The position numbers and the translations under genes were made by a program. From NCBI GenBank assembly GCA_012031415.1, contig JAAUTN010000022.1, positions 1 through 37,186 of the forward strand: a stretch of 37,186 nt of DNA. The letters run 5' to 3'. The stretch is from Leptolyngbyaceae cyanobacterium SM1_4_3 (GTDB lineage: Bacteria > Cyanobacteriota > Cyanobacteriia > Elainellales > Elainellaceae). Shown here piece by piece: positions 1-37,186 of this stretch. Position 1 is the first letter of the stretch; every line of letters begins with the position of its first letter. Below the pieces are notes generated by a model. That model saw only the letters and a list, made by a program, of their open reading frames with translations. It ran no database searches and was not told the origin of the DNA.

Positions 1-2
1 CT

Positions 3-1103
3 CAATCCTTTCCAACTACAGGCGGAGAATCCGATGCCCTGGACATTATCACCAGTTCGCTGGAATTGTCCCGTGCCACGGTGGAGTCCTGGAACACGGT
101 CTGGCTAGTAACGCTAGACCCGCTTGCGTCTGGACTCTGGATTGGGCTGATCCAATTGGGCATTACCCTGGGAGCTGCCAGCATTCTGTTTATTGCGATG
201 ACTACAGGTAAAGACATTATCGATAAGCAGTCCTGGTCAGAGCTAGCTTCAATCTTCGTTTGGCCGTTGGTGATTATGATTTTCCTGGGTGCGAATGGCA
301 ATGTCCTGGCGGGTACGATCAAGTTTATCCGAGGCTTTTCTTATACGCAGGTACAGAATGTATTGCAACTTCAGGTGGGTGAACTGACGTTTCGGGATGC
401 CATTTCTAATGTGACGATCACCGGCATTGCCAAACAACAGCTTGAAAGTCTTTATAGCGAATGTCAGGGTAAGGTTGGCACTGAACTGGTGGAATGCTGG
501 AACTCAAAGCAAGAGCAGGCACAAGCGATCGTGGCTGAAGCAGAACGACAAGCGCGATCGCCCCTGGAGCCGTTACGTGCCTTTGGTCAGGCGTTGTGGA
601 ATGCATCATTGCCCGGTCAAATCAGCACAGCCGTGCGATTAACAACTGACCCTGGTAGCGTATTCCGAGACACTGCAATTCCCATCATCCGGTTTATTCT
701 CTACGCTTTGCAATGGGGATTCGTCAATATTCTGGAAGCGGCACTATTGCTAACGGCGCTGTTTGCACCGATCGCGATCGGACTCTCGCTTTTACCGCTG
801 CAAGGTCGCCCGATCTGGGCATGGCTAACTGGATTTATCACTCTGTTCGGGATTCAACTGGGTTACAACATTGTGGTTGGCTTAACCGCCGTTGTGCTCG
901 TTAAGTCTGGGGCAGAACTGGTGTCGGATGTGGCATTTCTCTTTTTCCTCAGCATCTTTGCACCGGGACTAGCGGTTCTGGTTGCGGGTGGCGGAGGCTT
1001 TGCACTTTACAACGGCATTTCATCCAATGTGAAAAGTTTGATCGACATTTTTAGTAATGCGATCGGTACAGTCACCAGCATTGCGCTGATACGCCGGGGG
1101 TAG
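3..1103 (+). CDS. VirB6/TrbL-like conjugation membrane protein (5' end outside window)
   Basis: The reading frame is open from base 3 without a stop, so the true start lies left of the window; the TTG at 66 is only the first start-like codon. The product is a polytopic membrane protein: hydrophobic segments lie near residues 22-45 and 62-80 (counted from base 66), then a soluble stretch of about 115 residues with a QEQAQAIVAEAE helix, then a block of three or four further membrane segments and a Gly-rich GGGGF turn near the end. This layout fits the VirB6/TrbL family, the inner-membrane channel component of type IV secretion systems. The assignment rests on topology and on the VirB8/VirB10/VirB9-like genes that follow 2 bp downstream; no diagnostic motif is visible. 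Confidence 0.6.
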   Translation, partial: QSFPTTGGESDALDIITSSLELSRATVESWNTVWLVTLDPLASGLWIGLIQLGITLGAASILFIAMTTGKDIIDKQSWSELASIFVWPLVIMIFLGANGNVLAGTIKFIRGFSYTQVQNVLQLQVGELTFRDAISNVTITGIAKQQLESLYSECQGKVGTELVECWNSKQEQAQAIVAEAERQARSPLEPLRAFGQALWNASLPGQISTAVRLTTDPGSVFRDTAIPIIRFILYALQWGFVNILEAALLLTALFAPIAIGLSLLPLQGRPIWAWLTGFITLFGIQLGYNIVVGLTAVVLVKSGAELVSDVAFLFFLSIFAPGLAVLVAGGGGFALYNGISSNVKSLIDIFSNAIGTVTSIALIRRG

Positions 1104-1105
1104 CT

Positions 1106-1831
1106 ATGCAGATTAAACGACTTCAAGCTCCACTCTTACCAGAGGCAAAAAACTTGCTGGCAGTGTGTTTTATCTGCCTGACTGTCTTCAACAGCTTGAT
1201 TTTTGTCTTAACGCTATTCACTGCCTTTCGAGTGAACCGCATTGCCGAACGGAAGACAACCTTTGCTCAGTTGGTGAATGGTGAAACGATTTATGTCTCG
1301 GAGCAAGAGCGTCACTGGCGCTATCCATCGGTGATCCAGAAAGTCGTCAGTGATTGGACGACCCTAACCTTCAACTGGGATGAAAAGATTCCTGGCACGA
1401 ATGAACCCGATCAGGGGGTTCGAGTTGGTAATAACAAACGAATTCCGACCAATGCCTGGTTTGCTTCTCTGCTGCTGGAATCGGAGTTTGCCAAAGCTTC
1501 TCTGCCCAAGGTTGCGGAACTGGTTCCTCCGGCGCTTTTTTCAGGGCAGATTCGTAGCACGACGATCGTTTCCTACCTATCGGAACCGAGAGAAATTCGA
1601 CCCGGAGAATGGGAAGTGGATCTGGTGGCAACGCGGGTGTTGATCGATCGAACGACGGGTAAGGATGAGCGAATTCCTTTCAATCGCACGTTTACGTTGC
1701 AGGCGGTTGAAGTGCCGCGATCGCCCCTCGGAGCCGATGCGCCTCTGGTAGAACGCAAAATCTACGAAATGCGTGCTGCGGGATTGCAAATCACCCGAAT
1801 TGTCGAGTTTAACCCCCAGCAACAGCGGTAG
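1106..1831 (+). CDS. VirB8/TraE-like type IV secretion protein
   Basis: A 241-residue protein begins with ATG two bases after the preceding stop. One hydrophobic N-terminal segment (about residues 16-42) is followed by a soluble domain of about 190 residues, the bitopic architecture of VirB8/TraE, which has a short cytoplasmic tail, one membrane helix and a periplasmic NTF2-like domain bridging inner and outer parts of the secretion channel. The soluble part alternates strands and helices and ends in a Gln-rich tail. The call comes from size, topology and position between VirB6-like and VirB10-like genes. A cyanobacterial hypothetical with the same topology would look identical, so the family name is an inference. 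Confidence 0.55.
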   Translation: MQIKRLQAPLLPEAKNLLAVCFICLTVFNSLIFVLTLFTAFRVNRIAERKTTFAQLVNGETIYVSEQERHWRYPSVIQKVVSDWTTLTFNWDEKIPGTNEPDQGVRVGNNKRIPTNAWFASLLLESEFAKASLPKVAELVPPALFSGQIRSTTIVSYLSEPREIRPGEWEVDLVATRVLIDRTTGKDERIPFNRTFTLQAVEVPRSPLGADAPLVERKIYEMRAAGLQITRIVEFNPQQQR

Positions 1832-1847
1832 TGCAGCGAGGATGATT

Positions 1848-3524
1848 ATGACGAATGCGAATCGGCAGTTTGAATCCCATGAGTTTGATGAAGTGTCTCA
1901 GACACTTTCAAATGCTACTCAGCATCCAAATGGGAATGGTAAAACATCTACAGCTCCTATCCTTACTGAGTTGCAGGATGATGACCTGACCCCAGAAGAG
2001 GAACAGCAACTAGCGGGTTTTAATCCCGCAACTCCGCAGTTAATTTCAGAAGAATATCGGCTGAAGCAAGACCAGGAAGGTGCAGTAGAGCGTCCACTGG
2101 CGGAACGTGCCAGCATTCGATTAGGTTCAGTGGTGGCAGTGGTTGGAACAGTGATGGGAGCCGGAGCCTTCTTGTGGTTTGGCTTCCTTCAACCCCGCCC
2201 ACCAGCCCGACAAGTTACTCAGTCGCCAACCCCAACCCCGACAACGCCTCCAACGTTTGATGAGACGGCTGAACTAAAAAGTCGTTTGGCATTTCAGGAT
2301 CAACAGCAACAACTCCAGCCTGAATCTGCTGCTAGACCTCAATCTCCAGTCCCATCCAGACCTGTGGCTTCGAGATCAACGGCTCCAGTGCCGACTCCGG
2401 CTGCGGTATCTCCTCCTATCACAGCCTCTCGACCAGACCCAGTGATTGTAAGGCCACCTGTTACTCCACCAGAGAGGATTCAGCCTGTCGAAAGGGTCGA
2501 TCCGTTTCAGCGCTGGGCACAACTGGCAAATGTTGGACAACTACGAGTGAGTCCCGGTGTAATGGAGCCTTCGAGAACAGCTTCCAATGATCGACCTGGT
2601 GCTCAGTCTAATCCATCTCCATTAGCGACTCAGCAAAACCCGGTTATTCCCGTAGTCTCTATTGGTAGGACAGAAACAGAATCATCAAGCCTGACAACTA
2701 GTTCTGATATGGTTCCTAACCCCTTTGGGGTGGCTCCGCCTACAGAATTGCGTTCCACGTTTAGTGCTGACATGACTCCTGGCATGATTGGCATTCTGAA
2801 CCGTACTCCAGCAAGCCAACTTGATCAGCGCACCGGCAGCTTAAGCGAAGTCGCACTCGGAACATCCACCAGGGCTAAGGTTATTCTGCCAATGGTTTGG
2901 GATGAAGGCGGCAGTAATTCAACGGGTGGTACAGCGTCTGCCCAAGAAAATCGCTTTGCCGTAGAGTTGGTTGAAGATATGAAAGCCACCAATGGCACAG
3001 TGGCACTCCCTGCGGGTACGGTTTTGGTGATTCGTACCAGCGCTGTAGGGCGAGGTAATAATTTAGTATCGGCAAGTGCGATCGCCATTGTGTATCGCGA
3101 TCGCCTTGGTCAAATTCGTCAGCAAACCTTACCACCTGACAGCCTTCAGATTCGGGGGCAAGACAATCGACCATTAATAGCCCAAAAGCTCAATGATGTG
3201 GGACCTGATATCGCTCGCCAAGATCTGTTAACAGGGTTACTCAGCAGCCTGGGTCGGGTGGGAACGATTATCAATCAACCGCGTACCCAGTCCAGCACCA
3301 CCACATCGGCAGGTAACTTTAATCAAAGCGTGATCACTTCGAGTGCTGAACCTCAGATTTGGGCAGCCGCATTGGAAGGTTTCTTCAATCCTATTGCTGA
3401 ACGGATATCCCGCCGCTCTGATCAAACGATGCAAGAACTCTTGCAACGACCCAATGTGCAGTTTGTTCCTGAAGGAACCGAAGTTTCTGTGGTGGTCAAT
3501 AGCTTTTTGAGGGTAGACCGATGA
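1848..3524 (+). CDS. VirB10/TrbI/TraB-like type IV secretion protein
   Basis: A 558-residue protein if started at the ATG at 1848, which has a GAGG six bases upstream. The ATG at 1842 has no room for a ribosome-binding site, and a GTG at 1773 lies inside the preceding gene. An acidic cytoplasmic N-terminus (about 90 residues) leads into one membrane helix at about residues 92-114 (GSVVAVVGTVMGAGAF), then about 100 residues very rich in Pro, Ser and Thr, then a folded C-terminal domain with the VirB10-like phrase LPAGTVLVIRT. VirB10 proteins span the inner membrane, cross the periplasm through a Pro-rich linker and form the outer-membrane pore. Its stop overlaps the next start by 4 bp, indicating translational coupling. 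Confidence 0.75.
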   Translation: MTNANRQFESHEFDEVSQTLSNATQHPNGNGKTSTAPILTELQDDDLTPEEEQQLAGFNPATPQLISEEYRLKQDQEGAVERPLAERASIRLGSVVAVVGTVMGAGAFLWFGFLQPRPPARQVTQSPTPTPTTPPTFDETAELKSRLAFQDQQQQLQPESAARPQSPVPSRPVASRSTAPVPTPAAVSPPITASRPDPVIVRPPVTPPERIQPVERVDPFQRWAQLANVGQLRVSPGVMEPSRTASNDRPGAQSNPSPLATQQNPVIPVVSIGRTETESSSLTTSSDMVPNPFGVAPPTELRSTFSADMTPGMIGILNRTPASQLDQRTGSLSEVALGTSTRAKVILPMVWDEGGSNSTGGTASAQENRFAVELVEDMKATNGTVALPAGTVLVIRTSAVGRGNNLVSASAIAIVYRDRLGQIRQQTLPPDSLQIRGQDNRPLIAQKLNDVGPDIARQDLLTGLLSSLGRVGTIINQPRTQSSTTTSAGNFNQSVITSSAEPQIWAAALEGFFNPIAERISRRSDQTMQELLQRPNVQFVPEGTEVSVVVNSFLRVDR

Positions 3525-4258
3525 GACGATTGCCTGCTCTGACCTTAGTTAGCACAGCATTATTGATTGGTTTGGTATCTCCTGGGCTGTCCGTTCAGGC
3601 ACAAACATCAGCCTATCAGGTTGTCGATCGCAACAGAGCGACCACCAGTGCGGTTCAAGTTCAAGTGGCTCCTGGACGGGCAACCTTGATTAGTTTTAGC
3701 CAGACCGATGAAACGATCGCCTATATTCTGCTGGCAGATGCTTCACGGGTAGTCTACAGCACGGATGCTGAGCTAGAGACTGGGCGGGCAAAGACTGTTT
3801 TCTTGAGAGTGATTCAACCGCTTCGCTTTCCGGGAGCGACCACTGCGCCTGTAACCAACCTGATGGTGCAAACGGTAGATGCTAGAGGGCAGAATCGGCT
3901 CTACACGTTTGATATTGTTCATAACAGCAATCCGCGTTATGTTGGTGTTCAGATTTTGCCTGCGATCGCCCGTTCACAAGCTTCTCCCGCTGTTGGCAAC
4001 CTTAACTTGACCCCTGACAGAATTCAAACCGGGTTAAGCATTGCCATTATGCGAGGCTACACGTCGATTGATGATCCTATTGTTGCTAAAGTCCGTCAGC
4101 TTCTAGAATTGATGCGAACTGAAAATATGACAGTTTCGGAGGCAGCCCACTCAGTCGGGGTTCCATTGGAGGTACTTGCAGAACTGGGACAGCTTGCCCA
4201 GGAAGGTCAACCTTCTTTGCCCATTCGGGAAACTTCAACATTAAAAACTGTATTTTAG
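3521..4258 (+). CDS. VirB9/TraK-like secreted type IV secretion component
   Basis: A 245-residue protein starting at an ATGA overlap with the VirB10-like gene. It has a clear Sec signal peptide (MRR, hydrophobic core to about residue 22, likely cleavage after VQA near residue 27). The mature part is beta-rich, as in VirB9/TraK, the periplasmic partner of VirB10 in the outer-membrane core complex. The C-terminal third, with a helical HTH-like stretch (MTVSEAAHSVGVPLEVLAEL), may be an added domain. The gene order here (6, 8, 10, 9) differs from the usual 8-9-10. It closes the conjugation operon: the next 187 bp hold no recognisable gene. Confidence 0.6.
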   Translation: MRRLPALTLVSTALLIGLVSPGLSVQAQTSAYQVVDRNRATTSAVQVQVAPGRATLISFSQTDETIAYILLADASRVVYSTDAELETGRAKTVFLRVIQPLRFPGATTAPVTNLMVQTVDARGQNRLYTFDIVHNSNPRYVGVQILPAIARSQASPAVGNLNLTPDRIQTGLSIAIMRGYTSIDDPIVAKVRQLLELMRTENMTVSEAAHSVGVPLEVLAELGQLAQEGQPSLPIRETSTLKTVF

Positions 4259-4445
4259 GCAAGCTTTCGATAATCGCTTCCACAAAGACTTGCTGAAGGT
4301 ATTCGTGAATCAACTTCCACGATGATTTTATTTTATCTAAAATTTTAAGAGCTATCAAAAGTAAAAATAGATACTCGTCATCTGAGAATTTGTTTAGAGT
4401 GATAGGCGACATGCAATTTGCCCTTGCTCAGAGGAAGGTTCTTAG

Positions 4446-4844
4446 GTGAGTATTGTTGGTCATGGAATCGATATTGTTGAGATTGCTAGATTCAAAGCAA
4501 CCTTGGATAGAAAGCAGAGCCAGTTCGAGTCTCAATGCTTCACAGCCTTGGAATGTCAAATTGCAGATGAGGCAGGTGTGAATCGCGTTGCCTGTCTTGC
4601 AGGTCGGTTTGCTGCTAAGGAAGCAGTACTCAAAGCTCTAGGGACGGGATGGAGCCAAGGTATTGCATGGACAGACGTGGAAATCCAGAGACTAGAGACC
4701 GGATGCCCAAGTGTGGCGTTATACGCAAAAGCTAAGGAAATAGCTAATCAGCTTGGTATTGATACATGGCTTATAAGTATCAGCCATGAAGAGTCCTATG
4801 CAGTGGCAAGCGCGATCGCTGTCGGCTCCAATTTAGTGTCGTAG
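4446..4844 (+). CDS. acpS: Holo-[acyl-carrier-protein] synthase (AcpS-type phosphopantetheinyl transferase)
   Basis: AcpS moves 4'-phosphopantetheine from coenzyme A to the conserved serine of an acyl carrier protein. The 132-residue length is typical. The N-terminus GHGIDIVEIARF carries the Mg2+-binding Asp, and GRFAAKEAVLKALGTG is the family's second hallmark with the metal/CoA-binding Glu-Lys. The C-terminal ISISHEESYAVASAI is also standard. Start is GTG at 4446, with GAGGAAGG just upstream. It stands alone after the conjugation genes, about 190 bp before a gene for an ACP-like protein, so a dedicated carrier partner is likely. Cyanobacteria were long thought to rely mainly on Sfp-type transferases, which makes an AcpS on an accessory element notable. 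Confidence 0.9.
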   Translation: MSIVGHGIDIVEIARFKATLDRKQSQFESQCFTALECQIADEAGVNRVACLAGRFAAKEAVLKALGTGWSQGIAWTDVEIQRLETGCPSVALYAKAKEIANQLGIDTWLISISHEESYAVASAIAVGSNLVS

Positions 4845-4881
4845 GTATTCTCCTGCGCTGAATACCAAATTCGACTTTGGG

Positions 4882-4921
4882 TTGACACCTGACGTTCAAA
4901 TTGGTAAGATTATCTTACCAA
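4882..4921 (+). promoter_or_regulatory. Promoter with -10 embedded in a perfect inverted repeat (candidate XRE operator)
   Basis: A consensus -35 TTGACA lies at 4882-4887, followed by a 17-base spacer and a -10-like TAAGAT at 4905-4910. The -10 sits inside an inverted repeat at 4901-4921 with perfect 10-base arms (TTGGTAAGAT / ATCTTACCAA) around one central base. A repressor bound here would block polymerase directly. The site precedes the ACP-like gene and its XRE-regulator partner, so autoregulation by that regulator is the simplest reading. The sequence is directly visible; the binding protein is inferred. Confidence 0.75.
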
Positions 4922-5035
4922 ATACAAAAATAAATGTTACCATTAATGAAGTGAGCCAATTGTGTATATGTTCAGAGCAGTAAGATTTTATTTCCAAATT
5001 TGGTACGTTTGTATTACAATAATGGAAGCCAGATA

Positions 5036-5323
5036 ATGAATCTAGAAACAGTAAAGTCTGCTCTTATAGGTGTCGTTAAGGACATTCAACGATTCGGTGG
5101 ACATGATGAATCTAAAGTTTCAGGAGGTGTATATCCTGTGAAGGATCTCCCAAGCTTCGATAGCCAGATCTGTATCGAGGCAATGAGTATGCTCTCCAGT
5201 TCGTTAGGTATAGAAATTCCGCTTGATAGGAATATTTTTGCTACTGAGGATAAGAAACGACTGCTGACAATAGATGAAGCATCGGTTGTAGTCTATGAAG
5301 GATTGAGTAAAGGAGAAAAATGA
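5036..5323 (+). CDS. Acyl-carrier-protein-like small protein
   Basis: A 95-residue protein from the ATG at 5036, which has GGAAG eight bases upstream; an in-frame GTG at 5000 has no such signal. It reads like an ACP: a first amphipathic helix (ETVKSALIGVVKDIQ), a loop, then DLPSFDSQICIEAMSMLSS, where DS matches the DSL phosphopantetheine-attachment motif at the start of helix II, then LGIEIP, which parallels the EIP end of ACP helix II, and a C-terminal helix LTIDEASVVVYEGL. The motif is unusual: FDSQ instead of G/A-DSL. The upstream AcpS could modify this serine. The gene overlaps the XRE gene by 4 bp (ATGA). The ACP call is my own pattern match; a domain search could overturn it. Confidence 0.6.
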   Translation: MNLETVKSALIGVVKDIQRFGGHDESKVSGGVYPVKDLPSFDSQICIEAMSMLSSSLGIEIPLDRNIFATEDKKRLLTIDEASVVVYEGLSKGEK

Positions 5324-5667
5324 TGTCTGAAACACCCGATGTCAGGGCAACCATTGCAGAACGAATTCGTAAGGCAAGAGAGATGGCAGGGCTGTCCCAA
5401 GGACAAGCAGCTAAAATGCTTGGACTTCATCGACCTTCAATCACAGAAGCAGAAGCTGGTAATCGAAAGGTGTCTGCTGAGGAGATTACTAAGTTTGCAG
5501 AGCTATACAAGGTAGACATGTCTTGGTTATTGGGTGAGGGTGAAGATCAAATAGATCCCAATGACAGTAAACTCCTACTTGCAGCGCGGAATATGAAAAA
5601 ACTCAAACCGGAAGAACTCGATGTGGTTTTAGCAGTTATAGCTTCCATCCGTGGTGGGAGAAAATAG
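5320..5667 (+). CDS. XRE-family helix-turn-helix transcriptional regulator
   Basis: A 115-residue protein with a Cro/C1-type HTH at about residues 12-66: IAERIRKAREMAGLSQGQAA, then a recognition helix around LHRPSITEAEAGNRKVS. A short C-terminal tail (LKPEELDVVLAVI) resembles the dimerisation tail of phage and ICE repressors. The ATG at 5320 overlaps the preceding stop; the next codon is also ATG (5323) and is better spaced from AGGAG, so either may be used. It is followed 2 bp later by an ImmA/IrrE-type peptidase gene, the classic ImmR-ImmA arrangement in which the peptidase cleaves the repressor on a stress signal. Its likely target is the inverted repeat at 4901-4921. Confidence 0.88.
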   Translation: MMSETPDVRATIAERIRKAREMAGLSQGQAAKMLGLHRPSITEAEAGNRKVSAEEITKFAELYKVDMSWLLGEGEDQIDPNDSKLLLAARNMKKLKPEELDVVLAVIASIRGGRK

Positions 5668-5669
5668 TT

Positions 5670-6536
5670 ATGGAGTCGCGGGAAATTCTGGCTGGACAGG
5701 CGCTCAATAAAGCTTTGGAAATAAGGAGAAAATTGAACATTCAAGCAAATTTTCCACTTGATATTTATAGCGCTTGTGAGCAATTAGACATAACAGTTCA
5801 ATTTGTTGCTATTCCTAGTGGTGAAGGAATGTATTGGCATGAGGATGGTGAAGCAAGAATATTGGTTTCGGCTCATCGCCCTCTTCCACGCAAGGTCTTC
5901 ACATGTGGGCATGAACTAGGACATCACCTTTTTGATCATGGTTCCACAATAGACGAATTAGAAGAATCTATAAGAAGGAGTCGGTTTGATCCTAAAGAAT
6001 TCTTAGTTGATTGTTTCTCCGGTTTTTTTCTGATGCCTAAACTAGCTGTTCAGAGTGCATTTAGCTCCCGGAATTGGACTCCAGCAACGGCTACGCCACT
6101 CCAAGTGTTTACTATTGCTTGCAGCTTTGGTGTTGGATATAGCACTCTAATTGATCATATGACTTACGCTCTTAAACTGATCACAGAGACTAAGGCTAAA
6201 GAATTGAAAAAATCCAGTCCCAAAAACATTCGTCAAGGGCTGTTTGGAGAGCTATCGACTAATCCTCTTATGGTTGTAGATGAGCAATGGCTACTTAAGA
6301 CAGTTGATGTTGAAGTTGGCTACCAGATTTTATTACCCAAAACGGTGCAAATAGAGGGTGATATCGTTAGCTTTCAAACAGATACCAAATATGGAAGACT
6401 TTTTCAAGCTGATCATTCGGGGCTTGCGCGTGCTTATTGTCCTGGAATGAATTGGGCAGTCAACATTAGAGTATCTCGATTTGAATATGTAGGTCTCAGT
6501 GCATATCGACATTTTGGAGAATGTGATGATGAGTAG
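5670..6536 (+). CDS. ImmA/IrrE-family metallopeptidase
   Basis: A 288-residue protein with the zinc-peptidase motif HELGHH at residues 81-86 and a downstream acidic helix (EFLVDCFSGFFLMP) that supplies the further ligand and the FLMP phrase typical of this family. ImmA and IrrE/DdrO-type peptidases cleave an XRE repressor to switch on an element or a damage response. Residues after about 180 form an extra C-terminal domain of unknown role. It lies 2 bp after the XRE gene and overlaps the next gene by about 11 bp, so it is part of the same transcription unit as the nucleotide-enzyme genes. Regulation of the whole cluster by XRE-ImmA is inferred from this linkage. Confidence 0.88.
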   Translation: MESREILAGQALNKALEIRRKLNIQANFPLDIYSACEQLDITVQFVAIPSGEGMYWHEDGEARILVSAHRPLPRKVFTCGHELGHHLFDHGSTIDELEESIRRSRFDPKEFLVDCFSGFFLMPKLAVQSAFSSRNWTPATATPLQVFTIACSFGVGYSTLIDHMTYALKLITETKAKELKKSSPKNIRQGLFGELSTNPLMVVDEQWLLKTVDVEVGYQILLPKTVQIEGDIVSFQTDTKYGRLFQADHSGLARAYCPGMNWAVNIRVSRFEYVGLSAYRHFGECDDE

Positions 6537-7338
6537 CAATCCACCATTAGTTATTGAATCGACGAATCTTTCATATGCTTGGAGAGATCTATTTCTGCGG
6601 ATTCTTGAAGGATCTGGTAAAGAAATCTCTAGCCTAATAGTTAGTCTGTCCGGATTCAACAGTGGTGTTCCCAATGAAGATTCAAATATTCGAGAAGCTT
6701 TAGATCAGTGCCTTTTGGCTACCGAAAAGCAACCAATCCATACAGTTGCTAATACAATATTTCCGGAAAATCTTTGGCGATTGTACAAGAATGATCGGAG
6801 ACAATTCTTTGAGAGATATATTGATAACCTTCCTAGGATTAAAGCTTTAGCACCACACAAGAACTGCAAAGGTCTTTACTTTGAGCGTCTCACAGCATTC
6901 GGTTGTGATGTTGCCAATGGAAACCAGCTTGAGCATATTATTTCAAGTTATAACTCGAACAAGAGTGTCAGGCGTACAATGCTTCAGGCATCTATTTTTG
7001 ATCCAGATCGAGATCATACCTCTTCCGCCCAACTCGGCTTTCCTTGCCTTCAGCACTTGCAATTTATACCTGACAACCGCAACAAAACACTTTCTGTTAA
7101 TGCCTTCTATGCGACTCAGCAGATTTTTGAGAAAGCGTATGGCAATTATCTAGGAATTTGCAGACTAAGTCACTTTATGGCTTATGAAATGAATCTTTCT
7201 CTGGACAGGGTAAATTTTTATATTGGAGTTGCTAAGTTTGACACTCTTCCAAAGAGTACGCAAGAGATTGTAGAGCTACAGAAAAAGATTCAACAAGTGC
7301 TAAACCCCCTCCATGGAAACCTAAAAGATAGGAATTAG
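6526..7338 (+). CDS. Divergent thymidylate-synthase-fold protein (possible nucleotide hydroxymethylase)
   Basis: A 270-residue protein; ATG at 6526 is chosen for its GGAG six bases upstream (6529 is also possible). The C-terminal half aligns by eye with ThyA: SVRRTMLQASIFDP matches the Arg-Arg segment that contacts the nucleotide phosphate from the other subunit, GFPCLQHLQF matches the PPC active-site segment with catalytic Cys (C174), and a following helix carries a GN like the ThyA Asn. The RSxD phosphate-binding motif after the catalytic strand and the GDxHxY segment are not recognisable (positions read ATQQ and GVAKFD). So this is a remote ThyA relative, perhaps a dUMP hydroxymethylase-like enzyme, with substrate unknown. 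It sits 3 bp before the thymidylate-kinase fusion gene. Confidence 0.6.
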   Translation: MMSSNPPLVIESTNLSYAWRDLFLRILEGSGKEISSLIVSLSGFNSGVPNEDSNIREALDQCLLATEKQPIHTVANTIFPENLWRLYKNDRRQFFERYIDNLPRIKALAPHKNCKGLYFERLTAFGCDVANGNQLEHIISSYNSNKSVRRTMLQASIFDPDRDHTSSAQLGFPCLQHLQFIPDNRNKTLSVNAFYATQQIFEKAYGNYLGICRLSHFMAYEMNLSLDRVNFYIGVAKFDTLPKSTQEIVELQKKIQQVLNPLHGNLKDRN

Positions 7339-7341
7339 ACG

Positions 7342-9117
7342 ATGCCGAAAAAGAAATTCAAGCAGGGCAAACTTATTATCTTTGAGGGACCAGATGGAGT
7401 AGGAAAAACAACAATCTCCCAAAAGCTCGCAGAGTATCTCAATGCTAATGGTGAAACTTGTAAATTAATGACTTTTCCAGGAAAGGAGCTAGGAACGCTT
7501 GGCGCATTGATTTATGAACTTCATCATGATTCATTGCGATACGGAGTTGAAACATTTACACCTACAAGTAAACAGGTTCTTCATATTGCTGCTCACCTAG
7601 ACACGATTGAGCGTTGTATTTTGCCGGCCTTAGAAACAGGTTTTCATGTTGTGCTTGACCGATTTTGGTGGTCTACCTGGGTTTATGGTCTGACTTCTAG
7701 TGTTAATCGCCAAGTTCTCGAAAAGATGATTGATCTTGAGAAATCATACTGGGGAGATGTTAAACCAGAAGTTGCTATTTTGCTACGTAGAGATACTCCA
7801 ATTAATCGTGAAGTATCCCTTCAAGACTGGAGAAAGTTAAGTTACGAATATGATACATTAGCGGCTAAAGAGAAGACTTCCTATCCTGTATCTGTTTTAA
7901 GGAATGATACAGATCTAGAAACAACCCTTCAGCAAGTTAGAGAAGTTCTTGAATGTGCGCTGAACTCTCCTGAACCTCTGAACGATCAGCAAGATTCTTT
8001 TGAACAGGGGCAATTAGGACTGGATCTGGAGCAAGGGAGAAAAACTAATTTTTTTAACCCGATTGTTATTTCACACATCTTACCTGCAAAACCGACTGTT
8101 GTATTTGACACCTATTGGCGCTTTGCTGTTGAGAGACAGAATATTTTCTTCCGTAAGCTTCGTGGGCAGCCTCAGCCTTGGACCGATGATCCTATTCTTG
8201 CTACCTTCAAGTTTACTAATGCCTACAGAGCCTCTGATCGGGTAAGTCAGTACTTAATTCGCCATGTAATTTACCGGGATGATCTGCCATCCTCTCTTGA
8301 GGAAGTTTTTTTTCGGATAATTCTGTTTAAACTCTTCAACAAGATAGAAACTTGGCAGCTTTTAGAAAAGAGTATTGGAGAAATTATTTATGGCGAATAC
8401 TCTTTTGATCAATATGACCGAGTGTTGACTCAAGCAATGCAGGCAGGTCAATCAGTTTATTCTGCTGCCTACATTATGCCTTCAGGAGGAAAATCGTTTG
8501 GGTACGCTGTAAAACATCGCAACCATTTAAAACTGATTGAGCAGATGATTGCTGATGAATTACCAAAGAAGCTGGCAGATGCCCCCAGTATGCACCAGGC
8601 ATTTCATCTAATACGCGCTTACCCAACGATCGGTGATTTTCTGGCATACCAGTTTGTGACTGATGTCAACTACAGCGAGATCACCGACTTTAGCGAAATG
8701 GATTTTGTAGTTCCGGGACCTGGCGCACTAGATGGAATTCGTAAATGCTTTGCTGACCGAGGAGGACTTAATGAGCCAGAAATCATCAAGTTTATGACCG
8801 AACGACAGGAAGCAGAGTTTAAGCGGTTAGGTCTAGACTTTCAATCTCTTTGGGGAAGGCCATTACAACTGATTGATTGCCAAAATCTATTTTGTGAGGT
8901 TGATAAGTATTCGCGGGTTTATCATCCAACAGTTGCCGGGATCTCTGGTCGAACCCGAATTAAACAGAAATATACGTCAGTTTCTCAGCCAATTGGTTAC
9001 TGGTATCCACCTAAATGGAATATCAATCAATTTATCACCAGTAATGATGCTGAATTGAAGGCAGAAGCAGTTACACAGGATCGTACATGCAAATCTAAAA
9101 AGTTAAAACAGGAGTGA
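7342..9117 (+). CDS. Thymidylate-kinase-like domain fused to a 5-hmdU DNA kinase-type helical domain
   Basis: A 591-residue two-domain protein. Residues 10-210 are a thymidylate-kinase-type P-loop kinase: FEGPDGVGKTT with Walker A Lys22, DRFWWSTW at 106 in place of the DRY/DRH motif, and a C-terminal lid-like region. After a polar linker (about 211-230), residues 235-575 match the helical domain of 5-hydroxymethyl-dU DNA kinases and alpha-glutamyl/putrescinyl-thymine pyrophosphorylases: VFDTYWRFAVERQ, then WTDDPIL from W280, FKFTNAYRASDRVSQYL, and later DFLAYQFVTDVNY and VPGPGALDGI. In phages such proteins phosphorylate hydroxymethyluracil in DNA and replace the phosphate with larger groups. 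Fusion to a TMK-like kinase could couple hmdUMP or DNA phosphorylation. Recalled from family sequence style, not from a search. Confidence 0.75.
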   Translation: MPKKKFKQGKLIIFEGPDGVGKTTISQKLAEYLNANGETCKLMTFPGKELGTLGALIYELHHDSLRYGVETFTPTSKQVLHIAAHLDTIERCILPALETGFHVVLDRFWWSTWVYGLTSSVNRQVLEKMIDLEKSYWGDVKPEVAILLRRDTPINREVSLQDWRKLSYEYDTLAAKEKTSYPVSVLRNDTDLETTLQQVREVLECALNSPEPLNDQQDSFEQGQLGLDLEQGRKTNFFNPIVISHILPAKPTVVFDTYWRFAVERQNIFFRKLRGQPQPWTDDPILATFKFTNAYRASDRVSQYLIRHVIYRDDLPSSLEEVFFRIILFKLFNKIETWQLLEKSIGEIIYGEYSFDQYDRVLTQAMQAGQSVYSAAYIMPSGGKSFGYAVKHRNHLKLIEQMIADELPKKLADAPSMHQAFHLIRAYPTIGDFLAYQFVTDVNYSEITDFSEMDFVVPGPGALDGIRKCFADRGGLNEPEIIKFMTERQEAEFKRLGLDFQSLWGRPLQLIDCQNLFCEVDKYSRVYHPTVAGISGRTRIKQKYTSVSQPIGYWYPPKWNINQFITSNDAELKAEAVTQDRTCKSKKLKQE

Positions 9118-9120
9118 AAG

Positions 9121-10077
9121 ATGGATTTTTGCGAGTATCAGGAGCAAGCTATCCAGACAGGGCAGGCTCTTCAAAATGCTGACGGCATGGATATTGCAAT
9201 TCTTGGGGTAGTCGGCGAAATTGGTTCTCTATCAAGTGAGTATAAAAAGCTCTTGCGCGATGGCGAATCTCACCGATTGTTTCCAGAGCGTATTGCAGAG
9301 GAACTTGGCGATATTCTCTGGTATCTCGCCGCCTTTGCCAACAAATTTGGATTGGATCTAAATACGATCGCTGAACAGAATCTTGAGAAATGTCGTGATC
9401 GCTGGGGTTGGCGCAATGCTCAAAGCAGAGAATGTGTTGCTTTTGCGTTTGACAATGGTTCACCAGAACAGGAACGTCTTCCGAGAGAATTTGAGGTAGA
9501 AATTACCGAGCTTGATCAGAATGGTTCAACTAAAATGCAAGCCTTTGTCAATGGGAAGCAGATGGGCAATGATTTGACTGACAATTCTTATGTCAGCGAT
9601 GGCTATCGCTTTCACGACATTTTTCACTTGTCTTATGCCGCTATTCTTGGGTGGTCTCCTGTTGTTCGCCAAATGCTGGGATGCAAGCGCAAAAGCCATC
9701 CCAAAATCGACGAGGTAGAAGATGGAGGTCGAGCAAAAGCTATTGAAGAAGGAATTTCGGCGCTTGTTTTTCGTTACGCTCAAGATCATGAGTTCCTTGA
9801 AGGGTTAACAGAACTGGATTATGAGTTGCTGAAAACAGTCAGAAATTTGACCTCCGGTTTAGAAGTATCTCAACGATCACTTAACGATTGGGAAAAAGCA
9901 ATTTTGGCTGGTTATGAAGTATGGCGGCAGGTGAATCAAAACGGGGGTGGAATAGTCTTGGTCGATCTGAATGCCTGTTCTATTACCTATTGCCCGAGTG
10001 GAGTAAAACCAAAATCCAAGACAGCGAAGGCTATAAGTCATCCTACAATTCTTTACTCTAATCAGAAGTGTGGATGA
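9121..10077 (+). CDS. MazG-type nucleotide pyrophosphohydrolase with C-terminal HDxxxH domain
   Basis: A 318-residue protein, ATG three bases after the kinase fusion stop and preceded by AGGAG. Residues 1-100 are an all-alpha MazG-like NTP pyrophosphohydrolase: GEIGSLSSEYKK from about 32 and EELGDILWYLA from 60 give the Glu/Asp metal cage (E60, E61, D64). MazG enzymes hydrolyse NTPs or dNTPs to monophosphates. Residues about 140-240 form a second domain with FHDIFHLSYAAILGWSP (H165, D166, H169) and EVEDGGRAKAIEEG, probably another metal-binding helical domain of unknown function. In this operon it could clear competing dNTPs or an unwanted intermediate, as phage dTTPases do. The tail after residue 275 has no visible feature. 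Confidence 0.82.
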   Translation: MDFCEYQEQAIQTGQALQNADGMDIAILGVVGEIGSLSSEYKKLLRDGESHRLFPERIAEELGDILWYLAAFANKFGLDLNTIAEQNLEKCRDRWGWRNAQSRECVAFAFDNGSPEQERLPREFEVEITELDQNGSTKMQAFVNGKQMGNDLTDNSYVSDGYRFHDIFHLSYAAILGWSPVVRQMLGCKRKSHPKIDEVEDGGRAKAIEEGISALVFRYAQDHEFLEGLTELDYELLKTVRNLTSGLEVSQRSLNDWEKAILAGYEVWRQVNQNGGGIVLVDLNACSITYCPSGVKPKSKTAKAISHPTILYSNQKCG

Positions 10078-10120
10078 AATAGAGTTTTAACTCGTTAAAG
10101 ATTTTTTCGGGTGTGATGAG

Positions 10121-10942
10121 ATGAAAAAGCCTTGGCTACCTTTTTCTAGCTACAACTTGTGGTCTTTATTTGCAGCACCTATCGGACAAGAACAGTGGCA
10201 CTGTGACATGAAGCGCGGTTTTGCAAAAGTCCGCAAAAAGCAACCAGAGGTTACAGCAATCCTCGCAGAAGATACAGCACCTCAAAGAGTTGGTCTGCTG
10301 GCACAAAGAGGAATTTATGAGTTTCATCAAAATACTCATCTTCTAAAGAGCGTGGATGGAGTTACAAAAGTAGGGGTTATTTTGCAATTAGATAAAGAGA
10401 ATCCTGATGTTCAGGCTCGGATGCTCAATATCTTAACCAGCTATTATGAGAACCCCATTCTGTTACAAAGAAGAATTTTTAGCTTAAGTCGCGGTGATGA
10501 AGGGTTCCCAGAGCCAATCAAGCTTTACTACGGAAACACAGCATTTAACTTGTTTGCTGCGATCGATTGCATTCTGATCGAACCTGATGGAACGTTACAC
10601 ATCCTAGATTTCAAGACAGGCAAATCCGATTTTGATGAACGACAGGCGTTTGTTTATCTGCTGGCAGCCAGCTATCTGTTTCCCCGTCAACGAGCGATCG
10701 CCTCATTCTATAACCTTGAGCTTTGCAAGTGGTCCGAACCCATCATGGCAACTGCCAGCCAATTAAATGCTATTCGCATTGAACTAGCGCGGTTGGCTCA
10801 ACGACATGAGATGGAGAAAAAGCAGTACCGCAAGAATCCTGCGGAGTTCGATCGCATCTTCCCACCTAACCCTGGTTTTCGATGTCAACACTGCCAATTC
10901 AACTCAGTTTGTAAATTTGCTGTTCAGGAGATCTCTGCATGA
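10121..10942 (+). CDS. Cas4/RecB-like PD-(D/E)XK nuclease associated with Argonaute
   Basis: A 273-residue protein. The nuclease core is visible: D149 in AAIDCILIEPDG, then ILDFKTGK with D163 and K165, followed by a DERQAFVYLLAASYLF helix carrying the conserved Gln-Tyr region of RecB/Cas4 nucleases. A C-terminal cluster CQHCQFNSVC (C255, C258, C264) with an upstream Cys28 matches the 4Fe-4S cluster arrangement of Cas4/AddB-type nucleases. Its last four bases overlap the Argonaute start (ATGA), so the two are translated together; Cas4-like nucleases are recurrent neighbours of long prokaryotic Argonautes. It may process DNA ends for guide generation or degrade target DNA. A 43 bp gap separates it from the MazG gene. 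Confidence 0.88.
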   Translation: MKKPWLPFSSYNLWSLFAAPIGQEQWHCDMKRGFAKVRKKQPEVTAILAEDTAPQRVGLLAQRGIYEFHQNTHLLKSVDGVTKVGVILQLDKENPDVQARMLNILTSYYENPILLQRRIFSLSRGDEGFPEPIKLYYGNTAFNLFAAIDCILIEPDGTLHILDFKTGKSDFDERQAFVYLLAASYLFPRQRAIASFYNLELCKWSEPIMATASQLNAIRIELARLAQRHEMEKKQYRKNPAEFDRIFPPNPGFRCQHCQFNSVCKFAVQEISA

Positions 10943-13148
10943 CTGCTGTTACTGCTGCGCCCACACAGGAATTTGTTTTTCTCAGTGAAGTGTTTCCATT
11001 GTCGATCGTCCAATCTAACCTTGCCTGTTACGAGGTGATGCCTGAGATCGATCAAGAAACTGGTAATCGCTTGAGCTTTCATCTCTCGCGGAAATTGGAA
11101 GATGCTATGGTTGTCTGGCATGAGCGACGATTGTGGGTACTCACTCCAAACCAGCGACCTCAACCGACTCTATCGCGGTGTCAGGCGGTGCTCTCAGCCA
11201 CGCAGCAAAATATTCCTGACTTGTGTGATCAACCTCTCCAGCTTCAGGGTGATGATGCTAGAAATGCAACACCAACCGTTTTTTCCAAGCTTGCGTTCAG
11301 ATTTTGAGAATTAAGCAGCCCTTCAAACCTATCCTGATTACGTCAATTGCAGGATTAGCCGTGAATCGCAAAGTTAAATTCTGGGCAGAAACGATCGAGT
11401 TTCAAGCAGAAATTCGTCCAGCAGTGACGATAGCCATTCACACTGAAATCGCGTTTTCAGGAAGTTTAGCAGACTTCTACGCCAGCAATGTAACACAGGG
11501 AAGCCCAGAAGATGTTTTGATCGGCCTACCCGTTCAGGACTTTGATATGGGTAGCAGCGGCAGCATTGTCCGGTTGATTGGCACCATGCAGGAGCATCGA
11601 GATCGCCTTCTGAAACTGGCTGCGGGTGGAATTACACGCCATGCGATTCAAACTGCGCCAGATGATCAGATTGTGGCGGCAATTCAATTTGGCAAGGGGA
11701 AAAAATTGTTTCACTATCCACTCTCTGCCCTTCGCCCCTCGATCACGGCTGAAACGGCTGGTCAGTTTGGATTCGACTATAGACAGTTTTTGCGACTCAC
11801 AAAAATCCCTCACGCAGAGCGACAGCGGTTGCTGACAACCTTCAAGGCGCAAGCACTGGAGGTGTTGCTCAAATACGGCTTTGAAATCGGACGAAGCCTA
11901 AACAGTTTGGAGCATCCTGATCTCTTTTGGCAACCAACCATTCCTCTGGATCAAACTCCACTGCTATTCGGTCAAGGAGTAACGGGCGTTCGAGGGCGCA
12001 TTCTGCACGGGCTGTCAACGGGTGGTGTCTACAATCGTCATCCAAATTTTCATCCTGGCATTATTCGGATTGCTGCTCTTAAACTCTGTGACAGTAGCGT
12101 TAATGCTTTCCTAGAAGCGGTTCAGCAACGGTTAAGGCGCTATGGGTTTGAGAGCGAAATTATTGATCGTAAACCGTTATCCATTGTTAATCTAAGTGCT
12201 GCTGAAGCAAGAGCCGCATTGGAAAAGGCAGTCAATAAGCTGATCACTGTTCCAGTCGATATTGTGTTGACCTTTTTGCCACAGAGTGATCGCGAAGCTG
12301 ATGACGATGATGGCGGTAGTCTTTATCATCTTGTTTACTCACTGCTCTTGCGTCGCAACATTGCTAGTCAAGTCATTTATGATGACACGCTAACCCAGGT
12401 TGAGCATGGGCAGATCCTTAATCAAGTTGTTCCAGGGGTGTTGGCAAAATTAGGGAATTTGCCTTTCATCCTGGCGGAACCCTTGGAAATTGCGGATTAT
12501 TTTATTGGATTAGATATCTCGCGATCGCCAAAAGCCAGGCTTGCTGGAACCTTGAATGCCTGTGCCAGTGTTCGACTCTATGGTAAGCAAGGAGAGTTTA
12601 TTCGCTACGTCTTGGAAGATGCCCTGCTGGAAGGCGAAGAAATTCCTCAGCGGCTGCTAGAACGATTGCTACCAGCGACTCTGGAAGACAAAACAGTTCT
12701 AATTTATCGCGATGGACGATTCTGCGGTCAGGAAGTACCCCACTTGTTGGAGCGGGCACGAGCAATTCGAGCAAGATTTATCTTGGTAGAGTGCCGAAAA
12801 TCTGGCATTCCGAGGCTCTATAACTTAAGCCAGAAAACTTTGGTTGCGCCCTTGCAGGGTCTAGCCTTGCGACTATCTTCTCGTGAAGCTGTACTCGTGA
12901 CAACTCAAGTCTCTGAGCGAGTAGGATTAGCACGCCCCTTGCGTTTGACCGTTCATGAAGCTGGAGAACCCGCACCTATTGAGCAAGTGGTAGAAACTAC
13001 ACTGAAACTCACGTTGTTGCATCATGGGGCACTAAAAGCACCGCGTTTACCCCTGCCAATTTATGGCGCAGATCGAGTGGCTGGCTTGCGGTTACAAGGT
13101 ATTTACCCCAGCAGTTTGCTTGAGGGCGATCGTCAGTTCTGGTTGTAA
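10939..13148 (+). pseudogene. Long prokaryotic Argonaute (pAgo), one frameshift between N-terminal part and the rest
   Basis: Two reading frames encode one long pAgo of about 737 residues. The first (10939-11307, 122 residues) is the N domain; the second, read from about 11262 and open through 13148, holds linker/PAZ region, MID and PIWI. In the second piece, numbered from 11304, the PIWI catalytic residues are present: D404 in YFIGLDISR, a Glu near 443-446 (EGEEIP), D470 in LIYRDGRF and D590 in YGADRVAG, a DEDD tetrad expected of a nucleic-acid-guided slicer. MID is seen at NIASQVIYDDTL. The frame changes by minus one between 11262 and 11304; restoring one T in the T6 run at 11279-11284 or near 11296 joins the parts. 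It is either a decayed gene or an assembly error. Confidence 0.85.
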
Positions 13149-13187
13149 ATGTCCTCAAATCCTCTTGTCGAAATGAGAATGTATTTT

Positions 13188-13877
13188 CTAAGACTCCGTA
13201 ATCCAGAGGGTTTGACTATCATAAAACTCACCTTGTTGGGTTAACGAATATCCTCCCATCAACAAACCGAGCCACAACTCCACTATCGGCATCCCCAGGG
13301 CTTGTTGCAAATCAGGTAGAAGAATTTTTGAACCGAAACGCTGAAGATATTGGGCGATCGCCCTCGACCACTCTTCAACATTCTCCCCATGTGCCAGATC
13401 CCGAATTTGCTCCGCCATCTGAGCTTCGTTGAGTGCTTGATCTGCTGCCACTTGATCGACCCAATTCAACAACGCATTCTTCTCGACTTCCCCGACGACT
13501 GAACCCTCTTCCTGAACGGATGTTTTCTGCTTGCGGTTGGTAGGATACTGAATTGGCTCTGGTTCTTCAAACAGCTCTGATACATCCAGCGTCAAAGATT
13601 GGACGAACAGATCGACACAGTTTTCTAAATTTACCACTGGCTCAGCCGGGTTATGCCGACGCTCCCACCCGGAAATCAAGAGATTTGCCCGTGCGGCATG
13701 GACCTCTGAGAGCTGCACCAATACATCCCCTGCGACGGTCAACTGTTCTGTTAAAGATTGATCGGATAGGGTCTGCTCCAACACGTCACAGAGCGATCGC
13801 AAATCCGCTGTCTCCGGAAACCGAGATGCCGCCTCCAAAGATTGCCAGAGGTCAAGCTCTAACTGTTGGATTTCCAT
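13188..13877 (-). CDS. Hypothetical protein, last gene of a three-gene reverse operon
   Basis: A 229-residue protein from ATG at 13877; an adjacent upstream GTG at 13880 is also possible. It is acidic, Leu-, Gln- and Glu-rich and predicted mostly helical, with no signal peptide, membrane segment or catalytic motif that I recognise. The stop of the preceding gene and this start share a base (TGATG), so it is translationally coupled to the Cys-rich protein gene. It runs convergent to the Argonaute gene with about 39 bp between them. No function can be suggested from the sequence. Confidence 0.7.
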   Translation of the reverse strand: MEIQQLELDLWQSLEAASRFPETADLRSLCDVLEQTLSDQSLTEQLTVAGDVLVQLSEVHAARANLLISGWERRHNPAEPVVNLENCVDLFVQSLTLDVSELFEEPEPIQYPTNRKQKTSVQEEGSVVGEVEKNALLNWVDQVAADQALNEAQMAEQIRDLAHGENVEEWSRAIAQYLQRFGSKILLPDLQQALGMPIVELWLGLLMGGYSLTQQGEFYDSQTLWITES

Positions 13878-14419
13878 CACAGCTTGACCTCCGGATAAAG
13901 GGGGCAGGGTCGAATTGGGCAGTTTTGGGGATGCAGTTCAACCGAGGAGCGGAAGCGTTCTACCTTGATCCCACTATGCTGCGAAAATACATCCAGAATC
14001 CGCACGAGCAAAGTTTTAACCTGCAATTCGGTCAGTCCCAAACAGTGCACGGGTTCAACTTTGGCAACCCGATCGTTCCCCATCCACAGTTCTGCACCCA
14101 AAGCATGGAGCGGTGAGTCCTTTGTGACTCGATACCAGTGAACCACAGCAGCAGGCACCGCCGGAGCCAGTACCTCTAATGTCGCTACTCGTACTACCCC
14201 AGAAACTTTAGGTTCTGATGATAAAGGTTCAGTTTGCTGTCCGCGTCGTCGTTGTTTGCGGACATGGTTCCGGACTCCCCGGTGGCGATAGTAGGAACGG
14301 CGATTATGGCAAACCTTTGGATTCCAGCACCCGTCTCCATCCGATCCATGACGTTGTTGGGCTTCTTGGGAGTCCAGCTTGGAGCAAAGCCGACATTTTT
14401 CCTGATCGGGACGTGCCAT
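13877..14419 (-). CDS. Cys-rich, Arg-rich small protein, putative zinc-binding
   Basis: A 180-residue protein from ATG at 14419, with GAGG six bases upstream. Its N-terminal 50 residues hold four Cys in CRLC and GCWNPKVC spacing, surrounded by His and Arg (YYRHRGVRNHVRKQRRRG), which suggests a zinc-binding, nucleic-acid-contacting head. The remaining part, from about residue 75, is a small globular domain with further Cys near the C-terminus (CPIRPCP). Start and stop codons are shared by one base with the genes on either side, so the three form an operon. Not recognised as a known family. Confidence 0.65.
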   Translation of the reverse strand: MARPDQEKCRLCSKLDSQEAQQRHGSDGDGCWNPKVCHNRRSYYRHRGVRNHVRKQRRRGQQTEPLSSEPKVSGVVRVATLEVLAPAVPAAVVHWYRVTKDSPLHALGAELWMGNDRVAKVEPVHCLGLTELQVKTLLVRILDVFSQHSGIKVERFRSSVELHPQNCPIRPCPLYPEVKL

Positions 14420-15216
14420 CACGCACCTCGGAGGGGGGCAAGTAACTCATCGACCCATTGTTGATCAGCCTCCGATAGCTTGGGCGGTGGTACAGGCTGA
14501 CGATAGTCGATGCGATCGTTGTATCCTGCCCGATCGCACACGCCCTGCACAATTGCCTGTAATTCTATCAGCGGCTCCTCATCTTCGGGTCTTAGCGGCA
14601 ACGGCACACTGGGAATAGGTTCACGCAAGTCAAAGTCATACAGGTCGGCTTGAGGACGTTGTGCACTACGACTCACAATGAGGCGATAGTCACTCGGCTG
14701 CACCTCTCCGATCATCGTCATTGGGATGCCAGCCCGGATCAGATCAATTTCAACTAGATTGGAGAGACTGCCCAAAATTCGCCTGCGCTTGTTTTCATAA
14801 GCCGTTCTGCCTTTTCCCTTCTGCTTGTTTTTGGGTGACAGCACCTCAATCACTGTGATGACCGTATCCGTGCCGACTTCGCGAACTTCGAGATAGCGCT
14901 CTTTAATGGTGGTTGGCTGGGGCAAGAGAATGGAGCGGGGTTGTTTCTGAGTTAACGTTGCACCCGATTCAACTCGCAGCGGCTCCAATTGATCGATTGA
15001 CCGAGCCGATAAGACAGCGGCATCTGGAATCCCCACAAGGATTTCTTCTGGCTCTTCTTGATCCTGGTAGGTGCGAGTCTCAACCTCAATGTAGTAGTTG
15101 GGGCGCAGTTGGGGCGCTATCGTATCGGCGATCGCCACCATCAGCCGGGTGTGAAACGACGACCAGAAGGCTGGCTGTTCCAGGTAGGGATTCATGCCAG
15201 GGAAGGGCGATAGCAT
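14419..15216 (-). CDS. DUF4058 family protein
   Basis: A 265-residue protein beginning MLSPFPGMNPYLE, the hallmark N-terminus of DUF4058, a family very common in cyanobacteria and planctomycetes. The start at 15216 is chosen for this motif and for GGGAG eight bases upstream; a GTG at 15231 would add five residues. Further family features are the FHTRLMVAIADTIAPQLRPNYY segment and a core with VITVIEVLSPKNKQKGKGR, which resembles a PD-(D/E)XK-type fold (E-V-L-S-P...K). Biochemical role unknown. It is the first gene of the reverse-strand operon and is divergent from the tyrosine recombinase. Confidence 0.88.
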   Translation of the reverse strand: MLSPFPGMNPYLEQPAFWSSFHTRLMVAIADTIAPQLRPNYYIEVETRTYQDQEEPEEILVGIPDAAVLSARSIDQLEPLRVESGATLTQKQPRSILLPQPTTIKERYLEVREVGTDTVITVIEVLSPKNKQKGKGRTAYENKRRRILGSLSNLVEIDLIRAGIPMTMIGEVQPSDYRLIVSRSAQRPQADLYDFDLREPIPSVPLPLRPEDEEPLIELQAIVQGVCDRAGYNDRIDYRQPVPPPKLSEADQQWVDELLAPLRGA

Positions 15217-15274
15217 CCGTGAAACTCCCACAGTGCAAGGATTTTCATTCAGTATACCCTAACCTCTCTGAACC

Positions 15275-15293
15275 TAGTCGTAGTTTAGTCGTA
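15275..15293. repeat. Direct repeat TAGTCGTA x2, 11-base period
   Basis: TAGTCGTA occurs at 15275-15282 and 15286-15293, 11 bases apart, about one helical turn, in the AT-rich divergent region between the DUF4058 gene and the tyrosine recombinase. This spacing is typical of a same-face protein-binding site. It could be an operator for the recombinase or DUF4058 gene, or arm-type recombinase sites. There is no independent support for either reading. Confidence 0.4.
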
Positions 15294-15370
15294 TAAAAGA
15301 TATTGTATAAATATTTTACTTAAAATGCCCTAAACTGAAAGAGCCAACTTGAGTTGTGGGGTCATTACTC

Positions 15371-16471
15371 ATGTTTTCAGGCTCAGATGGGCTTCCCTCG
15401 ATTCGCCTGGTTGCTTCCCAATCTCCAGTACCATCCCGCTCAACGGGACCGACGGATTTGCGTTGGCTCCGAGTCGAGGAGTATTTTCAGGCTCGGTCGC
15501 TGGCTGATAACACTCAAAAAGCCTATCGACGTGAATTGAAACGGTTTCTCACCTGGACGGATCGCGCCTGGTCAGATCTCACCCCTCGCCAGATTGCCCA
15601 GTTCAAAGCCTATTTGCAGGGGCAAAACCTCTCTCCCAATTCCATTAACCGGGCGTTGACCGCTCTGATGAGTTTCTTTGATTGGTTTCGAGCAGCTTAC
15701 CCGGAGCAAATTGCCCATGACCCGACGACAGCCGTAGAGATGGAGCGGGTTCCTTTGCCCCCAGCCAGGGACTTATCGGCAATTGAAGTTACGGCGCTAT
15801 ACCTGGCATTGGAGGAACGAGGAGAAACGGAGGTACGCGATCGCGCATTACTAGCCGTACTAGGTCATGGTCTGCGCGCAGAAGAGGTCGTGAATTTGAA
15901 TGTAGAAGACTACGATGGTGTACGGTTAACGATTCGAGAAGCCAAGGATGACAGTACGGGCACAGTCCCGCTTAGCCGTCAGGCGCGAGAACAGTTGAAC
16001 ACGTATTTAGTTCAGCGTCGCTCTGAGGAGGGAGACTTATCGCCTGATAGCCCCCTGTTTTTGTCTATTGGGCGCAACCGGGTGGGTCAGCGTTTGGGCT
16101 ATCAAGGGCTATACTACGCAGTTAAAGCTTTGGGTAAAATTGCCGCAGAGCAGGCTCAATTAGCATTAGAGCGGCGGCAAAGAATTGAGCAAGGAGAGCT
16201 AGAACCTGATCTGCAGGATAGATGGGGTAGATGGGGACAGTTTAATGAGGGAGAACTCAAACAAATCCTGACTTTGGTGAATGTGCATCCTCACCAGTTA
16301 CGCCACACCTTTGCGACTGGGCTGCTTTTGCGGGGGGTCGAGAGCCTTCATGCTCGAACACTAACCCGTCATAAATCAGAGGCCAGCTTTAAGCGATATG
16401 CCAAGCGAGCACTTAGTGCGGCGGCAGAACGGGCATTCTATCAATCTATTGGTGAAAACGCACCAGAATAA
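15371..16471 (+). CDS. Tyrosine recombinase (XerC/XerD-like integrase)
   Basis: A 366-residue protein from ATG at 15371; an in-frame GTG at 15356 would add five residues. It has a SAM-like N-terminal core-binding domain (TQKAYRRELKRFLTWT, then LSPNSINRALTALMSFFDWF) and a C-terminal catalytic domain. Catalytic residues visible are R169 in GHGLRAEE, H308 and R311 in HPHQLRHTFA, a His in LTRHKS and nucleophile Tyr343 in FKRYAK. An insertion of about 45 residues rich in Gln, Glu and Arg (EQAQLALERRQRIEQGELE) sits between the Lys strand and HxxR. It may resolve multimers of a plasmid or integrate the element. It precedes the ParA/ParB genes on the same strand. Confidence 0.93.
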   Translation: MFSGSDGLPSIRLVASQSPVPSRSTGPTDLRWLRVEEYFQARSLADNTQKAYRRELKRFLTWTDRAWSDLTPRQIAQFKAYLQGQNLSPNSINRALTALMSFFDWFRAAYPEQIAHDPTTAVEMERVPLPPARDLSAIEVTALYLALEERGETEVRDRALLAVLGHGLRAEEVVNLNVEDYDGVRLTIREAKDDSTGTVPLSRQAREQLNTYLVQRRSEEGDLSPDSPLFLSIGRNRVGQRLGYQGLYYAVKALGKIAAEQAQLALERRQRIEQGELEPDLQDRWGRWGQFNEGELKQILTLVNVHPHQLRHTFATGLLLRGVESLHARTLTRHKSEASFKRYAKRALSAAAERAFYQSIGENAPE

Positions 16472-16504
16472 ACGAAAAAATCACAACTTTTTTGACAAAA
16501 TAGA

Positions 16505-16514
16505 ATAACGTTAT
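16505..16514. promoter_or_regulatory. ATAACGTTAT palindrome upstream of parA (candidate parS half-copy)
   Basis: A 10-base perfect palindrome lies 60 bp upstream of the ParA gene, just after a TTGACA-like element at 16492-16497. The same core forms the middle of a 20-base palindrome inside the parB gene (17678-17697), and the right flank here (GGAC) also resembles the right end of that longer site. Position next to the promoter fits autoregulation by ParB or ParA. The sequence sharing is seen directly; the function is inferred. Confidence 0.5.
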
Positions 16515-16574
16515 GGACTAGAGCTATTTCAACCAGTACATTATTGTTATTAAACGTTCTTTGAAAGGTACAAC

Positions 16575-17174
16575 ATGATCGTTACTACCGCATCATTTAA
16601 GGGCGGTGTGGGCAAGACTACGACAGCTGTTCATGTTGCTGCATTTTTGCAGAAAGATGGCGATACCTTGCTAGTGGATGGTGATCCAAATCGTTCTGCA
16701 ACTCGTTGGTCTAGGCGGGGAAATGGATTCCCATTTAAAGTTGTGAGTGAGCAGCAAGCAGCAAAGTACGGCAGAAACTTTAAGCACATTGTCATTGACA
16801 CCCAAGCCCGCCCCGACGAAGAAGATTTGAAAGACTTGGTAGACGGATGCGATATCCTGATTCTTCCCTCTACACCCGATGTTTTGTCATTAGATGCATT
16901 AATGCAGACCGTTCATTTAATGAAGGCTTTGGGGTCTGGGCAATATCAAGTTCTACTGACTCGTGTGCCGCCTCCACCTCGGAAAGATGGAGATGATGCT
17001 AGGGAAATGCTTTCTGCCGCAGGTTTTCCTTTATTCAAGGGCAGAGTTCGTGAATTAGTGGCATTTCAGAAAGCAGCATTAGAAGGCTTGGTAGTCAGTG
17101 ATGTTAGCGATCGCCGTGCCAAGCTTGCTTGGAATGACTATGTAGCAATTGGACGGGAGATTTTGAATGGGTAA
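16575..17174 (+). CDS. parA: ParA-family partition ATPase
   Basis: A 199-residue MinD/ParA-type ATPase. The deviant Walker A KGGVGKTTT lies at residues 9-17 with signature Lys9 and Lys14; LLVDGDPNRSAT is the switch I/Walker A' region and HIVIDTQA the Walker B strand. It is short, with no N-terminal HTH, like type Ib plasmid ParA proteins. It drives segregation of the replicon together with ParB bound at parS. Its end overlaps the parB start by 8 bp. Its presence argues that this DNA is, or derives from, a plasmid or a plasmid-like integrative element. Confidence 0.92.
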   Translation: MIVTTASFKGGVGKTTTAVHVAAFLQKDGDTLLVDGDPNRSATRWSRRGNGFPFKVVSEQQAAKYGRNFKHIVIDTQARPDEEDLKDLVDGCDILILPSTPDVLSLDALMQTVHLMKALGSGQYQVLLTRVPPPPRKDGDDAREMLSAAGFPLFKGRVRELVAFQKAALEGLVVSDVSDRRAKLAWNDYVAIGREILNG

Positions 17175-18107
17175 GTTTAATAAGCTGTTGACCTCACTTC
17201 AGGATGAAGAACTGGAACCGCAGGCTCGAAATGGCACAAAGTCTCAAGAGGCACCATCACAAGGTCGCCAGTTTATTCCTCGCGATCGAATTGTGCGAGA
17301 TGAGAATCAAGTCCGTAAGTATTTTGATGTAGAGAAGCTGAATGGGCTAGCCCAAACGATCGTTGAAGAAGGAATTTAGAGGATCTCGCGGTCTACGAGA
17401 TTCCCGACCGCCCCGGCTACTATCAACTAGTCTTTGGGGAGCGGCGTTATCGGGCTTCTGGGATTGCGGGACACGAGAAGGTTCCAGTCAGAGTGATCGA
17501 AAAGCCAGATGAGAAAAAGCTGCTTAAGCTCCAACTCATTGAGAATAAGCACCACGAGGATCTCAATCCGGTTGAGGAGGTGGAAGGGGCACTGTCTTTG
17601 TTGGCAGCAGAACTGGAGAAGCCAGTTGAGGCGGTGATTGCACTGCTCAAACAGATGGATAACGATGTTCGTCGTGCGTCCTATAACGTTATAGGACAGC
17701 CTGAGAGTGATGTCGTTATCAAGCTTCTTGAAGGGCTTAACATCAAATGGCGTTCATTTGTGTTGAACCAATTGCCGCTTCTGGGGTTGTCGCCAGATGT
17801 TCTTGAGCCGATTCGTCAGGGCAAGATTGAGTACACCAAAGCTCTAGCCATTTCGCGGCTCAAGGATGAGGAGCAGCGCCGAGAAGTGCTTCAAGAGGCG
17901 ATCGCCCAGAACCTTTCAATTCGAGATATTCGTGATCGCATTAAGCAGATTTCCCAGCCCCAAGAGCCTGCTCCCCAACCCGACGATTTTGTGAAGCGGT
18001 TTAGTGCAGTAAACCGTCAATTGAAGAAAACAAAGATTTGGGAGGATCAGCAGAAGCGCGATCGTTTAGAAACGCTGTTGAAAGAGATAGAGACACTGGT
18101 TCAATGA
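17167..18107 (+). pseudogene. parB: ParB-family partition protein, single frameshift near residue 70
   Basis: The first frame (17167-17379) gives 70 residues ending VEEGI and contains the ParB N-terminal motif with VRKYFDVEKLNGLAQTI. The next frame, open from 17367, continues the family sequence: EDLAVYEIPDRPGYYQLVF, GERRYRASG (ParB box with the CTPase Arg residues), then IENKHHEDLNPVEE and HTH and dimerisation regions to 18107. One extra T in the run at 17375-17377 would turn the stop into a Leu codon and give an intact protein of about 313 residues. As given it is broken. A 20-base palindrome, a candidate parS, lies inside this gene at 17678-17697, as parS does in Bacillus spo0J. Confidence 0.88.
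17678..17697. promoter_or_regulatory. 20-base perfect palindrome GTCCTATAACGTTATAGGAC, candidate parS
   Basis: All 20 bases equal their own reverse complement, which is very unlikely by chance inside a coding sequence. The site lies within parB and its core ATAACGTTAT is repeated upstream of parA (16505-16514). This pairing of a palindrome with a par operon is what a centromere (parS) bound by the encoded ParB would look like. It does not match the canonical chromosomal parS (TGTTTCACGTGAAACA), so it would be a plasmid-type site. Confidence 0.65.
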
Positions 18108-18199
18108 CCGTGGCTTTTTTAGTTGGTAGAAAGGCAGGTCACTTCCTATGCTTCTGTGACAAAAGTGGTTTAAGTGCCACAATTCGTAGCAAAATGTTT

Positions 18200-18215
18200 A
18201 GTGTTACAAAACACT
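18200..18215. promoter_or_regulatory. Inverted repeat AGTGTT-acaa-AACACT upstream of the MAD1-like regulator
   Basis: Six-base perfect arms separated by four bases lie 15 bp before the chosen ATG (18231) of the XRE gene. A similar half-sequence (TTTAAGTGCCACAA, at about 18168-18181) lies just upstream, so there may be two operator copies. The site could be an autoregulatory operator for the MADS locus. No clear -35/-10 pair is visible around it. Confidence 0.45.
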
Positions 18216-18230
18216 GAACAGTTCATAGAA

Positions 18231-18623
18231 ATGTCTAAATTTGGCGAGACGCTTCGACAACTTCGGGAGGCACAAAATTTAGGACTACGAGAAACTGCCT
18301 CAATGGTAGGAATTTCGCCTACCTATTTGAGTCGAATCGAGCGGGGGAAAGAGCATCCGCCAAAGCCAGAGACTATCAAAGCGATCGCTCGGGTTTTAGC
18401 AGCTGACCCAGATGTGCTGTTCCGCTTATGTCCCTCTACTGATCCAGAGATTGTAACGCTGCTCAAATCTAGACCAAAAGTTCTGGAACTCTTGCGACTT
18501 GTAATGGAAAAGGACTTAACGGATGAGCAACTGAGCAGTATTGAGCATTTTATTGAGCAGGACTTATCGCGCGAGGGGGCTGAAGGCAGGGACGTGGAAG
18601 TGTTGTGTTCAGCAAATCTCTAG
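18231..18623 (+). CDS. XRE-family HTH regulator, MAD1-like (MADS)
   Basis: A 130-residue protein from ATG at 18231; an in-frame GTG at 18174 would add 19 residues not typical of the family and would run through the inverted repeat. The HTH covers about residues 5-60: FGETLRQLREAQNLGLRETA, then SPTYLSRIERGKEHPP. A short acidic C-terminal region follows (ILTL-type helices, then EGRDVEV). It is the first gene of the MADS-like locus, 30 bp before the methyltransferase gene, and is likely to control its expression so that methylation precedes restriction. Assignment as MAD1 rests on position and size. Confidence 0.82.
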   Translation: MSKFGETLRQLREAQNLGLRETASMVGISPTYLSRIERGKEHPPKPETIKAIARVLAADPDVLFRLCPSTDPEIVTLLKSRPKVLELLRLVMEKDLTDEQLSSIEHFIEQDLSREGAEGRDVEVLCSANL

Positions 18624-18653
18624 GTAAAATTCAGACGCGGCTTTGCAAATATT

Positions 18654-20702
18654 ATGACTTTTAAGGAAAAACAATTAGCGTCGCCCGATGTTGAAGATGT
18701 TGAGGATGGCAAGGAAGATTCCGGCTTGGCGGATGGCTATGTGCTGGATTTTATTAGTGGCGAGAAGCGGCTGAAAGATACTTCCAAGGAACAGGTTCGG
18801 CAGCGAATTGCACGGGCGCTTTTTCATGAATATGGAATTTCAGTTGAAGACATGGAGGGTGACTTCTCTGTTTCGATCAGTGGAAAGCGCAAGAAGCTGG
18901 ACATTGCCATTTTTCATCATGGAAGTTCCCATACGATAGAGAATCTGAGTCGGGTTGTCGTCTGTCGCCAAGAGCCAAAGGTGGGCAGAAACACAGCGAG
19001 ACTGAGAGATTATGAGCAGGCAGACAAAGACTTGGAAGAACTGAAGACCATTATGGAGGGGATCGAATCCTGCAATTTTGGGCTTTGGACTAATGGGTTG
19101 GAATTCTTTTACCTGGAGAAGCAGGTTAAGCGGTTTGAGGTGCGGTTTGAGCCGATCGGCGATTGGCCCCCTACCGAAGAGTCAATGGGGACTCGCGATG
19201 TTGCCTCGATCGCTCGAACGCGGCAAGCTGATCCAGAGATGCTGCGAATCGCGTTCCGGCGTTGTCATAACTTTATTCATGGGAATGAAGGGATGCCAAA
19301 GGATGCTGCATTTTGGCAGTTCCTCTATTTAATCTTCTGCAAGATGCACGATGAGCAGCAAGCAGTAAAGGGGCAGCCTCGTCGGTTCTGGGCAGGACCT
19401 AAAGAGCAGTTTGATCCGGATGGGCGGCGGGAGATTCGGCGGCGGATTGAGCCACTGTTTGAAGAAGTGAAAGACGAGTACAAAGATCTGTTTCGGGGAA
19501 ATGAGGAAATTACTCTATCCGATCGCGCTCTTGCTTTCATGGTGTCTGAGCTAGCCAAGTATGACTTTACCCGCACAGATGTGGATGCGAAGGGAGGAGC
19601 CTACCAAGAAATTGTAGGAACTAACCTGCGGGGCGATCGCGGACAGTACTTTACCCCTAGAGGGGTGATTCGACTGGCAGTGCAAATTCTTGATCCTAAG
19701 GAGAACGAGCGGATTCTTGACCCTGCTTGTGGAACAGGAGGTTTTTTGGTGGCGGTGCTGTCTTATATGATGGCGAAATTTCGGGCTGAGGAGGATGTGA
19801 TCGCGGGGGTGGAGTCTACAGAGGAGTTTCTCTCAATTAACGAGCGATTGAGAAAGTTTGCTCAGAGCCAGATTTTCGGAGCAGATTTTGACCAGTTTTT
19901 GATCAGAGCCTCTCAAATGAATATGGTGATGGCGGGGGATGGTCGAGGACATCTCTATCATCTCAATTCACTGGAGTTTCCGAGTGGCTATTTAGATGGG
20001 CTAAAGCGGGCGAAGGAGGAAATCCAGCTAGGGACGATGGATGTGGTGTTGACCAATCCGCCTTTTGGCTCTGATATCCCAATCACTGATCAAAATATTT
20101 TGAACCAATATGAGTTGGCGCAGGTCTGGGAAAAGACGGAAGATGGAGAGTTTCGCCGGACGGGTAAGAAGCAAAGCAGCGTCGCTCCAGAGATTTTATT
20201 TATTGAGCGATGTTTGAAATGGCTCAAACCCGGTGGACGAATGGGTATTGTATTACCTGATGGAATCTTGGGTAATCCGGCGGCAGAGTATATCCGCTGG
20301 TGGATTTTGCGGCATAGCTGGGTGCTTGCCAGTGTAGATTTACCTGTAGAAGCGTTCATTGTGGAAGCGAATGTCAATATTTTGACGAGTTTGCTATTTC
20401 TAAAGCGGAAAACGACGGAGGAGATCCGGGCGGAGGATTTGGGTGGGAAGGTCGATTACCCGGTGTTTATGGCGGTGGCTGAGAAGGTTGGTTATGACCG
20501 ACGAGGAAATACACTTTACAAGCGGAAGCCAGATGGAGAGGAGATTATTGAAGTGCGAGAGCGGAAGGAGCGGATTAGAGTTGGAGGACGAGTGATTGAG
20601 CGCGATCTAAAGCGGAAGGAGAAAATTCTGGATGATGATCTACCTGAGATTCATAAGAAATATCTAGAGTTTCGCCAAAGGTATCCAGAGCCAGGAAAGT
20701 AA
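18654..20702 (+). CDS. HsdM-like adenine-N6 DNA methyltransferase, MAD2-like (MADS)
   Basis: A 682-residue protein with an N-terminal segment of about 180 residues resembling a restriction-type R-M N domain (including KLDIAIFHHG, a strand like those of HSDR_N), a helical HsdM N-domain (about 190-310), then the catalytic domain: DPACGTGGFLVA from residue 356 (motif I, AdoMet binding) and NPPFGSD from 468 (motif IV, catalytic). YFTPRGVIRLAVQIL is the standard HsdM motif X region. It should methylate adenine in sequences chosen by the downstream HsdS-like subunit, marking self DNA. Its C-terminus is highly charged (RKERIRVGGRVIERDLKRKEK). Confidence 0.93.
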   Translation: MTFKEKQLASPDVEDVEDGKEDSGLADGYVLDFISGEKRLKDTSKEQVRQRIARALFHEYGISVEDMEGDFSVSISGKRKKLDIAIFHHGSSHTIENLSRVVVCRQEPKVGRNTARLRDYEQADKDLEELKTIMEGIESCNFGLWTNGLEFFYLEKQVKRFEVRFEPIGDWPPTEESMGTRDVASIARTRQADPEMLRIAFRRCHNFIHGNEGMPKDAAFWQFLYLIFCKMHDEQQAVKGQPRRFWAGPKEQFDPDGRREIRRRIEPLFEEVKDEYKDLFRGNEEITLSDRALAFMVSELAKYDFTRTDVDAKGGAYQEIVGTNLRGDRGQYFTPRGVIRLAVQILDPKENERILDPACGTGGFLVAVLSYMMAKFRAEEDVIAGVESTEEFLSINERLRKFAQSQIFGADFDQFLIRASQMNMVMAGDGRGHLYHLNSLEFPSGYLDGLKRAKEEIQLGTMDVVLTNPPFGSDIPITDQNILNQYELAQVWEKTEDGEFRRTGKKQSSVAPEILFIERCLKWLKPGGRMGIVLPDGILGNPAAEYIRWWILRHSWVLASVDLPVEAFIVEANVNILTSLLFLKRKTTEEIRAEDLGGKVDYPVFMAVAEKVGYDRRGNTLYKRKPDGEEIIEVRERKERIRVGGRVIERDLKRKEKILDDDLPEIHKKYLEFRQRYPEPGK

Positions 20703-20718
20703 TGCTATCTAGAAAATT

Positions 20719-22128
20719 ATGCTGAAACAGATTCAAGTATCCAATTTTAAGGTACTTAAGGATTCATCCCGAATTAACCTTCAACCTTTGACCGTGTTGA
20801 TTGGTCGTAATGGTTCTGGAAAAAGTTCATTAATAGAAGCACTAGATTGGCTTGGTCGGACTATTGGGGAAGGAGCAGAAGTTGCAACTGAACCTTTTCG
20901 TCGTATCGACGATTTAATTCATGGCTCCTCGGTAAACTCATCTCGAACTTTTAGTATCACCTTAGTATTTGACCCTGAAGATATTAGTGCTGGTGAAGAG
21001 ATTCAATATGAAGTCGAAGTTGGTTCAGATGAAGATGGTTTGCCTGAGATTGAGTACGAATACTTGAGTGCCATTAAAAGAGATGAGACATTTGAAACAA
21101 TTCGTACTAAGGGTGAAACTCGACAGATGAGAGTTAACCTTGAATTGATTCGGATGCCATCCGGCAGGCAGGAAGAGGAGGAAGAGGAAACAGATATAGA
21201 GAATGAGCTTTCCGAAGAGGATGAACAAGACTACGTTCCACCTATATATCAGGAAGAAACTATTGAGCCAGATGAAGAAGTAGAAATTGTTGAGCTAGAT
21301 GAGGAAGTGAGTGACGCAGAAGAACTTTATGAAATAGAAGTCCTTGAAGAGGTAAAACCATCAAATAAATATAAATGGGTACCAACTACAGATTCTAATA
21401 AATTAGCTCTAGATGTTGTAGAACGTACTGAAGATTTAGGCGGATACAAGTTAAAAGTATTTTTAGAAAGGGCTGTATTTCTTCGGCTTAATCCTCATTC
21501 AATTGCTAGTTTTACGCCCCCTCGATTGAAGCATTCGCCAAGATTACTTGATGATGAAGGGACACGGTTAGCAGCCTTGCTAGGAGAACTAGACGAAGAG
21601 AGTCTTGAGATTTTAGTAGAAAAACTTTCATTCATTATTCAAGGAGCAAACAGCTTAGTACCACATGAACCTGCTGGTCCAGCAGATCGCCGTTACTTCA
21701 CTTTTTCTGAAACTATTAATGGTGAAGAGTCGATGCTAGAGATTCCAGCTTGGGTGCTTTCTGAAGGAACTCGGCGAGTTACAGCAATTTTGGCAGTTTT
21801 GCTGCATGATCAACCACCACCATTGCTTTGCATTGAGGAAATCGAGAACGGATTAGACCCCTGGACAATTAAGTATGTGCTAGAGGAATTGACTGGAGCA
21901 GTTGAGCGAGGAACTCAGGTAATTCTTACGACCCATAGCCCTTATTTACTGAACTTGTTTCCTCCAGATAACATCTTGTTTTGTGATCGCACTTCTAAAG
22001 GAGTAACCTTTACACCTGTTAGTGAACTGCCAGACTTAGAAGTTGTTCAAACTCGCATGGGAGTTGGAGATCTTTATGCTAATCGTTTCCTTCATAATAA
22101 ACGAGCGGAAATGGGAGGCGAGGAATGA
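20719..22128 (+). CDS. AAA15/OLD-type ABC-ATPase, MAD3-like (MADS), with acidic insert
   Basis: A 469-residue ATPase of the SMC/OLD/AAA15 type: FKVLKDSS N-terminus, Walker A IGRNGSGKSS with Lys35, a signature-like LSEGTRR, Walker B LLCIEEIENGLDP and an H-loop LTTHSPYLL. A C-terminal TOPRIM nuclease domain, as in full OLD proteins, is absent; the next gene may supply it. Residues about 152-215 are extraordinarily acidic (runs of Glu and Asp, few other charged residues), probably a disordered insertion. It overlaps the next gene by 4 bp. Codon use is AT-richer than in the methyltransferase gene. In MADS this kind of gene is MAD3. Confidence 0.85.
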   Translation: MLKQIQVSNFKVLKDSSRINLQPLTVLIGRNGSGKSSLIEALDWLGRTIGEGAEVATEPFRRIDDLIHGSSVNSSRTFSITLVFDPEDISAGEEIQYEVEVGSDEDGLPEIEYEYLSAIKRDETFETIRTKGETRQMRVNLELIRMPSGRQEEEEEETDIENELSEEDEQDYVPPIYQEETIEPDEEVEIVELDEEVSDAEELYEIEVLEEVKPSNKYKWVPTTDSNKLALDVVERTEDLGGYKLKVFLERAVFLRLNPHSIASFTPPRLKHSPRLLDDEGTRLAALLGELDEESLEILVEKLSFIIQGANSLVPHEPAGPADRRYFTFSETINGEESMLEIPAWVLSEGTRRVTAILAVLLHDQPPPLLCIEEIENGLDPWTIKYVLEELTGAVERGTQVILTTHSPYLLNLFPPDNILFCDRTSKGVTFTPVSELPDLEVVQTRMGVGDLYANRFLHNKRAEMGGEE

Positions 22129-22847
22129 AGATCGGTGTACTCTGCGAGGGAGAAAATACAGATGCTCCAGTTATTGAAATGCTGCTAAAACACATTTTTC
22201 CTGATGTAAGCTTTGAAATTAAAGGTGTGACAAAGGAGGTCATTTTCAAGGCTGGCGATCTTGAGCTTCACGAGATGTTTGATAAGCAGAGGGTAGATCG
22301 AGCCGTCATCGTTTGGGATCTATTACCCACAGGGCATCAGATGGGTATAGCATCCCAATGGTCCCAGAAACCAAGCCGTTCTGAACAGAGACATATGCTC
22401 TTGAAGAAGTTTTGGGAATCGGAACAACTTCCTGGGCATTTGAGGCAGCAAGCTCAACATTTTGGGTATCGCTATCAGTTTTATACAGACTCTGAAGTTC
22501 AGCACCCTAATAGTGAGGACGACCTGTTTAAGCTGGTCTGTGTTTGTTACGCTTGTGACGGGTGGTTGCTTGCAGATGGTGTTCTTCTGAAAAGTTTAGC
22601 TTCTACTGAGGCAAGACAGGCTTCCAGATATAATCCTCCTCATCCAGATCAATGCATGAATCCGGCAGGAGAACTGAAACGATACTTTGGGCAAAGTCCA
22701 AATAGGCGGCTCAAATATTTCAATAAGAGCGACCATAACAAGGTAATTGCCCAAGAGTATATTCAACAAGGCAAAGTAGGCAAACTGGAGACTTCCGAAA
22801 GTTTCCAGAGAATTGTCCAGGCAATCAGGGAATGGGTTGGGGCATGA
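22125..22847 (+). CDS. TOPRIM/DUF4276-like protein, MAD4-like (MADS)
   Basis: A 240-residue protein beginning MKIGVLCEGENTDAPVIEMLL, the strand-Glu-helix start of TOPRIM-like DUF4276 proteins; the second acidic site is at RAVIVWDLLPTG. Such proteins usually pair with an AAA15/OLD ATPase as its nuclease half, exactly as here, with start and stop sharing ATGA with the ATPase gene. The middle is rich in Arg, His and Cys (VCVCYACDGW) and the C-terminal end is basic. The four-base overlap with the next gene continues the coupling. TOPRIM membership is by pattern and neighbourhood. Confidence 0.7.
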   Translation: MKIGVLCEGENTDAPVIEMLLKHIFPDVSFEIKGVTKEVIFKAGDLELHEMFDKQRVDRAVIVWDLLPTGHQMGIASQWSQKPSRSEQRHMLLKKFWESEQLPGHLRQQAQHFGYRYQFYTDSEVQHPNSEDDLFKLVCVCYACDGWLLADGVLLKSLASTEARQASRYNPPHPDQCMNPAGELKRYFGQSPNRRLKYFNKSDHNKVIAQEYIQQGKVGKLETSESFQRIVQAIREWVGA

Positions 22848-24274
22848 AAACTACTCGGCTCGATTTACCTGTGATGGCATCGTGGATGGAATCTAATCAG
22901 CGGAGGCTGGATGGTAGTCCTTACCTATCTGGAGCGTTTGAAGCAAAAGTCATTTTGGAGAGGTTGCCGAAGGAAAAACGCCAACATCTACGGGAAGTGA
23001 CACAGGGCGGGCTGAAAGGTATTTTTAACGGACCTCGATTTGCACGAAGTTATGTTGATGATCCTGATTATGGAGTTCCATTTCTGGGTAGCACTGATAT
23101 TCTTGCTGCGGATTTGTCCAATTTGGCGATGATTTCTAAGAAGCAAGTTAAAGCTCGTCCTGAACTGTTGATTGATGAAGGTTGGACGCTAATTACTTGT
23201 TCTGGAACCATTGGGCGGATGGTTTACTCTCGTGCAGATATGAAGGGAATGGCTGGGTCACAGCATTTCATGCGAGTCGTACCCGATCGCACCAAAATCC
23301 CCCCTGGCTATCTCTACGCCTACCTCAGCAGCAAGTTTGGCGTTCCCCTCGTCGTCTCTGGCACTTACGGAGCCATCATTCAACACATCGAACCCCATCA
23401 CATCGCTGATCTTCCGGTTCCACGATTAGGGGATGCGATCGAGGCGGAAGTGCATGAATTAGTTGAAGAAGCGGCAAAACTTAGAACACAGGCAAGTGCG
23501 CTCCTTTATTCAGCAATCCAAAAGCTCGAAGATACTGCGGGTCTGCCACATTTACCCAGAAACTACATACACAGTGAACCTGACACATCTGTTGCTTCGT
23601 CAAGACTGTTAGTCAGCCGTTTAGACGGATTATTTCACAGCAGCTATCATAAATCGGCTCTTGATCCACTGACGAAGCTTCCCGAATCACTGAGAACGAC
23701 TGTGGGAGAAATGGCTAAGAGCATTGTTGAACCTACTCGATTTAAGCGTGTGCAGGTAGATAACGCAGAGCATGGCATTCCTTTTTTTGGAACTGCTTCT
23801 ATCATGTGGGTTGAACCAGAGCCAGCCTATTACATACCGAAGAAGATGGCTGGTATTAACGAATATGTTGTGACTGGAAAGACAGTTTTGATTCCTCGTT
23901 CTGGTCAGCTTTCTGGAATCATCGGTCATCCTGTACTGCCTTATGGACCTATGATTGGCGGAGCAGTTTCAGAACATGGTATTCGTGTGATGGCTGATTC
24001 AGAAATTATTGCAGGTTACTTGTTCATTGCATTAGTTTCTGAATACGGACGCAGGCAGCTAAAGCCAAGAGCCTTTGGATCGTCTATTCCAACTCTTGAT
24101 GTCAATATGATTTGCCAAGTCATTATTCCCAAATTGCCAGATCAATATATCGAAGAAATTGGTGATGCTGGCTGGCAAACATCACAACTGCGAAGTAAAG
24201 CCATTGAGAAAGAACATCAAGCCAGAAAGACCGTTGAAACTGCCATTGAAAAGGGTGCAGCATCAAACCTCTAG
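22844..24274 (+). CDS. HsdS-like DNA specificity subunit, MAD5-like (MADS)
   Basis: A 476-residue protein starting at the ATGA overlap (22844); an ATG at 22832 is upstream but off the overlap. It has the two-fold architecture of type I specificity subunits: a first target-recognition domain (about 20-200, with GIFNGPRFARSYVDDPDYGVPFLGSTD and a TCSGTIG region), a helical spacer rich in Ala, Glu and Leu around 205-230, a second half repeating the pattern (FKRVQVDNAEHGIPFFGTASI, then LIPRSGQLSGIIG) and a terminal helix. It selects the site methylated by the MAD2-like enzyme and probably guides the restriction part. 113 bp of non-coding DNA follow before the reverse-strand gene. Confidence 0.9.
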   Translation: MKTTRLDLPVMASWMESNQRRLDGSPYLSGAFEAKVILERLPKEKRQHLREVTQGGLKGIFNGPRFARSYVDDPDYGVPFLGSTDILAADLSNLAMISKKQVKARPELLIDEGWTLITCSGTIGRMVYSRADMKGMAGSQHFMRVVPDRTKIPPGYLYAYLSSKFGVPLVVSGTYGAIIQHIEPHHIADLPVPRLGDAIEAEVHELVEEAAKLRTQASALLYSAIQKLEDTAGLPHLPRNYIHSEPDTSVASSRLLVSRLDGLFHSSYHKSALDPLTKLPESLRTTVGEMAKSIVEPTRFKRVQVDNAEHGIPFFGTASIMWVEPEPAYYIPKKMAGINEYVVTGKTVLIPRSGQLSGIIGHPVLPYGPMIGGAVSEHGIRVMADSEIIAGYLFIALVSEYGRRQLKPRAFGSSIPTLDVNMICQVIIPKLPDQYIEEIGDAGWQTSQLRSKAIEKEHQARKTVETAIEKGAASNL

Positions 24275-24388
24275 CTTGGTGAGCGTAGAATTCAATTTTT
24301 CAGTAAACTTTGAATCTAGGTAAAACCTTCATTCTTCATTACTGATGGGTGGAACAGGCGGTTGGGTATAGTCGATCGCCATATTGTT

Positions 24389-25090
24389 TCAGTAAAGGAT
24401 GCGTTGTCGAACGCAGGTCGCCTGATAGGTGGACTCTAAATCGATCGGCAAACACAATCCCCCTTTGAGGTAGAGCGGCAGAATCGGTAAACTCATCCCA
24501 ATCTCGCAGGTCTCTTGCCAGAATTCCAAATGAAACGCCTGGTCTATTTCGGTCACTCGATAGGCGATCGCATACAGATCAGTGGCGAGTGGCTCAGTCT
24601 CTAATCGCAATCGTTCCATCAACTCGTTGTGCAAGTTGGCATTCAGTGTAGTGACAATATCCACAACGAATAGCCCGATGCCTTGCTGAAGATAGGTCTG
24701 ACACTTAGATGTAAACGCATCGCGAGTAGCAGGGCGATCTTTATTGGCAGGACTAACGAGTTCGATCGCTCCCACCAGGGTTGGTCCTGCCTGCGTACTG
24801 AAAACTTGAACTTCAACCACGTCGGTTGTTGGCTGAAAGGGCAGCGTGGCGGTGGGTGCTTGCGGAGTCCACTGGCTCACCTCCGATTGCCCTACCAATG
24901 GCATGGAACCTTTCTCCCGATAGGTGGCAACATCAACTTCAATGCCAAATTGGGCATTGGGTTCGGCAAAATAACCTTCTGGCAGAACTTCGTTTAGGGT
25001 CTCAGACAAATAGGTTGACCAGGCATTGTGAAAGCTATGCCAGTGCCGTCTCGTGCTGAGTGGAGGGCGAAAATGATCCAGCAGTACCAT
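24389..25090 (-). CDS. DUF4058-like protein inserted between MAD5 and MAD6
   Basis: A 233-residue protein on the opposite strand; ATG at 25090 gives MVLLDHFRPPLSTRRHWHSFH, a typical start, whereas an upstream start at 25168 would add 26 residues. It resembles DUF4058 of the cyanobacterial type: YFAEPNAQFGIEVDV, then VVEVQVFS and VGAIELVSPANKDRPATRDAF, a core like the PD-(D/E)XK-like strand of DUF4058 (ELVSP...K). It interrupts the MADS gene order and is likely a later insertion. It is only loosely similar by eye to the DUF4058 protein at 14419-15216. Function unknown; the family call is from recalled sequence style. Confidence 0.7.
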   Translation of the reverse strand: MVLLDHFRPPLSTRRHWHSFHNAWSTYLSETLNEVLPEGYFAEPNAQFGIEVDVATYREKGSMPLVGQSEVSQWTPQAPTATLPFQPTTDVVEVQVFSTQAGPTLVGAIELVSPANKDRPATRDAFTSKCQTYLQQGIGLFVVDIVTTLNANLHNELMERLRLETEPLATDLYAIAYRVTEIDQAFHLEFWQETCEIGMSLPILPLYLKGGLCLPIDLESTYQATCVRQRILY

Positions 25091-25307
25091 AAGCCTGAAA
25101 CAAGAAGGTAGTTCTAAGATAGCCCGATCAAGTTGCTGCGTATACGTCGTAAAGTGCTTGTGATACACCGTGCCTCTTGCCGCTTCCTTTTATTTTATGT
25201 CTTTCGCTTCATAACTATTGGCACTTTTCAACCGCAATGGCTAAGATCCAACGGGGCAGTATGGCATGGGTTAGCAACAGGCAGGCAAGAAGCGGTTAAT
25301 TTTCTGA

Positions 25308-26105
25308 ATGGCGAAGGTTATTGCAATCGGACAACCAGAGAACGAAGCAGAACGCAAGGCGATCGCCTTTTTGCGCGATAACCTGCCCGATACCTATACC
25401 CTGATTCACAACTTTGAAATCCTTACGCCCCAGCGCAAATATGAAATTGACATCGCCCTGATTGCCCCCCACAGCCTCTTTATTATTGATGTCAAACATA
25501 TTGTCGGCGCGATCGACATTTACCGCCGCACCTGGTATCCCCAAGGACGCGGTTCCTACCCCTCCCCTCTGCTCAAACTCCACAGCCATTCCAAATTCAT
25601 TAAAGGGCTAATCACCAGCACCCACTCAGCCCAGCCCGACCTGCGGAAGCTCTACAGTCAGCCCGTCATTTTGATGACCGCCAACACTGTTGTCAACGAT
25701 AATAGCGGCGCAGATAAAGACGAAATCATTCGCCTGGGGCAAGAGTGCCTCACCTACTTCAAAGGCAGAGCGCACATCCCTAGCACCTTCTCTAGCGATA
25801 TTCGCCGCTTTCATACCCTGGTCGAGCAAGCGATTGTTGGTAGAGCCGCTCCCCGATCTGGCTTGCCCTGCTTTGGCGACTGGCAAGTCGAAGACGAATT
25901 GGGTGCCGTACCCGAACAATACACCGAATACCGCGCCAAAAAAGCCTTCATTGGCAGACGGGGCGGCATGGCACGACTGCGAGTTTATGAAGTCGATATC
26001 TACGGCGATGCAGCAGAACGGGAGAAGCAGGAATTGCTGATCACCAATGCCTATCGATCGCTTAAAAACGATGCCCGGACATCCCAATATCGTCGATATT
26101 CGTGA
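25308..26105 (+). CDS. NERD-domain fragment of MAD6/PglW-like kinase (5' part of a split gene)
   Basis: A 265-residue product starting at ATG. It has the nuclease-related NERD domain (about residues 10-110): KAIAFLRDNLPDTYTLIHNF, then YEIDIALI and LFIIDVKH, which supply the D...DxK pattern of a PD-(D/E)XK-like fold. From about 205 it becomes the N-lobe of a first protein-kinase-like domain (RVYEVDIYGDAAERE). The frame then breaks at an A5 run (26064-26068); one base less would continue as MPGHPNIVDIRD, the kinase alpha-C/beta-4 segment. Several further one-base shifts lie in the next 120 bp before the kinase frame resumes upstream of 26230. In intact relatives NERD, kinase and ATPase regions are one protein. 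Confidence 0.8.
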   Translation: MAKVIAIGQPENEAERKAIAFLRDNLPDTYTLIHNFEILTPQRKYEIDIALIAPHSLFIIDVKHIVGAIDIYRRTWYPQGRGSYPSPLLKLHSHSKFIKGLITSTHSAQPDLRKLYSQPVILMTANTVVNDNSGADKDEIIRLGQECLTYFKGRAHIPSTFSSDIRRFHTLVEQAIVGRAAPRSGLPCFGDWQVEDELGAVPEQYTEYRAKKAFIGRRGGMARLRVYEVDIYGDAAEREKQELLITNAYRSLKNDARTSQYRRYS

Positions 26106-26229
26106 CTGCATCAAAATGAAGTGGCGATCGCCTGATTCTTGTCACTGAAGACGTTTCCCGGCGAAGCCCTGCGGCAACACATTTAATAAACAAAGCCTTG
26201 CCCTCACTTTTGACCAAAAGCTCGGCATC

Positions 26230-29200
26230 ATGCGGGATGTGTTAGCGGCTTTGGATCACGCCCACAAGTATGAAGTGATCCATCGCAACCTCACGCCCGA
26301 TAGCATTCTGGTTGCCCCAGATGGGCACGCCCGCCTGCGAGACTTTGATTACGCCAGAGTTGGCAAAAACCGCAAAAGTTCTGTCGCAGAGCAGGTGATT
26401 GACAAACTTGATCCGATCTTCCAGGCACCCGAATGTTTCCGCGACCCCACCCAAGCCAGCATCGCCTCCGACCTTTTTTCCGCAGGCTTGGTCTTTTACG
26501 AACTGCTCACTGGAGAGCCACCCTTCGCTACGCCCGAACAAGTCTTTGACCTCGATGCCCTCTTCCCCGAAAAAGCCTCTGCCTACAAACCCGATCTGCC
26601 TGCTGCGATCGATGGCTGGCTGCAAACGCTTTGTGCTTTCGACCCAGAAGATCGCTTTCCTAGTGCAGCGGTTGCCCTTGCTCAGCTAAATGCGCTGCTC
26701 ACTCCCGGTGCTCCTGCCATAGCGGTTGCCCCACCGACTGCCGTTACACCGCCTCCTGCCGCTGACCTCAACGATCTGCCCAAAGATTACATCCTGGACA
26801 ATCGCTTCACCGTGCAACATCGGCTTGGTAAACCCGGTGGTTTTGGAGTTGCCTACAAAGTTTTTGATAATTTGGGCGATGTTTCGCGGGTAATCAAACT
26901 CGTGACCAAAGACAAGCACTCAGTCTACGATCGCCTCCGCCAGGAATATAAAACCCTGGTACAAGTGCCCGACCATCCTTATGTGGTGAAAGTTGTCTGG
27001 GCAGACCGTCTCGCCGATGAAACCCCGTACATTGTATTTGAGTATCTTGATGGACTGGATGTCGAAAAACAGCTAGAGAACGAAGCCCTCTCACTGGAAG
27101 ATGCCAAGAAGATTGCCGAACAAACGGCTGCCGGACTCATCCATCTGCATCAGCATGGCATCTACCACCAAGACATTAAACCTTCCAATCTACTTTGGAC
27201 CGATCAAGGTGTTCGCATTATCGACTTTAATGTTGCTGTGTCTGACCAGGATGATCCGGGTCTAGTTGGGGGCACTCGTCGCTACATTCCACCCGATTTT
27301 GATTGGAACCGACGTGCTGATCAAATTACCCCCGACGAAAAGCGCGATCGCGACCTCTATGCCCTGGGTGTCACTTTTTATGAGTGCGTGACTGGGCGTT
27401 ATCCCTTCGGTGATGCCAGACCCGCTCCTGGTAAAGCTGCCCTTGATCCATGTGAATTACCGGGATGCGCCGACCTGCATCCAGATTTGGTTCAGTTGAT
27501 GCTGAAGGTGATTGCTCCATCTCGCAGCGATCGCTTTGCTTCCGCCGCAGACTTTTTGCAGACATTACGAACTATCACCCAACTCCGGCAACCTGCATTA
27601 CCGATTCAGCCTACAACTGAAACGCTGCCACCTATCCTGACTCAGCTTGCTGGGAGTAAACCCAACTTCAATCCTTTCGTCAGTCATCTCCTAACGCTTT
27701 ATAGTCAAAGCCAAGTTACGAATGCGGGAACACGGGGACTCGATGAAATTGGTGAGTTGACTTACATTCCCACTCTGCTGGATGAGAATCTTCAAGCAGC
27801 TATTTTAGACGGCGAATTCCAGCTAGTCTTAATCTCTGGTAACGCGGGCGATGGTAAAACTGCCTTCATTCAAAAGCTAGAAACCCATGTTCAGACAAGT
27901 GGAGGACAAGTCCAGAGACATTTTAACGGCAGCACTTTCCAGATTGCAGGGCGATCGTTTCTCACTAATTACGATGGTAGCCAGGATGAAGGAGAGAAAA
28001 TAAATGAACAGGTTCTCTTGGAATTTCTCGATTCATTCCAAGGAACCGATGACCAGGCTTGGCACACCAACGCCACCCGAATTATTGCTATCAACGAAGG
28101 GCGGCTTGTAGACTTTCTGGCTGAACATTCGGCACAGTTCCCACGATTGATCAAAATCGTGCAGGCAGGTTTGAGAGGCAGTGATCCTACAGCAGGCATT
28201 GTGATAATTAACCTAAACCTACGCTCCGTCGTCGCTGATCGTCACAATCAACCTAACTCCTCCATTTTCGATGCCCTACTGCATCGCATGACCGATGCTC
28301 GTTTTTGGGAAGCTTGCCAGAGCTGCGATTTGAAGGACCGATGCTATGTCCACCACAATGCTCGTACTTTTATCGACTCAGCCGCAGGTGAGCGTGTCAT
28401 CCATCGCCTTAAGACGCTCTACACCATCACGCACTTGAGAGGAAAGCTCCATATCACCCTGCGTGATTTGCGCTCTGCTTTGGCATTCATGCTCGTTGGC
28501 ACTCGCGATTGTAATAGCATTCATGAGTTATACCGCAGCAACAGCCCAAAAGCTCGCCAGCAGATTTTAGATGGTTTTTACTTTAATAGTTGGTTGGGCG
28601 GAAGTGAAGGATCGGGCGATCGCCTGGTTTCTCTATTACGGCAAATCGATGTTGGTGAAACAATTGATCCTCTACGCGATCGCACCTTTGCGTTTTTAGA
28701 ACCCCAATCAAGAGAAATGGGACGCTATACCTTCCTTGATCGTGCTACTTACGATGATGATCTGTTCAGCAAAGTTTTTGAAAGCCTGCCGCGCGAGTAC
28801 GTTGGGCAAGCGAACGTTAACCGTTTAGATGCTTACCGTGACTATGTTTCCATGCTGCGTCGTCGCTATTACTTCGAGAGCCGAGACGAAGCTTGGAAAC
28901 AGATGCTGCCCTACCACAGCTTTGAACCGTTTTTCTCGTTGGTCAAAGAGCAAACCAACTTTGAAACTGAAGTGCAGGATCTGCTGCGTGCTATCAATCG
29001 GGGAGAGGGCTTAAGAGATCCTGCCAGACTTGGTAACGCACTGGTGCTGCGAGTTCGCCAAGTTGAAAAAGGCACGATTCGGAGCTATAGGATTTTTGGT
29101 GGTAGTAACTTTGGGCTTTCTGTTCCCCATCAAGGACGTGTTACCCGCTTTGTGGAATTTTTGCCCCAAACCCTCTATCTTTATCATCGTTCTTCAAATA

Positions 29201-29445
29201 GTCTCTACGCTGAATTAAGCATCACATTGGATATTTACGAGATGCTAACTCGATTGAATCAGGGTTACCGTCCTAACGTTGAAGAACAACAAGGATTTTA
29301 CCGAAATCTAGCCGTGTTCAAAAATTTACTGGCATCTGCTCCTTACCAAGAGGTCTTACTTACTGAAACAGGAAATGATTTCTATCGAATCCAACGGGAT
29401 ACTGATGGCAATCTCTTGTTGGAACATATTCAGGAGAATTATTGA
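26230..29445 (+). CDS. Kinase/P-loop ATPase part of MAD6/PglW-like protein (3' part of a split gene)
   Basis: A 1071-residue product whose frame is open from 26149 with ATG at 26230. Residues 1-160 are the C-lobe of a first kinase-like domain with degenerate HRNLTPDS and DFDYA in place of HRD and DFG, probably a pseudokinase. After a Pro-rich linker a second kinase follows (about 188-450): RLGKPGGFGVAYKV, VIKLV, YHQDIKPSN with catalytic Asp315, and DFN for DFG. Then comes a P-loop ATPase with GNAGDGKTAF (Lys543) and a large C-terminal region with two Cys pairs (CQSCDLKDRC). Phosphorylation probably senses infection or controls the restriction subunits. Start and stop of the next gene share a base. 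Confidence 0.82.
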   Translation: MRDVLAALDHAHKYEVIHRNLTPDSILVAPDGHARLRDFDYARVGKNRKSSVAEQVIDKLDPIFQAPECFRDPTQASIASDLFSAGLVFYELLTGEPPFATPEQVFDLDALFPEKASAYKPDLPAAIDGWLQTLCAFDPEDRFPSAAVALAQLNALLTPGAPAIAVAPPTAVTPPPAADLNDLPKDYILDNRFTVQHRLGKPGGFGVAYKVFDNLGDVSRVIKLVTKDKHSVYDRLRQEYKTLVQVPDHPYVVKVVWADRLADETPYIVFEYLDGLDVEKQLENEALSLEDAKKIAEQTAAGLIHLHQHGIYHQDIKPSNLLWTDQGVRIIDFNVAVSDQDDPGLVGGTRRYIPPDFDWNRRADQITPDEKRDRDLYALGVTFYECVTGRYPFGDARPAPGKAALDPCELPGCADLHPDLVQLMLKVIAPSRSDRFASAADFLQTLRTITQLRQPALPIQPTTETLPPILTQLAGSKPNFNPFVSHLLTLYSQSQVTNAGTRGLDEIGELTYIPTLLDENLQAAILDGEFQLVLISGNAGDGKTAFIQKLETHVQTSGGQVQRHFNGSTFQIAGRSFLTNYDGSQDEGEKINEQVLLEFLDSFQGTDDQAWHTNATRIIAINEGRLVDFLAEHSAQFPRLIKIVQAGLRGSDPTAGIVIINLNLRSVVADRHNQPNSSIFDALLHRMTDARFWEACQSCDLKDRCYVHHNARTFIDSAAGERVIHRLKTLYTITHLRGKLHITLRDLRSALAFMLVGTRDCNSIHELYRSNSPKARQQILDGFYFNSWLGGSEGSGDRLVSLLRQIDVGETIDPLRDRTFAFLEPQSREMGRYTFLDRATYDDDLFSKVFESLPREYVGQANVNRLDAYRDYVSMLRRRYYFESRDEAWKQMLPYHSFEPFFSLVKEQTNFETEVQDLLRAINRGEGLRDPARLGNALVLRVRQVEKGTIRSYRIFGGSNFGLSVPHQGRVTRFVEFLPQTLYLYHRSSNSLYAELSITLDIYEMLTRLNQGYRPNVEEQQGFYRNLAVFKNLLASAPYQEVLLTETGNDFYRIQRDTDGNLLLEHIQENY

Positions 29446-31112
29446 TGGGGCTTATTAAACAGGACAAGGAATTTCGGTTATCCAAGATTACCTATGTCGA
29501 TTTCAAATACATTGAGATTGAAAGAACTCTCTTGAACTTTTTTCCTCGGCTAAAATTTGACGGCTATCCAGGCAAGGTTAGACGAGGAGCAACCCATTTA
29601 ACGATCGAAAGGTTTCTAGAAACCTTTCTTCTGGAGGAAAATTACAACAAATTCCAAGGATTTGTCGATTATCCGCAAATTGTACAAAAATGGCTTGAAA
29701 CTGAATTGCTCGATCTCGTTAACCGGGGTCGTCCTACACAAGCTGTAGTCTCACCTCGCCCACTTCACGGCAACACTTACAAATACCGTAATACTAAATA
29801 TGCCAGAGATTATGGTTCATCTGAACAGGTTTTTTGGATGCTGTATTACGCTCGTAAGTTAGGTCTACCTGCTAGAGATGCTTTAAAGGAATTTGTCTTT
29901 GAGGGTTTAGACCTACATACAGATAAAATTTTGCCAAAAGAAGAAGTTGATGTTGAGACTCAAGCAATTTTACATTTTGATTCTATCGAGGAGGTTGAGG
30001 ACAGAGCAGATCATTCAGAAGAACCTTCTCGATATGCGCCGTTGTGTATTGGTCAAGCTGACTTGATGGCAGACGATATATTGCGTTTGCTGACTTATGA
30101 AAGACATATGCCGCGATCGGTGCTTGTAGATTATCTAAAAACGTTACTTTCATTTCATCTGGCACTTTATCATCTGCGTCTGCTGAAATTGTTACCAGCA
30201 TTGGTGCGTCAAGCGAGTGGCGATCCAGTGTGTAATCGCTGTCCAATGAACCCCAATCACCTCTCTCCTCACGGTGATTGTCCTCACCAAATTGGCTTGG
30301 TCATCGACATGGGTGATCCAGGTAATCCGCACATGACCGATTTAGCGCGGCGTAGTGCAGACCTCCACTACCGTCGCTTACCAGGCTTTATCGGATCTCA
30401 TTTTACCGTCAAAAAACTAGATGAATTAGCACACTATCTACATAAACGGAGCAAACTAGCGCCTGCCTCGACCGAATTTACAATTACTGAAGTGTTATCA
30501 CTATTGAAACCTGACCATAAAAGCGATCGTGAGGCATTTGCCAACGCCAGGTTGACTCAGCTCATCGAACGCTACGGGCAGGGAGTAGATAGCACGATCC
30601 CACCCGAAGTTGAACGGATTCTCAGCCTTAAACTAGAAGATTTTGATACCTACATTGAAATCTTGGTTGAGCTGCGGGGAAGTTACCATCGTGGAGCATT
30701 AATCGATTGTCTAGATTCTTTGATGCGTAAGAATAGCGACTCTGGATTGTTGCGTCAATCACGGGCAAAAGGCAGCCCACGCTGGTTTGTTTTGGGTAGC
30801 CGTTTGCTAGAAGTGTTATTGCAAATTGCAGTGCTAGAGCCGAAAGGTACTGGTTTCACAACCCACGAAGTTCGAGTGGATGAACTATTAACTTTTCTGA
30901 GGGAGCGGTATGGACTTTATATCGATCGATTGCCCCACGTGGATGGCTACAGTGAACCCAGTATTATCGACCAACAAGCTTTACGCAAAAATGTTGCTAC
31001 CTTCAAGTCGCGGCTCCGAGACATTGGCTTCTTCCAAGATCTCTCTGATGCCTACGTGACACAAACTGTAGTTCCCCGTTATGCCATTCGTTCTGTTGAT
31101 GCTGAGAGTTAA
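29445..31112 (+). CDS. Zinc-ribbon-containing MAD7-like protein (MADS)
   Basis: A 555-residue protein from ATG at 29445 (TGATG overlap; AGGAG upstream). A TTG three bases earlier is less likely. It has no catalytic motif that I recognise. A zinc-ribbon-like Cys/His cluster is present at residues 263-281 (C263, C266, H272, C279, H281). The N-terminal third is helical and rich in aromatic residues, and the C-terminal third has a winged-helix-like pattern (FTTHEVRVDELLTFLRERYG). It is placed between the kinase and the giant ATPase as MAD7 is in MADS. A DNA-binding scaffold role is a guess from these features. Confidence 0.75.
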   Translation: MGLIKQDKEFRLSKITYVDFKYIEIERTLLNFFPRLKFDGYPGKVRRGATHLTIERFLETFLLEENYNKFQGFVDYPQIVQKWLETELLDLVNRGRPTQAVVSPRPLHGNTYKYRNTKYARDYGSSEQVFWMLYYARKLGLPARDALKEFVFEGLDLHTDKILPKEEVDVETQAILHFDSIEEVEDRADHSEEPSRYAPLCIGQADLMADDILRLLTYERHMPRSVLVDYLKTLLSFHLALYHLRLLKLLPALVRQASGDPVCNRCPMNPNHLSPHGDCPHQIGLVIDMGDPGNPHMTDLARRSADLHYRRLPGFIGSHFTVKKLDELAHYLHKRSKLAPASTEFTITEVLSLLKPDHKSDREAFANARLTQLIERYGQGVDSTIPPEVERILSLKLEDFDTYIEILVELRGSYHRGALIDCLDSLMRKNSDSGLLRQSRAKGSPRWFVLGSRLLEVLLQIAVLEPKGTGFTTHEVRVDELLTFLRERYGLYIDRLPHVDGYSEPSIIDQQALRKNVATFKSRLRDIGFFQDLSDAYVTQTVVPRYAIRSVDAES

Positions 31113-31115
31113 ACC

Positions 31116-34100
31116 ATGAGCACTGGATTCCAAGAGCTTCACAATAATCAGGTGATTCAGGCACTCGAAGCATTGTTCGTGCCTTATCTAAAAGAGGTCT
31201 TAGGTTCGCGTGGTCTGGGACACTGTATGCGAATTGCAGACCTCCAGTTGGATTTGGCAGTTGCGCTAACCCGTACTCTCCGACGAGAGGTTCAGGATGC
31301 AGGGATCTTTATTTTGGCAGACTCTACTACAGCAGTTGCGCCGGAATTGCTAGTTTCGTCTACTAAGTTGGTTGAGTTACGAAACCCACTCCCCGATGGT
31401 TCGCTCAGACCTCCTCTGCTTGTTTTTCTACCACCTAATCTACAAACAAATGCGGAAGACTCATTTAACATCGCTTCATTTGAAGAACTCGTTGTCACCA
31501 ACGTCTACGATAAGCTGTTTCAAACCCTACTTCAACGAGTTACGGCTCCTCTTCAGGGTTATATCCGGGAAATCTGTGAAAACTTACGTAAGGAAAAATG
31601 GACTTGGGCAGATCCTTTAGGGCGATCGCGATTCCTTCTCACTGGCATTGAAAATGGCAATGAAGGCGAAACATTTGGGGCAGCGCTCTACGAACTTGGT
31701 TTGGTTCCAGACTTTCATCTTTTTGATGATCCATCGATCACGTTGGGTCGAATCAACAAGAATTTAGAATCTATGCAAAAGTTAACCTTTAGCTTGGATA
31801 AATCAATTCGAGGTCGAGTACTAGATCTAGAGTTAAATAGCAAAACGGTTCAAAGCCGCCTTGTACAGTTTCTAGTCGGTGCTGGGGTGGAAAACCCGCG
31901 TTTCTGGACTCGCCAAATTGTTCTTCAACGTAGCAATTGGGATATTTCGTTCGACAAGTGGGAATTTAGCAATCAGGTTAACTTGGATCGAATCTCGATT
32001 GAAATTCAATCTACCGATCTCCCTGAAGTCAAAGAAGATGTCTCTGATCCCCGCCTCCAAAGCTTGATTGGCTCCCAGATTCTAGATCCAAAGACTTATC
32101 GAAAGTTCAAAGTTGAATTTCAAGTCGAGCCTCATCCGAAACAAGTTGATGGGTTAAGTTATTTCACGGTTCAAATTATTTCCCAGGAAGGCGGTTCAGT
32201 TGGGACTGCGAAAAAGGTAAAGCAATGGCAAACTAAGAGTCCTGTTAAAAGCGTTGCTATAGATAAATTAGACAAGTTTGAGTTTGAGGAAGGGTGGCAT
32301 TTCGTCAGAGTTCTCCCATGGACAGAAAATGGCGACCCAATTCCCTTAGAAGATCCAGCATCTTGGAGCCACAGTAATTCGTCTAAATCCTACGAAAGCG
32401 AACTTTTCTACGTACTTCCTAACGCAGAACTAAATGAGGAACCGCCTCAACGGGCAATCCCCCTAGAAGCAAGCCTGGAACATGCCAGGCTGAAGCTGCA
32501 ATTTACGGCTATTTCTGAGCATCGAAATCCTGAGGAGATCAGCTATCGGGAAGTTTTATGGGTCAATGGAAACAATGCTCGAACGGCAACCCCAGAGTTG
32601 TTAGAGATTAAATTTGGGCGTGAAGGCAAAATCCACATCCCAGTTTCACACGGACTCAAGCTCTTAGAGCAAGCAATTCTGTCTTCCCCAGAACAACCCA
32701 TTAGCTGGCAAATCCCCATTCATCTAACGCAGCTTGGAGATCCCATTCCAGAGGTCGTAGAATGGTTTCATTCAACTGCTGTAGCCAGTTTTCACTCTGC
32801 CCGGTTGCGCTATTTTGCCGCAATTCGTGCGGCAAAGCAAGACCTTATTTCACAAGCCGCAGACTTTACTCAACTCAAAGACCTGGTTTATGACTACGCT
32901 CAGACTTATCAGGAGTTGCTCATGGAAGTCTGCCGTCGAGTAGAGCGAGGGAGCGATCAGCAAGCCTTTACTGACTTGAAAAAGGTGTTGATGATCGACA
33001 GTGTTCGGCTCACTTTAACAGACTTTCGTGGAAAAGTTCGGGAAGCTCTCCTACTTGGACCAACTCATCCTCTACGTGCTTTATGGCTGGTAACTTGGTC
33101 TCAAGTTGCCCAAAACTGGGTAACAGCAGCCAGAAGCTGTTCGGATGAATATATTGGTTCGACACGAGATGGCATTCGGAGCCTTGTTCCTCTCAATATG
33201 CCTGCAATGATTCCATTGCTAGATGGTAAAGTTTTTGTCACCGTTGACAATATCCACCCCTTTTGGTCGCTCTATGCCCCAGCAACGCAAGAAGATACGA
33301 GGGGGTTAGTAGGCGAAGTTTGCACTGCTTTAGGCTTATCTGAACCTGAAAGCATCGGGGGGAGCGCTATCACCAAAGAAATCCTTGCCTCTCGAATTGA
33401 GCGGTATCTAGCGCAACATCCGTATATTCGCACGCTCAGTATCAATGCATTTAATCCAGGACGAGCTGTCGTGCTTGCTGAAGCACTAATTCTTCTACAA
33501 AGACAAGAAGCATTTAAAGATCTACGCTATGACATTAGGCTGTTTGTCGCTGATCCAGAGGCTCCAGGGGTCGGCGAAGCCCTTGAACAGCTTCTCGCGC
33601 CAAATAGTGCAGTGAGTTCAGAAGGCGATGCTTTCTCTAGTTCTACTGGGACTCATCTGTTTCCCAAGCTGAACTTGGCGATCCACTCCACTGAGAGTGA
33701 CTTTCGCCAACAATCAGCACTTTATTCAGCTCATTTAAGTCTTCTATTTGATCTGTTTCCCAGCGAAGAAGTTGGTTCTGCTCCAGATTTTCAGTCAAGT
33801 GGGCTTGGTTCATTGCATGGGTTAATTCAAGACTTTACGGTTCAATTCCAAGATGATGAGAACGGTGCTCTTTGGCGAAGGCAAGCATCGCACGGGCGAC
33901 CAAGTTCATCGCCTGATGCAGATGCTTTCATTGATCTTCTCTCTGAAATTCCCCGCTTAATCTCGGTCGCAACGGCTAGTGTCTCGACTGGAGTTCCAGT
34001 GTTTGAAAATCGTCCTGTGATTTCTTTAGGGCTAAATACAGAACAACGAGCTTTGCTTCATAGCATTCATCAAGTCAGCGATTGGGTATTTACCATCGAT

Positions 34101-36590
34101 CGCAATATTGGTATTGAGTTCTTTGATCATGGAGGGCGACATAATCGTTCACCCTATCTTGTTGATTATGTTCCAAATGCAACGGCTAGCTTTGGGCACC
34201 GTTTGGTCATTACGTCACGATCGCTTCTAGAGCTAGAGTCAATTCTGTCCCAGGTTCTTTATCAATATGGATTAAGAGTTGAAGGTAAGCATTTAACTGC
34301 GATTTTGGAGCAATTAAGATCATTATCCGGGCGACTCGCGTTGAAGCTGATTTCATCCTCGTCACAGCAAGCAGAAGTTTTAGGACTTGCCTTAGCACGC
34401 TTATTCTTGAAGCATCAAGGTGCTCTATCTAATCAAATTATCCTACCTCTGGATGCACATTTAGAGTTGTTTCGCGCAGCCAAGCAACAGGCAGATGAGT
34501 TAGGAGAATCTGTCAGCTTGCAAAGAACGGATTTAGCATTGTTTGATCTCAATGCAGAAACGCGAACTATTCGGTGTAACCTCGTTGAGGTGAAATGCTA
34601 CGCGCAAGTTGGTGGATTAGCAAATTACAGTCGCCTTAAAGAAAGGATCGCCGAGCAAATTTCTCAGAGTGAAACAGTGCTTCGGCTTCACTTTTCAATA
34701 AGTGATCGCCCAGATCGTTTGCTGAAAGTACGAGAATTTTCAACTTTGCTGAAGTTTTATCTTGACCGCTCAAGTCGTTATGGTTTAGTTGAAGCAGATG
34801 TGTTTGAGGAAGCTCAATTTCTACTTTCGACTTTAGAAGAAGGCTATACTCTCGAATTTAGCAAGAGTGGATTAATTTTTGATTTTCAAAAGCCTGGAGT
34901 AGATAATGCAGAATATGACGCTGGTATTGAGTTTCATCGTATAGGTATCGATTTGATTAAGCTGATGGTCGAAACTGCTAGACCTTCAACTTCAGATATT
35001 CTAGAAGAGTCTGAAACCGAACCAATTCAAAGTCCAGTCCCTCAATTATCATTGGCGGCATTCCTCGCCCCAAAACGAGAACGCTCCTCAACGTGGAGTA
35101 GTGTCTCCTCAATTCAACAAAGGAACTCTTTAAACTATTTCAGCTCCGTCGAAGATTTATCGCAGTTGGATAATGAGGATACATTGCGTTCGCAATCTAA
35201 TAAAGCTTTGAACCAATCAACAGAGCTTGTTGAAGTTGAGGCTCCTGATGGGCAAACCCTTTTAGAGGGAGCAGACACGGATGCAGTGGGATTTCCCAAA
35301 ATTGAGAATGCAAAGGTAGTCTTTCAATCCAATGATGATACTGGTCTAGATTCTTCGCTAACTCAACCAAGTGATTCATCTATCCAATCGAATTTGCCAT
35401 TCGATATCATGCTTGGTGTGCAAAACTCTTCACCTCAGTATGGCATTTTAGGGGAGACTTCTGGGCGTAAAGTGGCTTTAGATCTAAATCAAACCCATAC
35501 TATTGGGCTTTTCGGAGTGCAAGGAGCTGGGAAAAGCTATACCTTGGGCACAATCATTGAAATGGCATGTACCGCTATCCCAAACATCAATGTTTTACCT
35601 AGTCCATTGGCAACGGTAGTCTTTCATTACAGCCCTACGTCAGACTACAAACCCGAGTTCACTTCCATGATCAGTCCGAACTCGGAGACAGATCAGCTTA
35701 CAGTGTTACGCGATCGCTATAATGCTGCTCCATCTGCCTTAAAGGATATTGTGATTCTCGTACCCAAATCAAAAGTTGAGGAGCGAAAAGTTGAATATCC
35801 AGATATTGAAGTTTTACCAATCACTTTTGCTAGCTCGGAACTAAAAGCACATCACTGGAAGTTTTTGATGGGTGCTGTGGGTAGTCAGAGTATGTACCTA
35901 CGCCAAATCAATCTAATTATGAGAAGAAAGCCACGTGAGGAACTAACGCTTACGGATCTTTTGCGAAGTGTAGAAAGCTCATCTTTATCTGACCATCTCA
36001 AGGATTTAGCGAGAACAAGACTAGAGTTCGCTAGTGAATACATTGATGATAATCATAAACTTGTTGATGTTATTCGCCCCGGTCGCTTAATTATTGTAGA
36101 TCTTCGAGATGAGTATATTGAAAAAGATGAAGCCTTAGGTCTTTTTGTTGTAATGCTGCAAATCTTCTCAGAGGCAACCTATCGGGCGGAGGCATTCAAC
36201 AAGCTTGTTGTTTTCGATGAAGCTCATAAATATATTGAAAGTCCAGATCTAATTACTGGGTTGGTAGAAGTTGTACGGGAAATGCGGCATAAAGGGACTA
36301 GCATTATGGTTGCATCCCAAGATCCACCATCAGTTCCCACTTCCTTGATCGAACTGTCATCGCAGATTATTCTGCACCGTTTCAATTCTCCAGCTTGGCT
36401 TAAACACATTCAAAAAGCGAATGCTGCTTTGGATAATCTAAATGCTCAGAAAATGAGCCAGCTTGGTCCTGGCGAAGCCTTTATATGGTCTAACAAAGCT
36501 ACGGATACATCATTTACCCAAGGGGCTTTGAAGATTCGTTGCCGACCAAGAGTAACACAGCATGGTGGAAGTACAAAAACAGCTGTCTGA
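31116..36590 (+). CDS. Giant HerA/FtsK-like ATPase with PD-(D/E)XK-like motif, MAD8-like (MADS)
   Basis: An 1824-residue protein. The C-terminal 400 residues are a HerA/FtsK-type translocase: TIGLFGVQGAGKSYTLG with Walker A Lys1473, a Walker B-like LIIVDLRDE at about 1660, and VVFDEAHKYIE with Asp1701/Glu1702, followed by VREMRHKGTSIMVASQDP, the sensor strand. Upstream, D1139 or D1144 and LVEVKCY (Glu1158, Lys1160) fit a PD-(D/E)XK nuclease core, so this may be the restriction effector. The first 1100 residues have no recognised domain. A disordered Ser-rich stretch (about 1310-1420) separates nuclease-like and ATPase parts. It ends the MADS locus; the downstream gene is convergent. Confidence 0.8.
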   Translation: MSTGFQELHNNQVIQALEALFVPYLKEVLGSRGLGHCMRIADLQLDLAVALTRTLRREVQDAGIFILADSTTAVAPELLVSSTKLVELRNPLPDGSLRPPLLVFLPPNLQTNAEDSFNIASFEELVVTNVYDKLFQTLLQRVTAPLQGYIREICENLRKEKWTWADPLGRSRFLLTGIENGNEGETFGAALYELGLVPDFHLFDDPSITLGRINKNLESMQKLTFSLDKSIRGRVLDLELNSKTVQSRLVQFLVGAGVENPRFWTRQIVLQRSNWDISFDKWEFSNQVNLDRISIEIQSTDLPEVKEDVSDPRLQSLIGSQILDPKTYRKFKVEFQVEPHPKQVDGLSYFTVQIISQEGGSVGTAKKVKQWQTKSPVKSVAIDKLDKFEFEEGWHFVRVLPWTENGDPIPLEDPASWSHSNSSKSYESELFYVLPNAELNEEPPQRAIPLEASLEHARLKLQFTAISEHRNPEEISYREVLWVNGNNARTATPELLEIKFGREGKIHIPVSHGLKLLEQAILSSPEQPISWQIPIHLTQLGDPIPEVVEWFHSTAVASFHSARLRYFAAIRAAKQDLISQAADFTQLKDLVYDYAQTYQELLMEVCRRVERGSDQQAFTDLKKVLMIDSVRLTLTDFRGKVREALLLGPTHPLRALWLVTWSQVAQNWVTAARSCSDEYIGSTRDGIRSLVPLNMPAMIPLLDGKVFVTVDNIHPFWSLYAPATQEDTRGLVGEVCTALGLSEPESIGGSAITKEILASRIERYLAQHPYIRTLSINAFNPGRAVVLAEALILLQRQEAFKDLRYDIRLFVADPEAPGVGEALEQLLAPNSAVSSEGDAFSSSTGTHLFPKLNLAIHSTESDFRQQSALYSAHLSLLFDLFPSEEVGSAPDFQSSGLGSLHGLIQDFTVQFQDDENGALWRRQASHGRPSSSPDADAFIDLLSEIPRLISVATASVSTGVPVFENRPVISLGLNTEQRALLHSIHQVSDWVFTIDRNIGIEFFDHGGRHNRSPYLVDYVPNATASFGHRLVITSRSLLELESILSQVLYQYGLRVEGKHLTAILEQLRSLSGRLALKLISSSSQQAEVLGLALARLFLKHQGALSNQIILPLDAHLELFRAAKQQADELGESVSLQRTDLALFDLNAETRTIRCNLVEVKCYAQVGGLANYSRLKERIAEQISQSETVLRLHFSISDRPDRLLKVREFSTLLKFYLDRSSRYGLVEADVFEEAQFLLSTLEEGYTLEFSKSGLIFDFQKPGVDNAEYDAGIEFHRIGIDLIKLMVETARPSTSDILEESETEPIQSPVPQLSLAAFLAPKRERSSTWSSVSSIQQRNSLNYFSSVEDLSQLDNEDTLRSQSNKALNQSTELVEVEAPDGQTLLEGADTDAVGFPKIENAKVVFQSNDDTGLDSSLTQPSDSSIQSNLPFDIMLGVQNSSPQYGILGETSGRKVALDLNQTHTIGLFGVQGAGKSYTLGTIIEMACTAIPNINVLPSPLATVVFHYSPTSDYKPEFTSMISPNSETDQLTVLRDRYNAAPSALKDIVILVPKSKVEERKVEYPDIEVLPITFASSELKAHHWKFLMGAVGSQSMYLRQINLIMRRKPREELTLTDLLRSVESSSLSDHLKDLARTRLEFASEYIDDNHKLVDVIRPGRLIIVDLRDEYIEKDEALGLFVVMLQIFSEATYRAEAFNKLVVFDEAHKYIESPDLITGLVEVVREMRHKGTSIMVASQDPPSVPTSLIELSSQIILHRFNSPAWLKHIQKANAALDNLNAQKMSQLGPGEAFIWSNKATDTSFTQGALKIRCRPRVTQHGGSTKTAV

Positions 36591-36638
36591 AGGTCGGAGT
36601 GGTGTAATCTAAGTTATCCGATTACTAAGAAGCAAGTT

Positions 36639-37186
36639 TTACTCCGTCACCTGTGGAAGATAAATGGTGAATAGGCTGCCCTTATCAACCTTCGATTTTA
36701 CGCTGATAGTTCCGTCGTGGGCTTCCACAATTTGATGAGATAGATAAAGTCCTAGCCCGTTCCCTCGGCGTTGATGATTTCCCTGCCTGTATCGCTCAAA
36801 TAGAAACTTTTGTTCTTCCGGGGGTATACCAATTCCTGTATCTTCTACTTCCAGGACAATAGATTTATTCTCTGGGGAATCACGAGTCGAATGCTGTAAG
36901 CGAAGCTCTACCGATCCGGTATCGGTATAACGGATGGCATTACCGATTAGGTTGGTCAGTAGGCGACGAAGCTCCAGGCGATCGCCCCTCACCCACAAGG
37001 ATGTTTGGTCAGTGGCTTCTACTAAGGTTAGGTTCAACGCCAAGCCTTTAGTCATAGCCAGAGGAGTTAGTTCTCTAACAACACTTTGGCTTAATTCCCA
37101 GAGGTCAACCTTATAAAAAGTAAAGATCTTTACAACCTGCCTCATATTGATAGATTTCCAGCAGAGTATCAACCATTTCCAATAGA
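36639..37186 (-). CDS. Histidine kinase C-terminal part (5' end outside window), one frameshift
   Basis: The catalytic HATPase domain of a sensor histidine kinase, read leftwards to a TAA at 36639-36641. The N box (NLIGNAIRYT), G1 box (DTGIGIPPEE), F-box region (FERYRQG) and G2 box (GNGLGLYLSH) are all present. Upstream, the frame from the window edge reads LLEMVDTLLEIYQYEAG and DLYF, the end of the dimerisation helices, but it lies one base out of phase: removing one base from the A5 run at 37115-37119 (T5 on the coding strand) joins it to YKVDLWELSQS. So the gene is interrupted here or the run is miscounted. Probably unrelated to MADS. Confidence 0.85.
   Translation of the reverse strand, partial: YWKWLILCWKSINMRQVVKIFTFYKVDLWELSQSVVRELTPLAMTKGLALNLTLVEATDQTSLWVRGDRLELRRLLTNLIGNAIRYTDTGSVELRLQHSTRDSPENKSIVLEVEDTGIGIPPEEQKFLFERYRQGNHQRRGNGLGLYLSHQIVEAHDGTISVKSKVDKGSLFTIYLPQVTE

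What the first reader, a model, noticed from the sequence alone, without database searches (positions are those of the whole stretch)
4446..10077. Candidate undescribed nucleotide/DNA-modification system: AcpS, ACP-like, XRE-ImmA, ThyA-like, TMK-HMUDK fusion, MazG
Seven co-directed genes, tightly packed or overlapping from 5036 on, combine (a) a divergent ThyA-fold enzyme with catalytic Cys, (b) a thymidylate-kinase-like domain fused to the helical domain used by phage 5-hmdU DNA kinases, (c) a MazG pyrophosphohydrolase with an extra domain, (d) a phosphopantetheinyl transferase with an ACP-like protein, and (e) XRE-ImmA control. In phages that replace thymine, a ThyA homologue makes hmdUMP, a kinase raises it to triphosphate, a dTTPase removes dTTP, and a DNA kinase primes hypermodification. 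Finding an analogous set on a bacterial accessory element, with a possible carrier protein that could deliver an acyl or aminoacyl group, suggests host DNA hypermodification or a modified-nucleotide defence. I know of no described system with this composition.
Basis: partly seen in the sequence, partly recalled or inferred. Interest (0 to 1): 0.93.

Follow-up and report, generated by a model that had tools for sequence, protein, structure and literature searches.

The report
Inducible pyrimidine/DNA modification operon, carrier-protein linked
A plasmid-type stretch of a cyanobacterial genome carries a self-regulated set of enzymes that probably makes or handles a modified thymine-like building block of DNA; the same gene set, with the same control site, recurs in at least ten bacterial phyla, so it is a real and apparently undescribed system, probably for defence against phages or other invading DNA.

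Summary
Window 4446-10077 holds seven intact co-directed genes: AcpS, a true acyl-carrier protein, XRE, ImmA, a divergent ThyA-fold enzyme (ThyAL), a thymidylate kinase fused to an HMUDK_hel domain, and MazG+MazG_C. ACP-XRE-ImmA-ThyAL-HMUDK recurs in the same order in at least ten phyla. Of 82 loci with ThyAL, 80 have ImmA and XRE and 79 have ACP. A palindrome, GTAAG-N5-CTTAC, lies just upstream of ACP in 59 of 70 type-A loci, nowhere else in those loci, and once in this 7.8-Mb genome: the likely XRE operator. Predicted structures confirm the ThyA fold (nearest: pyrimidine-nucleotide hydroxylases and hydroxymethylases) and the thymidylate-kinase domain. The host uses ThyX and has its own thymidylate kinase, so this is not housekeeping. 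A related enzyme set (TS, dNMP kinase, 5-hmdU kinase, NMAD domains) was validated as anti-phage in E. coli in 2026, so the theme is known; the ACP-XRE-ImmA-ThyAL core I could not find described. Best explanation: an ImmA-switched, replication-coupled pyrimidine/DNA base-modification defence. The chemistry and the ACP cargo are unknown; a signalling nucleotide or plasmid self-protection remain possible.

The parts
4446..4844 (+). AcpS-type phosphopantetheinyl transferase dedicated to the cluster
   Evidence: PF01648 1e-16, TIGR00516 3e-25. AcpS present in 33 of 59 full-context loci. The host has other PPTase-family genes elsewhere, C352 and C509
4904..4918 (.). Palindromic operator GTAAGATTATCTTAC (arms extend to TTGGTAAGAT-T-ATCTTACCAA)
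   Evidence: Same GTAAG-N5-CTTAC upstream of ACP in 59 of 70 type-A loci, none elsewhere in those loci; single site in the whole genome with up to 1 mismatch
5036..5323 (+). Acyl-carrier-protein-like protein; Ppant attachment Ser43 (codon 5162-5164)
   Evidence: Ser43 invariant in 33 relatives at 19% mean identity; family profile finds PDB acyl carrier proteins at 5.5e-6; 7 of 33 members hit PF00550
5320..5667 (+). XRE repressor, CapH-like
   Evidence: HTH_3 2e-13; PADLOC capH 7e-13
5670..6536 (+). ImmA/IrrE-type metalloprotease, CapP-like, HExxH present
   Evidence: PF06114 1e-9; PADLOC capP 3e-15; HExxH in 94 of 94 relatives
6529..7338 (+). ThyAL: divergent thymidylate-synthase-fold enzyme; Cys173 (7045-7047), Asn206 (7144-7146)
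   Evidence: Model pLDDT 91, pTM 0.90; VIA Z 17.4 phage dCMP hydroxylase AfhB, 17.1 MilA, about 14.5 ThyA; invariant Cys and Asn; active-site comparison
7369..7965 (+). Thymidylate-kinase domain of the fusion protein
   Evidence: PF02223 1e-16; VIA Z 24.3, rmsd 1.6-1.8 to Aquifex TMK
8011..8028 (+). Linker motif QLGLDL, resembling a sliding-clamp-binding motif (inference)
   Evidence: Motif class in 13 of 41 representatives vs 2.0 expected from shuffled linkers
8098..8937 (+). HMUDK_hel domain (helical domain named after phage 5-hmdU DNA kinase)
   Evidence: PF18723 3e-114; whole protein's best viral structure match is SP10 5-hmdU DNA kinase, 2.6e-17
9121..10077 (+). MazG pyrophosphohydrolase with MazG_C domain
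   Evidence: PF03819 9e-6 and PF18722 3e-80; EELGD motif in 63 of 65 relatives

Best explanation
A horizontally spread, self-repressed operon that on demand produces and handles a C5-modified uracil/thymine deoxynucleotide and acts on DNA, most likely as defence against phage or other invading DNA. Proposed working: XRE binds the GTAAG-N5-CTTAC operator and keeps the operon off. A trigger, plausibly ssDNA or DNA damage as for CapP/CapH, activates ImmA, which cleaves XRE. AcpS arms the carrier protein with phosphopantetheine. ThyAL attacks C6 of a uracil-type base through its Cys and transfers a group to C5, plausibly one held on the carrier protein. The TMK domain raises the product towards the triphosphate. 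MazG_C (or, in other loci, a canonical TS and a dCTP deaminase) adjusts the pool. The HMUDK_hel domain, perhaps held at the replication clamp, acts on the base in new DNA. Shown here: gene content, folds, conserved catalytic residues, conserved order, operator conservation. Inferred: trigger, substrate, carrier cargo, product, DNA as end target, defence outcome.
For: Conserved order ACP-XRE-ImmA-ThyAL-HMUDK in at least ten phyla. Operator conserved across phyla and unique in this genome. TS fold closest to pyrimidine hydroxylase/hydroxymethylases. TMK domain. HMUDK_hel shared with phages that carry TS plus a kinase fusion, or TS plus glycosyltransferases. Clamp-motif enrichment in HMUDK linkers. 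Accessory partners dCTP deaminase, canonical TS, UDG, radical SAM and TIR+Nmad2 all fit pyrimidine/DNA chemistry or immunity. Window neighbours are a split pAgo with a Cas4-like nuclease and a MADS system. TS, 5-hmdU kinase, dNMP kinase and NMAD domains occur in systems validated as anti-phage (PMC13092281).
Against: No chemistry was tested. No carrier-loading enzyme (adenylation or acyltransferase) was seen in the operon, so the cargo is a guess. ThyAL lacks Glu58, essential in known TS enzymes. HMUDK_hel has no sequence match to any solved structure and its own catalytic role is unknown. A subtype lacks TMK and HMUDK altogether. The clamp motif is absent from two thirds of representatives. 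Flank enrichment for defence genes was weak.
Confidence: 0.42

Rival explanations
1. Nucleotide-signalling immunity: ThyAL/TS, TMK and dCTP deaminase make a non-canonical deoxynucleotide that works as a second messenger sensed by a partner (Nmad2, HMUDK_hel or MazG_C), with NAD-consuming or other effectors such as the ThsB-like TIR. MazG_C is the off-switch. It works like Kongming, where dITP is the messenger.
For: Kongming precedent (PMC12948488). ThsB-TIR plus Nmad2 pairs lie in some loci. TMK acts on free mononucleotides. MazG is a nucleotide hydrolase.
Against: TIR/Nmad2 is in only 5-6 of 59 full-context loci; no constant effector gene. HMUDK_hel belongs with phage DNA-modification genes, and clamp-like motifs point to DNA.
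Confidence: 0.2
2. ACP-XRE-ImmA-ThyAL is a sensing and control module, not a biosynthetic one. ThyAL is a repurposed TS fold that binds a phage-modified or unbalanced pyrimidine nucleotide and, with the carrier protein, licenses ImmA to cleave XRE; the downstream enzymes (HMUDK, MazG_C, UDG) then act on phage DNA or pools.
For: The four-gene module is constant while the downstream enzymes change (HMUDK+MazG_C, HMUDK+TS, or UDG+MazG_C with an added C1 peptidase). ThyAL has lost several catalytic TS residues.
Against: The catalytic Cys and the Asn are kept in nearly all members (97 and 98 of 100), which a pure sensor would not need; a dedicated AcpS argues for a working carrier.
Confidence: 0.2
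3. Self-protection of the mobile element: the plasmid modifies its own DNA at replication to escape host restriction, as hypermodified phages do, and XRE-ImmA switches this on upon entry or transfer.
For: 13 of 19 ThyAL-bearing plasmids are predicted conjugative; T4SS genes lie next to the cluster here; phage hypermodification is anti-restriction (PMC6449724).
Against: Some cyanobacterial copies lie on a single 5-Mb contig, i.e. a chromosome (G002). Neighbours are defence systems rather than only transfer genes.
Confidence: 0.13
4. Unspecific metabolic cargo: genes for thymidylate or lipid metabolism thrown together on a plasmid.
For: Each gene has a metabolic relative.
Against: Order and operator conserved across phyla. 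The host already has ThyX, TMK and other PPTases. All 7 cyanobacterial genomes with ThyAL also have HMUDK, against 17 of 386 overall.
Confidence: 0.03

Closest known systems
DefensePredictor validated E. coli system(s) with TS, dNMP kinase, 5-hmdU DNA kinase and NMAD domains (PMC13092281, Science 2026)
   Same: Thymidylate-synthase, dNMP-kinase and HMUDK-type domains in bacterial anti-phage systems; the same paper predicts MazG, MazG_C, aGPT-Pplase and UDG as defensive
   Different: The paper's main text mentions no acyl carrier protein; ACP-XRE-ImmA-ThyAL control/core not reported. Which domains share one operon could not be read from the text held. It probably corresponds to the TMK-HMUDK-TS-TIR-Nmad2 arrangement seen in L036, L038 and L068 (inference)
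Phage thymine hypermodification (SP10, PhiW-14, M6, ViI): TS homologue, P-loop-HMUDK_hel 5-hmdU DNA kinase
   Same: HMUDK_hel domain, fusion to a kinase, TS-family partner, pool-adjusting nucleotide enzymes
   Different: Kinase domain here is TMK, not the phage P-loop kinase; ThyAL is not found in phage records; carrier protein and XRE-ImmA are added
CapH/CapP (XRE repressor plus ImmA-like protease) control of CBASS; ImmR/ImmA of ICEs
   Same: Adjacent XRE and HExxH protease, best PADLOC matches capH and capP; dedicated operator
   Different: Controls a nucleotide/DNA-modifying operon; an ACP gene precedes XRE in nearly all loci
Pyrimidine-nucleotide hydroxymethylase MilA and phage dCMP hydroxylase AfhB (TS fold)
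   Same: Nearest solved structures to ThyAL (Z 17)
   Different: ThyAL 12-14% identical; lost residues kept in MilA; substrate unknown
Kongming (dITP second messenger)
   Same: Deoxynucleotide chemistry plus kinase in immunity; works-like candidate only
   Different: No KomA/B/C homologues were sought; substrate would be a pyrimidine

Membership tests
Phage 5-hmdU DNA kinase (P-loop kinase + HMUDK_hel) | HMUDK_hel helical domain | tested here: met
   PF18723 3e-114; SP10 5-hmdU DNA kinase is top viral structure match
Phage 5-hmdU DNA kinase (P-loop kinase + HMUDK_hel) | The phage-type P-loop kinase domain | tested here: not met
   N-terminal domain is thymidylate kinase (Z 24.3). The TMK model does not match the SBSphiC 636-aa homologue, whose P-loop is of another family
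Phage 5-hmdU DNA kinase (P-loop kinase + HMUDK_hel) | Phosphorylates 5-hmdU in DNA | not testable with these tools
   Needs enzyme assay
Thymidylate synthase / nucleotide hydroxymethylase superfamily | TS fold | tested here: met
   Foldseek 6e-9 and VIA Z 14-17; TIGR03283 9e-11
Thymidylate synthase / nucleotide hydroxymethylase superfamily | Catalytic Cys and pyrimidine-reading Asn | tested here: met
   Cys173 and Asn206 invariant in 40 relatives; PCL/QCL in 97 of 100
Thymidylate synthase proper | Glu58, Arg166, Asp169, His207/Tyr209 (E. coli numbers) | tested here: not met
   Variable or replaced in ThyAL of this subgroup; Arg166 and His207 kept in the C1-peptidase subgroup
Acyl carrier protein | Conserved Ppant Ser in a (D)S motif and ACP-like profile | tested here: met
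   Ser43 invariant in 33; ACPs found at 5.5e-6; canonical DSL in the sister subgroup
Acyl carrier protein | Is phosphopantetheinylated and carries a thioester cargo | not testable with these tools
   Needs intact-protein mass spectrometry
CapH/CapP-type control | XRE with adjacent HExxH protease and an operator at its own operon | tested here: met
CapH/CapP-type control | ssDNA-triggered cleavage of the repressor | not testable with these tools
   Precedent only (PMC10904395)
DefensePredictor TS/dNMPk/5hmdUk system | TS-, dNMP-kinase- and HMUDK-type domains together | tested here: met
   Met with ThyAL in place of canonical TS
DefensePredictor TS/dNMPk/5hmdUk system | NMAD domain | tested here: not met
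   None among the cluster genes; Nmad2 seen only in other loci
Anti-phage defence system | Reduces phage plating | not testable with these tools
   Needs phage challenge

The most novel reading that the evidence does not exclude
A categorically new immune chemistry: a carrier-protein-dependent TS-fold enzyme puts an acyl or other thioester-borne group on C5 of a uracil deoxynucleotide (or of uracil in DNA). The product is raised by a fused thymidylate kinase and written into, or processed in, replicating DNA by an HMUDK_hel domain held at the sliding clamp, all under an ImmA-released repressor whose operator is conserved across phyla.
Probability: 0.22. Interest if true: 0.95.

Novelty: new variant of a known kind. 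Interest (0 to 1): 0.8.

Why it matters
It shows that bacteria, not only phages, keep a widespread inducible toolkit for modified pyrimidines, and it links a phosphopantetheine carrier protein to nucleotide or DNA chemistry in a likely immune system, for which I found no precedent. It gives precise, testable handles: an operator, a carrier Ser, a ThyAL Cys, and a defined set of 80+ loci with subtypes whose exchanged parts (MazG_C for TS, HMUDK for UDG, TIR-Nmad2) constrain the pathway.

Tried and rejected
(1) E. coli version by nucleotide search with a Methylobacter HMUDK gene: no match, so the published E. coli operon could not be compared. (2) HMUDK_hel against PDB sequences: only chance matches; fold searches with the fused model were filled by thymidylate kinases, so the fold of the helical domain stays untested. 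The remembered idea that it is a HhH glycosylase-like domain is a lead only. (3) Defence-gene enrichment in flanks of cyanobacterial loci against random regions: more families in cases (70 vs 11), but many belong to a few proteins, the window's own among them, and protein counts were not resolvable, so not used as evidence. (4) ThyAL in phage records: none. In IMG/VR only 3 contigs carry ThyAL and 14 carry HMUDK relatives of this group, so it is not mainly a phage system. (5) Housekeeping role rejected: ThyX, TMK and other PPTases are elsewhere. (6) Iyer 2013 and Burroughs 2015, which probably discuss HMUDK, MazG_C and Nmad domains (partly recalled), were not held, so prior prediction of part of this operon cannot be excluded.
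Full report
What is there. Profile searches give AcpS, XRE, ImmA, thymidylate kinase plus HMUDK_hel (3e-114) and MazG plus MazG_C (3e-80). The two doubtful proteins hold up. The small protein at 5036-5323 belongs to a family with an invariant Ser across 33 members at 19% mean identity. Its profile finds acyl carrier proteins of the PDB at 5.5e-6 with that Ser on the phosphopantetheine Ser, and a sister subgroup has a canonical DSL motif. The ThyA-like protein (ThyAL) folds confidently (pLDDT 91, pTM 0.90) as a thymidylate synthase. Its best structural matches are phage dCMP hydroxylase AfhB (Z 17.4, 3.4 A over 204 residues) and CMP hydroxymethylase MilA (Z 17.1), with true ThyA at about 14.5.

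It is a conserved system. A tblastn of plasmids and their annotations show the same order in Nostoc, Allocoleopsis, Sinorhizobium and Rhizobium plasmids, and a rearranged version in Streptomyces. With profiles built from the window and plasmid proteins, ACP, XRE, ImmA, ThyAL and HMUDK recur in that order in Cyanobacteria, Acidobacteria, Chloroflexi, Planctomycetota, Verrucomicrobia, Bacteroidota, Calditrichota, Myxococcota, Deltaproteobacteria/Desulfobacterota and Proteobacteria. In 59 loci with full context: ACP 54, XRE 57, ImmA 57, ThyAL 57, MazG_C 39, a second canonical TS 21, AcpS 33, dCTP deaminase 22. Because these loci were ranked by likeness to the window's protein, the fractions describe this subfamily, not all HMUDK proteins. 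In the other direction, of 82 loci with ThyAL and enough upstream sequence, 80 have ImmA and XRE and 79 have the ACP by profile. Of the other three, L165 has an ACP with a DSL motif by eye, and L059 and L167 lack an adjacent ImmA and XRE. In a sample of 386 cyanobacterial genomes drawn evenly from the phylum, ThyAL is in 7, HMUDK in 17 and MazG_C in 12. All 7 ThyAL genomes have HMUDK, and 11 of the 12 MazG_C genomes do.

Control. A perfect palindrome, TTGGTAAGAT-T-ATCTTACCAA, lies between AcpS and the ACP gene (core 4904-4918). GTAAG-N5-CTTAC occurs at the same place in 59 of 70 loci of this type and nowhere else in those loci; it is absent in the 11 loci with the divergent ACP. In the 7.79-Mb genome it is the only site with up to one mismatch. 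XRE and ImmA are nearest to CapH and CapP of CBASS in the PADLOC library, and all 94 ImmA relatives have HExxH. CapP is activated by ssDNA to cleave CapH (PMC10904395). That this operon is switched on the same way is an inference.

Subtypes. (A) ACP-XRE-ImmA-ThyAL-(TMK-)HMUDK followed by MazG_C, as in the window. (A') the same with a canonical TS, sometimes with dCTP deaminase. MazG_C and the TS exclude each other in most loci: 36 with MazG_C only, 18 with TS only, 3 both, 2 neither. (B) plasmids with ACP-XRE-ImmA-C1 peptidase-ThyAL next to UDG, mostly with MazG_C, and without HMUDK. Other loci have HMUDK without the core: with TIR of the ThsB family and Nmad2 (L036, L038), with DUF1643-like, MazG_C and dCTP deaminase in Nostocaceae genomes, or with radical SAM. 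So the four-gene core is constant and the DNA/nucleotide enzymes are exchanged.

What the parts can do. ThyAL keeps the Cys nucleophile, the Asn that reads the pyrimidine, and an Arg pair in most subtype-A members. It lacks Glu58 and Asp169, and in the window's subgroup Arg166 and His207/Tyr209 (alignment). It is therefore not a working dTMP synthase by known rules, and a different donor or substrate is likely. The fused kinase is a thymidylate kinase by structure (Z 24.3). The architecture resembles phage 5-hmdU DNA kinase of SP10 (top viral structure match). But the related phage protein of SBSphiC has another P-loop kinase in front of the same helical domain, next to a TS gene, and phage LuckyBarnes has the helical domain alone beside TS and two glycosyltransferases. 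The helical domain thus travels with thymine modification, with or without a kinase. Linkers and tails of HMUDK proteins are enriched in QLxLxL-like motifs that resemble sliding-clamp-binding motifs: 13 of 41 representatives vs 2.0 expected; in the window QLGLDL at 8011-8028. In Erythrobacter the gene sits between dnaQ and dnaE. This points to action on new DNA but is not proof.

Housekeeping is excluded. The genome has no PF00303 ThyA, has ThyX on C343, a canonical TMK on C157 and other PPTase-family genes on C352 and C509.

Known and new. A 2026 study (PMC13092281) reports 5-hydroxymethyluracil kinase and thymidylate synthase domains newly validated in E. coli anti-phage systems. Its legend lists TS, dNMPk, 5hmdUk and NMAD together, and it predicts MazG, MazG_C, aGPT-Pplase and UDG as defensive. 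The kind of system is therefore known in outline. Its main text does not mention an acyl carrier protein, and none of my paper searches returned the ACP-XRE-ImmA-ThyAL core. Two likely sources of prior prediction (Iyer 2013, Burroughs 2015; recalled) were not readable here. I rate it a new variant of a known kind.

Mechanism and confidence. I favour an ImmA-released, carrier-protein-assisted pyrimidine/DNA modification defence (0.42). The main rivals are a Kongming-like signalling nucleotide (0.2; PMC12948488), a sensing role for the ACP-ThyAL core (0.2), and protection of the element's own DNA (0.13). What is shown is anatomy, folds, conserved catalytic residues and conserved linkage. Trigger, substrate, cargo, product and outcome are inferred.

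Noticed in passing
window 18654-36590: A MADS-type (methylation-associated) defence system: mad2-like MTase, an ATPase with weaker mad3 match, mad5-like specificity protein, mad6-like kinase, mad7 (3e-118) and mad8-like HerA ATPase, preceded by an XRE gene at 18174.
   Followed up: partly
window 10121-13148: Argonaute system directly after the cluster: Cas4-like nuclease (5e-134) and a pAgo class II split in two overlapping ORFs (10939-11307 and 11304-13148); whether the split is real or a frameshift is open.
   Followed up: partly
L105-L109: Second subtype on alphaproteobacterial plasmids: ACP (canonical DSL)-XRE-ImmA-C1 peptidase-ThyAL, next to a convergent uracil-DNA glycosylase (mostly with MazG_C), without TMK or HMUDK.
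   Followed up: partly
L036, L038, L068, L014, L009: HMUDK, TMK or MazG_C genes beside a ThsB-like TIR and Nmad2 pair, possibly the arrangement behind the published E. coli system.
   Followed up: partly
L163, L164: Nostocaceae genomes carry HMUDK, a DUF1643-like protein (by eye) and MazG_C (L163 also dCTP deaminase), without the ACP-XRE-ImmA-ThyAL core.
   Followed up: no
L012:7306-12676: In an Erythrobacter plasmid HMUDK lies between dnaQ and dnaE, suggesting coupling to a plasmid-borne DNA polymerase III.
   Followed up: no
L165:4624-5634 and L013:8960-9922: Radical SAM genes (L165 by eye) directly next to HMUDK, reminiscent of phage base hypermodification.
   Followed up: no
L186:2846-6861: Brevibacterium phage LuckyBarnes: long TS, two glycosyltransferases and a stand-alone HMUDK_hel gene in one row, a possible glycosylated 5-hmU phage.
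   Followed up: no
window 14419-15231 and 24389-25168: Two minus-strand proteins that look like the DUF4058 family (by eye), plus a tyrosine-recombinase-like gene 15356-16471 and a ParA-like gene 16575-17174: plasmid backbone pieces between defence systems.
   Followed up: no
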